The translations under genes were made by a program, and so were the position numbers. 64,000 nucleotides of DNA, taken from IMG/VR virus record IMGVR_UViG_3300010938_000281, positions 22,957 to 86,956 of that record. One strand, written 5' to 3'. Shown here piece after piece: positions 1-64,000 of this stretch. Source of the DNA: a virus. The notes beneath the pieces were generated by a model. The model saw only the letters and a program-made list of their open reading frames with translations. It had not been told where the DNA came from and searched no databases. Each line of letters starts with the position of its first letter. Within the stretch, counting starts at the first letter, position 1.

Positions 1-1
1 G

Positions 2-604
2 AATTTTAGTAACGAAGTTATGCCGGGCACGGTAGAATATTGTTATACAGAGAAAGGGTTTGATTATCACGAGATTCCATATAAGAAAAATATGGTAATT
101 GACGGATATTATCAAAGCGAGAGATATTTTGAGAATTGTAAAAAGTATATTAAATCTCAATTCAAACTTAATGAAGTGTTTACATCGCAAGAGATAGAAC
201 CTAAATCTTGTTTTATTCATGTTAGACGTGGCGACTATAAGAGTCTTACTCAATTTCATCCATTGCAGACATGGGATAACTACTATAAACAAGCAGTACA
301 AAGAATGGATACATATTATCCTTCTAAATACTACATATTCTCTGACGAGATTGAATTAGTTAAAAAAGAATTTCCTGAGAATAAATACTTTGAATATATT
401 AACGGGGGAGATGAAATTACAGATATGTGGCTTATGACTAAGTGTAAATACCAAATTATAGGTAACTCTTCATTCTCATGGTGGGCGGCTTATCTGTCAG
501 AATATAAGGATACCGAGACAATAGCTCCAGCAAACTGGTTCGGTCCAGCATATTACTACCATAACACAAAAGATTTACTTCCCAAAAATTGGAAAACGGT
601 ATGA
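2..604 (+). CDS. Alpha-1,2-fucosyltransferase-like (GT11), 5' end outside the window
   Basis: Likely transfers L-fucose from GDP-L-fucose to a glycan acceptor in the cytoplasm. The GT11 signature HVRRGDY lies about 72 codons into the visible part, followed by a C-terminal block with GNSSFSWWAAYLS, the conserved end of the family. The frame is open to base 1 and GT11 enzymes are usually near 290 residues with the motif near 150, so roughly 80-100 N-terminal residues are missing; the ATG at 20 is probably internal. The stop overlaps the next start (ATGA), so it is translationally coupled to the GT10 gene. Family assignment is strong; linkage and acceptor are inferred. Confidence 0.85.
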   Translation, partial: NFSNEVMPGTVEYCYTEKGFDYHEIPYKKNMVIDGYYQSERYFENCKKYIKSQFKLNEVFTSQEIEPKSCFIHVRRGDYKSLTQFHPLQTWDNYYKQAVQRMDTYYPSKYYIFSDEIELVKKEFPENKYFEYINGGDEITDMWLMTKCKYQIIGNSSFSWWAAYLSEYKDTETIAPANWFGPAYYYHNTKDLLPKNWKTV

Positions 605-1431
605 AAACATTCGGTCTAGTTGATACTGCTTTCGCTCACTGTGACTATTCTGCTCCCGGAATTAAATCTGGGAAGATAAAATGGGATAGGACGTTATACA
701 CGGGTACGGTATTCCATACGCACGAACAGATGTTATCTGGACCTTCTGAATTTAATAGTGGTGTAGATTATGGGTGGTTGTTAGAAAGCCAGGCTATTAT
801 CCCACGCGTTTACAATAAACTTGAAAATAGTCCAGAGTTGGTGAAAAAATTCGCTCGTATATTCACTCATTCGTCAGTATTGCTTCAGAAGTATAAAAAT
901 ACTTATTGGATTCCGGGCGGTTCTATCTGGGTTGGTGGAGAGTACGGCGGCGGCGAAATCAAGATTTATGAAAAAACAAAGTTGTGTTCAATGGTATCAT
1001 CCGACAAGAGGATGTGTAAGCTACACAAGCTTAGAATAGCTGTGGCTGAATTCTTATCTACTCAGAACACTGGAATAGATTTTTATGGGAGTTTGTTTGG
1101 AAAATGGGTTCCTATAATTGAAACACTTAAAGATTACCGATTCTCAATCTGTATCGAAAATTTCGTTGACGACCTTTACTTTACAGAAAAGCTGCTTAAC
1201 TGTTTCGCTACCGGAACCATACCAATTTATTTAGGAGCTAAAAATATAGGGCGTTTGTTTAATACAAAGGGTATGATTTGTTTTGAGCGTCCTGGAGAGC
1301 TACTTGATATTCTTGTAGAAGATATGAATAACAGATTCTACGAAAACGCGAAAGATGCTATAGCTGAGAACTTCGAGCTATGTAAGCGGTTTAGACTGTG
1401 TGAAGATTACATATATGAGACATATCTATAG
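601..1431 (+). CDS. Alpha-1,3/4-fucosyltransferase-like (GT10)
   Basis: A second fucosyltransferase, predicted to use GDP-L-fucose. Residues ~181-212 carry the GT10 donor-binding signature: FSICIENFVDDLYFTEK and then a G-T-I-P-I-Y-L-G segment, matching the family pattern of an F/Y-x-x-x-x-E-N block followed by TEK and G-T-x-P. At 276 residues it is close to short bacterial GT10 catalytic domains. I chose ATG 601, which overlaps the upstream stop, over an upstream TTG. It sits between the GT11 and GDP-fucose synthase genes. The fold call is firm; linkage and acceptor cannot be read from sequence. Confidence 0.85.
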   Translation: MKTFGLVDTAFAHCDYSAPGIKSGKIKWDRTLYTGTVFHTHEQMLSGPSEFNSGVDYGWLLESQAIIPRVYNKLENSPELVKKFARIFTHSSVLLQKYKNTYWIPGGSIWVGGEYGGGEIKIYEKTKLCSMVSSDKRMCKLHKLRIAVAEFLSTQNTGIDFYGSLFGKWVPIIETLKDYRFSICIENFVDDLYFTEKLLNCFATGTIPIYLGAKNIGRLFNTKGMICFERPGELLDILVEDMNNRFYENAKDAIAENFELCKRFRLCEDYIYETYL

Positions 1432-1440
1432 GGGATTTAT

Positions 1441-2376
1441 ATGAGGGTTTTAATTACTGGCGCTAACGGAATGCTGGGGCGCGCTCTACAAAGAGCTTTC
1501 CTAAAAGAACCAAAGTTTGAGGTTATTCAGTTTGGAAGATGTCACGCTGACCTTAGTACGTTTGACGGTATGGTTAAATTTAACGAGTTTATTAAGCGTT
1601 GCGACCCGTGGTGGGTTATACACACAGCTTCTATAGTTGGAGGTATAGAAATGAACAACCAATATCCATATACCTTTAATATGAAGAACACCCTTATTAA
1701 CGCTGGTGTTGTAGATAGTTGTGTACGCAACAATATACCAAGATTTTTAGGCATTTTAAGTGTTTGTTGTTACGGCGACGGATTCTCACAAGAAGATTTT
1801 CCTCTTACGGAAGATAGGCTCTTTGAGCGAGAACCACACAAAACAAATGCCGGATATGCTTATTCTAAGAGAAACCTAGCCCTACATATCTTAACGGCTA
1901 ATCAAGAATTACAAAAGAGATACAACTATATTATATCTTCTAATCTATATGGAGAACAAGACTTCCGTGGTTATAGGGCACACTTCTGTTCTGTAATGAT
2001 AGATAAAGTTATAAACGCTGTTAAGAATAATGAAACCAGGGTACATTTTGCTGGTGATGGTAGGGTTAAGAGACAGTATGTATATGTCGATGACTTGGCT
2101 AGTTGTATAGTTAAACACGTTAAGCTAGACGTTGACGAAAACTACAACTTTGCATCCGAGGAAGAACTATCGGCAGAAGATATGATGAAAATCTTACTCG
2201 ATAGTAAAAAAATTAAACTACAGTACGATTTTAAGAATACTATGGTCGCCGGTCAATTCGTTAGGACTGTAGCCGTCGATAAGGTTAAAAAACTCTTTCC
2301 AGATTTGGAATTTACTCCGTTCTCGGAAGGCGTGGTAAGGGTATATGATAAGTGGTTTGCCGAGGAACAAATATGA
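1441..2376 (+). CDS. fcl: GDP-L-fucose synthase (GDP-4-keto-6-deoxymannose epimerase/reductase)
   Basis: Short-chain dehydrogenase/reductase of the Fcl/WcaG type: converts GDP-4-keto-6-deoxy-D-mannose to GDP-L-fucose with NADPH. The N-terminal Rossmann motif TGANGMLG is at residues 6-13. Downstream are a SVCCYG serine segment and the YxxxK catalytic pair in YAYSKRNLA, then SSNLYGEQDFRG typical of the subfamily. At 311 residues it is full length. It follows the GT10 gene by 9 bases with a purine-rich RBS, and its stop overlaps the next start. Its substrate would come from the dehydratase encoded at 41551-42678. A colitose-type synthase is an alternative, but the two fucosyltransferases favour fucose. 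Confidence 0.88.
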   Translation: MRVLITGANGMLGRALQRAFLKEPKFEVIQFGRCHADLSTFDGMVKFNEFIKRCDPWWVIHTASIVGGIEMNNQYPYTFNMKNTLINAGVVDSCVRNNIPRFLGILSVCCYGDGFSQEDFPLTEDRLFEREPHKTNAGYAYSKRNLALHILTANQELQKRYNYIISSNLYGEQDFRGYRAHFCSVMIDKVINAVKNNETRVHFAGDGRVKRQYVYVDDLASCIVKHVKLDVDENYNFASEEELSAEDMMKILLDSKKIKLQYDFKNTMVAGQFVRTVAVDKVKKLFPDLEFTPFSEGVVRVYDKWFAEEQI

Positions 2377-2852
2377 AACTAGGTATATTTTTACCGTCGT
2401 TAGGATACAATCAAAACGCAATTCAGGCTATAAGTAGTGTGAATACTTTGATAGGTATTGATAATACTATATACCCGACACTTTTCTATAAACGTATTGA
2501 CGCTTTTAGGCTTAGACCTAAAACTATCGCTACAACATTTGATAAAATATATCAGTATGATGGTCACTTGATTACTACTAACCTAGATACAACATATATA
2601 GCTTTACAGTGTAATAGATTAAAGTCAATTAACTTTTATGTATCAGAACTAGAGTGGACTCGTAGAATAGGGAACTATCTATCAAATAGTTCAATCTATA
2701 GAAATAAAAATGTAAACTTAATCTGTCCAAGTGCAGAATATGCCGTAGCATTAGATAATTACTGCGGTGTTAAGGTTCAAGATATTATCACAGGATTTAA
2801 CATCTATGAAATCGTTACTAGAATTCGCGCCAGAAATACGCAAAATGTATGA
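2373..2852 (+). CDS. Short glycosyltransferase-like protein, possibly truncated
   Basis: 159 residues starting at ATG 2373 (RBS GAGG), overlapping the fcl stop. The N-terminus, MKLGIFLPSLGYNQ, resembles the first strand of GT-B glycosyltransferases. The rest resembles an N-terminal half-domain and lacks the C-terminal nucleotide-sugar domain. The last 47 bases overlap the start of the endonuclease gene, so the endonuclease may have cut a longer glycosyltransferase short. Function is inferred mainly from context in the fucosylation cluster; it may be a complete small protein of unknown function. Confidence 0.4.
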   Translation: MKLGIFLPSLGYNQNAIQAISSVNTLIGIDNTIYPTLFYKRIDAFRLRPKTIATTFDKIYQYDGHLITTNLDTTYIALQCNRLKSINFYVSELEWTRRIGNYLSNSSIYRNKNVNLICPSAEYAVALDNYCGVKVQDIITGFNIYEIVTRIRARNTQNV

Positions 2853-3573
2853 GGATGAAAAAAAGAGTATAAGAGCTATTGCAAAAACATTTGGAACATA
2901 TCCTGTCGCAATATATCGTACTCTGGTTGGTCTCGGTGTTAAAATTAGAGATAAGTCCGACGCAGCTAAGGAAGCTCTATCTAGCGGGCGAGCAGTGCAT
3001 CCGACACAGGGTAAGAAATTATCTACAGCTACAAAAAATAAGATTGGTAACAGTGTTGCTAATGCGTGGGATAATATGTCGGAAGTAAAAAAAGAAGCTA
3101 TCTCTGATAAACATAAAGAAATTTGGAAGGATAAAACCGACGAGGAAAAACAAGAACTATCCAAGAAATCTCATAAAGCTATTGCCGAGTCTGCCCGTAT
3201 AGGCTCTAAGATGGAAAGATATCTTGTTGACGCTGTAAATGGCGCTGGATACCAGTGTTTTCCGCATGTAAAAATTTTGCAAAATCTCAATTTGGAAGTA
3301 GATTTATGTTTACCAAATCTCAAAATTGCTGTAGAATTAGACGGCCCTAGCCATTTCTCTCCAATTTGGGGAGACGATATATTTGCTAAAACCAAAGAGG
3401 CTGATAGAGAAAAAAATGGTCTTTTGGCCCTTAACGGATATAAGGTTATTAGAATAGTTTATACTAAAGGACACGTATCTAATGTACTTAAAGAAAAGAC
3501 CTTGAAGTTGTTGATTGAGAAAATCGAAGAAGCTAAAGAGTCTTCTGAGAATCTATTTATCGTTCATGTATAA
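2806..3573 (+). CDS. Vsr/DUF559-like homing-type endonuclease with N-terminal HTH
   Basis: 255 residues from ATG 2806 (AGGA upstream). The N-terminus has a helix-turn-helix pattern (SIRAIAKTFGTYPVAIYRTL), and the middle is a lysine-rich linker of repeated short helices like the NUMOD-type modules of homing enzymes. The C-terminal ~90 residues contain E (GSKMERYL), D (LEVDLCLPN) and ELDGPSHF, the arrangement of Vsr-like/PD-(D/E)XK nucleases, including EDxHD homing endonucleases. It overlaps the upstream gene by 47 bases, which fits an invasive element. Exact subfamily is not certain. Confidence 0.65.
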   Translation: MKSLLEFAPEIRKMYEDEKKSIRAIAKTFGTYPVAIYRTLVGLGVKIRDKSDAAKEALSSGRAVHPTQGKKLSTATKNKIGNSVANAWDNMSEVKKEAISDKHKEIWKDKTDEEKQELSKKSHKAIAESARIGSKMERYLVDAVNGAGYQCFPHVKILQNLNLEVDLCLPNLKIAVELDGPSHFSPIWGDDIFAKTKEADREKNGLLALNGYKVIRIVYTKGHVSNVLKEKTLKLLIEKIEEAKESSENLFIVHV

Positions 3574-3582
3574 AGGAGCGTT

Positions 3583-4500
3583 ATGCGACCAGATTTTACG
3601 AAAATGACAGTTGATGAGCTTAGAGAACTGTACGCAGAACTTGCTAATAAAACACCTGAAGAGGTTAGTCTTATTAAGGGTAAGAGTGCGGTGGTTGAAT
3701 TACTAATGCCTTTTTATACACAGGACGTTAAACAGCCGTCTGTGAAAGTAGAAAGTGTATTTGACCAAGCGGAAATGGAGACTATTGAATCTGTACATCA
3801 AGAAGCTGCCGAGATAAAGCCTAAGCGTGGTTCTCAAGAGTGGCAAGATTACGTTCTTGGACTACTTACTTCTGATGAAGCCGTATATAAGGACGGTAAA
3901 ATATATCCAAAAGCTGCTGGATTGAGAAGACTTGTAGAATTACTTCTTGGACCAATTATTAAGAGCGGTCCTGTAGTTACTATTCCTATTGAATTAGGTA
4001 AAACTAATGTAGCTACCATAGTATACGAAATTCATATACACTGGCTTGAAACTAATAGTACCCGCGTCTTTTCAGAAATTGCCGACGCTGGTAATATAAA
4101 TACTCCGGAAGAATACGCTAGACACGCCTCGGCTACAGCCTGTTCTCGTGCCGCCGGTAGAGCATTTAGAAACGCGCTTCTTCTATCTGTTAATACCGCC
4201 GAAGAAGTAAATTCTCCGGTTACAAATGGCCCTACAGACGATATAAGAATCCTAGAAGACCATTCTATGATTACAGCTACGCAGGTTATGGGAATCAATA
4301 TGACGTGTAGTAGAATAGGTGTCGATATTCAACAATTACTACTACATAATGGATATGAAGGTAAGTGCCTTGATGAACTTACTAAGAGTGACGGTCATAA
4401 ACTAATGGCCGAATTGAACAAATATTCTTCTTCGGGAAAAGACTCGTTGTCAATTCCAGATACGATTAAGATTGTAAATGTTGAGAAAGGAGAGAAATAA
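3583..4500 (+). CDS. Conserved phage protein of unknown function, possible ssDNA-annealing protein
   Basis: 305 residues after an AAGGAGCG RBS. The first ~80 residues are acidic and helical. Residues ~85-210 form a compact domain with LRRLVELLLGPI, a strand-rich section ending in YEIHIHW, and ASATACSRAAGRAFRNAL. That last helix resembles the Ala/Arg-rich helix of Rad52-like and other phage annealing proteins, but the similarity is weak. It is followed with a 1-base overlap by a small protein, so the two probably act together. I do not recognise the family with confidence. Confidence 0.5.
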   Translation: MRPDFTKMTVDELRELYAELANKTPEEVSLIKGKSAVVELLMPFYTQDVKQPSVKVESVFDQAEMETIESVHQEAAEIKPKRGSQEWQDYVLGLLTSDEAVYKDGKIYPKAAGLRRLVELLLGPIIKSGPVVTIPIELGKTNVATIVYEIHIHWLETNSTRVFSEIADAGNINTPEEYARHASATACSRAAGRAFRNALLLSVNTAEEVNSPVTNGPTDDIRILEDHSMITATQVMGINMTCSRIGVDIQQLLLHNGYEGKCLDELTKSDGHKLMAELNKYSSSGKDSLSIPDTIKIVNVEKGEK

Positions 4501-4910
4501 TGGAGGTTAAATACAAGTCGGCTAATGGTCAGTTTGAAGTAAACTTTGACTGCAAAGACCAACAAACATTGTTTGAGGAGCTATCGGCTTTTCAAGAGGT
4601 ATTTGAAACACCTGAAACCGTTAAGATTGCTGGTAAGGATGTGCCGCTGAAGCATATTTCGTTTAGCGTCCGTACTGTTGATGGTAATTCTTTTTACGAA
4701 AAGAGATATGTTGGTCCGGACAAAGACCTTTGGGGTTATAAGTTTGCCTACGGTTCTAGTCAGAATAAAAAGGGACACCTGTTTCCAAAGTTTACTGTTA
4801 AAGAGGAAAATAGGGCGGATTACGAGTCTGGTGGTGGCGGATGGTTTAGATATAAGGGTAAGCAACAGGAAGCGCCCGCAACCAGCGGTTCTGAAAAGCC
4901 AGCATTCTAA
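4500..4910 (+). CDS. Hypothetical protein, coupled to the upstream gene
   Basis: 136 residues; the start overlaps the preceding TAA and has a strong RBS (AAGGAGAG) inside that gene. It is predicted mostly beta-strand with aromatic/glycine-rich C-terminal sequence (ESGGGGWFRYKGK) and a disordered Pro/Ser tail, like small nucleic-acid-binding accessory proteins. No family recognised; the tight coupling suggests a joint role with the 3583-4500 product. Confidence 0.6.
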   Translation: MEVKYKSANGQFEVNFDCKDQQTLFEELSAFQEVFETPETVKIAGKDVPLKHISFSVRTVDGNSFYEKRYVGPDKDLWGYKFAYGSSQNKKGHLFPKFTVKEENRADYESGGGGWFRYKGKQQEAPATSGSEKPAF

Positions 4911-5134
4911 TGATTTTTTACATATCACAAGACGATGCCGTATGTGATATAGTAGAAGCCAAACCGGACGTTATAGTTGCCGAAGATATAAAATGTCAGT
5001 ATATTATCAATAAAGAATACAAGATAATATCTGCTTATAATGGTAACTATCGTCCGGTTCAGTCTTTTGGTGAAAGATACGCTAAAAGGATAAATACTAA
5101 TGACACTATATCTTGGCAATCAGGTTTCTATTGA
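4910..5134 (+). CDS. Small hypothetical protein
   Basis: 74 residues; its start overlaps the previous stop (TAATG). The N-terminus, MIFYISQDDAVCDIVEAK, loosely matches the Y-x-x-x-x-D pattern of the micro-ORF family at 47.4-49.3 kb. The 3' end overlaps the next small gene by 35 bases. Function unknown. Confidence 0.5.
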   Translation: MIFYISQDDAVCDIVEAKPDVIVAEDIKCQYIINKEYKIISAYNGNYRPVQSFGERYAKRINTNDTISWQSGFY

Positions 5135-5273
5135 AGAAGCTATAGCTTTCAACGATAGTGTTAGAATCTTTCGTTCTAGTTATAAATGTACCGGTTGTAT
5201 TTCTACGGTGTGTTGTGAGAGATGTGGATATGCTAATATTGACAGTATATGTTTATGTATTGGTATATCTTAG
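5100..5273 (+). CDS. Small cysteine-rich protein, possible zinc ribbon
   Basis: 57 residues starting at ATG 5100 inside the 3' end of the previous gene. The N-terminus (MTLYLGNQVSIEEAIAFND) resembles its neighbour. The C-terminal half has seven cysteines in pairs (CTGC, CCERC, CLC), which would suit one zinc site. Purine-rich sequence precedes the start, but there is no strong RBS. Function unknown. Confidence 0.5.
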   Translation: MTLYLGNQVSIEEAIAFNDSVRIFRSSYKCTGCISTVCCERCGYANIDSICLCIGIS

Positions 5274-5320
5274 GGCTTTATATGTTTGAATTGTAAAGAA
5301 AATGTATTAAGGAATCCATT

Positions 5321-5485
5321 ATGCAAGAAGAGTTTCGACTTCAAGAAATCGAACGAAGACTCGATGAATTATCTCTTAGACTATCAAATCTAGGGTCTGC
5401 AATCGAGGAAATGATTGAGGAGATTCAGCATCTTTGGAATTCGTTATACGAAGACGAAGACGAAGATGAGGAAGAGGATGATTAA
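5321..5485 (+). CDS. Small acidic coiled-coil protein
   Basis: 54 residues: a heptad-like helix (LQEIERRLDELSLRLSNL) followed by an Asp/Glu run of about 12 residues at the C-terminus. RBS AAGGAA lies 9 bases upstream. It is the last gene before a clear terminator. The acidic tail could mimic nucleic acid, but no function is recognised. Confidence 0.55.
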   Translation: MQEEFRLQEIERRLDELSLRLSNLGSAIEEMIEEIQHLWNSLYEDEDEDEEEDD

Positions 5486-5487
5486 AA

Positions 5488-5517
5488 AGAAAGCCTGGTG
5501 AAAGCTGGGCTTTTTTA
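5488..5517 (+). terminator. Rho-independent terminator of the first plus-strand operon
   Basis: AAAGCC pairs with GGCTTT around an imperfect inner stem, followed by six T. It lies 3 bases past the small acidic gene. Confidence 0.8.
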
Positions 5518-5533
5518 TTTGAAGGAGTTAAAT

Positions 5534-5749
5534 ATAGAAGATTCTGAATATCAATTTTCTTAGGAAGACGAGATTGTCTTTAATCATACGCGTGGTTTCA
5601 TCACGAAAATCGAGGACGACCTCTTTAGGCTGATAGCTTATTTCGAGAGCGAAAATGAGAAGAAGTACGGCCATAAATATCATATTCCGGCTCCAACAGA
5701 ACTAAATGAAACTTTGGGAGTAAGACATGAAACAAAGATGGTTAGATGA
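5534..5749 (+). pseudogene. Decayed small gene (lost start, in-frame stop)
   Basis: A strong RBS (AAGGAG) is followed at start-codon distance by ATA instead of ATG. The frame encodes about nine residues, hits TAG at 5561, then stays open for some 60 codons of ordinary-looking protein (EDEIVFNHTRGFITKIEDD and on to HIPAPTELNETLGV). Its 3' end runs 23 bases into the endonuclease gene at 5727. The pattern suggests a gene that lost function after the endonuclease arrived. Confidence 0.5.
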
Positions 5750-6575
5750 TGAAATTAAGTATATAAAAGATAACTATGAGAATATGACGTGTGCAGAGAT
5801 GGCTACTAATATTGGTAGAACTACAAAATCTATACAACATATGTTTAATAAGCTCGGCCTTAAGAGACGTTCCGCTCAGGTTGGAGATATTATAAAGGGG
5901 TGGGAGATAAAAGAGATATATATCAAGGATTTAGGTTCTCAGAATGTGCGAATGGCTAGAGTTGTGTCTACTTTTGGAGATGGTAAAGAGGCTCATTATA
6001 GATTAACCAAACTAACACTTGGTCAAGTTGGATATCCCGATGGTAGAAGACCAGACCTTACAGAAAAAAATACCACACATGGAGAATCAGAAACTAGGTT
6101 ATATAGGATATGGTCCGGTATGAAGAATAGGTGTTCTAATATAAAAACCAAGGCATATCCTGATTATGGCGGTAGAGGAATAAATATATATGATAAATGG
6201 TTAGATTTTATCGTATTTAGAGATTGGGCAAATAGTAACGGATATAATAATAGTTTAACAATTGATAGAATAGACGTAGATGATAATTACGAACCTGATA
6301 ATTGTCGCTGGGTAACTAGGTCCGAACAGGTGGATAATAAAAGAAACTCTTCAAGTATAGAGCTTACAGCATTTGGTGAAACAAAATCGGTTTATAAGTG
6401 GTCAAGAGATACAAGGTGTTCTGTTAAACCTTGCGTTCTTATTTACAGATACAATACCGGTTGGAAACACGAAGATGCTATAGTCAAACCTCCACAACGA
6501 AAAACAAAAGAGCCACTACTAGAGTGGCTCCAAAGAAAATATTCTAATATATACCAAGAATGGTTATTAGAATAG
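5727..6575 (+). CDS. HNH/AP2-type homing-like endonuclease
   Basis: 282 residues. Residues ~1-45 are a SANT/Myb-like HTH (RWLDDEIKYIKDNY and on). Residues ~120-210 match a common phage endonuclease family: RLYRIWSGMKNRC, YPDYGGRGI, a W-x-x-F segment, LTIDRIDVDDNYEPDNCRW, then an N-x-x-R end. The C-terminus is a further DNA-binding segment. It appears to be a late insertion because a broken ORF runs into its start. Its last ~70 bases hold a minus-strand terminator serving the converging late operon. Confidence 0.75.
   Translation: MKQRWLDDEIKYIKDNYENMTCAEMATNIGRTTKSIQHMFNKLGLKRRSAQVGDIIKGWEIKEIYIKDLGSQNVRMARVVSTFGDGKEAHYRLTKLTLGQVGYPDGRRPDLTEKNTTHGESETRLYRIWSGMKNRCSNIKTKAYPDYGGRGINIYDKWLDFIVFRDWANSNGYNNSLTIDRIDVDDNYEPDNCRWVTRSEQVDNKRNSSSIELTAFGETKSVYKWSRDTRCSVKPCVLIYRYNTGWKHEDAIVKPPQRKTKEPLLEWLQRKYSNIYQEWLLE
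6501..6530 (-). terminator. Late-operon terminator embedded in the endonuclease gene
   Basis: On the minus strand GAGCCACT and AGTGGCTC form an 8-bp perfect stem followed by CTTTTGTTTTT. It lies 54 bases past the last late gene. The plus strand has no T tract after the hairpin, so it works only for minus-strand transcripts. Confidence 0.75.
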
Positions 6576-6583
6576 ATGTTACA

Positions 6584-7198
6584 CTAGAGGTATTCGAGTG
6601 AAATCCATAAACCGTTCAAAGTTTTACTTCCGATGCTGTCTGGACTTTGACTAATAGCCATATACCAGTCGTGTTGCATAGCGGATACGGTGCTATTAGA
6701 ACCGTTACCGGCAAAAAATCCACTAGGTCCAGGGCTTGGACATAGGCTTGCAACAACAGAGCTACCAGCAGGAGTAATCCACGAAGTATCTCCGGAGCCG
6801 TTGTTATTTTGTATAGTATCAATATGGATTAACTGAGCAAACTTAGTTGTAACACCCGAAGCTGGATTGTTAATATTGCTTCTATCGTAGATATAAGCTT
6901 TAACATTCTGAGTCTTAACAGCGGAACCGTGTGTGAATCTAACATTAAGTGTAGCATACATATTAGGAATTTGTGTAAGCCAGACACCAGACGTAGCAGA
7001 GTTAATAATACCACTGTTTACATTTTGATATTTAAGATTGTTAACTTGCGCACCCTGAGCCGTACCATTACCATTAGTAATAAATGTGGTATCTTGGTAT
7101 TCGCCTACATTAACAGAAACACCAAAACCATTCCCATAAAAGCCCAAGCCTGAGCCGTTTAGGTTGATTGTATTGGCATAAAAGTCGATTTGAGCCAT
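6584..7198 (-). CDS. Virion-associated or tail-tip structural protein
   Basis: 204 residues, the last gene of the late block. Gly/Asn/Ser/Thr-rich beta sequence without Cys-rich or catalytic motifs, typical of small phage appendage proteins. It has its own RBS (AAGGAGAG) and late-promoter motif 24 bases upstream, so it is probably transcribed separately at high level. The family is not recognised; a structural role is inferred from composition and position. Confidence 0.55.
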   Translation of the reverse strand: MAQIDFYANTINLNGSGLGFYGNGFGVSVNVGEYQDTTFITNGNGTAQGAQVNNLKYQNVNSGIINSATSGVWLTQIPNMYATLNVRFTHGSAVKTQNVKAYIYDRSNINNPASGVTTKFAQLIHIDTIQNNNGSGDTSWITPAGSSVVASLCPSPGPSGFFAGNGSNSTVSAMQHDWYMAISQSPDSIGSKTLNGLWISLEYL

Positions 7199-7221
7199 TC
7201 TATATTCTCTCCTTGTAGAAA

Positions 7222-7240
7222 CCTCTACTGTATATTACAC
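7222..7240 (-). promoter_or_regulatory. Putative phage late promoter (copy 1)
   Basis: Minus-strand motif GTGTAATATACAGTAGAGG, 24 bases upstream of the 6584-7198 gene, matching the shared late motif found at four other late genes. Confidence 0.5.
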
Positions 7241-7263
7241 TTAAACTAAGTACATTTAGATAT

Positions 7264-7689
7264 TTACCAACGTGGCGGATTATCTGGACAATTACTAGAG
7301 CGCCATCTAGCTTTAACCTCTAAATAGCATCCACATTTCGAACATCTTTGTTCTGAAGCTATAAATAAAGGACATGATTTACAAATATCCATACGTCTAT
7401 TATACTCTGTATCATCTACAGTAGCCATACCATCAACCACATGATTTACAGTTGCACCAGCCGCGTTTCTTATTTGTCTAAATGTTGACGGATATTGCGG
7501 CGGCGGTGGTGTTTCAAGCATAGGCTTATGCGATATATTATCATCCAATATTTCGGGAGGATGACCGGATATAATATCAAGATATTCGCATAGAACATCA
7601 CTATTTTTACAATCGTTAAATTCTTTATCTGTTTTAATCATCTTATGTCTAGCACAATAGCCAGCCATAGAACAAGAACAACTGGTCAT
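7264..7689 (-). CDS. Cysteine-rich protein with C-terminal zinc ribbon
   Basis: 141 residues with a Cys cluster at the N-terminus (MTSCSCSMAGYCARH) and a C-terminal four-Cys ribbon (ICKSCPLF, then CSKCGCYLEVKARW) seen in many phage tail-region proteins. A Pro-rich linker lies between. Its start overlaps the stop of the upstream tail gene by 4 bases. It probably binds zinc; its role in the tail or in assembly is unknown. Confidence 0.6.
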   Translation of the reverse strand: MTSCSCSMAGYCARHKMIKTDKEFNDCKNSDVLCEYLDIISGHPPEILDDNISHKPMLETPPPPQYPSTFRQIRNAAGATVNHVVDGMATVDDTEYNRRMDICKSCPLFIASEQRCSKCGCYLEVKARWRSSNCPDNPPRW

Positions 7690-9383
7690 AATCTAATACC
7701 TTTTTGTTGAAAGATAGCCTCGCGATTAGCTTTAGTAGGTTCTTTCATATAAATATCATCAGTCACTTTTTTACTGGACTCTATAGTTACAACCATATTA
7801 AGTAAACCTGTAGGATAGTCAGATAGTAATATATCGGTCAGATTTTGTGAAATACCAAAAGTGTCATAGACATATCGGTCATATCTACTGTTCATATTTT
7901 CATCCCACATATTGTAGTCATAAAAATCCTTACGAGCACCAAACCAATCATTACCTTGCACCCCTCTGTGTATGATACCGAGATTAGAATACCTCAGTCT
8001 ACTTTCAGCTTGTCCCTGTCCTAAAACCCAATTACCACCAATAGGACCGGGAATTACACTCCTGAATAAAGGATTGCTATTAGCCGACCCGCAACCCAAC
8101 ATATACTGTCCTGTAAGAAAATAATATGGTGCATAATATCTATAACCAATATTAGTTCTTAAATTTAATGAATCTAATGATGAATTGTAGCCGTTTGGAT
8201 TAACCGCGTACATTTTATCAAAATCGCTAGTATCTCTTATGAGATATCCGCCAGAACTTGGTCCTAATGAAGTACCGTATCTGGTGCTGATACTTAACAA
8301 TCCGCCATAACCAGCACAACAGTGAAGTGGTCCAACAATACCACCAGTTGATTTATCTGGAGGAATAGTATGTAAAGAACCTATTACATTTGTGGAATAT
8401 GGGCGTACACCATTCACATAGTTTATATCATTTTTATAGTTAGCACCCAATACAATATTATTGTACTTAAAATCGTGGTCTAGTAAACAATCATTACAAT
8501 AACAATTATAAAGTAGTTTAGATTGACGATAATAATCTACCGGATAAGGATAATCAAATATAATTCCATCACCTGGAGCGTTCCATACATCTATTAAACC
8601 ATAAAACGCAAAACGATTATTTGCTAAAAATTGGAAATTTGATATATTGGTTTTAATATATACTGTACCGTTTATATTGAACAGTGGACCAAGTCTTGAT
8701 TGATAATCAATATCTAACGCGTCCGATTTGTATAACCCACCACCATAATATTTGAACAAAACTTGGTTCTCGTATAATGCTGAATAAGTAGCAAAGCCAG
8801 TACCGCTGGTCACAGATGTATTTGGTAATTGGATGTATAGTAATGGTGGAGTGAAAGCATATCCCAATCCGCCTAAATCAAAGTATTTTCCGCAAGAATC
8901 ATTATAAAATGAAAATGTTACAACACTACTTAAACCAGTAATCAATGATTGCGAACTAAGAATACTTACCTCGCCGTACTTAACACCACACGCATCCAAA
9001 TCTGCGGCAATTTCAAAATTGCACCACTTACTGAAACTGGCCCCATTAAATGTGTTAATAACTATGTCTTGATTGGACGACGCTTTAATAAAAGTTTCAT
9101 CGCTAACATGTGTAACTGTATTACCACTAAAATCTGTTTGAACATACATAATAGTAGTCATTAACGGCATTCTACCACTACGAACATACAAATTATGATT
9201 TTTCGGATGCTCAAAAATATAGTTTGGTAAAATATTATTTTCAGCAATAAGGTATTGACCGTTAGACGTATTAAACCATCCACCAACATTATCGTACATA
9301 GCCGGATTACATATTGGTTGTTCTACTAGAATATCAAAGTCACCATTAAAAAGAAGACCGCTCCCACATCCACATCCAAGCAT
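7686..9383 (-). CDS. Tail-tip structural protein
   Basis: 565 residues, Tyr/Asn/Gly-rich and predicted all-beta, with a Cys/Gly-rich start (MLGCGCGSGLLF). It sits one base after the 273-residue gene and overlaps the Cys-rich gene downstream. Position after the hub suggests a distal tail or receptor-contact protein. No enzymatic motif seen. Confidence 0.55.
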   Translation of the reverse strand: MLGCGCGSGLLFNGDFDILVEQPICNPAMYDNVGGWFNTSNGQYLIAENNILPNYIFEHPKNHNLYVRSGRMPLMTTIMYVQTDFSGNTVTHVSDETFIKASSNQDIVINTFNGASFSKWCNFEIAADLDACGVKYGEVSILSSQSLITGLSSVVTFSFYNDSCGKYFDLGGLGYAFTPPLLYIQLPNTSVTSGTGFATYSALYENQVLFKYYGGGLYKSDALDIDYQSRLGPLFNINGTVYIKTNISNFQFLANNRFAFYGLIDVWNAPGDGIIFDYPYPVDYYRQSKLLYNCYCNDCLLDHDFKYNNIVLGANYKNDINYVNGVRPYSTNVIGSLHTIPPDKSTGGIVGPLHCCAGYGGLLSISTRYGTSLGPSSGGYLIRDTSDFDKMYAVNPNGYNSSLDSLNLRTNIGYRYYAPYYFLTGQYMLGCGSANSNPLFRSVIPGPIGGNWVLGQGQAESRLRYSNLGIIHRGVQGNDWFGARKDFYDYNMWDENMNSRYDRYVYDTFGISQNLTDILLSDYPTGLLNMVVTIESSKKVTDDIYMKEPTKANREAIFQQKGIRL

Positions 9384-9384
9384 C

Positions 9385-10206
9385 TTAACATCCTATGTAA
9401 ATTGGAACATACATCTTATCGTAACCCATATTCAATATTTTACTCTTTAATTTATCGTTTGTAACCTTAGCACATATACAAAGTCTACCATACCCATGAC
9501 TATTCAAAGAAAGATTGGGGTCCAAATTCGTAATATCTAAAATACTATTATCTTCAAGTAAATACATTATACCATACCCGGCCCAAATTCCGCTACTTGT
9601 ATAAAAAGCAGAATCTATACTCTGCAACGTGCCTATTTTAAGTTCTACATCGCCACCGGCACTCCAATGGTCTGTATCCCAGCTCATTTCTAACGGGCCA
9701 GCAACAGGAAATCCACTTGGATTAGTACCGACAAAATATACATCCTTATTTAGTCCTACAGACCTCATACTATCTCTAATAGGAGCTGGATATCCAGCAG
9801 CGCCACTTGTACTATAAATGTTGCCAGGAAACATAGCGTCGTTTGCTACAATATCGTAGGTTGTAACAGATATACCACTAGAAGGCATAGGATGTCCAGA
9901 TATAGCACTATAATTACCACTAGCAAATACGACCATAGGATTACCGTTTGAATCGTATCTATATATCTGACCATATGTAGCATATGGAACAAAAATACTA
10001 TTTAGTGATACACACGCCTTATCCATGTAGTTATCACAGCTTACAATATAGTTTGTAACCTGCTCTGGAGAAAGCATAGCTACATTATAACTAATTACAA
10101 TACCATTCTCATCGTATACAGCTTCAGCACCAACAAAAGAGTGCGTTGCTTCTGTCTTAGGAGAAAAATTTGTAAGGTTATACCCCCTTGGTCGCTCGGT
10201 TCTCAT
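9385..10206 (-). CDS. Tail structural protein
   Basis: 273 residues, predicted beta-rich, with GPLEMSWDTDHWSAGG in the middle and no catalytic motif. It overlaps the hub gene by one base, so the two are coupled. Probably a tail-tip or distal tail component; the family is not recognised. Confidence 0.55.
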   Translation of the reverse strand: MRTERPRGYNLTNFSPKTEATHSFVGAEAVYDENGIVISYNVAMLSPEQVTNYIVSCDNYMDKACVSLNSIFVPYATYGQIYRYDSNGNPMVVFASGNYSAISGHPMPSSGISVTTYDIVANDAMFPGNIYSTSGAAGYPAPIRDSMRSVGLNKDVYFVGTNPSGFPVAGPLEMSWDTDHWSAGGDVELKIGTLQSIDSAFYTSSGIWAGYGIMYLLEDNSILDITNLDPNLSLNSHGYGRLCICAKVTNDKLKSKILNMGYDKMYVPIYIGC

Positions 10207-12626
10207 TATTTAAGAATCTTTCTTGAGATTTCCTTCATTCTTCTTACAAACTCGTATTGAGCTTTCTTGATTTTGAAGAACTTGTCCGCGTAGAATTTTG
10301 CTAGTTTTCCGAACTTTGGACTCCAAGACCTTAACGAATATCTTGTAGTTACACCTTGTACAGCTACACTTACACTAATATCCGTAACGTATGGTCCAGA
10401 TGATAGTAGCTGGTCTCCTAATTGTAACGATGGAATGTCTGGAAACTCTACAGCGCCATATTCTAATCTTTGCATTCTAATACCCATCTCAGAAACTTTA
10501 GCTTGTCCCGCAAGATTCATCAATTGATAAGAACCATAATTCCAAGGAACTAAACCTTCGTCGTGTTCAACCTCTGTTTTTCCAATAGAGGTAGCAATAT
10601 ACCACGGCCCATAAAGCTCTGTCTGTAGCTCTAACGGAATGGCGGCAACGTCTGGTGTAATCGCAGCGGGAACATGGGCAGAAATAGTTGAAGTAAAATT
10701 ATATACGGAACTGGTTAGTTTTTTCCATTCATCTTGTGCTTGTGTAAAGTCTATCACACCGGCTTCAATAGCACTATACAACAGCCACCATATAGGTCCA
10801 GCATTCCATAAATTGTCTCTCTTAAGGGATACCGGCGCTGGTAACGTAATAACAGCACGGGGAGATAAAAACGTTCTATTATTTAAGAATACTAGGTCTG
10901 GTTCTACTTCGCAGCGAATAAATACAGACGTGCCATTTGCTGCAAAAAATATATCATCTGGCGAAATAGCACTAAAGTCATAAAGATAAGCATTATCAAA
11001 TCTTACAAATCCAGCTATCCTATTATCATCCGTTAGCATTGGTAATAGGTCTATTGGTAATAAATTATGCGCTTGAGCGTCTGAAATTTCACCGTCGCTT
11101 AAAAATGCTCCATCGGTAGGAATATGACTATATGAATAACTAATAGTGTCGGGGTCAACCTTTACGGCAACCTCTGGAATCCTAACCATATATTTTCTAC
11201 CATAATAATCCTTAGCATAATCAGTAAGCATCCTATGAAGTTCCTCTATAGGTCTCTTGTCTCCATGATTGCTAAATATAGACATTATTCCATTACCAAT
11301 GCCGGGATTGCTAAACTTAGCAATTCCACCACCAAACAATATACTCATTAAGTCTGGATTTATACCAGAGCCTATACCTATAAGGTACGATTTTAAGAAG
11401 TGTGGATTAGGTTTTCCGTTGTGTCTATATGTAACATTTCCAGGTATTGGCGGTCTATCCCAATAGAATAGATAAGGCCCAAAAGGAACAGCTTTAGATT
11501 GTGGGTCTTTTACAAAGAATGTTGCCGTTTGACCACCGTTGGCTTCTATGATATATTCATTAGACCAATTCATCCATAAGAAAGATACCCAATGTGCATA
11601 TCCGCTCATTGCAGCCATTAACTCGCCAACACTTGTAGGATACCAAGGTCCAACATTCGGAAGATTAACATTTCTTGAATCTAGTACAAATTCGTGATAA
11701 TACCCGGTAAGGTCTGCTATTATTATTCTACCATCAATAGTCTTACCCCAATAAGGCCAAATAGTATTATCATAACCGGTAGTTATATCGTCGTCTTCTC
11801 CCCCGCTTAGGGCTTGATAGTATAGAATAGTTTTTTTACCACCAAACACCATCTTGGCACATATATCGTTAACCATTTCAAAACCGGCCTCTTTAGTAAC
11901 AGCGCCGGGAGTAGTTTGTACGAACTGGTCGATAACACCTATATTTGGAATATTTCTACGAGAAACTGTATACAGCTTAATTATATTGTGTCCGTTCACT
12001 AGCTCTAATCTAAAGAACATTTCACAACCACCAGCCTCACAGATATCTCTAAGAACATCCATCAAGGTCATAGTAGCTCCACCAACCCTATAATCTAGCG
12101 GTAGTAGAGGTAGATTGGTTAGGTCGATACCGAACACGGTACTTTTATACCCTATATTACCAGTATAGATATTCGGGGTAATTGTATTACCCAGAATCAT
12201 AATAGCTTGAACTAATAAGAAATAAGGTATACCATCTTGATTCTTACCAGACCCACCAAACCCGAACGTGTTCTCTAAGAACCCAAAAACATTGATTACA
12301 TTTGGTACGTTTGCAGGACCATAGTAGTCGTCTAGTATAATACTTACACCTTCAAGCAATTGTCGTGGGTCAACTATTGTAACCTCAAATATTGGGTTGC
12401 CAGAAGGCGAGTAGTTTTGTGTCCACTTTTCCAACAGCCCATTAAATTTCCAACCACCAAAATTAAAGTATACAGGCAATCCTACCTCTGGTGGACTGAA
12501 ATTATCATTATCATCTTCGGCGAGAGTTACGTTAACACGACTAACATCGTCGTTCCATCCCATAGAACAATTATAGCTAGCGACTGTTGCGCCTAAAAAC
12601 CTCGCCGGTGTAAAATTTGCTGTCAT
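10206..12626 (-). CDS. Tail hub / baseplate hub-like protein
   Basis: 806 residues. The N-terminal ~110 residues resemble the first barrel of gp27/gpD-like hubs: a split-barrel pattern with NGLLEKWTQNYSPSG and then EVTIVDPRQLLEGVSIIL. A central region has MTLMDVLRDICEAGGCEMFF, the alpha/beta insertion of hub proteins. The C-terminus is basic and helical. Location between the fibre/486-residue genes and the tip genes fits a hub. No lysozyme or peptidase motif is visible. Confidence 0.6.
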   Translation of the reverse strand: MTANFTPARFLGATVASYNCSMGWNDDVSRVNVTLAEDDNDNFSPPEVGLPVYFNFGGWKFNGLLEKWTQNYSPSGNPIFEVTIVDPRQLLEGVSIILDDYYGPANVPNVINVFGFLENTFGFGGSGKNQDGIPYFLLVQAIMILGNTITPNIYTGNIGYKSTVFGIDLTNLPLLPLDYRVGGATMTLMDVLRDICEAGGCEMFFRLELVNGHNIIKLYTVSRRNIPNIGVIDQFVQTTPGAVTKEAGFEMVNDICAKMVFGGKKTILYYQALSGGEDDDITTGYDNTIWPYWGKTIDGRIIIADLTGYYHEFVLDSRNVNLPNVGPWYPTSVGELMAAMSGYAHWVSFLWMNWSNEYIIEANGGQTATFFVKDPQSKAVPFGPYLFYWDRPPIPGNVTYRHNGKPNPHFLKSYLIGIGSGINPDLMSILFGGGIAKFSNPGIGNGIMSIFSNHGDKRPIEELHRMLTDYAKDYYGRKYMVRIPEVAVKVDPDTISYSYSHIPTDGAFLSDGEISDAQAHNLLPIDLLPMLTDDNRIAGFVRFDNAYLYDFSAISPDDIFFAANGTSVFIRCEVEPDLVFLNNRTFLSPRAVITLPAPVSLKRDNLWNAGPIWWLLYSAIEAGVIDFTQAQDEWKKLTSSVYNFTSTISAHVPAAITPDVAAIPLELQTELYGPWYIATSIGKTEVEHDEGLVPWNYGSYQLMNLAGQAKVSEMGIRMQRLEYGAVEFPDIPSLQLGDQLLSSGPYVTDISVSVAVQGVTTRYSLRSWSPKFGKLAKFYADKFFKIKKAQYEFVRRMKEISRKILK

Positions 12627-12634
12627 TTATTATC

Positions 12635-14095
12635 CTAGTTTTCGTATACCCACGTTTTTGTCATTGAGTATCGTCCTGTTCGTGGTTCCCACCTCTCATT
12701 ATTATCATCAAGAAAAGACTTAGAAGCTCCATTATTTATTGGATTTGCCGCAGTTACAATGGAATTAATGGCGGCAGATGTTACACTGTTTATACTTGGT
12801 TTGCCGTTGTTTAGTATATGTTGTATAGTTCCAGTAGGTATAGGAAATACAACCTCTATATCTAAAGTCCTCCTTCTTTCTCTACTTGTACCAACATTCT
12901 GTAGGATTGGACCTTTAGTTCTTCCAAGAATAGGAATGATAGCCACAACATTTGTTCCTAAACTATCATTAATAGAGATTGTTTCTGAAAGAGATGTCGG
13001 AATTATGTTGGATGGGCGGTTATCGAACTCGTATGAATAATTTATAATACCAGTTATAGGATTTTTACCTACGGTTGTAGATAGAGGTATTACGTTCAAA
13101 TTGATACCGGCGTAACTCTGTGCGCGAACTAGAGATTGTCCAGACGCCATTACATATCCAACACTCGCGTTATCATATTTTTGTGTTGTTATAGACATAG
13201 TATTCTGATTACGAACCTCTAAGCCCGTAATAGTTCCTTCGATACCAACATTGGTTAAACCTGTATCTGAAGATTTCCTAATATTGATATCAAAAGTTTC
13301 AAGATAGTTACCGCTTGCTAAAACCCAGTTTTCTGTAACAGAATAAGTCCCGCCAAGTTCTTCAACATTTTCCGAACGTATAAGGTTCAAACCTTTATAG
13401 TAACTAGGTAGATTGTTAACACCTGAGTAGAAAAAATTAGTATCTAGGCCGAGTCTTGGAGTAACCCACGCTTTAGCTTGTTGCCACGCTGGTTTTGATA
13501 GAGCGCCCGCATTATTAAAAAACCTTTTACCTTTAGCTGATACCGTATGTGTTAATCTATATGTTCTGGGAAGCCCTAGACCCTCCGGTGTACCCTCGTC
13601 GGTTTCTATCTGCCAAGATTCACTACCCGATTCAATGTAGGCTTCAAATGTATCTTCGGCGTGTGTTAGGCCGTTTATATAAAGCAGGTCGCTCTCAGCA
13701 GTAATAGTGTATTCAACATGGTTCCACCAGATATCTTTAGTAAAGTTAATCTCTTTGATTCTAGGATTACACTTTATAGGGGCGGTGGCATTTTCACTTT
13801 GCCATTCTAACTGTTGGCCGTCTGTAGCAAATAAACTTCTAATTGCTTCTTCTTTACGCATAATAGATTGAAGTCTAGCGTTTTCGGCTATTGTTTCATC
13901 GGGTGGAAACCCACCAAGGGTCCAGAATACGCCGGAGCTATTAGGCGAACCCATATACGCGAGTGATTTACCAGTAATTGAAATATTCCAAATACTGTTA
14001 AGTTTAGTACCATCATCTGATGTTTGATATATTTTAGTAAACTCTACCAGCGGAGCCGGGATTAGACGTTTACCCCCATACATAACCCTACTCAT
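12635..14095 (-). CDS. Distal tail-type structural protein
   Basis: 486 residues, beta-rich with many W-x-x-x-Y-T-I strands (WWNHVEYTITAESDLLYING). It resembles phage tail proteins built from tube-like or jelly-roll domains and lies directly upstream of the hub in transcription order. Start ATG 14095 overlaps a 25-codon ORF. Probably a distal tail or adaptor protein; not assigned to a family. Confidence 0.55.
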   Translation of the reverse strand: MSRVMYGGKRLIPAPLVEFTKIYQTSDDGTKLNSIWNISITGKSLAYMGSPNSSGVFWTLGGFPPDETIAENARLQSIMRKEEAIRSLFATDGQQLEWQSENATAPIKCNPRIKEINFTKDIWWNHVEYTITAESDLLYINGLTHAEDTFEAYIESGSESWQIETDEGTPEGLGLPRTYRLTHTVSAKGKRFFNNAGALSKPAWQQAKAWVTPRLGLDTNFFYSGVNNLPSYYKGLNLIRSENVEELGGTYSVTENWVLASGNYLETFDINIRKSSDTGLTNVGIEGTITGLEVRNQNTMSITTQKYDNASVGYVMASGQSLVRAQSYAGINLNVIPLSTTVGKNPITGIINYSYEFDNRPSNIIPTSLSETISINDSLGTNVVAIIPILGRTKGPILQNVGTSRERRRTLDIEVVFPIPTGTIQHILNNGKPSINSVTSAAINSIVTAANPINNGASKSFLDDNNERWEPRTGRYSMTKTWVYEN

Positions 14096-14165
14096 AATTA
14101 GTATCCATATATTCGTTATATTGTTCTATAGTATTATATTTGAATCCATCTTTTTCCAGTATCAT
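14088..14165 (-). CDS. Tiny ORF between fibre and tail genes
   Basis: 25 codons (MILEKDGFKYNTIEQYNEYM and on), ending across the next gene's start. A 19-codon ORF (MEFNGILVIYDTGKRWIQI, 14134-14193) overlaps it in another frame; one frameshift would join the two into a single small protein. Either a real micro-gene or the remains of one. Confidence 0.3.
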   Translation of the reverse strand: MILEKDGFKYNTIEQYNEYMDTNYE

Positions 14166-14195
14166 ATATAACTAAAATACCGTTAAATTCCATAA

Positions 14196-17100
14196 TTAGA
14201 AACCGTGTTGATATAGACTCATAACACCGCTAAAATCTCCCAGCGTTGTTGCTACAGATAGATTTAGAGAGTTAGTAACAAAAGTACCACCAAATACATA
14301 CATAGTGGTTCCACTTGTATTTCCATCTGGAACCTTTAATGTTAGAGGTATTTCTTTTTGCGCTCCTTCACCCCTACCAGAGCCAATATAAAGTGTAGTA
14401 CCACTACGATATACACTAGCACCATCAGTAAGACCGTCACCTTGAACAAACAAACTTTGAGGAGAGAAAATTGAACTTGCGTCGTTATACAAGAAGATTG
14501 GTAGAGAATTAAATAACTCTCCATCCCCCTTCAAAAACAATGTGATTACTCCGCTTATATCGCCTTCGTCTTTTACTTTTGTAAATAGTGTAGTTGGTTT
14601 AGATATACCCTTACTGAATGTATATAGAGATATAGCATCTGTAATTTCTGTACTACCAGGAGTATGACCCTTACTATATAATGTCTTACCACTACCAACT
14701 ATAGGTGGAGGGTTAGACTTTGTGAATAATGGTATTCCACCACTATACGGTAGAGGACCACATATGTATAATGTTCTATGGTTGCTATGTCCGCTCGGTC
14801 CAGGTATAAATAATGTTATAGCATTATTTTTTTGATTTGGACCGTTAAATGTGAACAGTGTAATATTACCGGACTGCTTAAGGCCGTTGTAGCAAAACAG
14901 GTCAATACCACTTTGGCGATAATTATTATTTAGATATAAGTCAATACCGCTAGAGTATGTTCCCATACCACTTACATAAAGAATTGTACCTGTAGCTGTA
15001 CTGGTTGGAGGCGTAGACCAGTAGTCGTTTATTACAGAAGCAACGTGAATATCCAGCCTATCAAAGTGACCACTCGCGTTATAAGCAACGCCTTCATCTA
15101 TAGGAGATAGATATTCTAAATCTATTTCCGCTCCGTTCCAACTTGGATGATATACAGTTGTCTTATCATAATATTTAATAGTTGGAGTATAGCTAGAATA
15201 CGCGCCTGAAGCAGGTCTTGTATAATTATCCTGGTATTTATCATAATAGAACAAGGCTGTTTTTAACGGAACTATATACTCGTTCAAGCCAGAACGAATA
15301 CTAAACGTAGCACAAGCTATTTTAGCTCTTACATTTACAAGAGTCTTATATAGTAAGACAGCGCCGGATTCTGGATTATAAGCCGCGTAAGGACCGCCGA
15401 ATACAGATTTAGATAGGTTCTGTGTTATTCTAATTATTGCATTATTGTCTAATAACCCACCAGAATGGTTTGTATATCCATCTATCCACCCCGAAAAATA
15501 TAATGTTCCATCTTCATAGAAGTTGGCCCTGTTACCACTTAAGAAACAATTGAGAGAGATGTTTCTGTATAAACCATTTCCATTACTTCCACTGGTTGTT
15601 GTTAAATATGTCTGACCATACTTAAATACATTCAAACGAGAAGATGGAGGGTCGTAAAAATCAATAGGATTGCGCGTGTTCATCTCTACAAATTCTGTAG
15701 ATGGATAATATACAGAAGAGTAGTAGTTATAATACGTTGCCATATCCGGCCAACTATAGCCACCGTCGGAAAAATGTCTATACCTATCAGATTCATATCT
15801 AATAAAGTTAGTACCGCTAGTAATAGGTTGTATGTATAGATTGTTATCTAACTTTCTAAACAGTTCTTTTCTATCTAGTTTAGCTATGTCGGTCGAAGAT
15901 AGACCGCTATTTATAACCCCTAATTCATAAAATCCTTTAGTTTGCCCTTCTCCCTCCTGTGTACGAAGACTTGATAGTGAATGACTAGCGTTAACGTTAA
16001 GAATAGAAGAGGGAAGAACGTATGAAGGGTCTCCGTTTCCTGGATTAACAATAGTCTGGAAAAAATATCTACTTGCTAAAGGACCGGTTTCTCCAAGTTT
16101 AACAATAGAACCGTCATGTTTCATGTAACGTAGTGCCATACCACCACTATCGTATGTTACAAGAACCCCTCTATATTGATTAGCAGTAGGAAAGCCTCTA
16201 ACATATTTGTGTATCCAAGAATCTCCGTTTACTATAGCCAATCTAGCGTATAACCCACCGTCTTGACCTGGGCCACAAGAAAAATCATTACAAGAAACAA
16301 AAGGAGCATCTATACGCGGATTTCCGGTACTCTCCGGCATTCTATCGCAACCAATCCAAATACTAAAATCGCCAGAAGGTAATCCGTTCCATATACTTCC
16401 ATATGTATGCTGATTATCAAGAATAAACATAGAATCGGCAACGGTTACACCAGCGTCTTGTCCGATATTAGGATTTGGTGGAGCAGAAGCTATACCTTCC
16501 TGAAATCTAGCAGATTTAGAAATAATAGTTGCGTCGGGAGAATTATCTACCATGTTAAGAGTATGAGACGAGGTTCTTGATGGTATAGTATAACTTACAT
16601 AATAGTTAAAGTTAATACTACCGGTAGAAGATGTAAATTGATTAAAATCAAAAAACCAATCTCTAAATATATCATGGCGATATACACCACCAGAATTCAA
16701 ACACATTACAGGGCTTGATTTAGTGCAAGCAAATTGCTCTTGTACTCCTTGTGTATTTGGTAGATATACTGAATTATTAGAAAGTCCATCACCAATAAGT
16801 CTTACATGTGAAGTATTATTAATATCTTGTCCAATTAGAGGGTATGACCCCCTATAATCATAATTTAACAATAAGGTATCTGTTTGTAACCTAATACTTG
16901 GTCCACCAATCATATGTAATGGTAGACCTTTAGGGCACAAATATTCTCCGCTTACTACAACTTCGGCGGCTGAAATGTTAAGAGTTGTTCTTTTATTAAT
17001 AAATCCATTAACGTTATATGTACCATCTTGCCAAATTCCAAACGTAAGATACGCTTTTTCATATTTATCTGTAGAATTGATTCCTATATTATTTTTAATC

Positions 17101-17705
17101 ATAGGAACATTATATGTTTGAAATCCTCCACTTACTATCGTAAACAAAGAAGAGGCAATTATAGAGCAGTTATTGTTGCCAGAATAAAATGTACTCCTGT
17201 CGTTAGCTAAGATATGATACGAATATCCGCTTGTATGTAATATAGCGAATATATTAAATAGACCAGAATCGGTTGTTGATTGGTATACATTAGAAGGTGT
17301 ATAATATCCCCTAAAATTCAAATTTATAGATGATGGAATTACATTAAGATTTGGTACAGCGAAAGTAACATAGTTTATAGGTTGATGATTGCTTAAAGCT
17401 GTAGGATTTACTATAAAGTATCCAGAAATAAAAATATACTCATTATCGTTAGCTGTAGCTACACCATCATCTATGTAGCTATAAAAGCCACTGGGACTAT
17501 CTGTACTCTTTAACCATTGCTTATCATATCCATTACTTGAACCAATATTTCTTAGTGTATTATAATGTGTTGTGTTATTATAATTATTATTAGAAAATGG
17601 TAATATTGGACTATCAGACTGTTCTTGCGAAAAGTCTTCTTCGTCGCCATATGGTTGTGTAGAGAGGCATATATCGCCATTTGGATATAAATATTGTACA
17701 GGCAT
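14196..17705 (-). CDS. Large tail fibre / receptor-binding protein with C-terminal tandem repeats
   Basis: 1169 residues. The N-terminal ~870 are Tyr/Ser/Asn/Gly-rich beta sequence with a LamG-like feel (GQDGGLYARLAIVNG). The C-terminal ~280 residues are a run of about 14 short repeats of the form S-G-x-x-L-F/Y followed by a gap of 12-20 residues (SGIDLYLNN, SGIDLFCYNG, SGNITLFTFNG, SGGIPLFTKS, SGVITLFLKGD). It lies right after the tape measure. Likely contacts the cell surface; a direct receptor role is inferred. Confidence 0.65.
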   Translation of the reverse strand: MPVQYLYPNGDICLSTQPYGDEEDFSQEQSDSPILPFSNNNYNNTTHYNTLRNIGSSNGYDKQWLKSTDSPSGFYSYIDDGVATANDNEYIFISGYFIVNPTALSNHQPINYVTFAVPNLNVIPSSINLNFRGYYTPSNVYQSTTDSGLFNIFAILHTSGYSYHILANDRSTFYSGNNNCSIIASSLFTIVSGGFQTYNVPMIKNNIGINSTDKYEKAYLTFGIWQDGTYNVNGFINKRTTLNISAAEVVVSGEYLCPKGLPLHMIGGPSIRLQTDTLLLNYDYRGSYPLIGQDINNTSHVRLIGDGLSNNSVYLPNTQGVQEQFACTKSSPVMCLNSGGVYRHDIFRDWFFDFNQFTSSTGSINFNYYVSYTIPSRTSSHTLNMVDNSPDATIISKSARFQEGIASAPPNPNIGQDAGVTVADSMFILDNQHTYGSIWNGLPSGDFSIWIGCDRMPESTGNPRIDAPFVSCNDFSCGPGQDGGLYARLAIVNGDSWIHKYVRGFPTANQYRGVLVTYDSGGMALRYMKHDGSIVKLGETGPLASRYFFQTIVNPGNGDPSYVLPSSILNVNASHSLSSLRTQEGEGQTKGFYELGVINSGLSSTDIAKLDRKELFRKLDNNLYIQPITSGTNFIRYESDRYRHFSDGGYSWPDMATYYNYYSSVYYPSTEFVEMNTRNPIDFYDPPSSRLNVFKYGQTYLTTTSGSNGNGLYRNISLNCFLSGNRANFYEDGTLYFSGWIDGYTNHSGGLLDNNAIIRITQNLSKSVFGGPYAAYNPESGAVLLYKTLVNVRAKIACATFSIRSGLNEYIVPLKTALFYYDKYQDNYTRPASGAYSSYTPTIKYYDKTTVYHPSWNGAEIDLEYLSPIDEGVAYNASGHFDRLDIHVASVINDYWSTPPTSTATGTILYVSGMGTYSSGIDLYLNNNYRQSGIDLFCYNGLKQSGNITLFTFNGPNQKNNAITLFIPGPSGHSNHRTLYICGPLPYSGGIPLFTKSNPPPIVGSGKTLYSKGHTPGSTEITDAISLYTFSKGISKPTTLFTKVKDEGDISGVITLFLKGDGELFNSLPIFLYNDASSIFSPQSLFVQGDGLTDGASVYRSGTTLYIGSGRGEGAQKEIPLTLKVPDGNTSGTTMYVFGGTFVTNSLNLSVATTLGDFSGVMSLYQHGF

Positions 17706-20700
17706 TACATTCCTGGTTTCTTAAGTTGTAAGTCATTATCCTTAATAAAGTTTGTAAACGCTTTATCAACGGCACTAACCACATATTCTTGCATCTGCGG
17801 AACCATTCTCGCTAGAACTTCCGCCCCATTCATTATTACTTCAACTTTATGGTTTGCGGTCAACGTAATCTCGCTTGGTAGATTTATTTTTGAAAGACTC
17901 TGAGCGGCCTTATTTAGAGATGCCTCAAAACCCTGAATAACAGAACTAAAAGCCCGTATTCCATTACCAGCATTTGTACGACCGCTAGAATTAGATAGAT
18001 TTTCTAGTAGAGAAATAATCTCTCTCCACGGTTCTTTAGGAATAATACCTTCACCTTGATGAACTATAGCAGCGCCGGTATTAGGTACTAAACTACTACC
18101 AACATCAAATTTCTTTAATCTATTCTTAGAACCAGCAAAAAACTCATCTCTTTGCTTCTCTATATCGCGATGTTTATCTATTATTTCATTGTATTGTCCA
18201 CGTAAACTCCCACTTAATTTATCGTATCCTACAACCCTTAGTTGCGATTGCGATAGACCCTCCTTACGGGAATAATCAAATGGTTTTAGTGGAACGTGTG
18301 GACTAATATTAAGAGGTTTTGCCGCCTTAGCAAGATATCCGCTCTTTCCGTTCCCGAACGTAGAAATCCTATTTGCGTTTGTACGCGCTGTAAGATAGTT
18401 TGTAAGCGACTTTTCTTTTCTTCTCATATCTCTATCGTCTAGGTCAGACTTCAATCTAGCAATTCTATCATCCAAATCCTCATTTGTGTCATATGCGTAT
18501 GTTCTACGTTCCATCATAGATGGTGCTGAACCCGGAGCTTTTCCGGTTGATATAGGAAGGCTACGCTCACGAGCTAGTGGGTCTGGACGACCGTTAAGTC
18601 TAGCTAGAGTCCTATAGCTAGATAGTTTTCTACGGTTTCTTTCGATTTGTAGATTAACTCCGGTTTCTGGATTAACAGCGGCGTCTTTTGGGGCCTTTGC
18701 ATTATTTACTCTATCAACGGCATCTTGACGACGTTGTTTATTAATAACACCAGCTTCTTTAACAGCATTTATTCTAGCTCTACGGTCAGCAGCGGCTTCT
18801 TCTTTAGAAACTTTCTTACCGTTGATTTGTCCAATACCTATACCCAAACGCTCCAATACCTCTTTAGACCTGCCAGTTATATTATTCTTACGTCTAATAC
18901 CTAAATTATCACGTTCTTCGTCAGTAAGGTTAATACCACCACGAGGAACATCCTCGTCTGGAATAAATGGATTTATAGCTTTTCTGCGAGCTAATATAGC
19001 TTTATTTCTACTTCTAATACTTTCCTGAATCTCTCTAGCTCTCTTACTAGAAATTTTATAACCAGGACGTATTTCTATTCTATCAAACTCACCATCAAAT
19101 TTTGGACCAAGTCCTTCAGATGGTGTTAAAGCGTCTTTCTTAATTTGTTCTATAGTTTTTACTTTACCAAGCTCTCCTTCCGCCGGATAGCTTCTTTTTC
19201 TTACTTTACCACCGGTAGCGTACTTATTCATCTTATATAGTTGGTCATAACCAATCTTCTTCGCGGCATCCTTCTTAATAACGAATTCGCCCGGTGTAAG
19301 CATAGCGGGAACTGTATCTCCACTTCCTTGTCCCGGAACACATCCACCACCAGCACGATTGATAGGCTGAGATTCTCTAATAGTCTTGTTTAGAGTATTT
19401 ATACCTTCGGTTAGTTGGTTATACGGCGTAAGAAGTTCGGAATTACTTTTTGCTAATAGGGCCATTTTTTCCGATAATTCTGTAGTCGATGTAATATTAG
19501 ATTTCTTGATTATATCAATCTGGGCTTGTATTGTTTTTCCACGAGAGCGCAACTCTTCTGGATTTAGATTTATATCTGCATTTGGAGTTTCAAAACGAGC
19601 TTTGTCTAATGCTTTTTTTGTAGCGGTTACATTTGCGCGTACAGCCGAAGGAGAGATTCCTAATCCTAAAACATTATCTATTTTATTTGTATCTACAGCT
19701 TCAAAAACACCACCAAGACCCTGAACGCTCTTCGATGTTGTTTTTATTCTAGCAATATTTAATCTTATTTGTTTGTCAATACTATCAAGTTCCTCAGGTG
19801 TCTTAGCTACTTCGCGTTGGACTGATAATGTTTTATTTCTTTCCAACCTGTTAGATATTTCCGTAAAAGCAGGACTAAATGTACGGTTTGTTTCTACATC
19901 TTTAGCATGTTGAGCAAAGAAGTCTGCGGCTCTTTGTTTTTTAACTAAAAGTTCCGGTATGGCAAGACCTTCGTTGCCACGAGATAACTGTTTTATAGTA
20001 TTCTGTACCTCTTGTAAGGCTTGAGCCTTTGCGTCGTTAGCCCCTAACTCCTTATCTATCTTAAAACGCTCTTCCTCTAAGAAAATACGCTTTAGTTCGG
20101 CAATAAATAACTGATTTGCTCTTAAGATTCCATCTTCGATATTCTTAGCACCATCAACAAACGAGTTACCTATCACTTCACTAATTTTATTTTGGTCTTC
20201 AGTAAACTTCTGCATTTGTTCAATAAGAGCCTCTTGCCTCTTTGTTAAACCACCATCTACGAACGCTTGAATATTCTTTTCAATAGCTTCCGGTCCGCCC
20301 TTACCACCGTTGAAGAACTTATCTCCAAGAGTAAGTTGGTTACGCACAATCTCCTCTAGGTGCTTTTTAGCACTTCTATCACCAAGTTGAGTTTCACCAG
20401 CATTACGAAGAAATTCTTCTACGTTACGACGTTCATCCGCTGGAACCACGTTAATATTGTGACCGGCAGCTATTGCTCTCTGTGTATGTAGAATTGTCTG
20501 AGAAAGATTTTGTTGTTCTTCAACTCCTCCAAATACGGCAGTACCAACAAGACCGCCACGAAACCGACGCTTCTTTTCTTCTTGTTCTAACTCTTTGAAC
20601 CCGTGAGATAGCGCGGTTGTGTCCTTTGCTAAAATATCCAACGCTCTATTAACTCTACTCAAAGCACTTACTTCTTTATTTATTTGTCCAATTATAGCAA

Positions 20701-23700
20701 AGGACTGCTCTTTAGGGGATGTATCAAGCTGACCTTGTAACTTTGTAATAGTTGATTCTATTGTAGATTTTTGTGATAATAGACCATCTACATTAGCCGG
20801 ACGACCAGCAACTAAATTAACTCTAGCGTTTAGACCGGCAATTCCAGCCTCAAATGATGTTGGTTTATTTCTAAAATTGTTTACTTGCTCTGAAAAATCC
20901 TGCTGTCTGTGCAGAATCTCCAAATCCATATCAACCTTCTTGTTTTGTAGGTCAATTATCTTATTAAAAGCATCGCTAAAAGCTTTTTCTTTTTCGTTTA
21001 GGTGTGTAGCTGCATCGTTAAATATCTTAATAATATGACTCAGCTTTGGACGTACTTGGTCGGCAAACTCTAATGGATAATCAGCGGCATGTCTTAACCT
21101 TTCCTCTTCAACATTCGGACCTAATTTTTCTCTAATTACAGTAAGTAAAGAGTCTAACGCTCTTTTGTCTGTTACTTCAAATCTTTTAGCTATTTTCTCT
21201 ATAGCGTCTTGAGGGTCACCTCTATCAGCACCCTGCTTAATAGCCTCTTTAGCAAACTCGTTAATAATGTTAGGTAACTTATTTACTATTGAAACGGTTC
21301 CGGTTAGCTCGTTAAGTATATCTTCATCTTGGGTAATACCGCGAGCGTTTCTGATTAAATCAGAATCATCACCGCGAACCTGTCCAGAGGCGGCTTTCTC
21401 AAATATCTGAGAGCTTTTAGTATTAACGGAAACACCAGTACCACCAGTAAGCAGAGCAAATTTATTATTTATATTTGTTGTGAATTTTTCTATACCTTCT
21501 GATGCAGCCTGAAACGCTGATGCTAGAGCAACTAATCTATCAATATTCTTAAATTCTAATTCTCTTAGTCTATTACCAAAAGCTATACTATTATTTTCTT
21601 TCTTTTGAGCCTCTATAGTCTTGGTTATACTTTCTTCTAGTAACTTAATTGGTATACCGGCCATAATAGCAAAGTTAAGCAGGGCGCCTTTAGTCTTATT
21701 ATTAAAATCTTCAAGAGTGGCGCTTTCTTTAGCTATATTATCAAAGAACTGCTCTATGACCTGCTCAGAGCTTTTAATCTGCGCCTTGACATCTTTCCTA
21801 TCATCTGGTTGTCCGGATAGAAAAGTTGTAACGGATTCTTCAAGAGTCTGTATTACGTCTTGACTGACCTCTTTTGTAGATAATTTTCCTTTACTAAAAA
21901 GCTCTAGTCCGTTTCCGAATTTTTCTAGTTGTTGATGTATCTTAACAGATTCTAGTTGTTTTTTTGCCGAAGAAAGAGATGTGGTATATCCTATTACAGC
22001 TCCGGTTAAACCACCTAAAGCTGTACCAACACCAGGAATAATACTACCAATAAGCGCTCCTGTAGCAGCACCAGAAAGCGCTCCGCCAGCAGCGGAAAGA
22101 TGTGTAACATCTTCCCCTTTAGCAATTCTATCACTCGCATGAGATGATAGAAATTCTCCACCAACACCAAGACCGGCAGAAGCGAAAGCTCCAGCTTTTG
22201 AGGCAAATCCTAATAGGTTTTTAGCTCCGCGTAGCCGTGCAGCCTTATTAATCCTACTCTCTCTAAGACTATCTTTAGCCTGTATTAAAGCTGCGGCGGC
22301 TGGTGGTAAACCTGTAACGTCAGTAGGTACGAACTTTCCTCTAGTTCCAAAATCTGGTCTAATTATCTTACTACCAAGAGAACTCGACGCTAGTTTAGAA
22401 ACCAACACGTTATTTATTTTACTGCCAACATTACTACTATTAAATGATTGTAGTAAACTACTAAATGTAGTAAACCTAATCGTCAATTGTCCAAGAGTGG
22501 ATGTAAATTTACTAATAGACGAATCAGCGCCGGCTAGGTTGTTACTAAATGTCTGTAGAAATGCGAATCCTGCAAAGTTAGCAAGGGGATTAGATGCGAT
22601 ATCAAGACCCTTACTTACAACACCACCTTTTGCATACTTATTTATCTTATTAAGATTACCATAACCAATTTTCTTTGCGGCATCCTTTGTTACAACAAAC
22701 TCGCCCGGAGTTAATAGTGATGGTACAGTATCTCCATGACCGAAACCGCCTACAGCGCCACCGGTTGCAAATTTCTTGATATTTGGTAAGAATCCTAAAT
22801 TACCAGTCTTATCTCCATAACGAAGACCTTTATTAAACAACGACAACTTAGCCTCGTCAATAGAACCAGCTTTAGCATCAGCCGGATATAGAATTTCGTT
22901 ACCAAACAACCTAGATAGATTTTCCTTAGTTTTACCACCGCCATAAAAGTCAAAAATTTCGTCGTTTTTACCCTTAATAAAATCAGAAGAGGCGCGTCTT
23001 ATGATAGCTTCAAAAAACTGACCTTTAATAGAGGCAATGGCAGAAGTAGAAATAAGTTGGTCTAGGGGTGGCGGTTCTTTTGGGTCTATATGAGTATCTT
23101 GGCCAAGTGTATCTAAGATAACTTCGTCAATACCAGTCTTAAATTTTTGTTCAATACGCTTATCAAATATAGAAGAAGCTTGCTCATTAAAACCAACGAT
23201 AGGAACCTTATAGCGTAGTTTATCTTTTGGGCCTATCCCGTGGTCTTTGAATATTCTAAGTACGGACATTTCGTTTCCGCCCTTACGGGCAATAACCCCG
23301 GCCTCGTTTGTAGATTCTACCTCTGTTTTGTTAGAAACCTTAGGTACAATAAGCGTAAATGGAATTTCGCCAACATTATAGATACCGTCAGCACGAGCTT
23401 GTTGAGCTTCTTTCTTTCTTGTAGCAATAGCAGCCCTTGCAGCCTTACGCATTTGGCTGTTTTGTTCACGTATACTTAGACCCTTGAAACCTTCAGCGTT
23501 AGCAGGTAAGTTTCCTTGTACTGGATGAATAGCATCTTCTGGTTTTACAGGTCCGGTAGGATTAGCGTATTTAGCAACCTTACTCAACCCGGCAGGACCA
23601 AGATTCTTAACAGCCTTTTTGTTAAGTACGAACTCGCCCGGAGTCAACATAGCTGGTACTGTATCACCACTACCATGACCGGGAACCATACCACCACGAG

Positions 23701-25048
23701 AGAATCCAAAAATCTTACGATTGAAACCCTTACCAAATTTAGCTACGTTGCTACCTAGAGCAAGCGCTCCAAAACCAGATAGTAATGGAAGAACAGGTTC
23801 AAGATTTTTTGTAAGCTGAATTAAAGCACTAGATAGAGCTAAAGCTCCTTCTATAAGTCCACGAAAAGCCGTGTTGTTTGTGATAGTACGAATCAGGTCA
23901 GCAAACTCTTCCTTAACCTTTTGAATCTTAATAGCTAAAGCATCTTGTGCTATAACAGCATCTTCTGTTAAAGAATTACCCCCACGTAGAGCGATATTCA
24001 AAGCCTTCTCAGAAACGGCGAACTGTTGAATTAAAGGTACTACTTTTGATACTTGACGGAAACCACCAAGTTCTTCAACAACTTGACTGAATCTAGGACT
24101 TGTACTATCCAGGTCTTTAAGAGCCTCGCTAATTCTCTTAATAGCCTCATAAGGCCCAACGAAGTTACCCTCTACTGTGCGTAGGTCAACCCCTAAACCT
24201 TTGAAGAAGTCTTGAGTCTTAAGTCTCTGAAGTCTTGTGAAAATTGTGCGGAAACCCGTAGCGATAGATTCTGCGGATTCACGAGTTGTCTGTCTAACAG
24301 ATGTAAACAGAGCGATGAATTCATTTAGATTACCACCAGCAGCCTCAAAAGCACCACCGGCACGACGAACAGCAACAGAAATATCGTCAGATTCAACAGC
24401 GAAAGCGGCTGCAACCCTGTTGACCGAACTTAGAGCGCCCTCTAAATCACCGGCCTGAACCTTAAACTGTTGCATAATAGCAATTGTAGCTTCGGTAGTA
24501 TTTTTAATATCACCGAACGTAGCAGAAACACCCGTCTTAGCTAGGGTGCGCAGGGCTTTCTCAACGTCCTTTGTTGCAAGACCGGCCTGTGATAATGTAA
24601 CCGACGCCTTCAAGATTTCACTAGAAGATACACCAAACTCAGTAGACAGCTTTGTTATTTCTCTCGATAGAGACCCTAACGATTTTAGAGATTGTCCGGT
24701 AACCTGAGCAACGCGAACAAGTTCGCGGTCAAACTTAATAGCCTCATCAATACCAGAAGAAATAGCCTGAGACAGCTTAATAAATCCGCCGGTAGCAAAA
24801 GTAAAAGCACCATAACGACGAATAGCTAAAGCGGCTTGTTCACCGAAACGCTCAATATCGCTTGATGCGGTCTTTGCAGCCTTAGAAGAATTCTTAAGAT
24901 TTGTATTCAGCCCATTAAGCTGTTTCTGGACTTGAGACGTATTGATAGTAATATTAACCTTAACACCCGTTAATCCACGGTTGATTTGGTCAACAATTGC
25001 TTTCACTTGTCCACTACCAGGACCAACTAATTTGAGTTGGGCAGTCAA
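17705..25048 (-). CDS. Tape measure protein
   Basis: 2447 residues, the longest gene, mostly helical and Ala/Lys/Gln-rich. Residues ~70-330 match the TP901-type tape measure core (GVSSSEILKASVTLSQAGL, LGGFRQVSKVVPLIQQF). A Gly/Ala-rich membrane-like stretch lies near residues 1000-1030 (GALSGAATGALIGSIIPGVG). Three copies of a G-x-G-x-GDTVPxxLTPGEFV module occur near residues ~460, ~770 and ~1910. It sets tail length: at about 0.15 nm per residue it implies a tail of roughly 350 nm. The stop shares a base with the fibre gene; the start overlaps the HNH gene by 4 bases. Confidence 0.92.
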   Translation of the reverse strand: MTAQLKLVGPGSGQVKAIVDQINRGLTGVKVNITINTSQVQKQLNGLNTNLKNSSKAAKTASSDIERFGEQAALAIRRYGAFTFATGGFIKLSQAISSGIDEAIKFDRELVRVAQVTGQSLKSLGSLSREITKLSTEFGVSSSEILKASVTLSQAGLATKDVEKALRTLAKTGVSATFGDIKNTTEATIAIMQQFKVQAGDLEGALSSVNRVAAAFAVESDDISVAVRRAGGAFEAAGGNLNEFIALFTSVRQTTRESAESIATGFRTIFTRLQRLKTQDFFKGLGVDLRTVEGNFVGPYEAIKRISEALKDLDSTSPRFSQVVEELGGFRQVSKVVPLIQQFAVSEKALNIALRGGNSLTEDAVIAQDALAIKIQKVKEEFADLIRTITNNTAFRGLIEGALALSSALIQLTKNLEPVLPLLSGFGALALGSNVAKFGKGFNRKIFGFSRGGMVPGHGSGDTVPAMLTPGEFVLNKKAVKNLGPAGLSKVAKYANPTGPVKPEDAIHPVQGNLPANAEGFKGLSIREQNSQMRKAARAAIATRKKEAQQARADGIYNVGEIPFTLIVPKVSNKTEVESTNEAGVIARKGGNEMSVLRIFKDHGIGPKDKLRYKVPIVGFNEQASSIFDKRIEQKFKTGIDEVILDTLGQDTHIDPKEPPPLDQLISTSAIASIKGQFFEAIIRRASSDFIKGKNDEIFDFYGGGKTKENLSRLFGNEILYPADAKAGSIDEAKLSLFNKGLRYGDKTGNLGFLPNIKKFATGGAVGGFGHGDTVPSLLTPGEFVVTKDAAKKIGYGNLNKINKYAKGGVVSKGLDIASNPLANFAGFAFLQTFSNNLAGADSSISKFTSTLGQLTIRFTTFSSLLQSFNSSNVGSKINNVLVSKLASSSLGSKIIRPDFGTRGKFVPTDVTGLPPAAAALIQAKDSLRESRINKAARLRGAKNLLGFASKAGAFASAGLGVGGEFLSSHASDRIAKGEDVTHLSAAGGALSGAATGALIGSIIPGVGTALGGLTGAVIGYTTSLSSAKKQLESVKIHQQLEKFGNGLELFSKGKLSTKEVSQDVIQTLEESVTTFLSGQPDDRKDVKAQIKSSEQVIEQFFDNIAKESATLEDFNNKTKGALLNFAIMAGIPIKLLEESITKTIEAQKKENNSIAFGNRLRELEFKNIDRLVALASAFQAASEGIEKFTTNINNKFALLTGGTGVSVNTKSSQIFEKAASGQVRGDDSDLIRNARGITQDEDILNELTGTVSIVNKLPNIINEFAKEAIKQGADRGDPQDAIEKIAKRFEVTDKRALDSLLTVIREKLGPNVEEERLRHAADYPLEFADQVRPKLSHIIKIFNDAATHLNEKEKAFSDAFNKIIDLQNKKVDMDLEILHRQQDFSEQVNNFRNKPTSFEAGIAGLNARVNLVAGRPANVDGLLSQKSTIESTITKLQGQLDTSPKEQSFAIIGQINKEVSALSRVNRALDILAKDTTALSHGFKELEQEEKKRRFRGGLVGTAVFGGVEEQQNLSQTILHTQRAIAAGHNINVVPADERRNVEEFLRNAGETQLGDRSAKKHLEEIVRNQLTLGDKFFNGGKGGPEAIEKNIQAFVDGGLTKRQEALIEQMQKFTEDQNKISEVIGNSFVDGAKNIEDGILRANQLFIAELKRIFLEEERFKIDKELGANDAKAQALQEVQNTIKQLSRGNEGLAIPELLVKKQRAADFFAQHAKDVETNRTFSPAFTEISNRLERNKTLSVQREVAKTPEELDSIDKQIRLNIARIKTTSKSVQGLGGVFEAVDTNKIDNVLGLGISPSAVRANVTATKKALDKARFETPNADINLNPEELRSRGKTIQAQIDIIKKSNITSTTELSEKMALLAKSNSELLTPYNQLTEGINTLNKTIRESQPINRAGGGCVPGQGSGDTVPAMLTPGEFVIKKDAAKKIGYDQLYKMNKYATGGKVRKRSYPAEGELGKVKTIEQIKKDALTPSEGLGPKFDGEFDRIEIRPGYKISSKRAREIQESIRSRNKAILARRKAINPFIPDEDVPRGGINLTDEERDNLGIRRKNNITGRSKEVLERLGIGIGQINGKKVSKEEAAADRRARINAVKEAGVINKQRRQDAVDRVNNAKAPKDAAVNPETGVNLQIERNRRKLSSYRTLARLNGRPDPLARERSLPISTGKAPGSAPSMMERRTYAYDTNEDLDDRIARLKSDLDDRDMRRKEKSLTNYLTARTNANRISTFGNGKSGYLAKAAKPLNISPHVPLKPFDYSRKEGLSQSQLRVVGYDKLSGSLRGQYNEIIDKHRDIEKQRDEFFAGSKNRLKKFDVGSSLVPNTGAAIVHQGEGIIPKEPWREIISLLENLSNSSGRTNAGNGIRAFSSVIQGFEASLNKAAQSLSKINLPSEITLTANHKVEVIMNGAEVLARMVPQMQEYVVSAVDKAFTNFIKDNDLQLKKPGM

Positions 25049-25776
25049 AACAAAACGAGCAATTTTTTGGACTCCTTAAATTGAATGTACTGCTCTTTAG
25101 TATTATCACCATAACCATATGTACGATGAAATTCGACATGGCACGACTTACAAAGACAAACGCCATTATTTACGTCGAATCTTTTTTCTATATATTTATT
25201 CCAAGCGTCTAAATGATGAGCGCAAATTTTACAATTAGTTTTACTACATATATTACAGGTATAATTATATTTTTTATATATTTCTTTGGTCCACATTTCA
25301 GATTCTAATATACCACGTTTTGTTCTATCAATAGAATCTCCAAGATAACTTGGATGGTTTATACCCTTTTGAAACGGATGTAACTGTAATAATCTATTTA
25401 TAGCTATCTCAACATCTAAACACCCACAAGATTTAGTATTATTATTTATTATACGATTTAATGGTACTTTACATGTTTTTCCACAGTCACATTTACATAT
25501 CCAAACAACAGAACCTCCAATTCGACTATTGGTAAATTCTATAGCTGTAAGCTTATTAAATTTCTTACCAGATATATCTTTCGGTCTTCCTCCACCATTT
25601 AAGCATCCACAGGATTTTGTTAGACCGCAAGCAACACTCTCAAAACAAGACGTAAATATATTACCACAAAAACATGTAAAATTATGTTTAGCTTTTTTAT
25701 TTATATAATTACCAATAAGTTTTAATCCTACCGACCCAATTCTATTTTGAGCTTCTATCTGTGTTAATTTCTTCAT
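25045..25776 (-). CDS. HNH endonuclease with two Cys-rich N-terminal modules
   Basis: 243 residues. Two tandem C-x-C...KSCGCL modules (near residues 35-60 and 92-120) are DNA-binding zinc-ribbon repeats found in phage homing enzymes. The C-terminal ~90 residues are a classic HNH: YTCNICSKTNCKICAHHLDAWN followed by GVCLCKSCHVEFH. It sits between a terminator and the tape measure gene, overlapping the latter by 4 bases, so it was probably inserted there. Confidence 0.8.
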   Translation of the reverse strand: MKKLTQIEAQNRIGSVGLKLIGNYINKKAKHNFTCFCGNIFTSCFESVACGLTKSCGCLNGGGRPKDISGKKFNKLTAIEFTNSRIGGSVVWICKCDCGKTCKVPLNRIINNNTKSCGCLDVEIAINRLLQLHPFQKGINHPSYLGDSIDRTKRGILESEMWTKEIYKKYNYTCNICSKTNCKICAHHLDAWNKYIEKRFDVNNGVCLCKSCHVEFHRTYGYGDNTKEQYIQFKESKKLLVLF

Positions 25777-25789
25777 TTACCTACCTAAA

Positions 25790-25841
25790 ACAAAAAAGGT
25801 AGCCTGCACCAGAAACCTTCGCTTCTAGCATAGACTACCTT
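25790..25841 (-). terminator. Hairpin terminator upstream of the HNH/tape measure genes
   Basis: On the minus strand AAGGTAG pairs with CTACCTT around an internally structured loop, followed by TTTTTTG. It lies 21 bases after the 25862-26707 gene. It may be leaky, because no obvious promoter separates it from the tape measure gene. Confidence 0.65.
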
Positions 25842-25861
25842 AGTTATATCCTATCCGTTCT

Positions 25862-26707
25862 TTATACTTCACCCAATTCCTGAGAAGGCTCTACGCTTGA
25901 TACCGGTGTTTCTTGTACTTCTTGGGTTGCAGGCTTTTCAGCATCCTCATCGTCCAAGAAATCTCCAACCTCGGTCTTACGTTCCTCTACGACAGGGTTA
26001 TTATCTTTATCGACTATATTTCCTTCTTCGTCGATTAAGTTACCAAGTCTATCAATTAGGTGTCCATCAGCGTTAATTAGACGCAGCTTCTCATCAATAT
26101 ACTTAAACTTAGCCAAGAATTTATTTTCTATATTATCACGAAGCATATCTTCGGTTGTGCCATATAGAAGCACTTTTAGAGCGTTCGCGGCTTCATAAGC
26201 GTATGGTTCATCCTCAGCTTTACCACGATAGTCGTCTATATCCTTAAATACACTTTTCCCATCTTCTAGGGTAGCACATCTTGATACAAGAAAATCAAAG
26301 TTAGCATTTTCTACTTCGTTTTCAAGAGTATGCTCATCCAATTCATTTATAGCCATAAGGGCAATAAATAACAGTGTACGAGTATCTTTAAGCTCCAAAG
26401 CAATTCTCTTACCTTCAGATTTCTTAATACCGCCCTTAGTTAGAATATCCTCCAAACGTTTAATCTTATCAGTAAGCTCTTTAATTTCAGCTTCTTCTTT
26501 ATCAGACAGTCTACCCGAATCTCTTAAAATCTGTCTTACCTGTTGTCTTGTAATAAACGCGGGTTTTCCATATTCGTCCTTACGGAGCAAAATTTGGGAA
26601 GCTACAGAATTAGCGTACAACTTAGCTTCCTGATTATCTCTAGCGTTCGGCTTACGAACGTACAAAACAACCTCTACGCCTTCCTTATCCTTCGATGTTA
26701 CCTTCAT
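25862..26707 (-). CDS. Tail assembly chaperone-like protein
   Basis: 281 residues starting MKVTSKDKEGVEVVLYVRKP, a compact N-terminal domain followed by helices and an acidic, disordered C-terminus. Position directly before the tape measure and the acidic helical character fit a tail assembly chaperone. It overlaps the 109-residue gene by 23 bases; no canonical slippery heptamer is visible there, so both are probably separately initiated. Function is from synteny. Confidence 0.5.
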   Translation of the reverse strand: MKVTSKDKEGVEVVLYVRKPNARDNQEAKLYANSVASQILLRKDEYGKPAFITRQQVRQILRDSGRLSDKEEAEIKELTDKIKRLEDILTKGGIKKSEGKRIALELKDTRTLLFIALMAINELDEHTLENEVENANFDFLVSRCATLEDGKSVFKDIDDYRGKAEDEPYAYEAANALKVLLYGTTEDMLRDNIENKFLAKFKYIDEKLRLINADGHLIDRLGNLIDEEGNIVDKDNNPVVEERKTEVGDFLDDEDAEKPATQEVQETPVSSVEPSQELGEV

Positions 26708-27014
26708 TTGTTCCCCTTGGTCTTGCTTTAACTTGCATCTGATAGCGATAGAGTCTTAGCTTAATATCGAAATGCTCGAACTCTTCTTCCATTTTACGCT
26801 TTTGTTTATTACCGGTGTCTAAAATCCTACTCCTTAGTTCCTCGTATCTATTATACCACCCTTGTTCTTCCTCAGTCTTATTTTTAGACTTATGATTCCA
26901 TAATTCCCCAAGTATTTCCTCTACAGCACTTAAAGCGCCAATCATCGTAGTCTCTACATGCTTTTGGCTTAATAACTTAAGACGATTAGCCACCTCCCTA
27001 TTCTCTCTGTCCAT
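26685..27014 (-). CDS. Small helical protein in the tail assembly region
   Basis: 109 residues, almost all helix with a charged middle (NKTEEEQGWYNRYEELRSR). It sits 2 bases after the 351-residue gene and overlaps the next gene by 23 bases. Possibly the second part of the chaperone pair; no motif recognised. Confidence 0.5.
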   Translation of the reverse strand: MDRENREVANRLKLLSQKHVETTMIGALSAVEEILGELWNHKSKNKTEEEQGWYNRYEELRSRILDTGNKQKRKMEEEFEHFDIKLRLYRYQMQVKARPRGTNEGNIEG

Positions 27015-27016
27015 AA

Positions 27017-28072
27017 CTACCTTCCCATTTCGTTGTTAGTTTGCATCATCCTTAACTTCTGTCTTATATCCGGCATATCGGTATCTTTAGCAATACCCAG
27101 TCTAGCTACAGTATCCAGTCTGCTCTTAACAATTCCTCTAGCCATCTGACTATTAAGATTGTAAATCTCTTTAGCTTCTTCCTTAGTTATTGGTTTGTGT
27201 GGGTCTTTACCACTAGCAACAACAAATATTTCCTCGGAATTTCTAGCAGCACCAAGTCTATTCTCAGCACCGTCTAATTCTTTACCCCTCTTTTTTTCAT
27301 CTCTCTTAAGTATTAACCATCCATCTAAAGCATCATCACATCTTATTATATCGTCGTCTGGACAATCGTCGTATTCTCGTATATTGTCATACATTGTACT
27401 CCAACCGACAAGTCTCTTTTGGTCATCGTTTAATGAATCGGCGGAGATATCAAATAAAGCACCGGTCTTTTTAGAAACAGACCATATATCAGACCACGGA
27501 TGATTACGAGCGAGATATCTTAAAATTGTATCATCAATATAGTTATCATTAAGATACACCATGATTGTTTTAATATCGTACTTATCCCAATCACAACGTT
27601 TATCATCTTCAAATGTTGAATTTTCTATAATATACTGTAACTTTGCAAATATCGCCAAACCCTCAGCCGTAAGATAATTATACTGAGTTTTTTTATTATA
27701 AAGGTCGCTAACTTCCTTCTTAGCTCTATTCAAGTAAAGATAGGTTTGATTAAGTTCATTCTTGTGATAAAAACAATGGTATATTTGCTTTTGGAAGTAT
27801 TCGATATGTTTTGGAAGAACATCGGTAAGTTGCTTTGTATCTTCTTCTGTCCACGCCCCGATTTCTAACATTAAATCCAACAATTCATCTTCACAAATAA
27901 CCTCGTTTTCTATCGCTTTTTTATATGTATCAACATATACTATCTGAGATTCGTATAAGCATTTTTTTGTAGGAGAGCGTATCTCTAAGTTATTGTATTT
28001 TAGGTATCCGTTTATAATCCTATAAACAAAAAGCTCCCTAGTATAACTAGGAATAGAAAATTCTTTATACAT
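27017..28072 (-). CDS. Hypothetical protein in the tail assembly region
   Basis: 351 residues, helical, with a Tyr/Asp-rich first half and a basic C-terminal helix. No catalytic or metal motif recognised. Located between the tail tube gene (with an endonuclease remnant in the gap) and the chaperone genes, so a role in tail assembly is inferred. No strong RBS; the short leader is AT-rich. Confidence 0.5.
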   Translation of the reverse strand: MYKEFSIPSYTRELFVYRIINGYLKYNNLEIRSPTKKCLYESQIVYVDTYKKAIENEVICEDELLDLMLEIGAWTEEDTKQLTDVLPKHIEYFQKQIYHCFYHKNELNQTYLYLNRAKKEVSDLYNKKTQYNYLTAEGLAIFAKLQYIIENSTFEDDKRCDWDKYDIKTIMVYLNDNYIDDTILRYLARNHPWSDIWSVSKKTGALFDISADSLNDDQKRLVGWSTMYDNIREYDDCPDDDIIRCDDALDGWLILKRDEKKRGKELDGAENRLGAARNSEEIFVVASGKDPHKPITKEEAKEIYNLNSQMARGIVKSRLDTVARLGIAKDTDMPDIRQKLRMMQTNNEMGR

Positions 28073-28101
28073 ATTAATATTTTTTATCTTATATTTTGTA
28101 T

Positions 28102-28575
28102 CTATAGATAAAATTTATTGTACTTGCGAGATAAACAAAAGCCTTTATTATAAATAATATCTATAAAACAATCTAAATCACACTTTCTTCTAACACACCA
28201 ATAACAAAAATCGAAACCACCTACATTGTATTTTTTAGAGTTTACTATTCTACCAAAACCGAAAAATTATTAATCTGTGTGACTATTTTCCAGCTTTTTT
28301 AACATATACTACACTCAAAATCATTCCTATTTTTCCTAGTATATACGCATCCGTCACCATCAAAATATCCACGTATAAAGTCCGGCTTCCAAATATCCGG
28401 CACAAACCCCATTGTTTCATGCCTGGTTTTGCGCGGAATAACTCCAAAAGAAACTAATCTATCTATCATATATTTAGAAGAATATGACACCCTAATCATA
28501 TTTTTATCATGATATCCAATATGAGCATCGTTACATAGAAAACTATACAGTATTGTATAGATTGTTCCGTCTTCT
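28102..28575 (-). pseudogene. Remnant of a LAGLIDADG homing endonuclease
   Basis: Fills most of the 616-base gap between the tail tube gene and the 351-residue gene. One frame holds IKEDGTIYTILYSFL leading to IRVSYSSKYMIDRLVSFGV and the LAGLIDADG helix DFIRGYFDGDGCVYTRK, then stops. Another frame further down holds DCFIDIIYNKGFCLSRKYNKF, which resembles the family's C-terminal end. A stop precedes the first part and the frames do not join. Clearly decayed. Confidence 0.7.
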
Positions 28576-28603
28576 TTAATCTATCCGCTATACCCTTATA
28601 ATT

Positions 28604-28623
28604 CCCTTATAATATACTACACC
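28604..28623 (-). promoter_or_regulatory. Weak candidate late promoter
   Basis: Minus-strand GGTGTAGTATATTATAAGG, just after the tail tube terminator and upstream of the endonuclease remnant. It shares GTGTA and the TATTATA core with the other late motifs but lacks the GAG end. Confidence 0.3.
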
Positions 28624-28635
28624 TGTGAACGAAAA

Positions 28636-28665
28636 TAATAAAATTCCCGGCTGTTATGCCGGGAA
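28636..28665 (-). terminator. Terminator after the tail tube gene
   Basis: On the minus strand TTCCCGGC and GCCGGGAA form an 8-bp stem with a 6-base loop, followed by TTTTATTATT. It begins 24 bases past the stop. Confidence 0.85.
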
Positions 28666-28688
28666 CTAATATTCCTAAAACACAGGCG

Positions 28689-29792
28689 TTAGATACGAAT
28701 ACCTGCCGTTGGGTCTTGTGGATGAGTTACACTAAAGTCGTTATTTGTAACGAATGTATATGTAACTGTCATATTACCACCACCAGTATCACCACCGCCG
28801 ATAGAGATATTAGATAGACGGTTCTTAGTACCAAGGTCTATGAACATACCATCTTGAGTAGCAATCTTAATAGTAGCTTGACGTGTGTTGTGGAAGTTAC
28901 TATAAACACCGGCTTCGGTTGCGGATACATAATCACCAGACTTAGCGATAATTTCAATATCTGTACTTACCTGTACAGGTACAGTCATATATCTGTAGTA
29001 AGGAGCGTAGTGACCAAGCTCGAAGATGGCTTCACGCCCAAGGTCAACACTTGTGCTAATATTCTGAATAGAACATACACGATTTGAACCACCAGGAATA
29101 AGCTCGTTCAAACCGGAAGCGCTAATACCAGCAACGTCGGGTGGTAGAATTGTCAACTTATTAGACGTTGTAGCGTTAACTTGACCGTTTTCATCACGGG
29201 TTGTTGGCATTGTAACGCCGGTAATAGGCTCAAACAACATATTCTGACGACGTTGAATACCACCAGAATCATATGTTAGAGCTAGAGGCCGGTCTGTATT
29301 ATCAAAACCGCCAGAGAATGTGGCTAGGTTTGTTGTCTTCCATAGCTTATAGTTACCTACTAAACCAACATTTTCAGAAAACTTACCGTCGGCAGGAAAC
29401 TGATAACCAACAGACGATACATACATACCAGAAAAGTCAACTTGAGCTGTTACAGCACCAGATGCCGAATCGTTAGTATCTGGGAACAAGCTCAATGCAA
29501 CATTGGTACGTTGGTTAGAGCGTCCAAATAGAGTAGCAGAAGGCGCGCCGTTAGTAGCTAAATGATAAAGCAAAGGATAACCATCCAACAGCTTTTCCAT
29601 CTGTACTTCGATGTTTGGAATATTTTCTAGGTTCTCGTAAATACGAGACTGTCCTAACTCGAACACAGGGTCCAAATTAAACGCGGTTGTAACACCTACG
29701 TTTTGAACACCGTGAGCAGCGGTATAAGTCTGTGAGCCTAACTGTGCAAAACCGACAGCTTCTACAGCCCACCATATTCTTTGTTGTGGCAT
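28689..29792 (-). CDS. Major tail (tube) protein
   Basis: 367 residues, predicted beta-rich, starting MPQQRIWWAVEAVGF after a strong RBS (AGGAGA). The sequence fits phage tube proteins that carry an extra Ig-like or surface domain. It is flanked by its own late promoter motif and a strong terminator, as expected for an abundant structural protein. It lies between the tail completion genes and the tape measure. Assignment rests on position, length and composition. Confidence 0.65.
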   Translation of the reverse strand: MPQQRIWWAVEAVGFAQLGSQTYTAAHGVQNVGVTTAFNLDPVFELGQSRIYENLENIPNIEVQMEKLLDGYPLLYHLATNGAPSATLFGRSNQRTNVALSLFPDTNDSASGAVTAQVDFSGMYVSSVGYQFPADGKFSENVGLVGNYKLWKTTNLATFSGGFDNTDRPLALTYDSGGIQRRQNMLFEPITGVTMPTTRDENGQVNATTSNKLTILPPDVAGISASGLNELIPGGSNRVCSIQNISTSVDLGREAIFELGHYAPYYRYMTVPVQVSTDIEIIAKSGDYVSATEAGVYSNFHNTRQATIKIATQDGMFIDLGTKNRLSNISIGGGDTGGGNMTVTYTFVTNNDFSVTHPQDPTAGIRI

Positions 29793-29813
29793 TAAATTTC
29801 TCCTAAATGAAAT

Positions 29814-29832
29814 CTCTCATTAGTTTATACAC
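29814..29832 (-). promoter_or_regulatory. Putative phage late promoter (copy 2)
   Basis: Minus-strand GTGTATAAACTAATGAGAG, 22 bases upstream of the tail tube start. Confidence 0.5.
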
Positions 29833-29838
29833 TTAAAA

Positions 29839-30786
29839 CTATACTACCGCGATAGTTTCGGTCGTAAATTTTACGACACCGTGATATAGCTCTCTAGTAA
29901 TATTCTTAGCTCCTATAACTACAACGTCATCAAACCTAAGCTGTGCATGTCTATAGTTCCCATTTATCAAATCGGCATAAGTCTTTGGATTGCTTGACTT
30001 TGCACCCCTATAATCTAAAGGAAACGCTCCACTAGCAACCATAAGGTCCATATCAATTCTATAAATAGTCTTCTCTTTTTGTAAAGATATAAGGCTTAAT
30101 AGTTTAGATACTGTACTATCATCATAATCAAATATATGAAATAGCATATCTGTATAGACGTAACTTGCTCCAGTGCCTAAAGATACGGGTTTATATTTAG
30201 TATTTTCTGATAATTCTATCTGAACTAAAGGTGTTTGTCTGCGTAACAGAGTTGACCACTCTCCAGATTGAGCAGAGTCATATCCGGGTTGAAAAGTGTA
30301 AGGGTTTGTTTGTAATTCTGGCGGTTCTGGAAACATACTTAACTTATCAAATGTTACTGTCTTATAAGAATACTCCATCTTTACATTAGATGTTGTTGGT
30401 ATAGCAGAATCAAATATTACCCGGCCTTTGTTGTAGTCTACATAGTGTTGATAACTAGAAGTGGTAGGTGTCTTAAATGAACCATTAACATAAACACCGG
30501 AAATACTAATAGGTTGTGTATTTGTAGCTAATCCAGATTCCCAGACTAAATTATGTCTAAATGTTTCCCAAACCTGACCATCGGAATAGTTTGGGTCCGA
30601 CACCATACGCAAAGTAGCGTGGTTGTTACTATTTATATCTGTGTGACCTAATAGTACGTTACTAAAAGCCCCCTTGTTTATAAATCCCCAATCAAAAAAC
30701 ATTATAACACTTTGTAACGATTCGGAAGATATATCAACGTCATTAAAAGAGTTAAATCCCTTTAATGATGTATATGGTGTTGTCAT
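29839..30786 (-). CDS. Neck / tail completion protein
   Basis: 315 residues with mixed beta sequence (YVDYNKGRVIFDSAIP is typical of virion domains that end a strand with a D-x-x-K-G turn). It overlaps the 213-residue gene by 4 bases. Position between connectors and the tube suggests a neck or tail terminator role. No family recognised. Confidence 0.5.
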   Translation of the reverse strand: MTTPYTSLKGFNSFNDVDISSESLQSVIMFFDWGFINKGAFSNVLLGHTDINSNNHATLRMVSDPNYSDGQVWETFRHNLVWESGLATNTQPISISGVYVNGSFKTPTTSSYQHYVDYNKGRVIFDSAIPTTSNVKMEYSYKTVTFDKLSMFPEPPELQTNPYTFQPGYDSAQSGEWSTLLRRQTPLVQIELSENTKYKPVSLGTGASYVYTDMLFHIFDYDDSTVSKLLSLISLQKEKTIYRIDMDLMVASGAFPLDYRGAKSSNPKTYADLINGNYRHAQLRFDDVVVIGAKNITRELYHGVVKFTTETIAVV

Positions 30787-31424
30787 AGCGCCTTCCTTAT
30801 AGCTTTCTCTACTATAATTTCTAAGTCTTGTATATAGGCTTGTACCGTTCTAGTAATCCAGTTATTATCTGCAACACCTGAGAATTGTGGTGGTACACGC
30901 CAATATTTTGCATTATTAAAAACCATAATACCACCGCCACTACGAGACGTAGGAAAACTTCCGGGTAGAAAATAATAGTCAGCTATAATTAGCTTATCGC
31001 CTTCTAGTAACAACCAGTCTAACCAATGTAATCTTTGTCCTGCGTTGGTAACTGTAAACCCTTCGTCCATAGATAATATATCGGCAAAGTCCGCCCTAAA
31101 GGCAAATATTCTAAATCCACCCTCTATTGTGTTACCACGCAATTTAAGCTGCGAAAAATTAACCCGTGTACTTTGTGCAAGAGTTGTTATTATAGCTTTA
31201 AGTTTAGATTTAGCTTCTCCTGGCCTTATACCAAACTGCGCTTGCAATATACCGCTTTGAATACTCTTATATTCTGCCGATAGGTCAAAAATATCTCCAA
31301 TAGTAGTTTTAAGCTCGTTTTCGATACTAATAGCTATAGGAGGAAGTATCTTGTTACCGACTCTAACTATCTCTTGCATCACCATCTTATTTATTTCGGA
31401 CAGTGGCGTTATTATTCTAGTCAT
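30783..31424 (-). CDS. Head-tail joining protein
   Basis: 213 residues: an N-terminal helix pair followed by a compact domain (LHWLDWLLLEGDKLIIADYYFLPG) and a C-terminal helix. It resembles HK97 gp10-like neck proteins in size and place. Overlaps both neighbours by 4 bases, so it is translated as part of a coupled connector set. Confidence 0.5.
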   Translation of the reverse strand: MTRIITPLSEINKMVMQEIVRVGNKILPPIAISIENELKTTIGDIFDLSAEYKSIQSGILQAQFGIRPGEAKSKLKAIITTLAQSTRVNFSQLKLRGNTIEGGFRIFAFRADFADILSMDEGFTVTNAGQRLHWLDWLLLEGDKLIIADYYFLPGSFPTSRSGGGIMVFNNAKYWRVPPQFSGVADNNWITRTVQAYIQDLEIIVEKAIRKAL

Positions 31425-31918
31425 ATTCTATGCCATATAGCAGCAAATTCTTTGCTCTCTCCGATACCGAAAGGAACGGGTTCGCCGTCCAAAATATAAG
31501 TATACTGTTTGTAAGGAACAATATCGGTATTAAATACAACCGATACAGCTCGCATAACTTTAGATATATCCTCTATATTTCCTATACTCATAACATGCCC
31601 GTCGGCCACGGTTATAAACGTAGGAAATTTAGCAAAAGACCTCTTATCAAAATATACGCGCATCTTAATAGATTCTGTTTCCGCAGTATTTAGATATCCA
31701 ATACCATTACAATACGGACATAATCCGGTAGCAAAAGGTATAGGGCCGCTGGAGGTATATTGATTCGACGACTTTTTATTAAGGGGGTCGAAGATACAAT
31801 TCGGGCAGTCGGAACGCTTTTCTGGATAAGTAAGCAAACAGTTCACGCCGAAATTAAGATTATTCATATCTCTTACGGTCTGATTGTATAAATCATATAC
31901 TTCTTGTGGAATAATCAT
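31421..31918 (-). CDS. Head closure/connector protein with zinc knuckle
   Basis: 165 residues. Two cysteine pairs (SDCPNCIFDP and GLCPYCNGIGY) could form one zinc site; the C-terminal half is a small beta domain. Such Cys-pair proteins are common in phage connector modules. Function is inferred from position. Confidence 0.5.
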   Translation of the reverse strand: MIIPQEVYDLYNQTVRDMNNLNFGVNCLLTYPEKRSDCPNCIFDPLNKKSSNQYTSSGPIPFATGLCPYCNGIGYLNTAETESIKMRVYFDKRSFAKFPTFITVADGHVMSIGNIEDISKVMRAVSVVFNTDIVPYKQYTYILDGEPVPFGIGESKEFAAIWHRI

Positions 31919-31926
31919 ATTTTACC

Positions 31927-32181
31927 TTATAATAGGTTAGTACGAATATCGCGAGGAGTACCGTAAAAGTTACCAGAGTGAGCGGTAAAGTAATATCCTG
32001 GGTCGTCAAATCTAATCCAATATGGACTAGGAGTAACATTACCATTATAGCCGGATGGCGCACAAAATTTATTTATACCGTCAATTCTATCTTTAATAGT
32101 ACCAGAACCAACAGGTGTTACGAATGTAACTACGCATGAGTTCTTAATAGGTCTCCCTGAGTCAGCAATAAAAATGTCCAT
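31927..32181 (-). CDS. Small structural protein of the connector region
   Basis: 84 residues, Gly/Pro/Tyr-rich and predicted beta (PSPYWIRFDDPGYYFTAHSG). It follows the 159-residue gene by 12 bases. Possibly a small neck or decoration component; unassigned. Confidence 0.5.
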   Translation of the reverse strand: MDIFIADSGRPIKNSCVVTFVTPVGSGTIKDRIDGINKFCAPSGYNGNVTPSPYWIRFDDPGYYFTAHSGNFYGTPRDIRTNLL

Positions 32182-32193
32182 TTATACCTCTCG

Positions 32194-32673
32194 TTATTGA
32201 AATCTTGTCATTGGATATAGTCTACTTACAGTATATGGAGTTAGAATCGCTACGCCAGCATCACCCATCTGATGAAGCATCTTTGTTTTTGCATACTGGT
32301 CAGCAATTATTTTAGCAGCCTCTTTAACAAAGTTTGCCCTACTTGTAGTATCTATAGACGAAGGTCCGTCTTGAACTTTAAGACTACTCATAGCATAATA
32401 TTTAACTTCACTATCTAATAGTATATTTGCAGCGCGTAAACTTAATAATGTAACAAATACATCATCTCTAGTAGCTTGACTTGTTGGGTCTGGACTAATT
32501 GTAGCATTTCTAACATCAACAGAATAAGCATAGTCAAAACTTAGTTCGTTAACCACATAAGCTGCGGCAACAACTAAGATTCTACTAAGTCTTGTATCTG
32601 TATATGTTGGGGTGTCGGACATATCTCCGATTAACACCCTAAGTATTTCTATTGGTGTAGCTAACCAATTCAT
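32194..32673 (-). CDS. Head-tail connector (adaptor) protein
   Basis: 159 residues, helical, starting MNWLATPIEILRVLIGDMSD. Early helices, a mid-protein segment of the type TLLSLRAANILLDSEVKY and a hydrophilic tail match phage gp6-like adaptors. It lies between the 102-residue gene and the small neck genes. Confidence 0.6.
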   Translation of the reverse strand: MNWLATPIEILRVLIGDMSDTPTYTDTRLSRILVVAAAYVVNELSFDYAYSVDVRNATISPDPTSQATRDDVFVTLLSLRAANILLDSEVKYYAMSSLKVQDGPSSIDTTSRANFVKEAAKIIADQYAKTKMLHQMGDAGVAILTPYTVSRLYPMTRFQ

Positions 32674-32677
32674 TATT

Positions 32678-32983
32678 TTATCCTAAATTACCATATACAT
32701 AGAATTGTTTAACATCTGTATAATACTGTTTTGAATTATTATAAACCCAGCCCTGTTGACGCCATAACCCATAGGTATTTAGGTCGCCGCTTACGGTTGT
32801 ATATTGTAATGTTCCACCAGTACCATTATTAACTAGAGTACCACTACAATAGAACGATGTATTGTCCGGTCTATTTAATATCATATATGACATATAGCCC
32901 GATATATTTATAGCAGTGCCGTTAATATCTTGTAGGGTTGCGGTTAAAACCGTACCTATATCACCTACATGAATTTCTGACAT
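32678..32983 (-). CDS. Small beta-domain structural protein
   Basis: 101 residues from ATG 32983 (RBS GGGAG five bases upstream), preferred over an upstream TTG. IHVGDIGTVLTATLQDING is typical of the Ig-like N-terminal domain of BppU-like and related phage appendage proteins. It begins a new transcript: a late motif lies 21 bases upstream and two terminators lie beyond that. Confidence 0.55.
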   Translation of the reverse strand: MSEIHVGDIGTVLTATLQDINGTAINISGYMSYMILNRPDNTSFYCSGTLVNNGTGGTLQYTTVSGDLNTYGLWRQQGWVYNNSKQYYTDVKQFYVYGNLG

Positions 32984-33003
32984 ATAATCTCCCAAATATT
33001 TAA

Positions 33004-33023
33004 CCTCTCACCCTATAATACAC
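33004..33023 (-). promoter_or_regulatory. Putative phage late promoter (copy 3)
   Basis: Minus-strand GTGTATTATAGGGTGAGAG, 21 bases upstream of the 32678-32983 gene and downstream of the capsid terminators. Confidence 0.55.
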
Positions 33024-33040
33024 CACAGAAGTATAAATAC

Positions 33041-33077
33041 AAACAAAAACCCCGACATATCGCAAAATAACATATCG
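33041..33077 (-). terminator. Second terminator after the capsid gene
   Basis: On the minus strand CCCCGATAT pairs with ATATGTCGGGG (one bulge), followed by TTTTTG. Confidence 0.75.
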
Positions 33078-33149
33078 GGGTCTGTAGAGAATAGGTATAA
33101 CGAGAATCTTAATGAGCGTTGACCTAACCTCTTAAATTCCAACCACTTA

Positions 33150-33176
33150 AAAAAGAAGCGGGCTGTTAAGCCCGCC
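33150..33176 (-). terminator. First terminator after the capsid gene
   Basis: On the minus strand GCGGGCT-TAAC-AGCCCGC followed by TTCTTTTTT, 22 bases past the capsid stop. Two tandem terminators are fitting for the most abundant transcript. Confidence 0.85.
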
Positions 33177-33197
33177 TCTAGTATTATCCGGCTACTA

Positions 33198-34214
33198 TTA
33201 GTAGCTACCAGCTAGAACACGACGACCATCAAGTACGGCAAAACCGAACTCTCCGCGACCGTAGTATCCATCTTCACCACGACGGTGTAGGTTCACTGTG
33301 TCAGGGAATACACGAATTTCTTCGCGTACCGGCATAATAAAGCTATCACGATTCTTCATATCTACACCAACCACAAGCTCAACGTCACTTGCTTCCAAGT
33401 TACCACCCAACTTGTTTGTGTAGAAGTTCTGATATTCCTGACCATCACCAAATTCACGTAGGGCGTGCATATTAACACCGAATACGCGGGTAATAGCAGG
33501 ACCATCATCTGCCGACACATAAATTTCTCTACGTGTTACGTCATCTACTTGGTCAAGACCCCAACTACGAACGTCTTCAATCGACTCTGGAGATAGGAAC
33601 ATGTCTGTTAGAGCAGACTGACGAATAGACGCTGTGTTACCACCACCGTTACGAACCATAACGGTCTTCATAAGAGAAACAAGTCTCTTTGTAAACTGTC
33701 CGGCTGTAGCATCTGCATCATAGACGCTGATGTTACGGTCGTAAGCGGCAGTTAGAATAACGTGCCATCCATCGTCGTTAATCTTTTTAACAAAACCAGC
33801 TTCCAAAATCTCAATAGCACGAGCTATTACAGGCCAGTTTGCATCACGGGCGAAACGCAAGTTCCATTGAATAGAATTGCTGATTTCGTAAGTAGGAATA
33901 GTAACATAGTCACCTTCTACCTTACGCTCACCAATCTTACCAACACCGGGACTTGTGTAAGCTACGAATTCATCTTCACGACCCGGAGACAAAATGTCCA
34001 GAGGCCATTCAATCTGTCCAGCGCCTTGAGGAACAGCTTGGAAAATGTTGCGAACAACATCGCCAAACAATACACCCTTACGCAAAGGTGTCTCAATAGC
34101 TTTGGCAAGCTGATATTGAGCCTTGAAACGTACTTCAGGATTGTCGTCCGCTGTACCACGAATCAAAGTTAAAAGTTCTTGTGGTGGATTCCACAGATTG
34201 TCACGATAATCCAT
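33198..34214 (-). CDS. Major capsid protein
   Basis: 338 residues, probably HK97 fold. The N-terminal arm is helical and charged. The core has EGDYVTIPTYEISNSIQW (P-domain strand), a spine-helix region around IARAIEILEAGFVKKIND, and the A-domain near LTDMFLSPESIEDVRSW. RBS AAGGAGAC precedes ATG 34214. It follows the decoration protein gene and is isolated by tandem terminators. Confidence 0.85.
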   Translation of the reverse strand: MDYRDNLWNPPQELLTLIRGTADDNPEVRFKAQYQLAKAIETPLRKGVLFGDVVRNIFQAVPQGAGQIEWPLDILSPGREDEFVAYTSPGVGKIGERKVEGDYVTIPTYEISNSIQWNLRFARDANWPVIARAIEILEAGFVKKINDDGWHVILTAAYDRNISVYDADATAGQFTKRLVSLMKTVMVRNGGGNTASIRQSALTDMFLSPESIEDVRSWGLDQVDDVTRREIYVSADDGPAITRVFGVNMHALREFGDGQEYQNFYTNKLGGNLEASDVELVVGVDMKNRDSFIMPVREEIRVFPDTVNLHRRGEDGYYGRGEFGFAVLDGRRVLAGSY

Positions 34215-34235
34215 TTATATGTCTCCTTTATTATA

Positions 34236-34719
34236 TTATAGACGTGGTGTCGCCATTGGTAAATCGAACATGACCTTGGCGTAGCCATCAGCGTCTTTGC
34301 CTGATAGGAATACACCTACGATTGGGGTAGCACTTGCGTTAACATCTGTAGGTGTCAAGTAACCCGACAACGACAGATAGGCGGCCTTATTAGCAGCAGG
34401 GGTTGTTCCTGGCATAATAAAGTTTGTAACAACTGTACCTTTAGTCCACAATAGAACCTTAGAACCTTGCTGCACTTCATCTTTGAAGTAATTCAAGTGT
34501 GTCTGAGTTAGGTCTTTGTTGACCATATCTTGCATCAAGCAACCTATTGGTAGCTTACCTGATGGGTTAGCGGCGTATGTAACCAAAGCTTCACCCTGGT
34601 CCATAGCCTGACCGCTACCGACAGTTGAGAGACTTACGAATCCGCCGCGTTTCAGCAGTTTCGTTCATAAAGAAACTCATGTCGTCAGCAACCATATATC
34701 TTTCTGGTTTTAGAGCCAT
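34236..34719 (-). pseudogene. Head decoration protein gene with an apparent +1 frameshift
   Basis: The main frame (from ATG 34604, 122 residues) resembles small capsid-decoration proteins found next to phage capsid genes: AANPSGKLPIGCLMQDMVN, FKDEVQQGSKVLLWTKG. Coding continues upstream: RGGFVSLSTVGSGQAM precedes the ATG in the same frame. The natural N-terminus, MALKPERYMVADDMSFFMNE, starts at 34719 with RBS AGGAGA in a different frame that stops at 34615. The shift must fall near 34640-34660, where one extra base would explain it. Either a real frameshift, programmed recoding, or a base-call error; the protein is probably meant to be ~160 residues. Confidence 0.7.
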
Positions 34720-34743
34720 TCTGGTTAATCTCCTGTGTTTCTA

Positions 34744-36168
34744 TTACTTACGGTTTTGTTCTAGCTTAGTTGCTTGCGCACTATACTGCATATTTCTACC
34801 CAAGAATTCTGTGATAGTTTTCATACTATCTTCTACAACTGAAGATGTAGCAGTATTCAAAGGAGCTGGTGTTTCAACAACAGCCTCTTCTAGCTTTGCA
34901 GTAGTAGTTGTAGTAGCTCCAGCGCCAGCAGATGCCTTTAGGGCTTCAGCCTTTGCCTTGTGCATAGCAACAATTTCATCAAACTGAGCGTCATCCAAAG
35001 ATGCCCACTTAGTAACTTCCGCCTTAGCTGTTTCATCTGTAAAGCCAGCAACAACCAACTTAGAAGCACGAGAAGCGAATGCAATATCCTTCTTAATAGA
35101 TGCCAATTCGGCGTTTGCAACAGTTAGTTTGTCTTGCGAAGCCTTTAGTTCATCAGTTAGAGTTGAGATAGCTTTGTCCTTCTCTTTAAGAGCGCACATA
35201 GCCTTATCGTCTTTTTCTTTCTTATCTTTTTCATCGTCGTCTTTTGCTTTGAAAGCGGCGGTCAGTGCTGTCTTTGCTTCCGCCAATTGCTGATTCAACG
35301 AAGCGATTGTGTCTTCATAGTGCTTCTTATTGAAATTAGCAACCTGCGCCTGCAATTCGGCAACCTGTCTCTTTAGTTCGTCTTCCATTTGCTTGTTACC
35401 CTTTATTAGTAAGGAACCTTTACTGTTAAATGATATAGCATTATTAAATATAATACTACGCACATTAGCTGGTTTATTTACAATACCTTGGCCTGAGAAG
35501 AAGAAATTTTTAATTAGTCTTCCAATCCTGCGACCTTCATACTCTCCCGTTCCACCAAACGCCTTAAGGTGCTTGGTAAGAAACGCCGTATTTTCATTCC
35601 TAGCAACAGTTTTATGACTACCGTCAACGTCGATAATAGCATAATCAAAAGCCGGAAAGCGACACTCCATTGACACAAACCACTTACCCTCATTGATTTC
35701 AGAGATTAGCTTTTGCATCATCTCTTGTCTCTCCTTGTTCTCCCACATAGAATATAGGACAAATTCGGTTACAACATCAAATTTGGGAGGTAACGAACCT
35801 AGTGGGGTGTCGTCGGGTATTATATTGCCTTCAGTATCGAACACCGAACTAGAGGTACTATGACCAATTATTTCTAGTTCGTTGTGCATGAAATTTATTT
35901 GTTTATCTACAGAACTTAAACGCGCATTCCACGTTTCTACTCTATCAAATACATCATCGTTTGCATTCCAGCCAACAGATGCTAAAATAGAATACCTGTA
36001 GAAAAGGTCTCGTTGGTTTGGATTCGCATTCGCTAGAGTTTTAACTAATATATCTGTATTACTATGAGCTAGACCATTCTTAGTGAATAGTTCACAAGCC
36101 ATAGAAATCTTACTATTAGCTATTTGGTCTTTGAGACCGTCTTGAATTTCTATTGGATATATTTGCAT
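34744..36168 (-). CDS. Prohead protease fused to scaffold
   Basis: 474 residues from ATG 36168 (RBS GAAGTGAG; an upstream ATG gives an unlikely hydrophobic start). Residues ~1-230 resemble the assemblin-type prohead protease: HNELEIIGHSTSS offers the His and WFVSMECRFPAFDYAI the Ser-containing strand. After a short linker, residues ~260-400 are a charged coiled coil (EDELKRQVAELQAQV and on) typical of scaffolds, ending in an Ala/Thr-rich tail. It lies between portal and capsid, the usual place. The protease call is from pattern, not catalytic proof. Confidence 0.7.
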   Translation of the reverse strand: MQIYPIEIQDGLKDQIANSKISMACELFTKNGLAHSNTDILVKTLANANPNQRDLFYRYSILASVGWNANDDVFDRVETWNARLSSVDKQINFMHNELEIIGHSTSSSVFDTEGNIIPDDTPLGSLPPKFDVVTEFVLYSMWENKERQEMMQKLISEINEGKWFVSMECRFPAFDYAIIDVDGSHKTVARNENTAFLTKHLKAFGGTGEYEGRRIGRLIKNFFFSGQGIVNKPANVRSIIFNNAISFNSKGSLLIKGNKQMEDELKRQVAELQAQVANFNKKHYEDTIASLNQQLAEAKTALTAAFKAKDDDEKDKKEKDDKAMCALKEKDKAISTLTDELKASQDKLTVANAELASIKKDIAFASRASKLVVAGFTDETAKAEVTKWASLDDAQFDEIVAMHKAKAEALKASAGAGATTTTTAKLEEAVVETPAPLNTATSSVVEDSMKTITEFLGRNMQYSAQATKLEQNRK

Positions 36169-36174
36169 AATGTC

Positions 36175-36192
36175 GCTCACTTCTTTATACAC
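36175..36192 (-). promoter_or_regulatory. Putative phage late promoter (copy 4)
   Basis: Minus-strand GTGTATAAAGAAGTGAGC, ending 6 bases before the protease/scaffold ATG. Its GAAGTGAG end doubles as the ribosome binding site. Confidence 0.45.
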
Positions 36193-36274
36193 AAAACATG
36201 ATAGAAAATAGTTATTTCGGAAAATAAATATTGAAGATACGACAAACATATAATCCATAAGTTCTTACGTAGAA

Positions 36275-38443
36275 CTAGATTATAGTATTTTCTTCATTAT
36301 CAACACCTATTTCTAAATCATACGCTAGAGCGAATCCGGAAGCTTGAATTTGTCTCATTTCATCTACCGTTGGCTCTCTCTCGTTTTGTTCTTTGAAAGA
36401 TGTCAACAAACCTTTGATACAATAAATAACATCCGCGTTCGGCGTCTTAACAGCGTTAGCTATAGTAAATATCTCTTCTTCTGTAATTTCAACGAAAGGT
36501 TGTAGGTTTGAAAATATAGTTAATTTTGTAGCTTCTAAAGTGTTAAACTCCTCTGTTGTAAGAGAACGAACATTAGGTTTATTAAATTTGTTTTGAAGTA
36601 AAATAGGAGTAATCTTCTCAGATATCACCTCTTGAGCCTTACATCCCCATAGGAATGTGTTTACAAATCCCTTAGTATGTAGCGGAGCCTTCTTTTGTTT
36701 ACGCTTTTTAGAATCTTTCTTACCGCTAGGACGACCGTTTTGACCAATAGGCTTAAATTTAGATTGTTGAATTTTATCATTGTTATTCTTGTTTGCAATT
36801 TCAAGATTCTGTTGATGCTGTTGTTCGTTTGGAGATAGCTCTCCTTCTTTCTTTGGAGCTAGGTCGATTCCCATTTCTGACGGTGCGACACCGCCACGCT
36901 GAAGTAGAATCTTCTTCATATCGTGTTCAAATTGAGGATTATGATATGGGCCGGCCTTTGGTGGCATCTTCTTAGCATCTCTCTTTTCATGTTCTCTAGC
37001 AATCTTTATCTTCTCGATATTAGAGAACATACCAAAATTTTCTAATACAGAATCAAGGCTAATAGCATCTCTATCTAGCAACCCTAATAACAATTGCTTA
37101 TATACAGAGTCATCGCCAAGATTAACTTGGTCAAAAGAAATAAGAGCCTTTTTCTTATAGCCCATAGCCTTTTGAACCATAGCAACTTGTTCGTTCCAGA
37201 AGCCTGTTAAAACTCTTCTACCATACTCAAGACGTTCAACAAATGTTTGCATCTGAATAAAGTTATTAGTCATACCCTTACCAGCACTATCTGATATAAA
37301 AGGTACACCTAAACCCTCATATATACTTGATAGTACGGGTTCGTATTTTGCCTTACCTAAGAACCTATGAATTTCGCTATTGGTTTCTGTAAACTTAATA
37401 TCCGGCCCCCAAACAAGGTCGATAGTACCACCACCAACATTATTAGCTAGAATACTTCTAACTTTGTTAATCATAGCTTTGGTAGGAATAATACTATTTT
37501 GTGGTGTGTCTCCAATATGTCCCAACGTCCACAAACGAACGCTTGAAATAGCACCGTCTAAAGCACTTACGTCGGCCAACTTCATCTTATCTAACATGAT
37601 AAGGTCGTCCATAATAGGAACAATCATAGAGTCGGCCCAAACCTTCCAGTCGTCTTTACGATAGAAGAAAATCTTAATATTTTCATCGTCAAGAGGTATT
37701 ATATTCTGACCTTTTTTAAGAGCAGACAAAATATAGTCGGGGATATATGAAGCCATTTCGTCATCAGAAAATCCCATATACATTTGCCGTACCCGATTAA
37801 GGTCTCCTAGAACTGTACTTGATACTCTTAAAGCATACAGTGGTTTTCCTGTAAATGTTGCTAACTCAGGAGATATAACTTCAAGAGATAGCGGATTGAT
37901 GTAGGTATAACGTAAAGGAATTCTCCTTTTTTCTACCTTAACATCTTGTACTTCTATATTTTTACCCTGAGCCGACATCCATCTCTTTTCTTGTCTAACA
38001 GGAATCTTCCCGTAGGCAATATTAACCGGCACATTTCCAACACGATATAGATAATTTACAAATCTTTCTGAAACAGTGCAACCATCCACATATTCAAACC
38101 ATTCTTTGAAAAATCTTTCTTGTGATGGTACTGGATGTACCAACTTAATCCCTTTACAAACGAAGTCTGACATAAGGTCGATAACATTGCGAACAATACC
38201 AACTTTATCATAAGCTCTCATAGAAAGCTGTATATTTTCATAGTTAGTGCGCACCGAACTTTCATATCTGCGATAGTAATCGTAGTCAGCTCTGGTATAT
38301 TCGCTCTTTACAGAAATGTTATTACCGGCATTAACAAAAGTGCGACCAATATTATAAGCGTCAGCCTTTGTTTTGTATACATAGTCATAAGCATCCACAA
38401 CATCTGGTGGAACCTGGAAGGGTGTCTCTACCTTTATAGCCAT
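36275..38443 (-). CDS. Portal protein
   Basis: 722 residues, starting MAIKVETPFQVPPDVVDAYDY after an AGGA-type RBS. The N-terminal two thirds have the alternating beta/helix layout of portals, with IRNVIDLMSDFVCKGIKLVHP, IRRIPLRYTYINPLSLEVISPEL-like wing sequence and a long helix with LERLEYGRRVLTGFWNEQ-like character. The last ~150 residues are Lys/Gln-rich and probably disordered. It is between terminase and prohead protease, with its own late motif. Confidence 0.8.
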   Translation of the reverse strand: MAIKVETPFQVPPDVVDAYDYVYKTKADAYNIGRTFVNAGNNISVKSEYTRADYDYYRRYESSVRTNYENIQLSMRAYDKVGIVRNVIDLMSDFVCKGIKLVHPVPSQERFFKEWFEYVDGCTVSERFVNYLYRVGNVPVNIAYGKIPVRQEKRWMSAQGKNIEVQDVKVEKRRIPLRYTYINPLSLEVISPELATFTGKPLYALRVSSTVLGDLNRVRQMYMGFSDDEMASYIPDYILSALKKGQNIIPLDDENIKIFFYRKDDWKVWADSMIVPIMDDLIMLDKMKLADVSALDGAISSVRLWTLGHIGDTPQNSIIPTKAMINKVRSILANNVGGGTIDLVWGPDIKFTETNSEIHRFLGKAKYEPVLSSIYEGLGVPFISDSAGKGMTNNFIQMQTFVERLEYGRRVLTGFWNEQVAMVQKAMGYKKKALISFDQVNLGDDSVYKQLLLGLLDRDAISLDSVLENFGMFSNIEKIKIAREHEKRDAKKMPPKAGPYHNPQFEHDMKKILLQRGGVAPSEMGIDLAPKKEGELSPNEQQHQQNLEIANKNNNDKIQQSKFKPIGQNGRPSGKKDSKKRKQKKAPLHTKGFVNTFLWGCKAQEVISEKITPILLQNKFNKPNVRSLTTEEFNTLEATKLTIFSNLQPFVEITEEEIFTIANAVKTPNADVIYCIKGLLTSFKEQNEREPTVDEMRQIQASGFALAYDLEIGVDNEENTII

Positions 38444-38478
38444 TTTTTCTAATCCTATTGTAACACGATTAACTTTTT

Positions 38479-38496
38479 CCTCTACCCATAATACAC
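38479..38496 (-). promoter_or_regulatory. Putative phage late promoter (copy 5)
   Basis: Minus-strand GTGTATTATGGGTAGAGG, 36 bases upstream of the portal start and immediately after the terminase stop. Confidence 0.55.
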
Positions 38497-38497
38497 A

Positions 38498-40519
38498 TTA
38501 TTTATATAAATCCGCCAATCCCTCTATAAGCCACGAAGCTCCGGTATACATTTTTCCACCATTTTCACTATCTTTAACAGGATATCTATTATCAGCAAAT
38601 CCACCATGCTCTGGAACAAGTGTTATATCTTCTCTCATAGCTAATGTTCTAGCCGTCATATTAGCCATAAGTAAAGCGGAATATCTATCTTTACGCATTC
38701 TACCTTTTTTACCAGTGGTAGTCTTAATTTCTGGCGTATCAAATCTTTCGCGACCGCTTATAGATGTAGATGTTACAACAATAGTACATAGTTCATCTTT
38801 CAACTCCTCAATTTCCATAATACACTTTTCTTCGTCGTCTGCTTTATCAAATAAAGATTGACTTATATCTGCCTCTGCTAAAGATATAGCATCGAATAGA
38901 GGAAACAACAATTCTTTTTCTTCCATATCTTTACGCATACCATGATTAGACTGAGATGTAAATTCTTCTTTTGAGAAATTAACCACATCAATTATATGTA
39001 ACCCTTCGTGATAATCCGTATCTTGTTGTTTATTAGGAAGTATAAAAGGCCATAGTTTTATTTCGCCCTGTTTCATAACCTTCTCGTCGTTCATGCCTTC
39101 CAATATAGCTCTACCACCACCATCCTTATCAATAGCAATAGCTGTCATATTAAAATCGCGCATAAGGTCACGAATCTTACGAATACAATATGAGTAATAA
39201 TTAGTTTCTGTTGTTAGTCTATTATTTTTCTTATATTTATAGTCAGCTTCGTTTGTTGTCCAACAATATACAACGCGTCTATGGTTTGGACGTATTTCAA
39301 GAATAACTATAGCAAAATTATCGGTACTCATAGCCGGGTCAATACCCATAATATATTTATAGTCGGGATGTCCGCTTAATATAGGTTTGAACACAGCTTC
39401 TTTAGCTGGAATAATTACATTCTTGATTTTGATATCTTGTTCACTTTTTACAGTACACTTCTCTATAAGAGAGCGTGGATAGAATCCGTTAGAGTCAGAA
39501 CTAAATACAGCACAGTATTCCATCTGATAAATACCGCTATGTACCGTAGCTTTGGCTCTAGCTATGTTGGAATCGTCCATGAAACCTTCTGGAAGAATAT
39601 CTACAGGAATACGCATTACAGAAAAATCCCTATAGTCAAATCCTCTAGGCGGAATTTCATTATTAAATATTTCGTTTAACTTATCTTGATTACCGCGAGA
39701 CTTTATTATTTTTCTATATCTATCGTGATACTTAGAAAAATGCTTAAAAGAGTATCCGGCAGTACCAGACAATACAATTTGGTTCCCAGCACTACCTTCT
39801 TCTTCTTCTGGTATAATCATACCGATTCTTTCGGCTAGTTTCTTTCTAGCTATTCTACCCGCGTTTTCTACAGGAGAGGCGCTTACAGCACCGAAACCAC
39901 CAACTACTGTTTCAAAAACATCAAGGGGGATAGAATCAAACTCGTCGGAAAGAATATCGTTAGCACGAAGACCGCGAATACGACTACCATCACCAAGAGG
40001 AATAGCCCTAATACTACTATCGCCCAATTTTAACTCCCAACCTTCCGGCGCCTTGTTCATATTACCACAGTTAAGAATCAAGTCCTTCATAATCGGAGAT
40101 TCTGATAGAATACTTTCTATGTAGTTAAAAATAATCTTAGCCTGACGAAAACCGGCAGAACATATTAAAATCTTGCGTTTTGGAATAAATAAAGCTCTGA
40201 GTAGAGCATATAGGGCGAGAGAGAACGATTTAGACATACCACGGCTTCCCACCAACATAGGAAACTTATGTGTCCACAATTCTCTTAATATAACGGCTTG
40301 AAATGGGTGTATCTTGATTTTGAATAATACTTTACAAGCCATGTAGAAATAGTCTGGATTAGACATCAACCAAGTAAAATACAACTCTGGTTGTTCTTCC
40401 AATATATCTGGTATCTTCTCAAGCGGATTGTATATCTCTGTTCCGCGCTTAAACACGATGCCTAGATGGGCATCTTCAATCATTTGCTTAAAATACTGTT
40501 CGTCTAATACCGTTTTCAT
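38498..40519 (-). CDS. Terminase large subunit
   Basis: 673 residues. ATPase domain: Walker A-like GSRGMSKS at residues ~91-98 and Walker B with acidic pair in ILSDEFDSIP (~189-198). Nuclease domain: MGIDPAMSTDNFAIVILEI (first Asp) and TAIAIDKDGGGRAILEGM (second Asp), with an insertion holding acidic residues further on. It packages DNA into proheads by ATP hydrolysis and makes the cuts at the ends. It overlaps the ERCC4-type nuclease gene by 32 bases. Confidence 0.93.
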   Translation of the reverse strand: MKTVLDEQYFKQMIEDAHLGIVFKRGTEIYNPLEKIPDILEEQPELYFTWLMSNPDYFYMACKVLFKIKIHPFQAVILRELWTHKFPMLVGSRGMSKSFSLALYALLRALFIPKRKILICSAGFRQAKIIFNYIESILSESPIMKDLILNCGNMNKAPEGWELKLGDSSIRAIPLGDGSRIRGLRANDILSDEFDSIPLDVFETVVGGFGAVSASPVENAGRIARKKLAERIGMIIPEEEEGSAGNQIVLSGTAGYSFKHFSKYHDRYRKIIKSRGNQDKLNEIFNNEIPPRGFDYRDFSVMRIPVDILPEGFMDDSNIARAKATVHSGIYQMEYCAVFSSDSNGFYPRSLIEKCTVKSEQDIKIKNVIIPAKEAVFKPILSGHPDYKYIMGIDPAMSTDNFAIVILEIRPNHRRVVYCWTTNEADYKYKKNNRLTTETNYYSYCIRKIRDLMRDFNMTAIAIDKDGGGRAILEGMNDEKVMKQGEIKLWPFILPNKQQDTDYHEGLHIIDVVNFSKEEFTSQSNHGMRKDMEEKELLFPLFDAISLAEADISQSLFDKADDEEKCIMEIEELKDELCTIVVTSTSISGRERFDTPEIKTTTGKKGRMRKDRYSALLMANMTARTLAMREDITLVPEHGGFADNRYPVKDSENGGKMYTGASWLIEGLADLYK

Positions 40520-40973
40520 CTATCACCTTATCGAATATTTCTAGAGCGCATTGAATTGCTCCATTACGGTCGTTAGCGAATATAACATCTACGTCATATT
40601 CGTTACGAATTCTGTCTATGGAAGATAAAAGATAGTTGGCGCTTATTCTAACCTTGCCTTGTAATCTATACGGTATTCCCGAATCTGTTGGAAATACCGC
40701 AACCTGACTTTCGGAAAACTCTAGTATCAGATATCTATATGGAAAGTTTTTCATTCGTTCCATTTCTTTATAGAACGGAACGTGTTTGGCCCCTATATTT
40801 TGAGCCAGTTCTCCGGTTGATTTCTTTCTCTCTATACATACAACGTCTTCGTATCCTTCGAGTGTATAGTCTCCGGTGTTCATATTCTGAATAATCTGTT
40901 TTGGTCCGTAAAAACCAAACTGCCACGGTATCTTTTCGCTACAATCTTGTATAATAGTATAATCTCTAGTCAT
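40488..40973 (-). CDS. ERCC4-type (XPF-like) nuclease domain protein
   Basis: 161 residues. GDYTLEGYEDVVCIERKKS has the ERCC4 layout: GDY, then E-R-K-x-S as the GDX(n)ERKxxxD-type catalytic core. A later YLILEFSESQV strand and the basic C-terminus fit a small standalone nuclease. It is 4 bases overlapped by the HNH gene and overlaps the terminase start. Possibly acts on branched DNA before packaging; role inferred. Confidence 0.75.
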   Translation of the reverse strand: MTRDYTIIQDCSEKIPWQFGFYGPKQIIQNMNTGDYTLEGYEDVVCIERKKSTGELAQNIGAKHVPFYKEMERMKNFPYRYLILEFSESQVAVFPTDSGIPYRLQGKVRISANYLLSSIDRIRNEYDVDVIFANDRNGAIQCALEIFDKVIDENGIRRTVF

Positions 40974-41245
40974 TTCTTTTTAGCCCTTACTATAGTAAAA
41001 AACATATCGCTATAAAAACGTTCTTTGTTTTTCACAAGTTTGTGATGTTTAGTACATAAGGATATACCATTACCAACACTATATCTCAACTCCCAACTAT
41101 CAGCCCATCTAATAATATGATGTACCTGTAGTTTTTTCTTCCTTCTACATCCAGGATATTGACATTTATGACCGTCTCTACTAAGTACAGCGGCTCTAAA
41201 TTCTTTATATCTATCATCCTTAAAGTTACGCCCTACCATAATCAT
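40970..41245 (-). CDS. Small HNH endonuclease
   Basis: 91 residues (or 89 from a second ATG): RDGHKCQYPGCRRKKKLQVHHI gives the first Cys pair and HH, then GISLCTKHHKL completes the HNH with C and H. HNH proteins beside terminase are common in phages with cohesive ends and aid terminase cleavage; a selfish origin is the alternative. Overlaps the cupin gene end by 20 bases. Confidence 0.8.
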   Translation of the reverse strand: MIMVGRNFKDDRYKEFRAAVLSRDGHKCQYPGCRRKKKLQVHHIIRWADSWELRYSVGNGISLCTKHHKLVKNKERFYSDMFFTIVRAKKK

Positions 41246-41573
41246 CTTCGATTCTTATAATATCGTTCTCATCACATATTCCAACTTGCGTTTCAAATAT
41301 TCTAAGTATTTGTGTATCACTTAGATTTTCTATTCTATGTTTCTTTAATCTTGGAACGTATACTGTATTAGAAGGGTAAATAAACGACTCTGTTTCTCCG
41401 AGGGTTAACTTGCCGCACCCATACTCCATTCCCCACCACTCATCTCTTTTCTCGTGGTATTGTAAGGAAAGTTTTTGTTTTGGTCCAAGAACAATTCTCT
41501 TAATAACCATAGTACCCGAACGGTAGATGTCTACATAAAAGCCCCAAGGTTTATCGACCTGCTTTGATGTCAT
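41226..41573 (-). CDS. ManC/mannose-6-phosphate isomerase type II-like cupin
   Basis: 115 residues from ATG 41573. The whole protein matches the C-terminal isomerase domain of bifunctional ManC enzymes: KPWGFYVDIYRSG, IVLGPKQKLSLQYHEKRDEWW (metal-binding His/Glu region), VYVPRLKKHRIENLSD, and the ending IRIEDDYGR. It may interconvert fructose- and mannose-6-phosphate to feed GDP-mannose synthesis. No GDP-mannose pyrophosphorylase is in the window, so the host enzyme may supply that step. It overlaps the GMD gene end by 23 bases. Confidence 0.8.
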   Translation of the reverse strand: MTSKQVDKPWGFYVDIYRSGTMVIKRIVLGPKQKLSLQYHEKRDEWWGMEYGCGKLTLGETESFIYPSNTVYVPRLKKHRIENLSDTQILRIFETQVGICDENDIIRIEDDYGRA

Positions 41574-42678
41574 TGTATACCATCTCCTCGATAAGTTCAT
41601 CGAATGTAACTGTTGGTTTCCACCCCAACTTAGCTCTAATCATAGAAGAATCGCCAAGCAAATAATCAACCTCCGCCGGACGATAATACGCTTGATTTAT
41701 AGCAACATATTGCTCATAATCTAAACCAATATGACTAAAAGCTTTTTGACAAAACTCTCTAACGGTATGAGTTTCCATTGTAGATACAACGTAGTCTCTT
41801 AGATTGTCTTGTTGCAACGAGAGCCAACAAGCTGTAGCTACATCTTTAGCGTGCCCCCAATCCCTTTTAGCGTCCAAATTTCCAAGATGCAAATATGATT
41901 CCTTACATCTTATAGGTCTACTAAATTTCGTATCAGTCTTTGACTCCATCGGCAGACTCGTAAATCTTGAAAGAGTATAGGTGTCGCCGCCCCACCTAGC
42001 CAACTTGCCGACATGATTCGTAATCTTACGAGTAACAAACTCTTTGCCTCGTCTTGGACTTTCAAAATTAAAGTTTATATTTGAACAACATTTTAATCCA
42101 TATGCTTCGCGGTACAATCTAACCAAATGGTATCCTGCTAATTTAGCAATACCGTATGGTGACTGTGGACAAAACTGAGTTGTTTCATCTTGAAATAATG
42201 AATGCTCAAGAGACATACCTTTAGCATCTAATGTTTCATATCTAATTGGTAGCCCTTGAAATTTATCAATATAGCTTGCGGCACGACCAAACATTTCCGA
42301 GGTAGACATTGTAATAAACTTAGAGTTTAACTTAAGCTGTTTAACTCCCTCTAGGAAGTTTAGAACACCTAAAGTATCAACACTAAATGTGTATCCGGGT
42401 TCGGTAAATGATACATGTACAAACGATTGAGCGGCACAATTGTAAATTTCGTCCGGTCTATATTTACTTAACAATCCAAACACGCAAGACGCGTCTGTTA
42501 TATCTCCACAAGCCAATTCAAGGTCTTCGTTGTTAATAACAGAAGCTAAATTATCCATATTAAGATTAGCATTTCTGCGGTAAACCCCAACAACCCTATA
42601 CTTTTTACTTAAAAGCAACTCAACTAAATAGCTGCCAAGTTGACCATTAACACCAGTAACTAAAGCTAGTTTACTCAT
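41551..42678 (-). CDS. gmd: GDP-mannose 4,6-dehydratase
   Basis: 375 residues, an extended SDR enzyme making GDP-4-keto-6-deoxymannose from GDP-mannose with bound NADP. TGVNGQLGSYLVELL is the nucleotide-binding start; YRRNAN follows. CAAQSFVHVSF, MSTSEMFG (Ser/Thr and Glu of the active site) and SPYGIAKLAGYH (YxxxK) are diagnostic of GMD. Late-region LGWKPTVTFDELIEEM is the usual end. It sits at the top of the late block, four genes before the terminase in transcription, while its partner fcl is in the other operon at 1441-2376. Confidence 0.93.
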   Translation of the reverse strand: MSKLALVTGVNGQLGSYLVELLLSKKYRVVGVYRRNANLNMDNLASVINNEDLELACGDITDASCVFGLLSKYRPDEIYNCAAQSFVHVSFTEPGYTFSVDTLGVLNFLEGVKQLKLNSKFITMSTSEMFGRAASYIDKFQGLPIRYETLDAKGMSLEHSLFQDETTQFCPQSPYGIAKLAGYHLVRLYREAYGLKCCSNINFNFESPRRGKEFVTRKITNHVGKLARWGGDTYTLSRFTSLPMESKTDTKFSRPIRCKESYLHLGNLDAKRDWGHAKDVATACWLSLQQDNLRDYVVSTMETHTVREFCQKAFSHIGLDYEQYVAINQAYYRPAEVDYLLGDSSMIRAKLGWKPTVTFDELIEEMVYNDIKAGR

Positions 42679-42687
42679 ATCCGCCCC

Positions 42688-43479
42688 TTATAAATTATCC
42701 TCTTTTATATTATCACTGTTAAGTACAGGTTGCTCAACAGTTCCATCTACATACTGATGGTAGTCCGACAATCTCTCATACTCTGCATTCATAGCAATTC
42801 TAAATTTCTCTATTTCAATACCTAAACTTTTACGAACATCTGGATTGGTTATCAAAGAAGCAACCCAGTCTTTTAATGTCTCCTTTGACTCCTCAAATCT
42901 CTTTTTTCTTTCGGCACGAGTAGCCTTCATCTCCCTTAACATACTCTGCTTACGTTCCATCAACGTCTGGTTTTCTTTCTGAAAATTAGATATAGCAATA
43001 AAACAGTTGGTAATATCTTCGTTTAGTTTACCAATAGCAATATAATCTTTAGGGTCTTTAGCTTTCTCATCTTTAAGCTGCTGTTGCAGTGTCTCTATAA
43101 GCTCTTGACTAAAATACATTCTCTTCAAAACCCTATTGATTAGAATTTCGGTACGAATTGTATCCATAACCTGTAACCGTTCAGTATGTGTAATGTCCTG
43201 TTTGAACTGATTTATAATCTCTCGCCAGTGATATAGAAATGTTTCTTGCTCATCTTCGCTTAACTGTTGTGTAATCTGTTTCCATTCATGAGTTCTTTTG
43301 ATATTCATTTCCATCTGACGTATTTCGTCAGGAATATGTAACTCACCGACCATCTCTGCAATTTTACTCGTTGGTCTGTTTATATGTTCACTCAGCTCAT
43401 CAATACTCATAGACTTATGATTATCGTTAATAAACTGTATCTCTTCTTTGCTCCATCTTCCAGTCTTATAGTGTTTCAT
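42688..43479 (-). CDS. HTH/SANT-like protein, possible terminase small subunit
   Basis: 263 residues. Residues ~1-55 hold a SANT/Myb-like HTH (RWSKEEIQFINDNHKSMSIDELSEHI). The rest is almost all helix with long Lys/Glu/Gln coiled coil. DNA-binding head plus oligomerising helices near the terminase fits a small terminase; a structural regulator is the alternative. Overlaps the sigma factor gene by 14 bases. Confidence 0.5.
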   Translation of the reverse strand: MKHYKTGRWSKEEIQFINDNHKSMSIDELSEHINRPTSKIAEMVGELHIPDEIRQMEMNIKRTHEWKQITQQLSEDEQETFLYHWREIINQFKQDITHTERLQVMDTIRTEILINRVLKRMYFSQELIETLQQQLKDEKAKDPKDYIAIGKLNEDITNCFIAISNFQKENQTLMERKQSMLREMKATRAERKKRFEESKETLKDWVASLITNPDVRKSLGIEIEKFRIAMNAEYERLSDYHQYVDGTVEQPVLNSDNIKEDNL

Positions 43480-43918
43480 TTACTATCTTTCGTATCTCTT
43501 CGATTATTTTTAGTTTGCGCATTTTTGGAATTTGAATGCCGTGGCGTAATTTCAAATAATCCTTACGAAGCGAGGCTGGCAGCTTTTCATCTATCATTTC
43601 CCAGAACTCATTAGATGTAGTCTGATTATTACCAATAGTTTCATACTCATCTTGTATATTATCTAAGCTACAAGTATCAAGTTCCCTATTGGTAAATTTT
43701 CTAATTACATTTTTTATTCTATTACCAACCGATACAGAAAGAAAATTAAGTATACAACCTGATTCTGGTTTATACTTTTTCATAACTTCTAAACCAATAA
43801 TATATGCTTCTTGAGCTAAATCATCCCCGTCTGCAAATTTATAGTTATACTTCTTTTTTATTCTCTGCATTATCTGCTGTATCGCTTCGAGAAACTCCGT
43901 CTCGTTGTACTTGCTCAT
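43466..43918 (-). CDS. Minimal sigma-70-family RNA polymerase sigma factor
   Basis: 150 residues. FADGDDLAQEAYIIGLEVMK and KYKPESGCILNFLSVSVGNRI form a clear region 2 (core binding and -10 recognition). The C-terminal ~40 residues (PASLRKDYLKLRHGIQIPKM) could be a reduced region 4. The layout recalls T4 gp55, which directs host polymerase to late promoters that lack a -35 box. It is positioned at the head of the late block and is a natural partner for the GTGTA late motif. Confidence 0.8.
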   Translation of the reverse strand: MSKYNETEFLEAIQQIMQRIKKKYNYKFADGDDLAQEAYIIGLEVMKKYKPESGCILNFLSVSVGNRIKNVIRKFTNRELDTCSLDNIQDEYETIGNNQTTSNEFWEMIDEKLPASLRKDYLKLRHGIQIPKMRKLKIIEEIRKIVNETL

Positions 43919-44015
43919 CTAATATCTCCGAAATACTCTTGTCCTCACACTTAATATCTTCCTCGACCTCTTGGTCAAGTTTTGCCGTAGATTTTACTAA
44001 AATTTCTGATTTCAC
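43845..44015 (-). CDS. Small acidic protein overlapping the sigma factor gene
   Basis: 56 residues from GTG 44015 with a strong RBS (AAGGGAAG). VKSEILVKSTAKLDQEVEED and a hydrophilic, acidic remainder; 74 bases overlap the sigma gene start in another frame. It may be translationally coupled to it and could be a regulator of it, but no motif is known. Confidence 0.5.
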   Translation of the reverse strand: MKSEILVKSTAKLDQEVEEDIKCEDKSISEILDEQVQRDGVSRSDTADNAENKKEV

Positions 44016-44017
44016 TA

Positions 44018-44046
44018 TTGACTTCCCTTCTTTTTTGTGGTAAAAT
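44018..44046 (+). promoter_or_regulatory. Sigma-70 promoter for the phosphoesterase operon
   Basis: TTGACT, 17-base spacer, TAAAAT; start of transcription would fall about 30 bases before ATG 44086. It is divergent from the late block. Confidence 0.75.
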
Positions 44047-44085
44047 GGTCTGCGGGACTATTATATTATTACACAAAAGGCGAGT

Positions 44086-44736
44086 ATGAAAATCGTACTA
44101 TTATCCGATTTGCACGGATTTTTACCAGAAATAGATAAAAACGGCATAGATTATATGTTCTTATGCGGAGATATTTGTCCAGACTACATTATACCCCAAC
44201 AGTGGTATTGGTACGACGAATACTTTGTACCGTGGTTAAACGAGTGTCCACCGACAATGTTTATACCTGGAAACCACGACTTTCTATTTGAAAGACGTAT
44301 TCCAGAAGAAGATACGTTTGTACAAAATGGACTACATAGACTACCAGACGGTCAAGTTGTTTACGCTTTCGGTTATACAATTTGTCCACGTTGGGCTTTC
44401 CATAAAACCGACGAACAAATAAAATCGCTCTTGACAAAGACGGACGATTTTGATATGATGGTATCTCATAATCCACCCGTTGGAATCTGCGATAGGGCTA
44501 GACCTAGTTTCCACCATAGCGGTTCCACATCTATAAGAGAATTGGTTGATAGAGCAAAGCCCAGAGTTCACATCTTTGGTCACATACACGAAGGGTATGG
44601 TTCAAAGTACGTCGGAGATACTCTCTTTATTAACTGTGCTTTTAGGGATGAAGCTGGAAAACCTAGAAAGCAGTATCTGGTGTTGGACACTGATGATTTG
44701 AGTATTGATGTATTACCATGTAAGGAGTTTGTATGA
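44086..44736 (+). CDS. Calcineurin-like metallophosphoesterase
   Basis: 216 residues with all five motifs of the family: LSDLHG near residue 7, CGDIC near 28, GNHDF near 63, VSHNPP near 126 and FGHIHEGYG near 164. Two-metal phosphodiesterase or phosphatase; substrate unknown (nucleic acid, cyclic dinucleotide or phosphoprotein are all possible). RBS AAGGCGAG. Its stop overlaps the start of the AAA+ gene (ATGA), tying the two together. Confidence 0.85.
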   Translation: MKIVLLSDLHGFLPEIDKNGIDYMFLCGDICPDYIIPQQWYWYDEYFVPWLNECPPTMFIPGNHDFLFERRIPEEDTFVQNGLHRLPDGQVVYAFGYTICPRWAFHKTDEQIKSLLTKTDDFDMMVSHNPPVGICDRARPSFHHSGSTSIRELVDRAKPRVHIFGHIHEGYGSKYVGDTLFINCAFRDEAGKPRKQYLVLDTDDLSIDVLPCKEFV

Positions 44737-46154
44737 TTAGTGATAGTAAACTTGATTTCTACGTTCAAAACAACCTAAACGTCCTTCTTATAGGACGACA
44801 CGGTACTGGCAAAACCAGCAGGGTAAAGAAGTGCTTTGAGAGGCATAATCTCAAGGCGCTTTATTTTTCTGTTTCTACAATGGACCCCTGGGTTGACTTT
44901 GTTGGTATCCCCAAAGAAGTAACCGATGAAAAGGGTATTACATACCTAGACCTTATACGTCCAAAAGCGTTCGCATACGACCAAGTTGAAGCTATTTTTC
45001 TTGACGAATACAATCGCGGCTCCGAAAAGGTTCGTAATGCTACACTTGAACTAATCCAATATAGGTCTATCAACGGTAAGAAATTTAACAACCTTCGTTT
45101 TGTTTGGGCTGCTATTAACCCGGATGATGATATTAACTGTTACGACGTTCAGAAATTAGACCTCGCCCAAAAAGATAGATTTCATATCCATATTGATATT
45201 CCTTATGAACTTGATATGGATTACTTTGCGGATAAATATGGTACACAGGTCGCAAATCGAGTACAAGATTGGTGGAACGACCTTGCTGAAAATATTAAAT
45301 CTATTGTTTCTCCTCGTAGAGTAGACTATGCCCTTGAAGTATATTTGCATATGAACGGCGACCTTAAAGATGTTCTTCCTGTAGCCGCTAATGTTGCACA
45401 TCTTGCAAACGTACTTGAAAAAGATTCTGTTAAGGTCCGCTTAGAATCTATTATGAAAAGCGGTAATGCTAAGTTAGCAGAACCAATTCTAAAGAACGAT
45501 ACCGAATATCAAGAAGCCATTAAGTGGATTCTACTAGATAAGGCCCGTTGCAATTTCTTCCTACCAATCATCAACCATGAGAAATATCGCGCGCTAGTCG
45601 CAGAACATATCAATAACGAGAATATATTGAAGAATATCGCGTCCCCTTTTGATATAAGTCCATCAATTCGTAAGATTCTTCTGGATTGTCATAAAAACAA
45701 CGAATTTAAGAACTCTGTACTTGAAGCTATTCCAGAAGCTACTTCAGATAATTTTAGTAAGAATGTTAGGTCTGTTCAGATTTTTAATCCACAGAAAGGT
45801 TGCAATCCCGGATTCTTTGATAAAATCAACGAGTTTAGTTCTATAGATACCAGCATTCACGAACGTAAGGAAATGATGAAATGGATTATGGAAAACATCG
45901 GCACTACTACAAAGGGTAAAAACGGTGATGCTGTAACAACTATGATGTTTATTGGAAAACAGATGTATAAGACAGTTGATAAAAAGGTTTTATTGAAAGA
46001 ATTTCCCGATATGATTCCGGTATTAAACTGCTGTCTTAAAACAATTGATGGTGGTATTGATATCCGTAAAGATAAAAGATTTAAGTTACTTGGTAAGGCT
46101 ATTGTTCGTCTTGGTGTAGAAGACCTTGTTTGGACTCCTGGTTGCGAGGAATAG
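44733..46154 (+). CDS. MoxR-type AAA+ ATPase
   Basis: 473 residues. Walker A LIGRHGTGKTSRV at residues ~18-30; WVDFVGIPKEV after it; Walker B IFLDEYNRG near residue 90; sensor 1 in FVWAAINPDDD (~125) and the arginine-rich KLDLAQKDRFHI segment. The remaining half is helical. MoxR-type ATPases act with VWA-domain proteins as metal-dependent chaperones. Coupled to the phosphoesterase upstream and, one base after its stop, the VWA gene. Confidence 0.85.
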   Translation: MISDSKLDFYVQNNLNVLLIGRHGTGKTSRVKKCFERHNLKALYFSVSTMDPWVDFVGIPKEVTDEKGITYLDLIRPKAFAYDQVEAIFLDEYNRGSEKVRNATLELIQYRSINGKKFNNLRFVWAAINPDDDINCYDVQKLDLAQKDRFHIHIDIPYELDMDYFADKYGTQVANRVQDWWNDLAENIKSIVSPRRVDYALEVYLHMNGDLKDVLPVAANVAHLANVLEKDSVKVRLESIMKSGNAKLAEPILKNDTEYQEAIKWILLDKARCNFFLPIINHEKYRALVAEHINNENILKNIASPFDISPSIRKILLDCHKNNEFKNSVLEAIPEATSDNFSKNVRSVQIFNPQKGCNPGFFDKINEFSSIDTSIHERKEMMKWIMENIGTTTKGKNGDAVTTMMFIGKQMYKTVDKKVLLKEFPDMIPVLNCCLKTIDGGIDIRKDKRFKLLGKAIVRLGVEDLVWTPGCEE

Positions 46155-46155
46155 T

Positions 46156-47370
46156 ATGGACAATAAGCTTAGACAAGCATTACATACGCTAGAATGTTAT
46201 AATGGTATTTTTAGGCAGCTATGGGAACTTGGTAGAATTCATTTTACCGAGAGCGTTCCTACGGCGTGTATTCGTTTTGATAAAGAAGGAAATGGGCTAC
46301 AATTCTGCTTTAATCCTAAACTATACGAACAAATGTCTAATTATGAGGTGGCTTTCGTTATAGCTCATGAGTGTATGCACGTTATGCTTTATCATGGTAG
46401 AAGATTTGTTAAAAGGCCGGATTATAAATCTCGACATGAGGTATGGAACATAGCTGCTGATATAGCTATTCATGAAATTCTATTTGGAGAATTTGGATTT
46501 GATAGAAGCCTTATCACTACTATTGAGCCATGCACTGTAGACGGTGTATTTAAGGATAGTAAGAGTTTTATTCGGCGTGGTGAAACTACAGAGTATTATT
46601 TTGACAAGCTACATAAAGAGGGTAAAGTAAAATACGTTTCTTTTGACGAACATGATTTTGATGATGCTTTTGCCAACGCCGCTGATTCTGCTATGCAAAA
46701 AGCTTATCGTAGGCTAACAGAGATAGAGAAAAAAGAACTACAGCGTAAAGTTGGACAAAAAGTAGAAGACAAAGAAAAACGTAAAAATGATAATAATGTA
46801 GGTACTGGGGCTGGTATCACCGTATACGATGCCTTAATTCATGAACTGCCCAAAAAGAAATGGGAGCTTATTATTAAAGAATGGGCACAAGCATTTCTTA
46901 AAACTGACAAGTATGATTGGACAAGACGAGATAGAAGAATTTCTCATCTACCTAAAGATATGTTTCTACCTGGAAGCCTAGAACAACATTATAAGAAACA
47001 AAAGCTGTGGATGTTCTTAGATACGTCTGGTAGTTGTATTGATTTAGCTCCTAGATTTTTAAGCGCTGCCGCATCACTTCCCCCTAAATTCTTCGATGTG
47101 AGAGTATTTTGTTTTGATACTAAAATATACGAAATAGATATTCGTAAACAAGAAGTATTAGGAGGCGGCGGTACTTCGTTTGATATTATTGAGGAATATA
47201 TTCGTAAGCAACCAGATAATCCAGACTGTGTATTCGTTACCACTGACGGTTATGGTAACGATGTATTTCCTGCCGAACCTAAAAAATGGCACGTATTTCT
47301 TACATCTGATAATAGAAAGAACTTTCCTAAACAATGTAACTTTCACTCGTTTAAGGAGGGGTTTGAGTGA
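46156..47370 (+). CDS. VWA-like/DUF2201-type metallopeptidase-like protein
   Basis: 404 residues from ATG 46156 (RBS GAGGAA). The N-terminal half has VAFVIAHECMHVMLYHG, a zincin-type HExxH (HECMH) with a further conserved NIAADIAIHEIL helix. The C-terminal ~140 residues are VWA-like: KLWMFLDTSGSC (MIDAS-type D-T-S-G-S), GGGGTSFDIIEEYI and FVTTDGYGND. The pair with MoxR is a known bacterial and phage arrangement. It may remodel or cleave a host protein; target unknown. Confidence 0.8.
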   Translation: MDNKLRQALHTLECYNGIFRQLWELGRIHFTESVPTACIRFDKEGNGLQFCFNPKLYEQMSNYEVAFVIAHECMHVMLYHGRRFVKRPDYKSRHEVWNIAADIAIHEILFGEFGFDRSLITTIEPCTVDGVFKDSKSFIRRGETTEYYFDKLHKEGKVKYVSFDEHDFDDAFANAADSAMQKAYRRLTEIEKKELQRKVGQKVEDKEKRKNDNNVGTGAGITVYDALIHELPKKKWELIIKEWAQAFLKTDKYDWTRRDRRISHLPKDMFLPGSLEQHYKKQKLWMFLDTSGSCIDLAPRFLSAAASLPPKFFDVRVFCFDTKIYEIDIRKQEVLGGGGTSFDIIEEYIRKQPDNPDCVFVTTDGYGNDVFPAEPKKWHVFLTSDNRKNFPKQCNFHSFKEGFE

Positions 47371-47582
47371 ACTACTACTGTCCAGAGCTAGATGAAATAT
47401 TTTCCCATGATTTTCTATCTCACAACATACGAAATATTAAATCTAGTAGGGTTATTGCTTTAGATTGGGAAAATTCTAATGGAAGAATATTCTCTGGAGC
47501 AATAATACTACTAACACCAATACCCGGACAACCATTAGCGCAGGATGTGTCTCTAATAATAATTAAAGACTCTTATGTTTAA
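47367..47582 (+). CDS. Micro-ORF family member a
   Basis: 71 residues from GTG 47367 (very strong RBS AAGGAGGGG), overlapping the VWA stop. MNYYCPELDEIFSH defines the family's N-terminal pattern; the rest includes RVIALDWENSNGRIF. First and longest intact member of the array. Function unknown. Confidence 0.65.
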   Translation: MNYYCPELDEIFSHDFLSHNIRNIKSSRVIALDWENSNGRIFSGAIILLTPIPGQPLAQDVSLIIIKDSYV

Positions 47583-47793
47583 TGATATATATGAACCGTA
47601 TAGAAACGCGTCAGCAATATATATTCACGAAGCTGATGAATTCTACGATATAATATTTAAGGATGATTATCCATACACCCGCATTGATGGAGTTGAACAT
47701 CTTTGTTTATATGACAGTGGGAATACTATGGTATTTTATCAACACGAGATAACTATATGTAAAATACTATGGTCTAATTATGCTGATATATAA
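47575..47793 (+). CDS. Small hypothetical protein in the micro-ORF array
   Basis: 72 residues, acidic, with ICKILWSNYADI at the C-terminus, similar to the end of the 47971 product (LHYIWSNFEEC). Overlaps neighbours on both sides. Function unknown. Confidence 0.55.
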   Translation: MFNDIYEPYRNASAIYIHEADEFYDIIFKDDYPYTRIDGVEHLCLYDSGNTMVFYQHEITICKILWSNYADI

Positions 47794-47984
47794 CGATATT
47801 ATAGACGGGGGTCTATTTTATAAGACATAATATTCTTGAAGAAAGGTATATTAGGTTTTTTGGTATAGATAGGATAATTCAAAAAAGAACCGAAAAAGAA
47901 TACGTTGTAGTGTTGTCTAACACCGACTGGTTTTTTACAACCGTGAACGAAAACTACTATGAGGAATACGATGTTGATATATGA
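47780..47984 (+). pseudogene. Micro-ORF family member with a poly-G frameshift
   Basis: ATG 47780 encodes MLIYNDIIDGG then stops after 16 codons. Removing one base from the GGGGG run at 47807-47811 opens a frame to 47984 (YFIRHNILEERYIRFFGID and on to ENYYEEYDVDI). A natural indel or an assembly error in a homopolymer. Confidence 0.45.
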
Positions 47985-48111
47985 TATTTCTGACGATAGA
48001 ATTTTCGAAGCTTATAACTTAGGCTGGTTTCACGCTTCAAGAGCTTTAGATATTCTCGAAAAAAGAAACTATACTTTGCACTATATTTGGTCTAACTTTG
48101 AGGAATGTTAA
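47971..48111 (+). CDS. Micro-ORF family member d
   Basis: 46 residues, MLIYDISDDRIFEAYNLGWF, ending LHYIWSNFEEC. Overlaps the preceding frame. Same N-terminal pattern as its neighbours. Confidence 0.5.
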   Translation: MLIYDISDDRIFEAYNLGWFHASRALDILEKRNYTLHYIWSNFEEC

Positions 48112-48189
48112 GATATATTCCAGAAACTAAGAACTATTATGTGCGGTTCTAAGATATGGGACGACTTCGATGAGCCATATACTAATTGA
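48105..48189 (+). pseudogene. Decayed micro-ORF
   Basis: ATG 48105 (GAGGA just before) encodes MLRYIPETKNYYVRF and stops. A second frame from 48139 reads GSKIWDDFDEPYTN. The two would join by one frameshift. Confidence 0.3.
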
Positions 48190-48280
48190 AATTATAGCTA
48201 ATACAATTAACGATTTTATTATACCGTATAATTCATGGAAAGAATTTGTTCCAGAGTATATGACTAGGACTCATAAATGA
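48170..48280 (+). CDS. Small hypothetical protein
   Basis: 36 residues (MSHILIEIIANTINDFIIPY and on), with a stop overlapping the next ATG. Lacks the family's Tyr/Asp pattern; may be non-functional. Confidence 0.3.
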   Translation: MSHILIEIIANTINDFIIPYNSWKEFVPEYMTRTHK

Positions 48281-48381
48281 TACTTGTATATAATTTTGAT
48301 TACGATGAAATATTGCCTATTATGGATATTTACGATGATTTATTGTCCGAAATTCGACTTGGTATTAGAACAGAATTATAA
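48277..48381 (+). CDS. Micro-ORF family member e
   Basis: 34 residues, MILVYNFDYDEILPIMDIYD. Starts in the stop of the previous ORF and overlaps the next member by 47 bases in another frame. Confidence 0.35.
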   Translation: MILVYNFDYDEILPIMDIYDDLLSEIRLGIRTEL

Positions 48382-48526
48382 AGACGATACGGCGTATCAT
48401 GATGGATTTTGGTATTTTATAGGATATAATACGTATAAAGAGGTTGTTCTATTGTCCGGCCGCGAACGTAAAAAACCTTTAGACGATGAAAGAGTTTATG
48501 GTATTTGGGTTGATTTATGTACCTAG
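48335..48526 (+). CDS. Micro-ORF family member f
   Basis: 63 residues from ATG 48335, MIYCPKFDLVLEQNY, closely like member a's MNYYCPELDEIFSH. The C-terminal part (VVLLSGRERKKPLDDERVYG) differs. Better preserved than most. Confidence 0.5.
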   Translation: MIYCPKFDLVLEQNYKDDTAYHDGFWYFIGYNTYKEVVLLSGRERKKPLDDERVYGIWVDLCT

Positions 48527-48581
48527 AATAGATGGTATATTTATGTTTAGTTCTCCTATTAACAGTATATGTATTGTGTAA
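48510..48581 (+). CDS. Micro-ORF family fragment
   Basis: 23 codons from TTG 48510: (L)IYVPRIDGIFMFSSPINS. Fits the family pattern but is short and has no clear RBS, so probably a remnant. Confidence 0.25.
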   Translation: MIYVPRIDGIFMFSSPINSICIV

Positions 48582-48591
48582 CCTGAGTATG

Positions 48592-48723
48592 ATGATTTAT
48601 AACATATTGAGTGATGAAATATTCCTTGGTACAGTACACGACCTATTTAGAATAATGTATATACCTAAAGACGAGGATGATTTACCAGCAATAAAAAAAC
48701 GAGTATGGACTCCGTGGGACTAA
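48592..48723 (+). CDS. Micro-ORF family member g
   Basis: 43 residues, MIYNILSDEIFLGTVHDLF, with a charged C-terminus ending KKRVWTPWD. An in-frame ATG sits one codon earlier. Confidence 0.4.
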   Translation: MIYNILSDEIFLGTVHDLFRIMYIPKDEDDLPAIKKRVWTPWD

Positions 48724-48724
48724 T

Positions 48725-48943
48725 ATGTGGTATCAAAGACAGCTTGATGTTATATTTGTCTCTAGTGATATAACAGAAGATGGTAGCTTTGTTCATATGA
48801 ATGGAACTGAGAGATTCAGAAGACATAGCGTCCATGTTCATAAAATATGGGACGAACTTGAAGAGGAACAAGATGTTGTTTTACCATGTACAGAGCGACC
48901 AAGTAATAAAAACGGACCGATATTTCTCCCTACCAAAACATAG
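48725..48943 (+). CDS. Micro-ORF family member h
   Basis: 72 residues, MWYQRQLDVIFVSSDITEDG; the middle is His/Arg-rich and the end is Pro/Lys-rich. Begins one base after the previous stop. Confidence 0.5.
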   Translation: MWYQRQLDVIFVSSDITEDGSFVHMNGTERFRRHSVHVHKIWDELEEEQDVVLPCTERPSNKNGPIFLPTKT

Positions 48944-48967
48944 AATACTTGTGTGGGATTTATTTGA

Positions 48968-49102
48968 GGAGGATTAAATCTAGTAGATGGAGATTATGAT
49001 TGGGCCGGACCTGACGTACTACGACACAATCCAAGCTTAAAAATAAAGAACTTGCGAAGGTGTATTAAGGTTGGCGTTTTTGGGCGCTACGTGATTAGTT
49101 AA
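48968..49102 (+). pseudogene. Decayed micro-ORF without a start codon
   Basis: Open frame after a perfect AGGAGG RBS but with no usable start: NLVDGDYDWAGPDVLRHNP and on to FGRYVIS. A 17-codon ORF starting at 48987 overlaps it in another frame. Confidence 0.3.
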
Positions 49103-49148
49103 GGTGTAACAATGTCTATAAGACCCGCTTGCCGTCTGGAGAATTAAG

Positions 49149-49256
49149 TTGTATTACTACGCGAAAGACGATAAGATATTCAACCATAGTATGCGCCCAT
49201 TCTATGATTTTGGTCATGAGTATGTAATAGGTATACTAATATGGGAACCGTGGTAG
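49149..49256 (+). CDS. Micro-ORF family member i (TTG start)
   Basis: 35 residues from TTG 49149, seven bases after GGAG: (L)YYYAKDDKIFNHSMRPF ending VIGILIWEPW. The RBS and the motif decide the start. Confidence 0.45.
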   Translation: MYYYAKDDKIFNHSMRPFYDFGHEYVIGILIWEPW

Positions 49257-49257
49257 T

Positions 49258-49296
49258 ATGTATTATTATCCCAACTTGGATATGGTTTCACATTAG
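49258..49296 (+). pseudogene. Truncated micro-ORF, last of the array
   Basis: ATG 49258, MYYYPNLDMVSH then stop. Starts like the MYYYPQYD product at 63241 but ends where base composition changes. Confidence 0.3.
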
Positions 49297-49460
49297 GACA
49301 ATATATGTGGGAACCGGACGCTTGTGGCCTATGTTGATAGTGTGAGTGTTACATTCTGATATTTGGTCCCGGTTTTGCCTCGACCACCTGTCGATTTTCG
49401 AGCCTGCACGCCGGTACACATACTGAACAAAAAACCCCACCCGGCAGTCGCCCCGATGAC

Positions 49461-49490
49461 GTAAACCCTTACACGCCAAGGGGTTACGCC
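49461..49490 (+). repeat. Intergenic S element, single copy (S1)
   Basis: GTAAACCCTTACACGCC then AAGGGGTTACGCC; matches the ~30-bp consensus YAAACCCTTACAC-N3-AA-N5-TTAC in plus orientation, 100 bases before a promoter. From 49297 to 49656 this repeat and the promoter are the only features I see. Confidence 0.7.
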
Positions 49491-49591
49491 CACCACATCA
49501 AAACTTTCGTGCCCGGCATGGTCAATCTTTTAGCATGACATTTGCTCATAATAAATTATCTCAGAATTTTATAAAATTGTTCAAGACGGCC

Positions 49592-49619
49592 TTGACTCCA
49601 CGCCGATACTTGGTATAAT
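49592..49619 (+). promoter_or_regulatory. Sigma-70 promoter
   Basis: TTGACT, 16-base spacer, TATAAT, upstream of the acidic protein gene at 49657. Confidence 0.85.
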
Positions 49620-49656
49620 GCACACATCGGACAGCCAACCCTCAACGGAGACGACC

Positions 49657-49902
49657 ATGAGCCAGTTCAATGAATTCGACGCCGAACTTGAAGCGGAACG
49701 TGCCTTCGGGATGACGGGGTATGACTACGCGGATTATAACGATTACCTTGATGGTGACGACCTCGCGAACTACAACGCTAACGAAGCGGATGATTACCGC
49801 GATGAGGGTATGGATGATTTCGACCCGTCCGAATATGAGGCGTCCGACGAAGCCGACATGTACGGCGGATGGGATGATGACGGTGGGCGGTATGATGAGT
49901 AA
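49657..49902 (+). CDS. Highly acidic small protein
   Basis: 81 residues from ATG 49657 with RBS GGAG seven bases upstream. About half of the residues are Asp, Glu or Tyr (YDYADYNDYLDGDDLANYN), with almost no hydrophobic core. Such proteins in early regions often mimic DNA to block host nucleases or regulators; this is an inference from composition. First gene of the GC-richer region, with its own strong promoter. Confidence 0.65.
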   Translation: MSQFNEFDAELEAERAFGMTGYDYADYNDYLDGDDLANYNANEADDYRDEGMDDFDPSEYEASDEADMYGGWDDDGGRYDE

Positions 49903-49982
49903 CGCTTGACGCGGCGGCGTCTAAAGTCCGCGTCGGGGTTTGCGGTCATCCTGACATATAAAACCGCTTATTATACACCTAA

Positions 49983-50036
49983 CTGCGGTGAAGCAACGTA
50001 TAAAGCTCTGTTGCTCAATGTGCGTCCGGCCCGCAG
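49983..50036 (+). other. Candidate small structured RNA (R1)
   Basis: CTGCGG at 49983 pairs with CCGCAG at 50031, enclosing a hairpin AGCAAC...GTTGCT whose loop holds AAAGCTCT. Shares AAGCTCTGT followed by ATGTG with the element at 51379. Located in the 3' region of the acidic gene transcript. Confidence 0.35.
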
Positions 50037-50055
50037 CCTTGACTACCGAACGCAA

Positions 50056-50130
50056 CCTCTTACGGTGTAACGGGTTAGCGTATCGGGAGGACTTCCGATA
50101 GCGTAAAGCCTTACAGCATATAGACTTACA
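50056..50130 (+). repeat. Intergenic S element, inverted pair (S2)
   Basis: A minus-orientation copy (50056-50080) and a plus copy (50101-50130) flank TATCGG-GAGGACTT-CCGATA, making one large imperfect palindrome. Confidence 0.75.
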
Positions 50131-50260
50131 TCACATTTCCACTATTGAAAAATACATACCTCTTTCCCGTTCAGCAAGTAACGTACCGCTATTCATTTGG
50201 CATACGCTTTGCTCTATTATTTATTTCTTTTTTATTTTTCTTTTTTCTATGATATTGTGA

Positions 50261-50288
50261 TTGACAATCCGAACCATGACGATATAAT
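50261..50288 (+). promoter_or_regulatory. Sigma-70 promoter
   Basis: TTGACA, 16-base spacer, TATAAT; both boxes are consensus. Upstream of the 50331 gene. Confidence 0.85.
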
Positions 50289-50330
50289 ACACGCATGGAA
50301 ACGACAAACGCCCAAACCGGAGAGAAGAAA

Positions 50331-50471
50331 ATGCTGCAAGACATGGATTATGTTTGCGACAACATGGACAAAATCAATGAAGCAATTCGTGAGGCCGACG
50401 CTGAAATTCAACCGGTTCTCGACCTCTGCACGGTTCTGGAATGGTACGGTATCGAAATCCTATACGAATAA
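50331..50471 (+). CDS. Small hypothetical protein
   Basis: 46 residues from ATG 50331, preceded by GGAGAGAAG. Acidic and helical (DNMDKINEAIREADAEI). An in-frame ATG at 50295 is possible but has no RBS. Directly behind a consensus promoter, so a real early gene; function unknown. Confidence 0.55.
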   Translation: MLQDMDYVCDNMDKINEAIREADAEIQPVLDLCTVLEWYGIEILYE

Positions 50472-50584
50472 TTCGCACAATCCGATATCCGGCGGATAAA
50501 TCCGGTTTTGGGAGTTTCGGCGGTAAGTTGTACCTTGTAATTAAAACTGCCGCACATGTTTATTTTACTTCTCAGGATTTCACA

Positions 50585-50665
50585 ATGTATGGTTTGTTTC
50601 TTATCACCCTTTTCGTCGTCGCATCTATTATTGGATACCTGACGGAAAAGCAAGTATCGGAATGA
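50585..50665 (+). CDS. Tiny membrane protein
   Basis: 26 residues from ATG 50585 (AGGA upstream): MYGLFLITLFVVASIIGYL is one transmembrane helix with a charged C-terminus. Its stop overlaps the next start. Confidence 0.5.
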   Translation: MYGLFLITLFVVASIIGYLTEKQVSE

Positions 50666-50784
50666 ACATGGATATCATCGACAAAATTCTTGTGACGATT
50701 ATCGGATTTGTTGTAATCAACATCCTGATTTGTCTGTTTACGGCATGGGATATTCTGTCGATATACGCTCGCTTTAGCATGTGA
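50662..50784 (+). CDS. Small membrane protein
   Basis: 40 residues with one long hydrophobic helix (ILVTIIGFVVINILICLF). Coupled by ATGA overlap to the 26-residue membrane protein; the two may form a complex in the host membrane. Confidence 0.55.
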   Translation: MNMDIIDKILVTIIGFVVINILICLFTAWDILSIYARFSM

Positions 50785-50796
50785 AATGCGTTGCGA

Positions 50797-50824
50797 TAAA
50801 GCCTTACGGTGTAAGGACTTAGCG
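50797..50824 (-). repeat. Intergenic S element, single copy, minus orientation (S3)
   Basis: Minus-strand CTAAGTCCTTACACCGTAA and on; one half of the usual pair. Confidence 0.6.
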
Positions 50825-50850
50825 TATCCGAAGCATGGTTGACCGATGGT

Positions 50851-50961
50851 ATGATTGCATCAGAAGCGAGATTCTATCTGTCATTCTACAGTATGAATAC
50901 GCCAGAAAATGTTTCCGCCGTCGTCGAATTCTTCAAGAATTACCTTGACAGTCTCCGATAA
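50851..50961 (+). CDS. Possible small protein
   Basis: 36 residues (MIASEARFYLSFYSMNTPEN and on to KNYLDSLR) running through the -35 box of the next promoter. No clear RBS; an overlapping 37-codon frame from 50834 is an alternative. Tentative. Confidence 0.35.
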   Translation: MIASEARFYLSFYSMNTPENVSAVVEFFKNYLDSLR

Positions 50962-50973
50962 CTATGGTATAAT
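50945..50973 (+). promoter_or_regulatory. Sigma-70 promoter
   Basis: TTGACA, 17-base spacer, TATAAT; about 30 bases before the 51003 gene. Confidence 0.85.
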
Positions 50974-51002
50974 CTGGAAATGACAAACAGGGGAGAAATG
51001 AA

Positions 51003-51179
51003 ATGAGATTCCTAATTTATACCGATGGCACTTTCCGATGCGTCTTTCAAGGAAGCAATTGCCTTGACATTGTTGCGGAATACTGCAAGAATAACTTTCC
51101 CGGCGAAACCGCCGTTGTGAAGTATCTTGATACAAATGGTAAACTCACTTCCAAGGTTATTTATCGGGGGCAGCAATGA
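51003..51179 (+). CDS. Small hypothetical protein
   Basis: 58 residues from ATG 51003 behind GGGGAG. MRFLIYTDGTFRCVFQGSN suggests a small beta domain. Stop overlaps the next start (ATGA). First gene of a two-gene unit with its own promoter. Confidence 0.6.
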   Translation: MRFLIYTDGTFRCVFQGSNCLDIVAEYCKNNFPGETAVVKYLDTNGKLTSKVIYRGQQ

Positions 51180-51352
51180 ATCAAGCAAGCCAGTATTCGA
51201 CAATCGGCTATATCATGGACTATGGTAACCTGGTCAAGGTAGTGATTCTGCGACACGACGGTAAGAACGTTATTGTGCGTCGTCTGGGCGAATTCAATAA
51301 GGTGATTGTATTGAATGCGAATGAGGTGTTTGAACGCGACTTGGCCGAATAG
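51176..51352 (+). CDS. Small hypothetical protein, coupled
   Basis: 58 residues (MNQASQYSTIGYIMDYGNLV and on), a basic beta-rich small domain of unknown function. Overlaps the previous gene by 4 bases. Confidence 0.6.
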   Translation: MNQASQYSTIGYIMDYGNLVKVVILRHDGKNVIVRRLGEFNKVIVLNANEVFERDLAE

Positions 51353-51378
51353 GCTATATGGGCTGACGCCGGTTAGCG

Positions 51379-51441
51379 GCGCATGTCCGTACACTTAAGC
51401 TCTGTACGGATGTGTAGCAGGCGCGATTCCCGCCGATGCGC
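51379..51441 (+). other. Candidate small structured RNA (R2)
   Basis: GCGCAT pairs with ATGCGC, enclosing an 8-bp hairpin (TCCGTACA/TGTACGGA, loop CTTAAGCTC) and a second hairpin GGCG-CGATTCC-CGCC. Shares AAGCTCTGT...ATGTG with R1. It has a tRNA-like look, but there is no D arm and the anticodon-like loop has nine bases. Confidence 0.4.
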
Positions 51442-51501
51442 TTTGTTACATCCGCTCTTTGCGGATATCACGCGCAAACCCGCACCCCCGCGAAAATACT
51501 T
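51442..51501 (+). repeat. Two-block T element (T1)
   Basis: TTTGTTACATCC, 34 bases, then CCGCGAAAATACTT. Weakest of the four copies at the second block. It sits 12 bases before a small gene's start. Confidence 0.5.
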
Positions 51502-51512
51502 AGGGAGATAAA

Positions 51513-51650
51513 ATGATATTCTCACAGTCTATTCCGACAATTGAGGGATGGATAGGTGCGATGATTTTTCCCCGATATTCTAAACCCTTACAGCACAACA
51601 ACTTACGCCAATATTTCAAAATCTCACAATTTTACCGATTACACGCTTGA
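51513..51650 (+). CDS. Possible small protein overlapping an S element and a promoter
   Basis: 45 residues from ATG 51513 with a strong RBS (AGGGAGATAAA). The second half is the translation of S4 and the following promoter region, so the functional part may be only the first ~25 residues (MIFSQSIPTIEGWIGAMIF). Confidence 0.4.
   Translation: MIFSQSIPTIEGWIGAMIFPRYSKPLQHNNLRQYFKISQFYRLHA
51580..51609 (+). repeat. Intergenic S element, single copy (S4)
   Basis: CTAAACCCTTACAGCACAA then CAACTTACGCC; 38 bases upstream of the next -35 box. Confidence 0.7.
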
Positions 51651-51675
51651 CTCACGGTCGATAAGGTGTTATAAT
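51647..51675 (+). promoter_or_regulatory. Sigma-70 promoter
   Basis: TTGACT, 17-base spacer, TATAAT; start of the 51.7-52.7 kb operon. Confidence 0.85.
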
Positions 51676-51732
51676 CGGCCCATCACAGCAACCTACTCAA
51701 CGTTGAAAAGCGTGGGCGTGGGCCGTATAGGT

Positions 51733-51846
51733 ATGGAGTTAGGTCTTGAGAGTTGGCGGTGGTTGTGGAATACGCTTTGTGTTGATTCGCGGCCTGTTCA
51801 AGAGTTGATTCAGGTATTGGAAGATGAAGGTCTTATCTTGGAGTAG
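51733..51846 (+). CDS. Small hypothetical protein
   Basis: 37 residues, MELGLESWRWLWNTLCVDSR and on, helical. No strong RBS; a GTG start a few codons upstream is possible. Followed after 2 bases by the next gene, whose RBS lies in its 3' end. Confidence 0.45.
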   Translation: MELGLESWRWLWNTLCVDSRPVQELIQVLEDEGLILE

Positions 51847-51848
51847 CA

Positions 51849-52061
51849 ATGAAATTTCTAGCTCTCGGTATCTGTTACGAAGACGGAACCAACAATTCCC
51901 TTGAAGTTAATTTCATCGACCCGCAACTTACTTCTGATGCACTGCGTAAAAAGTTTAAGTATCCTGAATCGTTCAAATGGGACAGGATATTCCTGATTCG
52001 CAATGATATAGAAAGTCCGTCTGTGGTCTGCAACTGGGAGCTTGCCAAGGATTTCTCATAA
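51849..52061 (+). CDS. Small hypothetical protein
   Basis: 70 residues with RBS TTGGAG. MKFLALGICYEDGTNNSLEV leads a small alpha/beta domain. Family not recognised. Confidence 0.6.
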   Translation: MKFLALGICYEDGTNNSLEVNFIDPQLTSDALRKKFKYPESFKWDRIFLIRNDIESPSVVCNWELAKDFS

Positions 52062-52242
52062 TTACTGTACCGGAGAAAAAACAATATTCAACGACGAGGA
52101 TGATTTCTACGTCGATGAGGAACAAATCGAGGTTGATGAAATGTTGGGCGATTTTGATGAGCATGACGAACCTCTAGATGACGAACTTGATTTCATCGAA
52201 GATGAAGAGTTCGATGATGATTTCGACGATTCGGATTACTAA
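52042..52242 (+). CDS. Highly acidic small protein, start uncertain
   Basis: Up to 66 residues from TTG 52042, overlapping the previous gene by 20 bases. The C-terminal 45 are dominated by Asp and Glu (DEPLDDELDFIEDEEFDDD). A good RBS (CGGAG) at ~52072 has no ATG/GTG/TTG after it in frame, so the true start is unclear. Like the 49657 product, possibly a DNA mimic. Confidence 0.5.
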   Translation: MPRISHNYCTGEKTIFNDEDDFYVDEEQIEVDEMLGDFDEHDEPLDDELDFIEDEEFDDDFDDSDY

Positions 52243-52266
52243 TTCCTCCAACCGAAAGAGTTTCGT

Positions 52267-52452
52267 ATGATTCGCCTATTCCGCAAAAATACTACTTCGC
52301 TTCTCACAATCAAACTGTCCGATGTAGGTGCGACATTTGATATGTCAGACGCCGCAATTCAGGCACATGTGAACGCGATGTACTTTGGATGGGTGGTTAT
52401 GATGATTGAACAGGGAAACGAAATTCGTACTTTTGAAGGAATTTTTGAATGA
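52267..52452 (+). CDS. Small hypothetical protein
   Basis: 61 residues, MIRLFRKNTTSLLTIKLSDV and on, with a weak GAAAGAG RBS. Stop overlaps the next start. Confidence 0.55.
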   Translation: MIRLFRKNTTSLLTIKLSDVGATFDMSDAAIQAHVNAMYFGWVVMMIEQGNEIRTFEGIFE

Positions 52453-52532
52453 TTTGCTTAGCGTTGGGTTTAGGAATTAGTATAGTCCTCTATATCATAG
52501 GGCGAGCAATTTTCGATGACATAAACTTTTGA
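52449..52532 (+). CDS. Tiny membrane protein
   Basis: 27 residues with one hydrophobic helix (ICLALGLGISIVLYIIG). ATGA overlap with the preceding gene. One of several tiny single-helix membrane proteins in this region. Confidence 0.5.
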   Translation: MICLALGLGISIVLYIIGRAIFDDINF

Positions 52533-52542
52533 AAGGGTTAAC

Positions 52543-52740
52543 ATGATTCAGGAATGCACTTGTGAGGATTTTGTTCGTGTGGTTTATCAGGGCGGAAAGT
52601 CCCCGGAATACCTTGGAACCGTGCAAGAATGCGGTCCCAAACAAATTCTGGTTAAGCTGTCAAAACCCGACGCTAAGGGTAAGGTTCAATACCGCAATTT
52701 CACGCGGTCTAACATCACACAACTAGAAAAACTGTCGTGA
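52543..52740 (+). CDS. Small basic hypothetical protein
   Basis: 65 residues with RBS AAAGGG. CTCEDFVRVVYQGGKSPEYL and ILVKLSKPDAKGKVQYRNF look like a small beta-barrel (SH3-like) domain. Function unknown. Confidence 0.55.
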   Translation: MIQECTCEDFVRVVYQGGKSPEYLGTVQECGPKQILVKLSKPDAKGKVQYRNFTRSNITQLEKLS

Positions 52741-52949
52741 ACCATTCGGACTTACCGCCGCAACTATGGGAAGCCTGTTGTGGCGATATGTTCAACGATA
52801 GGGACAATCCTCACAATCACCGACTTCGATTCATGAAGTTTGTGGTTGTGGGGTTGATTCCTTTACCTCAATGTGTTATACTCTGGCCTGACTTTTGGGG
52901 TAGTGAAAATGAACAGAAGCAGACGCAAAGAAATACGCCGATAAACTGA
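52737..52949 (+). CDS. Possible small protein (GTG start)
   Basis: 70 codons from GTG 52737 overlapping the previous stop. A hydrophobic segment (FVVVGLIPLPQCVILWP) lies in the middle, but a weak promoter is inside the same sequence and the C-terminus is low-complexity. Tentative. Confidence 0.3.
   Translation: MNHSDLPPQLWEACCGDMFNDRDNPHNHRLRFMKFVVVGLIPLPQCVILWPDFWGSENEQKQTQRNTPIN
52854..52882 (+). promoter_or_regulatory. Weak sigma-70-like promoter
   Basis: TTGATT, 17-base spacer, TATACT; would drive the S5 region and the 53173 gene. Confidence 0.35.
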
Positions 52950-52985
52950 ATCAATGTGCAGACGGTGCGGCGATTCGGAATATGG

Positions 52986-53067
52986 AATAAAGCTTTATGG
53001 TGTAACGAGTTACGCTATCGGAAGCACTCTCGATTCCCTAAACCCTTACACTATAACAACTTACATA
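52986..53067 (+). repeat. Intergenic S element, inverted pair (S5)
   Basis: Minus copy 52986-53015, spacer starting TATCGGAAGC, plus copy 53038-53067 (CTAAACCCTTACACTATAA). Nothing else recognisable in 52950-53172. Confidence 0.75.
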
Positions 53068-53172
53068 TATACACCAAGATTGAAACGACATAACCTTTTA
53101 TCTCCTCACGCTTTAGTGTTTTTCTGACAAGCCGTCTCAAGTTTGTTTCACTAATTAGCCGATATTCACTGT

Positions 53173-53301
53173 ATGGTGAAACCGCTGTTGTTTTGTTCAG
53201 GTTGTGCGGGCTGGACGGTTAAGCAAACCTATTCAATCAGTGGAGAATTCCCAAACGTCCCACATTACCACGTCGGCGTCGAATTCGAGAAAAAATTCTA
53301 A
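53173..53301 (+). CDS. Small hypothetical protein
   Basis: 42 residues, MVKPLLFCSGCAGWTVKQTY and on, with a CxxC pair and H-Y-H near the C-terminus that could bind metal. No clear RBS. Ends 9 bases before the next promoter. Confidence 0.4.
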   Translation: MVKPLLFCSGCAGWTVKQTYSISGEFPNVPHYHVGVEFEKKF

Positions 53302-53310
53302 GGAATAGGC

Positions 53311-53339
53311 TTGACAATACAGGCCGAATGGGTTATAAT
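53311..53339 (+). promoter_or_regulatory. Sigma-70 promoter
   Basis: TTGACA, 17-base spacer, TATAAT; 37 bases before ATG 53377. Confidence 0.9.
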
Positions 53340-53376
53340 AGACACATCAGACACGCAACATAAACAAGGAAACAAA

Positions 53377-53805
53377 ATGTACCGTTCGCAAATCAGTCAG
53401 GTTCTCAAAATGATGGAAGATTGCGAAAATAAGGCTGATTATCGCGACCTTCGACGATTGATAAATCGGTATATCAACAATCTGGACAAATGGAAGCTGA
53501 CGCCGAACGATGTCGGCGCGGATGCTTCCCCCGCAAAAAATCATTGGACAACGCGGCCGTGGCGTTTCGATACTGATTTCACCATTGAAACTCGTAACGC
53601 TGGCGATAAGCTGCACGACTTTTTGGTTGAACTGTACGGAAACACCCCGTTCCGCATTAACAGTGATGGTAGATACAAAATCCAATTGATTAAGAAGCTT
53701 ATGGAATTCGGTGGGTACTACGACGAAGGTACAGGCAAAACGGCATACGTCAGTCTTTTGCACGCCAAACAGTTTGTGGAAAAATACTTCGCCGACTGGT
53801 GCTAG
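53377..53805 (+). CDS. Hypothetical early protein
   Basis: 142 residues from ATG 53377 (RBS AAGGAA). N-terminal helices (SQISQVLKMMEDCENKADYR) followed by a mixed domain with KNHWTTRPWRFDTDF and a C-terminal helix. No family recognised. Single-gene transcript between two promoters. Confidence 0.65.
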   Translation: MYRSQISQVLKMMEDCENKADYRDLRRLINRYINNLDKWKLTPNDVGADASPAKNHWTTRPWRFDTDFTIETRNAGDKLHDFLVELYGNTPFRINSDGRYKIQLIKKLMEFGGYYDEGTGKTAYVSLLHAKQFVEKYFADWC

Positions 53806-53807
53806 GC

Positions 53808-53836
53808 CTGACATGTAAGCAAAAACCGGGTATAAT
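53808..53836 (+). promoter_or_regulatory. Sigma-70 promoter
   Basis: CTGACA, 17-base spacer, TATAAT; 26 bases before ATG 53863. Confidence 0.8.
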
Positions 53837-53862
53837 AAACCCATCACAAACAAGGAGAAAAA

Positions 53863-54045
53863 ATGGTTCCTCGGATTGCAAGTTATTTGGTCCACAATGC
53901 ACGCGGCGGATACTTTGACATTCAGCCGCGTAACGCGAAACTTCCACCGGTCAGGGTTGATACCGTCCCTGCTCATGCCGTGAAAACCGATAGCGATATG
54001 ATTCAAAAAAACGGTGCATGTCTTCCAATTCGGAATAACCGCTAG
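53863..54045 (+). CDS. Small basic hypothetical protein
   Basis: 60 residues with a perfect RBS (AAGGAGAAAAA). Arg/Pro-rich (QPRNAKLPPVRVDTVPAHAV). Function unknown. Confidence 0.6.
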   Translation: MVPRIASYLVHNARGGYFDIQPRNAKLPPVRVDTVPAHAVKTDSDMIQKNGACLPIRNNR

Positions 54046-54127
54046 GGACAACACGAACCCCTTTTGATTACTGTTCAAGTGTATCAACGCTTGTGGTTTT
54101 CGGGAAAGAATTTTCGGCTGATTACTC

Positions 54128-54156
54128 TTGACAACGCCGACGAAATACGGTACAAT
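54128..54156 (+). promoter_or_regulatory. Sigma-70 promoter for a long untranslated leader
   Basis: TTGACA, 17-base spacer, TACAAT. The next convincing start codon is 460 bases downstream. Confidence 0.8.
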
Positions 54157-54162
54157 GTGCGG

Positions 54163-54600
54163 ACTGACAGACGTTCACGAAATCAACCGGGGCGACAAAA
54201 TCACGATAGTTCTGAATCGAACATCTAAATAGCCGACTGTGGTGTTGAGAGTAGTGAACGGGCAAACGGAAACAAACATAGGAAACAAGTTGAAAAATTC
54301 TTGATACACTACTCGAACATCACCGCGAGTATAAATAAAAGGTGGGGCAAGGTAGTACCCTGTGCAACTCAGGGTCAGGAGTCAATCCGTCCATTAAACG
54401 TGAAATTCCTGCTACGCTCATATATTATAAACTATAACCGACTCACGAAGCAATCCTCAACCGTAAGGCTGGTAATATGGTAAGGCTTCGCAACCGAAAC
54501 AACGGTTAATCCTACCGGTTAGGAAATGAGTCACGGAGTCAATCCAAGCGAAACCCATCGTGATGAAGAATCAAACGGGTAACTTTTGCAACTAACCACG
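54163..54600 (+). ncRNA. Candidate structured non-coding RNA or long leader
   Basis: About 440 bases between a good promoter and the 54616 gene without a credible ORF. Hairpins seen: ACTCG/CGAGT (54311-54330), ACCCTG/CAGGGT with 7-base loop (54357-54375), AACCG/CGGTT (54492-54507), TCCTA/TAGGA (54510-54524). GGAGTCAATCC occurs twice (54378 and 54535). Could be a free RNA or a regulatory leader. Confidence 0.45.
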
Positions 54601-54615
54601 TTTTGGAGTTTGATA

Positions 54616-54999
54616 ATGAAACTGACTGATTTGTTCAACGTGTCGGAAACCGGGACCGAATTTTCTCAGCTTAAAGGCGTCTTCGCCGGTGCTTTGGAAA
54701 AGGTTCGTGAGCAGAAAAAGAATGAGGCGCTTGAAACCGTTGCGGGTTTCTTGTCTGACTTTTCGTCTCAGCGTGACCGTGGCGTAACTCAGTTACGTGA
54801 GATTCGCAAGCAAGAGAAACGTCAAAAGGAATTGGTTGCAAAACAAGACCGCGCTTTGAAATACTTCATGGAAGTCGGCGACCCGATGCCGTTTGCTTGG
54901 TTGGTTGGAATGCAACGTCGAGTTGCTTCACGTCTGGCTTTTATCGGTGTTGAAGTTGACCTGACGAAGGTTGCCGAAGTTCCCGCCGATTGGAAGTAG
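54616..54999 (+). CDS. Hypothetical helical early protein
   Basis: 127 residues from ATG 54616 (GGAG upstream); an upstream TTG would only add ten residues. Strongly helical and charged (VREQKKNEALETVAGFLSDF, REIRKQEKRQKELVAKQD). Downstream are a candidate structured element and a terminator. Family not recognised. Confidence 0.65.
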   Translation: MKLTDLFNVSETGTEFSQLKGVFAGALEKVREQKKNEALETVAGFLSDFSSQRDRGVTQLREIRKQEKRQKELVAKQDRALKYFMEVGDPMPFAWLVGMQRRVASRLAFIGVEVDLTKVAEVPADWK

Positions 55000-55038
55000 G
55001 TTACTATACGTTTGCAAGCCGTTAATAACTCGTGATAA

Positions 55039-55118
55039 CAGAGAATGGGGCTGAAAGCCCGCGAGCGCTCTGTACGGTGGTGCGGCCCTGATAAGAATTG
55101 ACTAGCGTTCAAATCAGG
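55039..55118 (+). other. Candidate structured 3' region (R3)
   Basis: CAGAG/CTCTG encloses hairpin GGGCT-GAA-AGCCC; then GTACGGTGGTG; then CCTGAT/ATCAGG. GCTCTGTACGG is shared with R2. Lies between the 54616 gene and its terminator. Confidence 0.35.
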
Positions 55119-55149
55119 CTCAACAGATGCACCTAGCAAACCTTTTTAT

Positions 55150-55186
55150 ACCCGGTATCATTTTGTGGTATCGGGTTTTTTCGTAT
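55150..55186 (+). terminator. Rho-independent terminator
   Basis: ACCCGGTATCA-TTTTG-TGGTATCGGGT followed by TTTTT; ends the 54128 transcript. Confidence 0.9.
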
Positions 55187-55202
55187 CTGTAGATAAGAAC
55201 CA

Positions 55203-55233
55203 GATGTAAAGTATTACCGTGTAAGGGTTTAGG
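55203..55233 (-). repeat. Intergenic S element, minus orientation (S6)
   Basis: Minus-strand CCTAAACCCTTACACGGTAA then TACTTTACATC; shares CTCGATTCCCTAAACCC with S5, confirming orientation. Confidence 0.7.
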
Positions 55234-55296
55234 GAATCGAGCTTCTGCCCGCAAATACTATGCCAAATTAAATTATTAAAACTAGCCGCCTCGGTC

Positions 55297-55325
55297 TTGA
55301 CAACCGGCAGATTTTGCTGTATAAT
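55297..55325 (+). promoter_or_regulatory. Sigma-70 promoter with almost no leader
   Basis: TTGACA, 17-base spacer, TATAAT; the next gene's ATG is only 10 bases past the -10 box. Confidence 0.9.
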
Positions 55326-55334
55326 CATTCCACT

Positions 55335-55658
55335 ATGAAATACCATAAAGACGCATACGGACTGCCTAGCTTTACACCATTCAAGTTACGTTTACGGTAT
55401 TCCCGTCACGCAATCAATAGGATGAATGAAAAATGTATCGCAATGGTACATTATACGCTAGATAGTCGAGACTGCGATATCTTTGAAATTGAAGATACAG
55501 ACTTACGCAAATACGCTTTGCGCGTATCTTATAATAAGGTTGAAGACCTTTGTATAGTGGTCGATGAAACCGGATTTGTAAGAACAGTCTGGCTAAATCG
55601 CAAAACCGACAATCATCGCACGTTAGACAAATCACAATACACAAGGCCAACAAAATGA
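55335..55658 (+). CDS. DUF4258-like small protein, probably leaderless
   Basis: 107 residues from ATG 55335. YSRHAINRMNEKCIAMVHYT followed by VSYNKVEDLCIVVDETG and VRTVWLNRKTDNH has the layout of DUF4258/BrnT-like small RNase-fold proteins (SRHA..R, then a strand ending in a V-x-T-V-W). There is no RBS and transcription should start about 3 bases before the ATG. Its stop overlaps the next start. A toxin-like role is only a possibility. Confidence 0.55.
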   Translation: MKYHKDAYGLPSFTPFKLRLRYSRHAINRMNEKCIAMVHYTLDSRDCDIFEIEDTDLRKYALRVSYNKVEDLCIVVDETGFVRTVWLNRKTDNHRTLDKSQYTRPTK

Positions 55659-55816
55659 AAAAAGACAAAACAACTCTTACAATTCCGAATGATAATCCGT
55701 TCGGTCGCAATGGACACACTCAATATCGAAGCGGTGCGGGCAAACATCTTGACAAACGTACACGTAGGAAGCGCACTCGTGGGGCGGCGTTGAGGACCAT
55801 GTTACAATCCTACTAA
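55655..55816 (+). CDS. Small basic protein
   Basis: 53 residues, coupled by ATGA. Rich in Lys/Arg (GKHLDKRTRRKRTRGAALR), so probably nucleic-acid binding. Function unknown. Confidence 0.5.
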   Translation: MKKDKTTLTIPNDNPFGRNGHTQYRSGAGKHLDKRTRRKRTRGAALRTMLQSY

Positions 55817-55857
55817 TCTGGTTGCATGGCGAACACCTTTCCCCCTTGAAAAATTCA
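55799..55857 (+). repeat. Two-block T element (T2)
   Basis: ATGTTACAATCC, ~33 bases, then CCCTTGAAAAATTC. It ends 10 bases before the next -35 box. Confidence 0.6.
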
Positions 55858-55867
55858 AAACAGACAC

Positions 55868-55896
55868 TTGACAAACAACGAACAATCTGATATAAT
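55868..55896 (+). promoter_or_regulatory. Sigma-70 promoter
   Basis: TTGACA, 17-base spacer, TATAAT; drives a structured leader and the 56036 gene. Confidence 0.9.
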
Positions 55897-55925
55897 AAAT
55901 TCATCGCCGAGTTATCCTGTACGGA

Positions 55926-55982
55926 CGACAGTGGGAATTAAGCCCGCATCAAGCGCCTGTAAGCGGGACTTTTCTACTGTCG
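55926..55982 (+). promoter_or_regulatory. Structured leader, possible attenuator (R4)
   Basis: CGACAGT (55926) pairs with ACTGTCG (55976). Inside, CCCGC/GCGGG form a stem extended by AAG/CTT and followed by TTTTCT, a terminator-like hairpin before the coding region. It could be an attenuator. Confidence 0.4.
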
Positions 55983-56035
55983 TGCCTTGCTTTTTCGTGA
56001 TGTTTTGAGAATTCTCTCTGCTAAGGAAAAGAAAA

Positions 56036-56248
56036 ATGGTTTCGATTGTCTATGCTACTCCGTGTGATGGCGTTCGTGAATTTACGTTTGATTGTGGTTC
56101 GGATTTGGCCAGACATGTTCAAGCTAATCGGCCCGCCATATTTGTCGGCGTTCCGAAATTGGAAGATGAAAAGTACGCTGAAAAGCGTGCGGCTTTGCTG
56201 AACCGTTCATTTTCAATGCCTCAAGAAAAAAATAAGAATTGGGATTGA
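56036..56248 (+). CDS. Small hypothetical protein
   Basis: 70 residues with RBS AAGGAA. MVSIVYATPCDGVREFTFDC then helices. Function unknown. Its end is 3 bases upstream of the next promoter's -35 box. Confidence 0.6.
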   Translation: MVSIVYATPCDGVREFTFDCGSDLARHVQANRPAIFVGVPKLEDEKYAEKRAALLNRSFSMPQEKNKNWD

Positions 56249-56273
56249 CAACGAAGCCACGATTTAGTATAAT
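56245..56273 (+). promoter_or_regulatory. Sigma-70 promoter
   Basis: TTGACA, 17-base spacer, TATAAT; overlaps the stop codon of the upstream gene. Confidence 0.9.
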
Positions 56274-56339
56274 TGTGACATGACGCGAACGACAACGAGT
56301 CGAACGCAAAACTCAAACTTTTGAAAAGGGGTCTGGATT

Positions 56340-56684
56340 ATGGTTACGAATGCTGCTGTTGATGGTAAGGTTGTTCAAGGTAAAGTCGCGACGGAAGCCA
56401 CGAAGGAACGGCGTGAATCGGTTTCGACCGACACGTTTGTCGCGTTCATGTCCAACCCCGAAGTTGCAAATCTGACGGTTGCTCAGGCTGCTGAAAAGCT
56501 GGGCATGTCCGAAGGTTCCTTCCGCACTCGCCTGAGTGTGTTCCGTAAGATTGCGACCGCTCAGGGATTGACGATTCCGAGTTTGGTTGATGGACGGCAT
56601 GGCCGCAAGGGCGTGAAGCGGGTGACGGAAGACGCGATGACGCGGGCCGTGAAGGCTTTGGTTGCGAAGAATCTCAGCAAGTAG
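56340..56684 (+). CDS. HTH DNA-binding protein
   Basis: 114 residues. LTVAQAAEKLGMSEGSFRTRLSV is a clear helix-turn-helix near residues 43-66, flanked by basic arms (DGRHGRKGVKRVTED). RBS AAGGGG at short distance. High-GC codon use compared with the late genes. A natural candidate to bind one of the repeated elements nearby; that link is inference. Confidence 0.65.
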   Translation: MVTNAAVDGKVVQGKVATEATKERRESVSTDTFVAFMSNPEVANLTVAQAAEKLGMSEGSFRTRLSVFRKIATAQGLTIPSLVDGRHGRKGVKRVTEDAMTRAVKALVAKNLSK

Positions 56685-56732
56685 TCTGAAATAGGTTAGC
56701 CGTAATCCTACTCTCAAAACGGCGTTCGTATT

Positions 56733-56855
56733 ATGAAAATGCCATCGTTTCCTATAATAGAGATATTAGTGATTGCGATATTAGTCGCCGCTACTATACT
56801 ATTTGGGGAGGCGGTGGCGTGTTTTATTGGATGGTTAAAAGATTTAGTAACGTAA
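56733..56855 (+). CDS. Small membrane protein
   Basis: 40 residues with one transmembrane helix (ILVIAILVAATILFGEAV) and a short C-terminal helix. No strong RBS. Its stop lies in S7. Confidence 0.45.
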   Translation: MKMPSFPIIEILVIAILVAATILFGEAVACFIGWLKDLVT

Positions 56856-56913
56856 TGTGTTGCGGTGTAAAGATTTGCGGCGTCGGGGGCGCCCCCCGCC
56901 AGCAAACGCCGCG
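56851..56913 (-). repeat. Intergenic S element with GC-rich hairpin (S7)
   Basis: Minus-strand GCAAATCTTTACACCGCAA and on (56851-56880), then GGGGGCGCCCCC and AGCAAACGCCGC, which looks like a degraded partner copy. Confidence 0.6.
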
Positions 56914-56947
56914 CCAAACCATAAAAAAGATTCTTGACGGAATTCGC

Positions 56948-56976
56948 TTGACTTGTACGGGTTGTCGTGGTATAAT
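56948..56976 (+). promoter_or_regulatory. Sigma-70 promoter
   Basis: TTGACT, 17-base spacer, TATAAT; 39 bases before ATG 57016. Confidence 0.9.
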
Positions 56977-57015
56977 TACCCCATCGAAACGGTTACTCAA
57001 ATAAAGGAAAAACGA

Positions 57016-58179
57016 ATGACTGCTGTTCTGCAAGGTAACGAAGACGCTCTAAAACAAGGTTCGTGGGTTTTCACCGACCAAGGTGTTGCGGAAAAAGAGG
57101 GATTCTGTAATGTGTCACAATACTGGTATCCGAAAACGCTGTCGTATGAGCAAGGAATCGAGCAAGTCGAACACTTACGGCTTGAACGTGAAGATTACGA
57201 ATTCTCCGCAAAAAACGTGGAATTCGGTTTGACCGATACGGGAATCTCCGTGAATATCGGTGGGCAGACGTTCACCCCGAACGACTGGTCTGCACGTCAG
57301 TTATGCAACTGGTTTGACACCCCACAAACGATTTATACTTACTACCGCGACGGCGATGTGGACGCGCGGGATTTGATTGTGCGGGCTTTGCGCGCCGGTC
57401 AGCGGCAGTACAAAGACAAAGACAAAACGCTGCTGTTCAGAACTTACAAAGATGGTACGCTTCGCGGTGTCATGTCTCAGAAGTATTCGATAATTGACAA
57501 TGTGTGGTATATTAACACCCTGAAGGAATTCATTCCCGGTGGACGATTGTCACACTGGAACGGCGATGCGGATACGCTGTATGGGAATGTTCTCATCCCG
57601 GATACGATTCGCGAAGAAACGGACTCTCAATATGGTGGGATGTTGTCCATCAGCAATTGCGAGATTGGCCGTCGTGTCATTTCGCAGATTCCCAGTATCT
57701 TCCGTGCGATTTGTCGCAACGGTTGTATTTGGGGTGCAACCAAGGGTACGGAAATGCGTCAACGTCATATTCGCGTTGATTACAAATCCGTCAAAGAATT
57801 GATTCGTGATAACATTCACAAACAAATTCCCTTGCTAACCACCGGAATTCCGATGTTGTTGGATACCCACAATCTCACGACTGAGGTTGGTATGGCGAAC
57901 ATCTTTGCCGCGATTGTCAAACAACACAATATGACGCATGAAATTGCTGGAGAGTTTATCCAACAATGGACGAACAACAGCAATGAAAAAACCGCGTTCG
58001 GTGTAATTGATGCGGTTACTCGTGCCGGTCAGAAGTTTAGCCCGGAAGTATGGGTTGAATGCGATAAGATTGGCGGCGAGTTGGTTCGCGGTTCTGATAA
58101 GGCATGGGATAAGCTGACCGGCTTTGCGAAGTCGCTTGACGAAAAGGACGTTCAGAAGATTTTCGGGATTGCCGCCTAG
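57016..58179 (+). CDS. DUF932-like phage protein
   Basis: 387 residues from ATG 57016 (RBS AAGGAA). Residues ~130-280 resemble the DUF932 family of phage and plasmid proteins: a R-T-Y-K-D-G-x-L-R-G strand, KYSIIDNVWYINTLKEF, then SISNCEIGRRVISQIPSI and a C-R-N-G-C motif, followed by a long helical tail. The family's role is unknown; it is often in early regions with recombination genes. Largest gene of the region, own promoter. Confidence 0.6.
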   Translation: MTAVLQGNEDALKQGSWVFTDQGVAEKEGFCNVSQYWYPKTLSYEQGIEQVEHLRLEREDYEFSAKNVEFGLTDTGISVNIGGQTFTPNDWSARQLCNWFDTPQTIYTYYRDGDVDARDLIVRALRAGQRQYKDKDKTLLFRTYKDGTLRGVMSQKYSIIDNVWYINTLKEFIPGGRLSHWNGDADTLYGNVLIPDTIREETDSQYGGMLSISNCEIGRRVISQIPSIFRAICRNGCIWGATKGTEMRQRHIRVDYKSVKELIRDNIHKQIPLLTTGIPMLLDTHNLTTEVGMANIFAAIVKQHNMTHEIAGEFIQQWTNNSNEKTAFGVIDAVTRAGQKFSPEVWVECDKIGGELVRGSDKAWDKLTGFAKSLDEKDVQKIFGIAA

Positions 58180-58264
58180 GGTCAACGAACAGGCAAGCTA
58201 ACTATACCCCTCTTAATTTCTACCTTGCGGTGTATAGGTCAACCGCCCTTTTTAGGAACATACT

Positions 58265-58492
58265 ATGCAAGTCTTCAGTGTCATTGTTTCTGACCCTATG
58301 AACCATAGCAATAACAACATCTTTTTTCAGTATGATTTCAAAGCTACCGATAGGAAACGCGCTTATCAGTTAGCTGAGGATAAGTTGTGGAGTATCCTGA
58401 TGGATGATAAGTATGCTACACCTCAAATGGTTGAAAGAATCATTGCTGAGGCAGAGTTTTGTTGCGTTGACTCTTTTAAGGAAACAAAATGA
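58265..58492 (+). CDS. Small hypothetical protein
   Basis: 75 residues with RBS TAGGA. MQVFSVIVSDPMNHSNNNIF then DRKRAYQLAEDKLWSILMDD, a ferredoxin-like beta-alpha pattern common in phage small proteins. A hairpin GCGGT/ACCGC with a T-rich tail lies just upstream (58225-58256). Stop overlaps the next start. Confidence 0.55.
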   Translation: MQVFSVIVSDPMNHSNNNIFFQYDFKATDRKRAYQLAEDKLWSILMDDKYATPQMVERIIAEAEFCCVDSFKETK

Positions 58493-58656
58493 AATTTCAA
58501 TTAACATTCAAAACACCTGATATTCTGGACCAGATTGATACCGGCAGTGATGACGAAATCGAACGCTGTAGAGATTTCGCCAACCGTTGGATTGAGTGGG
58601 GAGAGTATCTTATTGTTGAATTTGATACGGAAGAGGGGACGGCGGTTGTGAAATGA
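58489..58656 (+). CDS. Small acidic hypothetical protein
   Basis: 55 residues (MKFQLTFKTPDILDQIDTGS and on), coupled by ATGA. WIEWGEYLIVEFDTEEGTAV resembles a common small phage protein C-terminus. Function unknown. Confidence 0.55.
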   Translation: MKFQLTFKTPDILDQIDTGSDDEIERCRDFANRWIEWGEYLIVEFDTEEGTAVVK

Positions 58657-58740
58657 CATAACTCCTTATGCTGCAACGATTTGCGGCATCGGGAGCGGCC
58701 CCGCCAGCCGCAAACCCTTACACGACAACGACTTACAACA
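58657..58740 (+). repeat. Intergenic S element, inverted pair (S8)
   Basis: Minus copy 58657-58686, then a TTTGCGGC/GCCGCAAA 8-bp stem, then a plus copy GCAAACCCTTACACGACAA (58710 on). It continues with sequence (ATGCCCGGCA) also present downstream of S1. Confidence 0.75.
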
Positions 58741-58803
58741 TACCACCAAAATTTCTCATGCCCGGCACGCAATTTCTTTTTCTACTCCGTTAGGTTTTTA
58801 GCC

Positions 58804-58832
58804 TTGACTGTTCGGGGTAGATATGCTATAAT
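58804..58832 (+). promoter_or_regulatory. Sigma-70 promoter
   Basis: TTGACT, 17-base spacer, TATAAT; 27 bases before ATG 58860. Confidence 0.9.
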
Positions 58833-58859
58833 AGGGAATCTCAAACGGGGAGGGAAAAT

Positions 58860-59642
58860 ATGTTAAGGTTCGGTCGCGGAAACGCAAAACTGGACAAGTT
58901 AGAATCCGTAGTCGGCGGAAAAGTGTACACCTTTTCGCTACTTTCCGGGTTTACTTGCCCGTATGCGAAGGATTGTCTGTCTAAGGCAATTCGTATCGGT
59001 GGTAAGTCTACTATTGTTGACGGGCCGGATACTAAATTCCGTTGCTTCTCTGCAAGTGAGGAAGCTATGTATCCTAATGTGTACAATTCCAGGAATGACA
59101 ACCTATTACAACTGCAATCGTCAACCAACATGACAGAAACAATCGGCGAGTCTATTCCTGCGGATGCTAAGTGTATTCGTGTTCACGTCGGCGGCGACTT
59201 TTTCAATTCAACGTATTTCAATGCGTGGATGAATGTTGCTCGCATGTATAGTAATAAGCTTTTCTATGCTTATACTAAATCTCTACCGTTCTGGATTATG
59301 GGAAGGGATAAGGGTATTATTCCTGATAACTTTGTCTTGACGGCTAGTTATGGCGGTTATAATGATAGTATGATTGCTGAACATAACTTACGCCATGTTG
59401 TAGTTATTGCCGACGATGTTACCTGTAAGGCTATCATTAACAGCGGGAATTATGATATTGTTCCGGTCGGACAATTCAAGGGATATGAAATTGACCATGA
59501 CGACAGTCACGCGGCGTTACCTTCCCTGCGAGAAGATTCTTTTGCATTATTGATTCACGGAACCCAACCTAAAGGTACTGACGCTGCAAAAGCAAAGTCT
59601 ACACTTAAAGGCGTTGGCTCTTATGGTAAGGGGGCCAAATAG
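58860..59642 (+). CDS. GP88-like phage protein
   Basis: 260 residues with RBS GGGGAGGG. VYTFSLLSGFTCPYAKDCLS, a mid-protein IRVHVGGDFFNSTYFNAW and KLFYAYTKSLPFW match the pattern of the GP88 family known from actinobacteriophages, where the Cys and His residues suggest a metal or cluster site. Biochemical role is unknown. First gene of a three-gene unit ending at a terminator. Confidence 0.6.
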   Translation: MLRFGRGNAKLDKLESVVGGKVYTFSLLSGFTCPYAKDCLSKAIRIGGKSTIVDGPDTKFRCFSASEEAMYPNVYNSRNDNLLQLQSSTNMTETIGESIPADAKCIRVHVGGDFFNSTYFNAWMNVARMYSNKLFYAYTKSLPFWIMGRDKGIIPDNFVLTASYGGYNDSMIAEHNLRHVVVIADDVTCKAIINSGNYDIVPVGQFKGYEIDHDDSHAALPSLREDSFALLIHGTQPKGTDAAKAKSTLKGVGSYGKGAK

Positions 59643-59728
59643 TGGAAAAACATATATGGGCAATAGTGATAGTGGCAGCATTCATTATCGGGTTTATCTA
59701 TTATGAAGGAAACAATCGTGGAAAGTGA
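59642..59728 (+). CDS. Tiny membrane protein (GTG start)
   Basis: 28 residues from GTG 59642 overlapping the previous stop: HIWAIVIVAAFIIGFIYYEG is one transmembrane helix. Overlaps the next gene by 26 bases. Confidence 0.45.
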   Translation: MEKHIWAIVIVAAFIIGFIYYEGNNRGK

Positions 59729-59888
59729 AAATGTGTACAGTTACGGGGATATAGTTGCTCGTATGTGCGATGCAATTGAAACTCTGTCGGCTGAAGAATT
59801 GGAGGATGTAGCGAATGAAAAATTCGGGATGAATATCCGATATATTGGGGATTCGATGTTTGAGGAAATTCCCGATGAAACGGAATAA
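59703..59888 (+). CDS. Small acidic hypothetical protein
   Basis: 61 residues, MKETIVESENVYSYGDIVAR and on; helical and acidic (LSAEELEDVANEKFGM). Last plus-strand gene before the terminator. Confidence 0.55.
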   Translation: MKETIVESENVYSYGDIVARMCDAIETLSAEELEDVANEKFGMNIRYIGDSMFEEIPDETE

Positions 59889-59907
59889 CCTGTACAGATG
59901 ACAACCG

Positions 59908-59934
59908 CCCGGCCTAACCCGCCGGGTTTTTTAG
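59908..59934 (+). terminator. Rho-independent terminator
   Basis: CCCGGC-CTAACCC-GCCGGG followed by TTTTTT; ends the plus-strand early region. Confidence 0.9.
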
Positions 59935-59943
59935 TGTACCTGA

Positions 59944-60002
59944 TTTGTTACACTCGCTATCGTTCGATACTCGCACACCACGCTTACCCCTTGAAAAAGT
60001 TT
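59944..60002 (+). repeat. Two-block T element (T3)
   Basis: TTTGTTACACTC, 33 bases, CCTTGAAAAAGTTT. Same length and spacing as T4, 323 bases away. Confidence 0.7.
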
Positions 60003-60031
60003 AATCTTCTTCAAAGTAGCATCATACGCGA

Positions 60032-60118
60032 TTATAGTATGATGGCAACGGGCGCGCCACATTTTCTTATTGAAATACAATCTTCGTCACGACTGTAGCA
60101 TAGATACCAGAAGTACAT
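60032..60118 (-). CDS. Small cysteine-containing protein
   Basis: 28 residues from ATG 60118 with a strong RBS (GGAGGAATA), start overlapping the upstream stop: MYFWYLCYSRDEDCISIRKC. Function unknown. Confidence 0.4.
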   Translation of the reverse strand: MYFWYLCYSRDEDCISIRKCGAPVAIIL

Positions 60119-60249
60119 TATTCCTCCACAAACATCTCTGATAGTACGAGTACAGACGCGCCAAGGTTAATTCCTACAAGTAACCAGTGCCATTCATGAA
60201 CAACACCGTAACAAAACGAAGTGATATTCATACCACCAAATATAGCCAT
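60118..60249 (-). CDS. Small membrane protein
   Basis: 43 residues (MAIFGGMNITSFCYGVVHEW and on) with a hydrophobic helix WLLVGINLGASVLVLSEMF. RBS is weak (GAAAG). Coupled to the next small gene. Confidence 0.45.
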   Translation of the reverse strand: MAIFGGMNITSFCYGVVHEWHWLLVGINLGASVLVLSEMFVEE

Positions 60250-60266
60250 CAGCTTTCTTTCCACGG

Positions 60267-60325
60267 TTTGTTACACTCCATATGTTACGATAGCGCCCGC
60301 ACAGGCGTCCACCTTGAAAAAGTTT
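60267..60325 (+). repeat. Two-block T element (T4)
   Basis: TTTGTTACACTC, 33 bases, CCTTGAAAAAGTTT; the middle 33 bases are largely different from T3, so only the blocks are conserved. Confidence 0.7.
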
Positions 60326-60474
60326 TAGCGGTTCTGCTCTATGTGAGCGCAGGCTATACCACACAGGATACTATGCGGCAATATCCATAGGCCCGGAATT
60401 CCAAAGACCGCCGTAATTGTAACTGAACACATAATCGCAATAAATGCTACCGTCGCCATCAGGAAATACTTCAT
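60325..60474 (-). CDS. Small membrane protein
   Basis: 49 residues from ATG 60474 (RBS GGAG). MKYFLMATVAFIAIMCSVTI plus a second hydrophobic stretch (IPGLWILPHSILCGIACA) suggest two membrane helices or a signal plus anchor. Confidence 0.5.
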   Translation of the reverse strand: MKYFLMATVAFIAIMCSVTITAVFGIPGLWILPHSILCGIACAHIEQNR

Positions 60475-60586
60475 TTTTACTCCTGTGTTTTCATCTAGTG
60501 TTTTCTGATAAAATCGCCTATACATAGTTAAATATGTAGGGCCACTTATATGTACAAATCGCCCCTATTCTTAAGGAAACGTAATG

Positions 60587-60781
60587 TTACACCTCTACTT
60601 CGTCATCATAATCCAGCTTCTCATCCCAAGTTTCTTGGATTTTTCCTTCGCAGTAGTCGGCGATTTCTTCAAGTAGGTCAAGTTTTTCATCGAAGGTGAG
60701 AGAATTTTCGTGGAGCGTCTTAGAAATCTGTACAGCTATATCTCGCCCCAACTTCGCGCCCTTAAGAATAACATCTGACAT
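60587..60781 (-). CDS. Small acidic helical protein
   Basis: 64 residues with RBS AAGGAG. LTFDEKLDLLEEIADYCEGK and an acidic end (DYDDEVEV). Function unknown. Confidence 0.55.
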   Translation of the reverse strand: MSDVILKGAKLGRDIAVQISKTLHENSLTFDEKLDLLEEIADYCEGKIQETWDEKLDYDDEVEV

Positions 60782-60792
60782 ATTTTAACTCC

Positions 60793-60990
60793 TTAATTCA
60801 TAGAGGGTTTTGTCCAAGTATCAAAAGCAACGTTTAACTCGTTGCTAACCATCAAAAGTGAGTATTCTCCAGCCATAATGTTAATGGTAGTACTGAGTTC
60901 CGGCGGTAAAATAGAATAAATTGCGAGGAATTCGCTTGTAATTTCGTTTAGCCGCTCGTATAATGGATGAATCGGAGGGACGTTGTGCAT
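60793..60990 (-). CDS. Small hypothetical protein, start uncertain
   Basis: 65 residues if ATG 60990 is used, but that ATG directly touches the -10 box of its promoter, so transcription would begin a few bases inside. No later start has an RBS. Helical (LYERLNEITSEFLAIYSILP). Confidence 0.4.
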   Translation of the reverse strand: MHNVPPIHPLYERLNEITSEFLAIYSILPPELSTTINIMAGEYSLLMVSNELNVAFDTWTKPSMN

Positions 60991-61018
60991 ATTATATCAC
61001 ATTCTAGCCTGAAATCAA
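60991..61018 (-). promoter_or_regulatory. Sigma-70 promoter, minus strand
   Basis: TTGATT, 16-base spacer, TATAAT. From 61019 to 61191 I see nothing else. Confidence 0.65.
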
Positions 61019-61191
61019 GCAAAAAAGCCCTTAGAAACAAAGAAAAGAGACGAAAAGAGGATGTTTATAGGGATAGTTTGGGTGTTTATAGCTGATTTTG
61101 TGGATTTTGGTGAGTTATGTAGCCCAACCGCCTTAAATTGGAAGTTGAGGAAAATACCCTTAAACGACCAAACGTGCTAGCTTACTCTATA

Positions 61192-61428
61192 GGGAGAAAT
61201 TGTTCTCTAAGTTCTTTCTGGATATATACTCTACCTTCAATGGGATAACCTATACTATCACTTCTAACAAAATGTGTAACAGAATCAATAATATACAGAA
61301 TTTTGTCACTGACGAAGCTAAAGCTCTATATGGATTACTCTTGTTCTTTATGAGGATTCTTCTCAAGTAGTAAATCCATCGTTAATAACAACCAACTCAC
61401 CAACTTCATAGGTGCTTTTAACACTCAT
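61192..61428 (-). pseudogene. Decayed small gene
   Basis: ATG 61428 behind AAAGAG gives MSVKSTYEVGELVVINDGF then stops at codon 22. Another frame near the end reads DKILYIIDSVTHFVRSDSIG to ELREQFLPIE. Two or more frameshifts are needed to join them. Confidence 0.4.
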
Positions 61429-61636
61429 AACTACTCTTTCCATATAAAAGTAATTTGAATGATTGTAGTCCTAACGTAGTTTTAATACGATACTTAGGAT
61501 ACCAAACACATCCTATATCTAAAGAAATAACATTAGTATTAGAAGCAAATCTCTTATGATTCTCGTACTTATACTTCTCATCCGTAAGTAGATAAAATGT
61601 TATACATAGGGCGATTATGATAATACATTTACGCAT
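61418..61636 (-). CDS. Small membrane or secreted protein
   Basis: 72 residues from ATG 61636. RKCIIIIALCITFYLL is a hydrophobic N-terminal helix, possibly a signal or anchor, followed by a soluble part (SLDIGCVWYPKYRIKTTLGL). Start overlaps the upstream stop. Confidence 0.5.
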   Translation of the reverse strand: MRKCIIIIALCITFYLLTDEKYKYENHKRFASNTNVISLDIGCVWYPKYRIKTTLGLQSFKLLLYGKSSYEC

Positions 61637-61821
61637 CAATCACCAAGAATATCAAACGGGTCATCTAGCTTTGGTCCTATAGTCTCTCCTGGAAACCAAT
61701 ACCCTTTAAGGCAACAGTTTTGGTCAATGTGCGTATACTCTCCACCACAATCTAGACAAAAGCTCTGTCGTATTTTAAGTCGCTTTAACAACTCAAGTAG
61801 CACAGCGAACGGATTCGGCAT
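61636..61821 (-). CDS. Small Cys-containing protein
   Basis: 61 residues from ATG 61821 (AGG upstream). FCLDCGGEYTHIDQNCCLKG holds a CxxC and a CC that could bind zinc. Nine bases after the metallopeptidase gene. Function unknown. Confidence 0.5.
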   Translation of the reverse strand: MPNPFAVLLELLKRLKIRQSFCLDCGGEYTHIDQNCCLKGYWFPGETIGPKLDDPFDILGD

Positions 61822-61829
61822 TATCGAAC

Positions 61830-62294
61830 CTAATACGTTAATGGTTGACCAGTAGTACAACTAACAACATATCCAGAATATCCACAAATCTTACAACGAC
61901 GCTTAGGATACTTGGGCCGTCTAAAGAACTTAGCCTCAATACAACACTGACACTTAAAGATGTATGGAGCGTCGGGCAGATTCACCACATTAACAGCGCA
62001 AGATTTAGGAGTAGCACCAATACGCCTAGCTATAGACTTCCATAAATAACCATGACCAGCGCCACGCGGAGCGAGAGCGTGTGCAATCTCGTGAAGAATA
62101 GTATCTTCTAGTTTTTCTATAGGATTAAGGTCAACATATGAAAGCGAAAACTCTAAAAGTTGCTTGTTGTAATAACATCTACCTAAAGTCTTAACCATTC
62201 TATCGTTATACTGGTAGACCCAATGGTGAAGACCGTGAAGATTCATAAGTTCTCGAACACGACTACCAAATTGTTGACGATGGTTCACTATCAT
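61830..62294 (-). CDS. SprT-like zinc metallopeptidase
   Basis: 154 residues from ATG 62294; a longer frame would run through the promoter. LEDTILHEIAHALAPRGAGHG gives HExxH and the third His of SprT-family enzymes. The C-terminal zinc ribbon has FKCQCC and RRCKICGYSG. SprT/Spartan proteins cleave DNA-bound proteins; a phage version may clear DNA-protein crosslinks or attack a host factor. Strong own promoter. Confidence 0.8.
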   Translation of the reverse strand: MIVNHRQQFGSRVRELMNLHGLHHWVYQYNDRMVKTLGRCYYNKQLLEFSLSYVDLNPIEKLEDTILHEIAHALAPRGAGHGYLWKSIARRIGATPKSCAVNVVNLPDAPYIFKCQCCIEAKFFRRPKYPKRRCKICGYSGYVVSCTTGQPLTY

Positions 62295-62334
62295 GGTCCT
62301 ACTTCTCTTGTTTTTGTTTCCGTCGTATGGTACA

Positions 62335-62363
62335 ATTATAACCGAACGCGAAAGAAAAGTCAA
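62335..62363 (-). promoter_or_regulatory. Sigma-70 promoter, minus strand
   Basis: TTGACT, 17-base spacer, TATAAT; 41 bases before the SprT-like ATG. Confidence 0.85.
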
Positions 62364-62478
62364 GAGGGAACGCTAAATTTTGGATGGGTTTTGTTCAACG
62401 CCGATATAGGCGTAGCAGAAAAATTGCTTCTCGTCGTGAATTACTTGTATAGACGTAGCTTTATGTCCAAACGATAAA

Positions 62479-62694
62479 TTATCTCATAGGGTTTGATAAA
62501 TTACGAAAGTTAAATTCTTGAAATCCGGGAAGCAAACCAAGTTGTTCAATATTTATCTTGGTAAAATTAACAGGAACACCGCTATAATTAAATCCGGGTT
62601 GTTCCCACCATTTAGTATTGTTGCCCCAAAGAATAAAAGACCCTATAAAGGACGATATAGTAGCAAAAATTGTTTCTCGTCTATTAAGTTTCAT
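62479..62694 (-). CDS. Small hypothetical protein, membrane-anchored
   Basis: 71 residues with a strong RBS (AAGGAAGG). ETIFATISSFIGSFILWG is an N-terminal hydrophobic helix; the rest is Asn/Phe-rich. Overlaps the upstream gene by 11 bases. Confidence 0.5.
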   Translation of the reverse strand: MKLNRRETIFATISSFIGSFILWGNNTKWWEQPGFNYSGVPVNFTKINIEQLGLLPGFQEFNFRNLSNPMR

Positions 62695-62836
62695 TACTAA
62701 CCTTCCTTTGTAAAATCTTTAATAGGACCACAGCCTCTTTAAGTGGTAGATTTACTATTCTATCTCCTAACTCTTTAATTTCGTCATCTGGACAGAAAGA
62801 AGCTATTACTTTATCGTTTATACTGGGTGGCTCCAT
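62684..62836 (-). CDS. Small helical protein resembling the bL12 N-terminal domain
   Basis: 50 residues from ATG 62836 (RBS GGAGA). DEIKELGDRIVNLPLKEAV has the I-x-x-L-x-x-x-I-x-x-L-x-L-x-E-A pattern of the ribosomal bL12 dimerisation domain; the C-terminal factor-binding domain is absent. bL12-like genes are known in phages. Similarity is short, so tentative. Confidence 0.4.
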   Translation of the reverse strand: MEPPSINDKVIASFCPDDEIKELGDRIVNLPLKEAVVLLKILQRKVSNET

Positions 62837-62837
62837 A

Positions 62838-63038
62838 TCATTCTCCTATAGTTATAGATTTAGAAAGTTCTCCCAACATCACGAGTTTAGCATGTCCTGC
62901 ATGAATCAACCGATATGTGCGTAAAGCCTGTCTTAGAACCTGCATCCAATCTAGTTCTAATTCTACTGCTAAATCATTTATAGCTATAATTTCTTTCGGA
63001 GTCCAATCTCCAAATCTTATTGTATTTCTATTTAACAT
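62838..63038 (-). CDS. Small helical protein
   Basis: 66 residues. WTPKEIIAINDLAVELELDW and LRQALRTYRLIHAG look like a ribbon-helix-helix or other small DNA-binding fold. Function unknown. Confidence 0.5.
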   Translation of the reverse strand: MLNRNTIRFGDWTPKEIIAINDLAVELELDWMQVLRQALRTYRLIHAGHAKLVMLGELSKSITIGE

Positions 63039-63046
63039 CTAAATTC

Positions 63047-63241
63047 TTACTTATATGGTTTTCTAAGCCCATCTTGCATTTGTTTCCATATCTCATATTG
63101 GTTATTATAATCATCTTCGTATATTTCGGTAAACACTCTTACACCATCAATCCTATGAATACCACCAGAAAAAATATTAGGGTTATTTACATACTTAAAC
63201 TGTCTACATTCTATTGTATCGTATTGTGGATAATAATACAT
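63047..63241 (-). CDS. Outlying member of the micro-ORF family
   Basis: 64 residues, MYYYPQYDTIECRQFKYVNN, sharing MYYYP-x-x-D with the truncated copy at 49258. The remainder (GGIHRIDGVRVFTEIYEDDY) is intact, so this may show the full length of a member. Confidence 0.5.
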   Translation of the reverse strand: MYYYPQYDTIECRQFKYVNNPNIFSGGIHRIDGVRVFTEIYEDDYNNQYEIWKQMQDGLRKPYK

Positions 63242-63283
63242 TTGAAATCTTTGGTAATTTTTAATAACATTGTACTACTATAG

Positions 63284-63318
63284 AAAAATACCGCCCCATA
63301 TTTGGAATGAGACGGTAT
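63284..63318 (-). terminator. Minus-strand terminator
   Basis: On the minus strand ATACCG...CGGTAT with partial inner pairing, followed by TTTTTC; 37 bases after the 63355 gene. Confidence 0.7.
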
Positions 63319-63354
63319 CGTATGCTTCATCATATGTCAGAACTATAACATCCA

Positions 63355-63552
63355 TTAGACAGTAATACTATCAATACGGATGTCGTCGAACGTAGATTCA
63401 CGCTTCATAAAACGCTCCAATTCATTTGCAATTTTGATGTCAGCAAAAAGACAGCGGCGTTCTGGACGCTCATAACCTTGAGGTTTATTACCACGAACAG
63501 CATACATTGTCTTACCGGCATGTTTGAACATAACGTAATAAAAGGTTTTCAT
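63355..63552 (-). CDS. Small hypothetical protein
   Basis: 65 residues with RBS GGAG. MKTFYYVMFKHAGKTMYAVR and on, a basic alpha/beta protein. Function unknown. Confidence 0.55.
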   Translation of the reverse strand: MKTFYYVMFKHAGKTMYAVRGNKPQGYERPERRCLFADIKIANELERFMKRESTFDDIRIDSITV

Positions 63553-63734
63553 TTAATACTCCTAAGAAATCCCCAAAACAAAATGAAAAGTATAACCAAC
63601 CAGACAAGCGGACCAGAAATAGCTAGTAGAAAAGCCCCTTGACCTTTTGAATATTTCCAAGGACTAGAAGCAAAGTAATAAAAAGGAACGAATCCTAAAA
63701 TAGACCAAGCTATAATGATATCTAAAACATTCAT
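63549..63734 (-). CDS. Small membrane protein
   Basis: 61 residues with two hydrophobic helices (LDIIIAWSILGFVPFYYF and LVWLVILFILFWGFL). Overlaps both neighbours by 4 bases. Confidence 0.55.
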   Translation of the reverse strand: MNVLDIIIAWSILGFVPFYYFASSPWKYSKGQGAFLLAISGPLVWLVILFILFWGFLRSIK

Positions 63735-64000
63735 TTTGATACCTCAAAGTAGTAATTTTTATACTTCACCAAAATATCAGCGATTTGTTTGTGACTCTTA
63801 CGCTTATCGTCGTTTAAGATAGTGAGATTATATAGACGCTCGCCGTCCTTAGCTATAGCTTTATTTGGTTCGCCCATTGTATCAAAAAGTCCAAGCTTTC
63901 TTTTAATTTTAATACTTAAAATACCTTGCTTATAATCATATAGATGTCCACAAGCGTAAGATAAACTATGTGTGTTAGGAGCTAAAACTTCACAAGCCAC
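63731..64000 (-). CDS. Hypothetical protein, 5' end outside the window
   Basis: At least 89 codons, open to the window edge; the GTG at 64000 may be internal. Basic, with LFDTMGEPNKAIAKDGERLYN and a C-terminal helix. No family recognised. Confidence 0.5.
   Translation of the reverse strand: MACEVLAPNTHSLSYACGHLYDYKQGILSIKIKRKLGLFDTMGEPNKAIAKDGERLYNLTILNDDKRKSHKQIADILVKYKNYYFEVSK

Follow-up and report, generated by a model that had tools for sequence, protein, structure and literature searches.

A putative GDP-L-fucose pathway and adjoining GT11 and GT10 fucosyltransferase-like genes in an IMG/VR virus record

A predicted phage route to fucosylated glycan

The phage studied here probably supplies GDP-L-fucose and transfers the fucose with two fucosyltransferases of different families. 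This reading is drawn from sequence and is given a probability of about 0.72, a figure that covers donor supply and transfer and leaves the acceptor aside. The window, meaning the whole stretch of DNA analyzed (64,000 nucleotides), runs from base 22957 to base 86956 of a linear virus record of 90,511 bases (G000). The initial annotation described a GT11, a GT10 and an Fcl gene in one coupled plus-strand operon, and the family matches (PF01531, PF00852 and those of Fcl) and the gene overlaps bore this out. Its further proposal that the phage makes GDP-L-fucose for a glycan was supported and then strengthened by a GMD gene and a PMI domain gene, which it had not included. The features are as follows.

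2..604, plus strand: GT11 (alpha-1,2-fucosyltransferase-like), 3' part; PF01531, PHROG 2644 and motifs
601..1431 (stop codon 1429-1431), plus strand: GT10 (alpha-1,3-fucosyltransferase-like), 276 aa; PF00852, PDB sequence and fold matches
1441..2376, plus strand: putative GDP-L-fucose synthase (Fcl/GMER-type SDR), 311 aa; PF01370, NF047922 and 4b8w
2373..2852, plus strand: 159-aa protein, no assigned family; ATGA overlap with Fcl, and after GT10 in the sister contig as well
41226..41600, minus strand: stand-alone type II mannose-6-phosphate isomerase (PMI) cupin domain, 124 aa; PF01050, C-terminal part of TIGR01479
41551..42678, minus strand: GDP-mannose 4,6-dehydratase (GMD), 375 aa; PF16363, TIGR01472 and 1rpn

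Organization of the cluster

GT11, GT10 and Fcl were found as one run on the plus strand at window positions 2-2376. The ATG of GT10 at position 601 overlaps the GT11 stop codon as ATGA, 9 bases separate GT10 from Fcl, and the Fcl stop overlaps the start of the gene for the 159-aa protein as another ATGA, indicating that all four genes are tightly coupled. Profile searches with the 159-aa protein gave no significant match in Pfam, NCBIfam or PHROG. When the sequence upstream of the window was followed, as the initial annotation had advised, it contained the rest of GT11 and a larger glycosyltransferase cluster that extends to record base 15163 and includes three GT4s, an O-methyltransferase (CmcI/rhamnosyl type), two uncharacterized genes, a GT2 and two further uncharacterized genes. 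Replication genes adjoin this cluster.

In GC and GC3 the sugar genes fall within or close to the range set by the terminase gene and the large structural gene, which gives no sign of recent acquisition, and that reading was rejected. In an attempt at host assignment, searches with the terminase and the major capsid candidate found remote relatives or none, and the matches of the terminase were confined to Bacillus and Microcystis phages and others like them, at ~25% identity. A tRNA search of the window found none.

Family assignments of GT11, GT10 and Fcl

The E-values of the family matches described below exclude chance matches for all three proteins. The full GT11 ORF (L003:8823-9557) is 245 aa; its start (G000:22823) precedes the window by 134 bases, which places the first 45 codons outside. 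The full protein matched Pfam PF01531 (E=4e-21, 75.9 bits, above the cut-off of 23.9) and the PHROG 2644 glycosyltransferase family (3e-43). It carries GGLGNQMFKLA, with the N-terminal GGLGNQMF motif, and HVRRGDY. HVRRGDY and NSSFSWW are common to the phage relatives, and H118, R120, R121, D123 and Y124 were invariant in an alignment of nine phage GT11 proteins. On these Pfam and PHROG matches and motifs, the protein is alpha-1,2-fucosyltransferase-like. A sequence search of the PDB with GT11 gave no solved relative. The sole PDB match of the GT11 profile was a short unrelated protein (E=0.004) aligned through helical stretches outside the motifs, which was taken as chance.

GT10 matched Pfam PF00852 (E=5e-9, 36.5 bits, above the curated cut-off of 23.9), a sequence match that covers only the C-terminal donor domain. 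Thirty-five non-redundant IMG/VR phage relatives were collected and aligned with it, and every member of the resulting family of 36 matched PF00852 (E<=0.01). Across the family, three residues (R145, N187 and E196) never vary, and K197 is at least 90% conserved. An alignment with H. pylori FucT matches the EN...TEK stretch, with the EN and TEK positions kept. The initial annotation had called for a structure-based search and had named a better match to non-fucose glycosyltransferases as the result that would count against it. For GT10 the matches were to fucosyltransferases: at E<=1 the family profile matched no more than five PDB sequences, each named as a fucosyltransferase, and a fold search of the PDB with an AlphaFold model (mean pLDDT 94.4, pTM 0.92) ranked eight alpha1,3-fucosyltransferases at the top (human FUT9, Arabidopsis FUT11 and the enzyme of 2nzw/2nzx/2nzy, with H. 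pylori FucT counted among the best), with GT4-type enzymes below them. The model adopts the GT-B fold and carries a GT10 donor site, and its TM-scores to these matches are only ~0.5, suggesting that GT10 departs from them in how its domains are arranged or in its acceptor half.

Fcl matched PF01370 (2.5e-32) and, among NCBIfam models, NF047922 for GDP-L-fucose synthase (3.5e-35, 121.9 bits), the next model scoring 40 bits. The equivalog cut-off of NF047922 is 500 bits, which may be too narrow; since the score falls below it, the protein is named Fcl-type by homology and not by the equivalog rule. The best PDB matches were GDP-fucose synthases. Human-type GMERs, which are proven enzymes, were the closer relatives, and human GDP-L-fucose synthase 4b8w aligned over the full length (E=1.8e-29). 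The Ser-x-Cys, Tyr-x3-Lys and His positions, which we take to be the catalytic residues, align with those of human GMER.

GMD and a PMI domain elsewhere in the window

The GMD and PMI genes lie inside the window, ~39 kb from GT11-GT10-Fcl and on the opposite strand, and the start of PMI overlaps the end of GMD. GMD matched PF16363 (2e-100) and TIGR01472 (1.5e-93, 313.7 bits), the latter leading every other model by 200 bits and still under its equivalog cut-off of 415 bits, with two insertions splitting the match into three stretches. Against 1rpn (E=1.2e-80), the catalytic Thr/Glu of STSEMFG and Tyr/Lys of SPYGxAKL are kept. The PMI domain matched PF01050 (9e-19), and its TIGR01479 match is confined to the C-terminal PMI part of that model.

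Compared with solved GMDs, the two insertions are ~28 and ~32 aa long (residues ~133-161 and ~227-258), the first separating the catalytic TSE motif from the Tyr/Lys motif. Two adjoining genes lie immediately upstream of GMD, also on the minus strand: one that matches ParB weakly (window 42688-43479) and one for a small sigma-70-like protein (window 43466-43918; TIGR02937, E=9e-7).

Proposed pathway and donor sugar

GMD and Fcl constitute the two-step pathway from GDP-mannose to GDP-L-fucose, and characterized members of GT10 and GT11 use GDP-fucose. With GMD, Fcl and the PMI domain, the phage encodes both of these steps and one earlier step. The PMI domain would convert fructose-6-phosphate to mannose-6-phosphate, and host phosphomannomutase and GDP-mannose pyrophosphorylase would carry this to GDP-mannose. 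GMD would then form GDP-4-keto-6-deoxymannose, from which Fcl would produce GDP-L-fucose. GT11 and GT10 are predicted to attach fucose at two separate sites on a glycan. The neighboring GT4 and GT2 enzymes would build the core of this glycan, and the O-methyltransferase possibly caps it. A search of the phage record for NTP_transferase (PF00483) gave no match; a phage-encoded GDP-mannose pyrophosphorylase was rejected on this basis, and GDP-mannose is presumably host-made. Three points weigh against the pathway: the Fcl score well under its equivalog cut-off, the lack of a local Fcl beside GT10 in the sister contig, and the position of GMD and PMI ~39 kb off on the opposite strand, which leaves their coexpression with the cluster an assumption.

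One or both glycosyltransferases may use another donor, such as GDP-D-rhamnose, GDP-mannose or a UDP sugar, if the family match is too remote to fix the donor. The restriction of the GT10 sequence match to the donor domain is consistent with this, as are the presence of Fcl in the fetched flanks of only 6 of 81 GT10 loci and the sister contig, L023, which has no local Fcl. We consider another donor unlikely, however, since the PDB profile matches and the top eight fold matches are all fucosyltransferases, the conserved R145, N187, E196 and K197 and the EN...TEK alignment with H. pylori FucT point the same way, and the same phage encodes GMD and Fcl.

Acceptor of the glycan

Whether such a glycan is destined for the virion or the host surface is a question common to all clusters of this kind. 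We lean slightly toward the virion, one of whose proteins would be glycosylated in the cytoplasm, rather than toward a glycan on the host surface. Searches of the record gave no match to a Polysacc_synt_3 flippase, to Bac_transf (the polyprenyl-phosphate sugar transferase initiator), to GtrA or to the thymidylate synthase/dCMP hydroxymethylase type (PF00303), and hydropathy indicated no membrane-spanning stretch in any protein of the cluster. Together, these results favor cytoplasmic glycosylation, for which a virion protein would be the simplest acceptor. The 90.5-kb linear contig may be incomplete, which makes gene absences weak evidence. Lysogenic O-antigen conversion was rejected, given the missing GtrA match.

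A fucosylated glycan on host surface polysaccharide (LPS or capsule), which might for example block superinfection, is a serious alternative, though we think it somewhat improbable. In cyanophages, comparable sugar genes are usually interpreted as modifying LPS or the cell wall (PMC9602691), and 4 of 80 bacterial genomic GT10 loci have GT11, GMD and Fcl nearby. The missing flippase, initiator and GtrA matches and the lack of membrane-spanning stretches speak against a host surface acceptor, but host machinery could supply the export. It is very improbable that the enzymes decorate hypermodified phage DNA instead of protein or polysaccharide. Replication genes do lie beside the cluster, and some phage glycosyltransferases modify DNA, according to literature cited in PMC12619734. 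The record has no PF00303 match, however. We know of no case of a GT10 or GT11 acting on nucleobases.

Recurrence of the pair and comparison with known systems

The initial annotation had considered phages with two fucosyltransferase families side by side to be few. This did not hold, because the pair recurs both in IMG/VR and in cultured cyanophages. Among 81 GT10-bearing IMG/VR loci, GT11 lies within 10 kb (fetched flanks) in 42, and the two genes are side by side in 11, four of them in the order seen here. These loci are the best GT10 matches with near-duplicates included and, thus, the counts show recurrence and not a population rate. In the phage collection, GT10 relatives were found in 19 records, mostly Synechococcus phages, and profile matches placed GT10 and GT11 together in S-T4, S-SRM01, Sf-CH8, S-SCSM2R and S-SSM7. 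The full GMD-Fcl-GT10-GT11 set was found in S-SRM01 and one IMG/VR contig (L089). The combination is already known in cultured cyanobacterial viruses, and the present phage is a new example, not a new kind of system.

S-SRM01 (MW015081), a 240-kb Kyanoviridae phage, likewise carries GMD, GDP-L-fucose synthase, a GT10-like enzyme and GT11. In that phage, however, all are in one run along with a gene annotated as NodZ fucosyltransferase and two GT11 genes, whereas our phage has GMD and PMI 39 kb from its cluster and on the opposite strand. Synechococcus phage S-SCSM1 resembles our phage in having a monofunctional type II MPI, GMD, Fcl and an alpha-1,2-fucosyltransferase, but its other fucosyltransferases were reported as NodZ and a protein O-fucosyltransferase (PMC9602691). 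Our GT10 search of the phage collection gave no match to S-SCSM1. In the IMG/VR contigs L089, L027, L030, L032 and L011, GT10 and GT11 overlap or abut as they do here, but GT10 identity is roughly 37-46%. The order GT11 then GT10 is shared by L027, L030 and L032, and in L089 a single run contains both GMD-Fcl and GT10-GT11. An Fcl search of the L027, L030, L032 and L011 records gave no match. Chlorovirus PBCV-1 is a further parallel for virus-encoded GDP-L-fucose synthesis feeding a virus-built glycan: recombinant chlorovirus GMD and GMER yielded GDP-L-fucose, and fucose is present in the capsid glycans (PMC5408694). PBCV-1 differs in being a eukaryotic algal virus for which activity and capsid glycan have been demonstrated by experiment, in contrast to the predictions made here.

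The closest sister contig is L023, a 29.8-kb IMG/VR contig that keeps, in order, the three GT4s, the GT2, four uncharacterized genes, GT10 and the 159-aa gene. At the GT11 position it has a Methyltransf_24 gene for a methyltransferase, and no Fcl lies between GT10 and the 159-aa gene, indicating that GT10 is not always paired with a local Fcl. This difference suggests cassette exchange of terminal-sugar genes that are interchangeable. Besides the methyltransferase gene in the place of GT11 (L023:9256-9807), the contig has a P-loop kinase-like gene (L023:3004-3474) without a counterpart in the cluster of the window.

These comparisons would extend phage-encoded GDP-fucose synthesis with a GT10-GT11 pair to a phage unlike the T4-like cyanophages, and the cluster with GMD and PMI offers a compact, testable set of five enzymes. 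A broader picture, which we offer tentatively and at less than even odds, is of a tailed phage outside the T4-like cyanophages that decorates its own virion proteins with a complex glycan, fucosylated and possibly methylated, through a largely self-encoded pathway, as chloroviruses do. Its terminal sugars would be swapped by gene cassettes between sister phages, with GT11 and Fcl here and the methyltransferase in L023.

A split DNA polymerase upstream of the window

Upstream of the window, the coding sequence for a DnaE-type DNA polymerase III alpha is broken into pieces (L002:5226-6608, 7493-8353, 12000-12971 and 13164-14276), and two of the breaks look like split inteins. The first piece has an N-intein-like end at CFTPDSRV and the third at CISPNTVV (weak Hint and Intein_splicing matches), and the C-intein-like starts of the pieces that follow them end in HNS and SNS. 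The second and third pieces are separated by ~3.6 kb of other genes, and the first break holds an endonuclease-like ORF (6670-7530) that is TnsA-like.

Follow-up and report, generated by a model that had tools for sequence, protein, structure and literature searches.

The window, that is, the whole stretch of 64,000 nucleotides analysed here, covers bases 22957-86956 of the 90,511-base linear IMG/VR record IMGVR_UViG_3300010938_000281. This record, whose first base falls inside a helicase-like gene, may be incomplete. The minus strand carries a packaging operon that runs, from position 43918 down, through a sigma-70 region 2-like gene, p263, gmd, a cupin gene, HNH, an ERCC4 nuclease gene, TerL, a portal-like gene and the capsid genes. 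On the plus strand, the end of a glycan cluster is found at the start of the window. The features are (window coordinates):

43466-43918, minus strand: operon gene 1, sigma-70 region 2-like protein, 150 aa (Pfam Sigma70_r2, E=0.0014; 18.8 bits, below the cut-off of 24)
42688-43479, minus strand: p263, a helical protein with an HTH-like N-terminus and a coiled coil (PHROG D5-like regulator, E=3e-5)
41551-42678, minus strand: gmd, predicted GDP-mannose 4,6-dehydratase, 375 aa (PF16363, GDP_Man_Dehyd, E=2e-100)
41226-41573, minus strand: predicted standalone type II mannose-6-phosphate isomerase (MPI) cupin, 115 aa (PF01050, MannoseP_isomer, E=9e-19)
40970-41245, minus strand: HNH endonuclease (PF13391/PF01844; PHROG HNH, E=1e-14)
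40488-40973, minus strand: ERCC4-type nuclease (PF02732, E=4e-6; phrog_3490, E=2e-10)
38498-40519, minus strand: TerL, terminase large subunit (phrog_2, E=2.5e-26)
36275-38443, minus strand: putative portal, so named from its position alone (relatives keep it after TerL; no family match in Pfam or PHROG)
33198-34214, minus strand: major capsid protein (22% identity to the Bacillus phage G major head protein)
1-604, plus strand: GT11 fucosyltransferase, the gene starting 134 bases before the window (L006:3823-4560; PF01531, E=4e-21 for the full gene)
589-1431, plus strand: GT10 fucosyltransferase (PF00852, E=5e-9)
1441-2376, plus strand: fcl, divergent GDP-L-fucose synthase (NF047922, E=3.5e-35)

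The layout described in the initial annotation is thus confirmed: gmd and the cupin gene lie between p263 and the HNH/ERCC4/TerL genes, and fcl is on the other strand, some 39-41 kb away. In relatives, p263 is kept immediately upstream of gmd, and the weakly matching sigma-70 region 2-like gene is kept upstream of p263. The AlphaFold model of p263 (pLDDT 82) gave no match to the PDB at E<=0.001, and no TerS family was matched among the PHROGs; p263 is a possible candidate for the small terminase. A promoter scan returned no excess of sites over shuffled sequence (33 vs 36). Terminator-like sites exceeded the shuffles (13 vs 6), and the strongest is situated directly 3' of the capsid gene.

Several other elements were observed in the record. 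Adjoining the packaging operon, a divergent operon (window 44086-47370, plus strand) encodes a calcineurin-like phosphoesterase, an AAA ATPase and a DUF2201 metallopeptidase-like protein. A GC-richer region (window 49451-58758) contains imperfect repeats, both direct and inverted (TTACGGTGTAA...GTATCGGGAG type), scattered between short genes, as well as recurring promoter-like starts (TGACA...TATAAT...CATC). To the left of the window, the DNA polymerase III alpha gene (record bases L005:5226-8356 and L005:12000-14279) is broken at two sites by intein-like sequences with Hint/Intein_splicing matches, and its frame is spread over several ORFs.

For the gmd product, TIGR01472 is the top NCBIfam model (314 bits, below the 415-bit cut-off), the match being interrupted by two inserts. 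The eleven top solved-structure matches are all GMDs, and the motifs STSEMFG, SPYxxAK, RRGxxFVTRKIT, RDWGHAKD and RPAEVDYLLG are conserved. The catalytic S127 region (S/T-S-E, with E128), Y175 and K179 are present in all 18 aligned lineage GMDs, where the RRG.FVTRKIT and RDWG.A.D signatures are also retained. In the structural model of the window GMD (pTM 0.82), the two inserts appear as low-confidence segments (~131-157 and ~231-259). They are placed after STSEMFG and after FVTRKIT, and their lengths differ strongly between relatives. The gene is under purifying selection, with dN/dS values of 0.06-0.13 (Nei-Gojobori, closest pairs). Pairwise GMD distances follow those of TerL (r=0.90) and of the capsid protein (r=0.88), correlations that are only descriptive since the pairs are not independent. 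On this evidence gmd can be predicted with confidence to encode a working GDP-mannose 4,6-dehydratase, and it is evidently inherited vertically, co-diverging with TerL. A second gmd near fcl outside the window, which would have spoken against the reading of the initial annotation, is absent from the whole 90.5-kb linear, possibly incomplete record.

The neighboring cupin gene is open from 41600 (124 aa). However, the second ATG at 41573, with GGAG upstream and a 23 nt overlap with gmd, is the likelier start and gives 115 aa. The protein corresponds to positions 348-467 of the 467 positions in GMP_PMI/ManC, shows the motifs QxH..RxE.W, H-R and EDxYxR within its PF01050 match, and shares 42% of its residues with the monofunctional type II MPI from cyanophage S-SCSM1. 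A complete bifunctional ManC (GMP/PMI) is ruled out by the length of at most 124 aa and by the absence of the PF00483 nucleotidyltransferase from the entire record. The earlier label of a ManC-type cupin is thus justified for the PF01050 isomerase domain, but not for ManC itself, as the nucleotidyltransferase half is missing and the cupin is read as a standalone isomerase domain. In the window phage it probably tops up mannose-6-phosphate from fructose-6-phosphate. Given that no PF00483 is present, phosphomannomutase and GDP-mannose pyrophosphorylase are probably supplied by the host, unless the divergent nucleotidyltransferase-like gene L006:2535-3218, a relative of which matches PF12804, acts as GDP-mannose pyrophosphorylase. 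Of the loci that were read, just the window and L008 have a cupin in the gmd slot, and the cupin is thus a local addition. Another PF01050-type cupin is encoded in the relative G002 (L108:19187-19687, minus strand), away from its glycan cluster.

The lineage was defined via the capsid and terminase proteins and comprises uncultured, mostly marine phages. A search of IMG/VR with the major capsid protein gave 234 relatives, and the loci of the best 80 of these (at 58-72%) were read. Single-sequence scans of viral contigs with gmd and TerL gave no matches; these were obtained by the capsid-protein and profile scans. When p263 and TerL were both visible, a locus was considered evaluable. In the capsid-protein sample gmd was found between these two genes at 19 of 21 evaluable loci, and in a second sample, drawn by TerL profile and thus blind to gmd, at 37 of 37. 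Pooled, this amounts to 56 of 58 loci and 44 of 46 clusters (grouped at 90% TerL nucleotide identity), with the conserved order p263-gmd-HNH(-ERCC4)-TerL. The question raised by the initial annotation, whether gmd moves with the terminase in relatives, can therefore be answered positively, and what it had described as gmd and cupin in the packaging operon holds for gmd as near-constant occupant of this slot, but not for the cupin as a fixed member. Judged by gene order, gmd can be firmly regarded as an almost invariable component of the packaging operon in a widespread uncultured phage lineage. In L014 and L016 the slot contains small unrelated ORFs instead, and since these clusters do without gmd there, the gene is not essential to packaging. 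A GMD-profile scan assigned 78 of its 80 best viral matches to this lineage, with the operon genes next to them, although the scan is biased to the lineage and the count is not usable as a frequency; the other two loci have fcl right next to gmd, both genes in the same orientation.

Some members of the lineage show further peculiarities. Two TerL proteins (L011:2305-5634, 1109 aa, and L015:2532-5681, 1049 aa) contain LAGLIDADG and Hint/intein-splicing domains, which are missing from the TerL of the window. In L032, an ornithine cyclodeaminase/mu-crystallin family gene (67-1014) lies upstream of HNH, and p263 and gmd were not seen there. The contigs L115 and L114 occur in MAGs labelled SAR202 and Flavobacteriales; these labels conflict, and binning errors may be involved. 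Among 50,697 phage records, Bacillus phage G is the only, distant, match of the major capsid protein (22-24%), and TerL reaches only ~24-26% with phage G and Slash/Staley-type phages. The window phage is too distant to be placed in either group.

The glycan cluster of the window record lies on the plus strand and follows the replication genes. It begins with GT532, GT369, GT334, a methyltransferase, two unknowns and GT2, followed by the nucleotidyltransferase-like gene, one unknown, GT11, GT10 and fcl. For the window Fcl, NF047922 is the best model (122 bits vs a cut-off of 500) and human GDP-L-fucose synthase the best solved-structure match. Alignment with the human enzyme and with relatives shows that the active-site positions S-x-C, Y-x3-K and H are kept (LSVCCYG, YAYSK and RAHF). 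The fcl products of relatives score 284-304 bits to GDP-L-fucose synthase (three tested) and are 59-69% identical among themselves, whereas the window Fcl shares only 24-27% identity with them, as if another gene had taken over the position. The order GT532-GT369-GT334-GT2-nucleotidyltransferase-like-fcl is repeated in three relatives (G003, G004 and G005), and also in as much of G002 as can be seen; GT532 is present there too. Overall, GT532 was found in eight of the nine records of at least 90 kb, far from gmd and on the opposite strand in 8/8. Similarly, wherever both genes were mapped in a lineage record, fcl and gmd lie on opposite strands, even in seven loci with fcl just 2-4 kb upstream. 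The proposed split of the pathway over two gene blocks on opposite strands is accordingly kept across relatives. The glycan cluster of G002 also contains a second GMD-like gene (L109:5847-6821, minus strand).

How far a fucose product extends was compared in seventeen lineage records. An fcl was detected in seven; the other ten are gmd-positive and gave no Fcl match, four of them being long (107, 122, 155 and 175 kb). GT10 and/or GT11 occur in four of the seven fcl-positive vs none of the ten fcl-negative records, a pattern that is an association and not a set of independent events, because phylogeny is shared and records may be fragments. Within the lineage, gmd is the most constant gene, then GT532, then fcl with the fucosyltransferases. 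The ten gmd-bearing records without fcl imply that fucose cannot be the conserved product, and on the same ground we rejected the idea that all members strictly share a gmd-fcl function. It follows that fcl, on which the initial annotation had built its pathway, does not account in general for the position of gmd, as many relatives keep the gmd slot without detectable fcl or fucosyltransferases. The fucose reading would hold for one branch only, the window's included, and the conserved step appears to be GDP-mannose dehydration rather than fucose synthesis.

These records also bear on the lineage-wide alternative that the conserved GMD leads to another GDP-6-deoxyhexose, with fucose as a branch-specific add-on. 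Such a product could be GDP-D-rhamnose (via a bifunctional GMD or a host reductase) or GDP-perosamine (via a DegT aminotransferase). DegT aminotransferases are indeed found in some records, and the GMD of chlorovirus PBCV-1 yields GDP-D-rhamnose as well (PMC5408694), in line with the ten records without an Fcl match, four of which reach 107-175 kb. However, some records may lack part of the genome, Fcl could come from the host, and the window's own record has fcl together with two fucosyltransferase families. This alternative is quite plausible, at somewhat less than an even chance, and it does not conflict with the best explanation as far as the branch of the window is concerned.

According to that explanation, GMD is made late and supplies a glycan pathway of the phage, whose most likely role is virion glycosylation; we hold this model to be slightly better than an even bet. 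Judging by the operon structure, GMD would be produced together with the terminase, portal and capsid proteins and would convert host GDP-mannose to GDP-4-keto-6-deoxymannose. In the window branch, the phage Fcl from the opposite-strand cluster would then convert this intermediate to GDP-L-fucose. As suggested by family and co-occurrence, GT10 and GT11 would put the fucose on a glycan made by the other glycosyltransferases of the cluster, the most likely acceptor being a virion protein. A virion acceptor is favoured because the near-constant gmd is tied to head-assembly and packaging genes, and also because chloroviruses combine a viral GMD and GMER with fucose in their capsid glycans. We infer the late timing from gene order only, and likewise infer that gmd is co-transcribed with the packaging genes, which product arises in vivo and what the acceptor is. 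The split and distant arrangement does not itself fix the timing, as the PBCV-1 hyaluronan genes are located ~240 kb apart in opposite orientation and are all expressed early (PMC5408694).

Alternatively, the phage could use the same enzymes during infection to alter a glycan on the surface of its host (LPS, capsule or exopolysaccharide), which might, for instance, prevent superinfection or help release. The many glycosyltransferases, the methyltransferase and the nucleotidyltransferase-like gene do resemble a surface polysaccharide cluster. Yet this would leave unexplained why it is gmd alone that keeps a place among the packaging genes in 44/46 clusters, and the position of the glycan cluster after the replication genes also speaks against it; we consider this role less likely, with perhaps one chance in four. 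The location of gmd among terminase and nuclease genes would also suit a deoxyhexose placed on the phage DNA, aiding packaging or evading restriction. This is very improbable, as no base-modifying enzyme was seen among the annotated genes (part of the gene set was scanned) and the transferases found (GT10, GT11, GT2 and GT1/GT4) are of saccharide/protein glycosylation types. Finally, that gmd is passing cargo which landed between packaging genes by chance, as the neighboring cupin with its slot only in the window and L008 exemplifies, is scarcely credible, and chance insertion was rejected in view of the slot conservation in independent clusters, the purifying selection (dN/dS) and the co-divergence with TerL and the capsid protein (distance correlations).

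The genes and their arrangement can be compared with known systems. Cyanophage S-SCSM1 (Kyanoviridae) encodes a GMD, a GDP-L-fucose synthase, fucosyltransferases, further glycosyltransferases and a monofunctional type II MPI cupin (PMC9602691), the GMD being ~41% and the cupin 42% identical to those of the window. In S-SCSM1, gmd directly neighbors fcl, both genes being in the same orientation, and MPI is located three genes upstream, all within one metabolic cluster; gmd and fcl are also neighbors in cyanophage DSL-LC03. The window lineage, in contrast, has gmd in the terminase operon and fcl on the other strand. The GMD and GMER of PBCV-1 were shown in vitro to convert GDP-mannose to GDP-L-fucose, and the glycans of its major capsid protein contain fucose (PMC5408694). 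PBCV-1 thus shares with the window phage a virus-encoded pathway from GDP-mannose to GDP-L-fucose, but it is a eukaryotic virus of ~331 kb whose GMD makes a second product, and no gmd-terminase linkage is described in that paper. A description of a phage gmd tied to the terminase was not found in the open-licence literature (subscription journals lying outside this search). Cyanophages are already known to carry GDP-fucose pathways and standalone type II MPI genes; the difference lies in the near-fixed gmd inside the terminase operon combined with a strand-separated glycan cluster.

More broadly, and tentatively, since we rate this extension below even odds, deoxyhexose supply may form part of the assembly programme of the lineage. 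GMD would then be a hallmark of its terminase operon and be paired with the conserved glycosyltransferase cluster of the opposite strand, virion glycosylation would be near-universal, and the sugar would switch between fucose and other 6-deoxyhexoses with the turnover of fcl and transferases. Sugar genes of phages are usually seen as optional cargo, whereas here gmd is about as constant as its neighbors in the packaging operon. Its seat in that operon, with the matching sugar-transfer genes distant and on the opposite strand, suggests that the addition of a deoxy-sugar is a built-in late step in the making of these viruses. Phage self-glycosylation thereby becomes testable as a core trait, and the p263-gmd-HNH-TerL order offers a gene marker for finding phages of this lineage.

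Follow-up and report, generated by a model that had tools for sequence, protein, structure and literature searches.

In the NorQ–NorD and CbbQ–CbbO systems, an ATPase of the MoxR fold works with a VWA partner, the clients being nitric oxide reductase and rubisco, and the VWA partners NorD and CbbO are not known to carry an HExxH peptidase domain. Such pairs are not new to phages: a MoxR ATPase with a VWA protein fused to a metallopeptidase was reported in 2021 in the jumbo phages of group 2.2, and the part of that paper dealing with the pair proposed a role in virion assembly, by analogy with the Acidianus two-tailed virus (Iyer et al., PMC7824862). In Escherichia phage N4, gp24 (phrog_1297, 2.1e-136) and gp25 (phrog_1314, 1.3e-135) form a pair of the same two families as the one analysed here. 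One jumbo-phage review contained no text on MoxR or vWA, and the CRISPRi-ART paper did not mention phage N4.

The locus lies in a 64,000-nucleotide stretch of viral DNA (the window; positions 22,957 to 86,956 of IMG/VR record IMGVR_UViG_3300010938_000281), where three intact open reading frames occupy positions 44086–47370 of the + strand. They encode an MPPED-type calcineurin-like metallophosphoesterase (MPE; 44086–44736, 216 aa), a MoxR-family AAA+ ATPase with a helical C-terminal region (44733–46154, 473 aa) and a zincin (DUF2201_N)–VWA fusion protein (46156–47370, 404 aa). The overlapping or near-touching gene ends of the original prediction were borne out, i.e., the start of the ATPase gene and the end of the MPE gene share 4 nt, and the most plausible start of the VWA gene is ATG 46156, directly past the ATPase stop, the first start chosen by the ORF tool being an earlier TTG at 46126. 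Compared with the group 2.2 jumbo phages, the pairing of the two proteins is identical, with the zincin N-terminus fused to VWA, whereas the window record measures only 90.5 kb, an MPE gene stands upstream of the pair, and no structural genes adjoin it on its own strand. Compared with N4, both PHROG families are shared, but the VWA protein has only about 25% identity and the window ATPase, at 473 aa, exceeds the 352 aa of its N4 counterpart. Its likeness to N4 gp24–gp25 and to the jumbo-phage pair, as far as the latter is described in PMC7824862, places the window pair among a known kind. VMAP-type ternary defence systems, in the outline given in PMC7159879, were considered as well, and no third-component gene was noticed.

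The Walker motifs expected in the second gene and the HECMH and DTSGS motifs expected in the third are all present, and their conservation goes far beyond chance, the residues showing little or no variation across alignments of 32–34 rows. In the ATPase (phrog_1297, 1.4e-17), Walker A (GRHGTGKT, 44793–44816, with G24, G26 and K27) and Walker B (D91-E92, 45003–45008, within LDEYN) were invariant in 33–34 rows, as were N129, R149 and P194-R195, which we take to be sensor 1, the arginine finger and sensor 2. Comparison of the protein model using VIA-align, which covered mainly residues 1–231, gave NorQ (9qh4), a MoxR-family member, as the best fold match (Z 16.0, 3.4 Å, 217 residues), followed among the MoxR types by CbbQ (Z 15.5), and the PDB titles for these MoxR-type matches include NorQ–NorD VWA complexes. 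Dynein AAA modules scored within 1 Z of them, so that the fold alone leaves other AAA+ branches possible, and Pfam AAA_3 and AAA_5 were below cut-off; it is the combination of the Walker, sensor and arginine-finger residues, the MoxR-type fold and the VWA gene partner that assigns the protein to the MoxR family. The ATPase probably forms a hexameric ring. Membership in the CobS–CobT cobaltochelatases was rejected (TIGR01650, 14.3 bits against a cut-off of 558.55).

In the zincin–VWA protein (DUF2201_N, PF13203, 3.2e-12; phrog_1314, 4.3e-46), the residues H71, E72 and H75 of the zinc motif HECMH (46366–46380) were invariant in a 32-row alignment together with N98 and D102, and the same held over 32 rows for D289, S291 and S293 of the MIDAS motif DTSGS (47020–47034) with T340 and D364. 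Both activities therefore appear to have been kept by selection. The protein probably cuts other proteins. Residues 280–404 have a VWA fold (3gxb, Z 11.1, 2.7 Å, 125 residues; the VIA-align comparison covered mainly residues 243–404), and phmmer of the protein against the PDB gave no matches. An HExxH domain followed by VWA with a full MIDAS is the architecture of the jumbo-phage metallopeptidase-vWA and N4 gp25 family, and the informative domain matches were DUF2201_N, M48, SprT-like and VWA. Members of phrog_1314 bear the name HNH endonuclease, which was discarded, since no HNH match was found in Pfam or NCBIfam at E up to 1. PADLOC returned nothing for either the ATPase or the VWA protein.

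A neighbourhood survey, as had been suggested with the original prediction, found the ATPase and VWA genes side by side in 143 loci, equivalent to 82 non-redundant pairs, of which 73 have the order ATPase–VWA, 8 are divergent and 1 is reversed. The module is widespread among phages. It had been held that a widely known pair with a defined, unrelated role would count against the prediction; widely known it is, with no defined role. The window sits on a long branch and lacks any well-supported close relative among the pairs, either in the ATPase and VWA trees (the latter a quick version) or in the MPE tree.

The three genes had been placed behind one promoter. A plausible candidate for this is the sigma-70-like site TTGACT-17-TAAAAT with TG at 44018–44046 (+ strand), but it is outscored by a second promoter-like site inside the MPE gene (TTGACA-17-TATGAT with TG, 11/12, 44431–44459, + strand), which could drive the ATPase–VWA pair apart from the MPE; both are consensus matches only. 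Since positions 43900–49000 show no overall excess of promoter-like sites (21 against 22.5 expected) and one of the sites is internal, the three-gene operon is itself a predicted one. On the + strand of the 44000–62000 arm, 13 sites match sigma-70 at 11/12 or better (shuffle mean 0.4); its − strand and the structural arm contain no such site. The pair stands at the head of this rightward arm; 12 of the 13 strong sites lie at 49.6 kb or beyond, which counts against early expression, the remaining one being that within the MPE gene. The T4-type late promoter TATAAATA occurs 20 times in the window (mean 11.5; 1 of 100 shuffles as high), a mild excess, but it is not cleanly positioned ahead of the leftward genes and was set aside as evidence. 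On the − strand at 43466–43918 is a small sigma-factor-like gene, which a profile made without the window's own copy (hmmsearch, E 4e-5) joined to the family of the late sigma factor found opposite the pair in relatives; its family representative matches the phrog_234 late sigma transcription factor (1.7e-7), and Pfam Sigma70_r2 alone was below cut-off for the window gene. In AR9, the ATPase–VWA pair follows an annotated early promoter, and PMC5312081, in its sections on AR9 transcription, reports detection of 33 of the 34 early promoters predicted and counts 41 of the 43 virion proteins as late. In N4 and three other Schitoviridae, the pair lies amid RNA polymerase, dCTP deaminase, thymidylate synthase or DNA polymerase genes. 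These contexts suggest that the pair acts ahead of late assembly, and host-type promoters most likely drive the window pair in the early or middle phase, although its timing is disputed.

That the module is a MoxR–VWA remodelling pair, as originally predicted, is well supported by the MoxR-type fold matches, the clear VWA fold and the strong linkage of the two genes. As the most likely mechanism, we infer a two-gene, phage-encoded machine that remodels and clips proteins, in which the VWA domain of the partner would dock onto the MoxR ring via its metal site and present the client, which the zincin domain would then clip while the ring pulls or remodels it. Given early or middle production from the start of the rightward arm, the target would be a host or a replication or transcription protein that is met before virions are made, or else the pair would be a chaperone made in advance; the disarming of a host complex is possible. 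Whether this phage uses the pair in such an early or middle role, with an independent MPE, we regard as evenly balanced. A doubtful but serious alternative is that the pair is a chaperone–protease for tail or baseplate proteins during virion assembly or maturation, as the relevant part of PMC7824862 proposes, and on which the survey bears. A baseplate hub gene (phrog_150, 1e-23) lies upstream on the same strand in 41 of the 82 non-redundant pairs (42 counting the neighbour p248), which favours assembly over early action; 34 of the 82 have a late sigma factor gene opposite them, with a counterpart in the window, and the PA5oct ATPase (phrog_1297, 1.9e-94) is annotated with ESI-MS/MS, as are several structural proteins there, which likewise counts against the early reading. 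However, 40 of the 82 pairs, including the window's, have no hub or p248 context, the pairs that do belong for the most part to a single large set in the ATPase tree, and the assembly role is at odds with the AR9 early promoter, the replication and nucleotide genes around the pair in the short-tailed N4-like phages, and the sigma-70-rich arm of the window. A single role must explain both this pre-assembly context and the baseplate cluster in half of the distinct loci; the presence of the pair in the laboratory phages N4 and AR9 makes its function directly testable. Metal insertion as in NorQD, CoxDE or CobST, i.e., the supply of a target enzyme with a metal or cofactor, had also been predicted and gained no support here. 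It would fit the NorQ-like fold and the weak similarity to CobS (E 0.035; TIGR01650, E 0.017), but among the listed gene clusters and annotated phage regions neither a chelatase subunit nor a target metalloenzyme was noticed next to the pair, and the fused, invariant HExxH suggests cleavage instead; this explanation is very improbable.

The MPE raises the further question of whether all three genes form one unit, in which a phosphodiesterase would strip a nucleotide signal or modification tied to the MoxR–VWA client, for instance in counter-defence. Its metal motifs are complete (DLH, 44107–44115; GNHD, 44269–44280; GHIH, 44578–44589), it matches PF00149 (1e-11) and phrog_1649 (1.4e-15), and its nearest solved relatives are MPPED1/MPPED2, the closest being MPPED2 (3rl4, 6.9e-12, the best-scoring match spanning query residues 120–201 only), which together identify it as an MPPED-type, class III phosphodiesterase. 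It also matches PADLOC PDC-S10 (2e-37), a model name only, as did 3 of 4 other phage MPEs tested. An MPE gene lies directly upstream of the pair only in the window and at one further viral locus, L049, where it is of the same PDC-S10 subfamily and joined by an identical 4-nt overlap; the two MPEs are placed apart in the MPE tree, which makes two separate joinings likely. The linkage is therefore unusual, as predicted, and present in one relative, where its absence from all relatives had been named as adverse; being so rare, it probably reveals little of how the machine works. The other 80 of 82 pairs have no MPE of this subfamily anywhere within the loci examined, 118 MPE-centred viral loci contained the pair only in L274 (the contig of L049 itself), and the window had been picked for having the trio. 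If genes are assumed to occur once per 700 bp, with 75% on the same strand, chance would give 0.28 MPE neighbours in 81 pairs when all PF00149 genes are counted (P of at least one, 0.25, so that a single case is no surprise), but about 0.03 for this subfamily alone (5 matches below 1e-20 in 6.89 Mb). The latter figure and the L049 overlap favour a three-gene unit, as does Atu_ph07, where two genes separate the pair from a phrog_1649 phosphoesterase upstream; on balance such a unit is unlikely, and literature searches found no report of the three-gene linkage. We consider it equally unlikely that an ATP-driven split protease of early or middle action, made up of the MoxR ring and the zincin–VWA protein, extends from N4-like podoviruses to megaphages and became a protein-plus-nucleotide counter-host unit by recruiting an MPE at least twice; here, the MPPED-like phosphodiesterase would be joined by direct translational coupling, and a host or replication protein would be the target to be dismantled or processed. 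The MPE is probably no part of the ATPase–VWA module; its adjacency is rare and may be incidental. It is probably an independent MPPED-like phosphodiesterase sharing the transcription unit by happenstance. Its candidate task would be the clean-up of a nucleotide or 2′,3′-cyclic phosphate, and the MPPED2 family, as summarized in part of PMC10547211, prefers 2′,3′-cAMP.

The three genes at positions 44086-47370, which the original prediction had described as one phage operon of a phosphoesterase, a MoxR AAA+ ATPase and a VWA/metallopeptidase, were all borne out as intact, rightward genes with matches in Pfam and PHROG family searches. The source of the window is a virus record of 90,511 bases, and to the left of the trio, on the opposite strand, lie the terminase and other phage genes. 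The first gene encodes a calcineurin-like phosphoesterase of 216 aa (PF00149, 1e-11; phrog_1649, 1.4e-15), whose stop is overlapped by 4 nt by the ATG of the second, an AAA+ ATPase of 473 aa (phrog_1297, 1.4e-17), and the third, a VWA protein of 404 aa (PF13203, DUF2201_N, 3.2e-12; phrog_1314, 4.3e-46), starts just past the ATPase stop. The model of the ATPase (mean pLDDT 85.3) best matched NorQ (9qh4, Z 16.0, 3.4 Å, 217 residues aligned); CbbQ (Z 15.5) and dynein AAA modules had comparable Z scores. The Walker and sensor-type positions of the ATPase were invariant in 33-34 aligned rows. In the model of the VWA protein (mean pLDDT 81.1), residues 280-404 clearly adopt a VWA fold (3gxb, Z 11.1, 2.7 Å, 125 aligned); H71, E72 and H75 of the zinc motif, D102 and the five MIDAS residues were invariant in 32 rows.

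The survey of MoxR-VWA neighbourhoods in phages that had been proposed for these genes was run, and showed that the ATPase and VWA genes form a module. Querying with the window ATPase gave 56 viral loci, a profile scan contributed 80 more sequences (the best-scoring of 180 viral relatives), and a genome scan yielded 15 loci on MAG contigs. Of the 237 pooled sequences, two were the window and its own copy (L003); the other 235 loci included 80 centred on the phosphoesterase. At the thresholds used, both genes were present together in 147 of the 237, the ATPase without a VWA gene in 7 and the VWA gene without an ATPase in 3. With a 3.5-kb limit and L003 left out, 143 loci were paired and 10 ATPase loci unpaired, some of the latter running to the contig end and others having a second copy of the pair some kb away. 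The paired loci reduced to 82 non-redundant pairs: 73 tandem ATPase-VWA, 8 divergent and 1 reversed. Among named phages, both PHROG families of the pair are present in N4 and AR9; in SCTP-2, Atu_ph07, PA5oct and Vibrio 2.275.O the ATPase was found by PHROG and the VWA protein by profile, and in Zuri and Vibrio 1.238.A the ATPase by PHROG and its partner by tblastn.

The linkage of the phosphoesterase, which had been called unusual, is indeed so. The protein is MPPED-like (3rl4, 6.9e-12) and matches the PADLOC model PDC-S10 (2e-37); MPPED enzymes hydrolyse phosphodiesters, with 2′,3′-cAMP preferred (PMC10547211). Apart from the window, the sole pooled locus in which a phosphoesterase of this subfamily adjoins the ATPase is one relative, L049; the 4-nt overlap is present in both. 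Among 118 viral loci centred on the phosphoesterase, some of which share contigs, the pair turned up only in L274, which is L049's own contig. In a quick phosphoesterase tree a supported branch separated the window, itself on a long branch, from L049, and the ATPase tree placed L049 as sister to another locus (L098), not to the window. With 46 PF00149 genes in 6.89 Mb (42 records), 0.28 immediate same-strand neighbours would be expected in 81 pairs, and the probability of at least one is 0.25; for the subfamily alone (5 of 7 matches below 1e-20) the expectation is about 0.03, a post hoc restriction that is suggestive. In Atu_ph07, alone of ten named-phage regions, a phrog_1649 phosphoesterase lies upstream of the pair, with two genes between. 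The linkage is thus rare and probably incidental.

As for function, the likeliest arrangement is that a MoxR ring would work with the VWA-zincin protein as an adaptor-protease. The window's machine belongs to a kind already described, though functionally uncharacterised: according to Iyer et al. (2021), group 2.2 jumbo phages carry a MoxR ATPase-vWA pair with a metallopeptidase fused N-terminally (PMC7824862), and, like these, the window pair combines a MoxR ATPase with a metallopeptidase-VWA protein. From the analogy of Acidianus two-tailed virus, those authors proposed virion assembly and proteolytic processing (PMC7824862). AAA ATPase-vWA gene pairs are noted for haloarchaeal viruses (PMC7911831), and in roseophages the relatives of N4 gp24/gp25 are given as an ATPase and a vWFA protein whose function is unknown (PMC2784036).

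Virion assembly is a serious rival, with context both for and against it. Of the 82 pairs, 41 are preceded on their own strand by a baseplate hub gene (42 by the hub or the neighbour p248), and 34 have a late-sigma-factor-like gene on the opposite strand; the family representatives matched phrog_150 (hub, 1e-23) and phrog_234 (sigma, 1.7e-7). By a profile built without the window, the window's divergent gene at 43466-43918 can be placed in the sigma family as a remote member (E 4e-5), whereas the hub is missing beside the window's pair. The PA5oct ATPase is annotated with an ESI-MS/MS note. Against assembly alone counts AR9, where the pair lies downstream of an annotated early promoter; in the transcription study of that phage, 33 of 34 predicted early promoters were detected and 41 of 43 virion proteins were late, and the accessible portions of its text do not name the pair genes (PMC5312081). 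In N4 and three other Schitoviridae, moreover, the pair sits among RNA polymerase, dCTP deaminase, thymidylate synthase or DNA polymerase genes. The window's own rightward arm, rich in sigma-70 sites, also counts against assembly alone. Between 44000 and 62000, 13 plus-strand sites matched at least 11 of 12 consensus positions, 6 of them perfectly (30 shuffles gave a mean of 0.4 and at most 1), with none on the minus strand there and none on either strand of the structural arm. Twelve of these near-perfect sites fall at 49592-58832, right of the structural genes, and the remaining one at 44431-44459, inside the phosphoesterase gene. Because the site preceding the trio has only 10 of 12 matches, early expression of the trio is something we infer; for this phage an early or middle timing is probable.

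RefSeq gives the zincin-VWA family the name "HNH endonuclease" in several named phages (e.g., L002:5860-7002 and L241:7198-8622), and PHROGs does likewise (phrog_1314); domain searches of the window member found no HNH and so lend that name no support. In PA5oct, the ATPase and VWA genes are separated by a gene annotated as a putative homing endonuclease (L239, 4314-5810).

In some huge phages a single genome has the ATPase, or the whole pair, twice (L037, L041, L042; L031 with L043). MAG contigs assigned to Armatimonadota, Planctomycetota and Verrucomicrobiota hold the pair as well (L226, L229, L230, L231, L233-L235), some of these contigs being long and with neighbours that look cellular by eye. 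Elsewhere in the window are genes that we take to be GDP-mannose dehydratase-like (1441-2376), GDP-fucose synthase-like (41551-42678) and cupin isomerase-like (41226-41600); spread apart in the record, they possibly form a sugar-nucleotide pathway. Positions 61830-62363 encode another protein with an HExxH-type motif (HEIAHA), which by eye resembles SprT.
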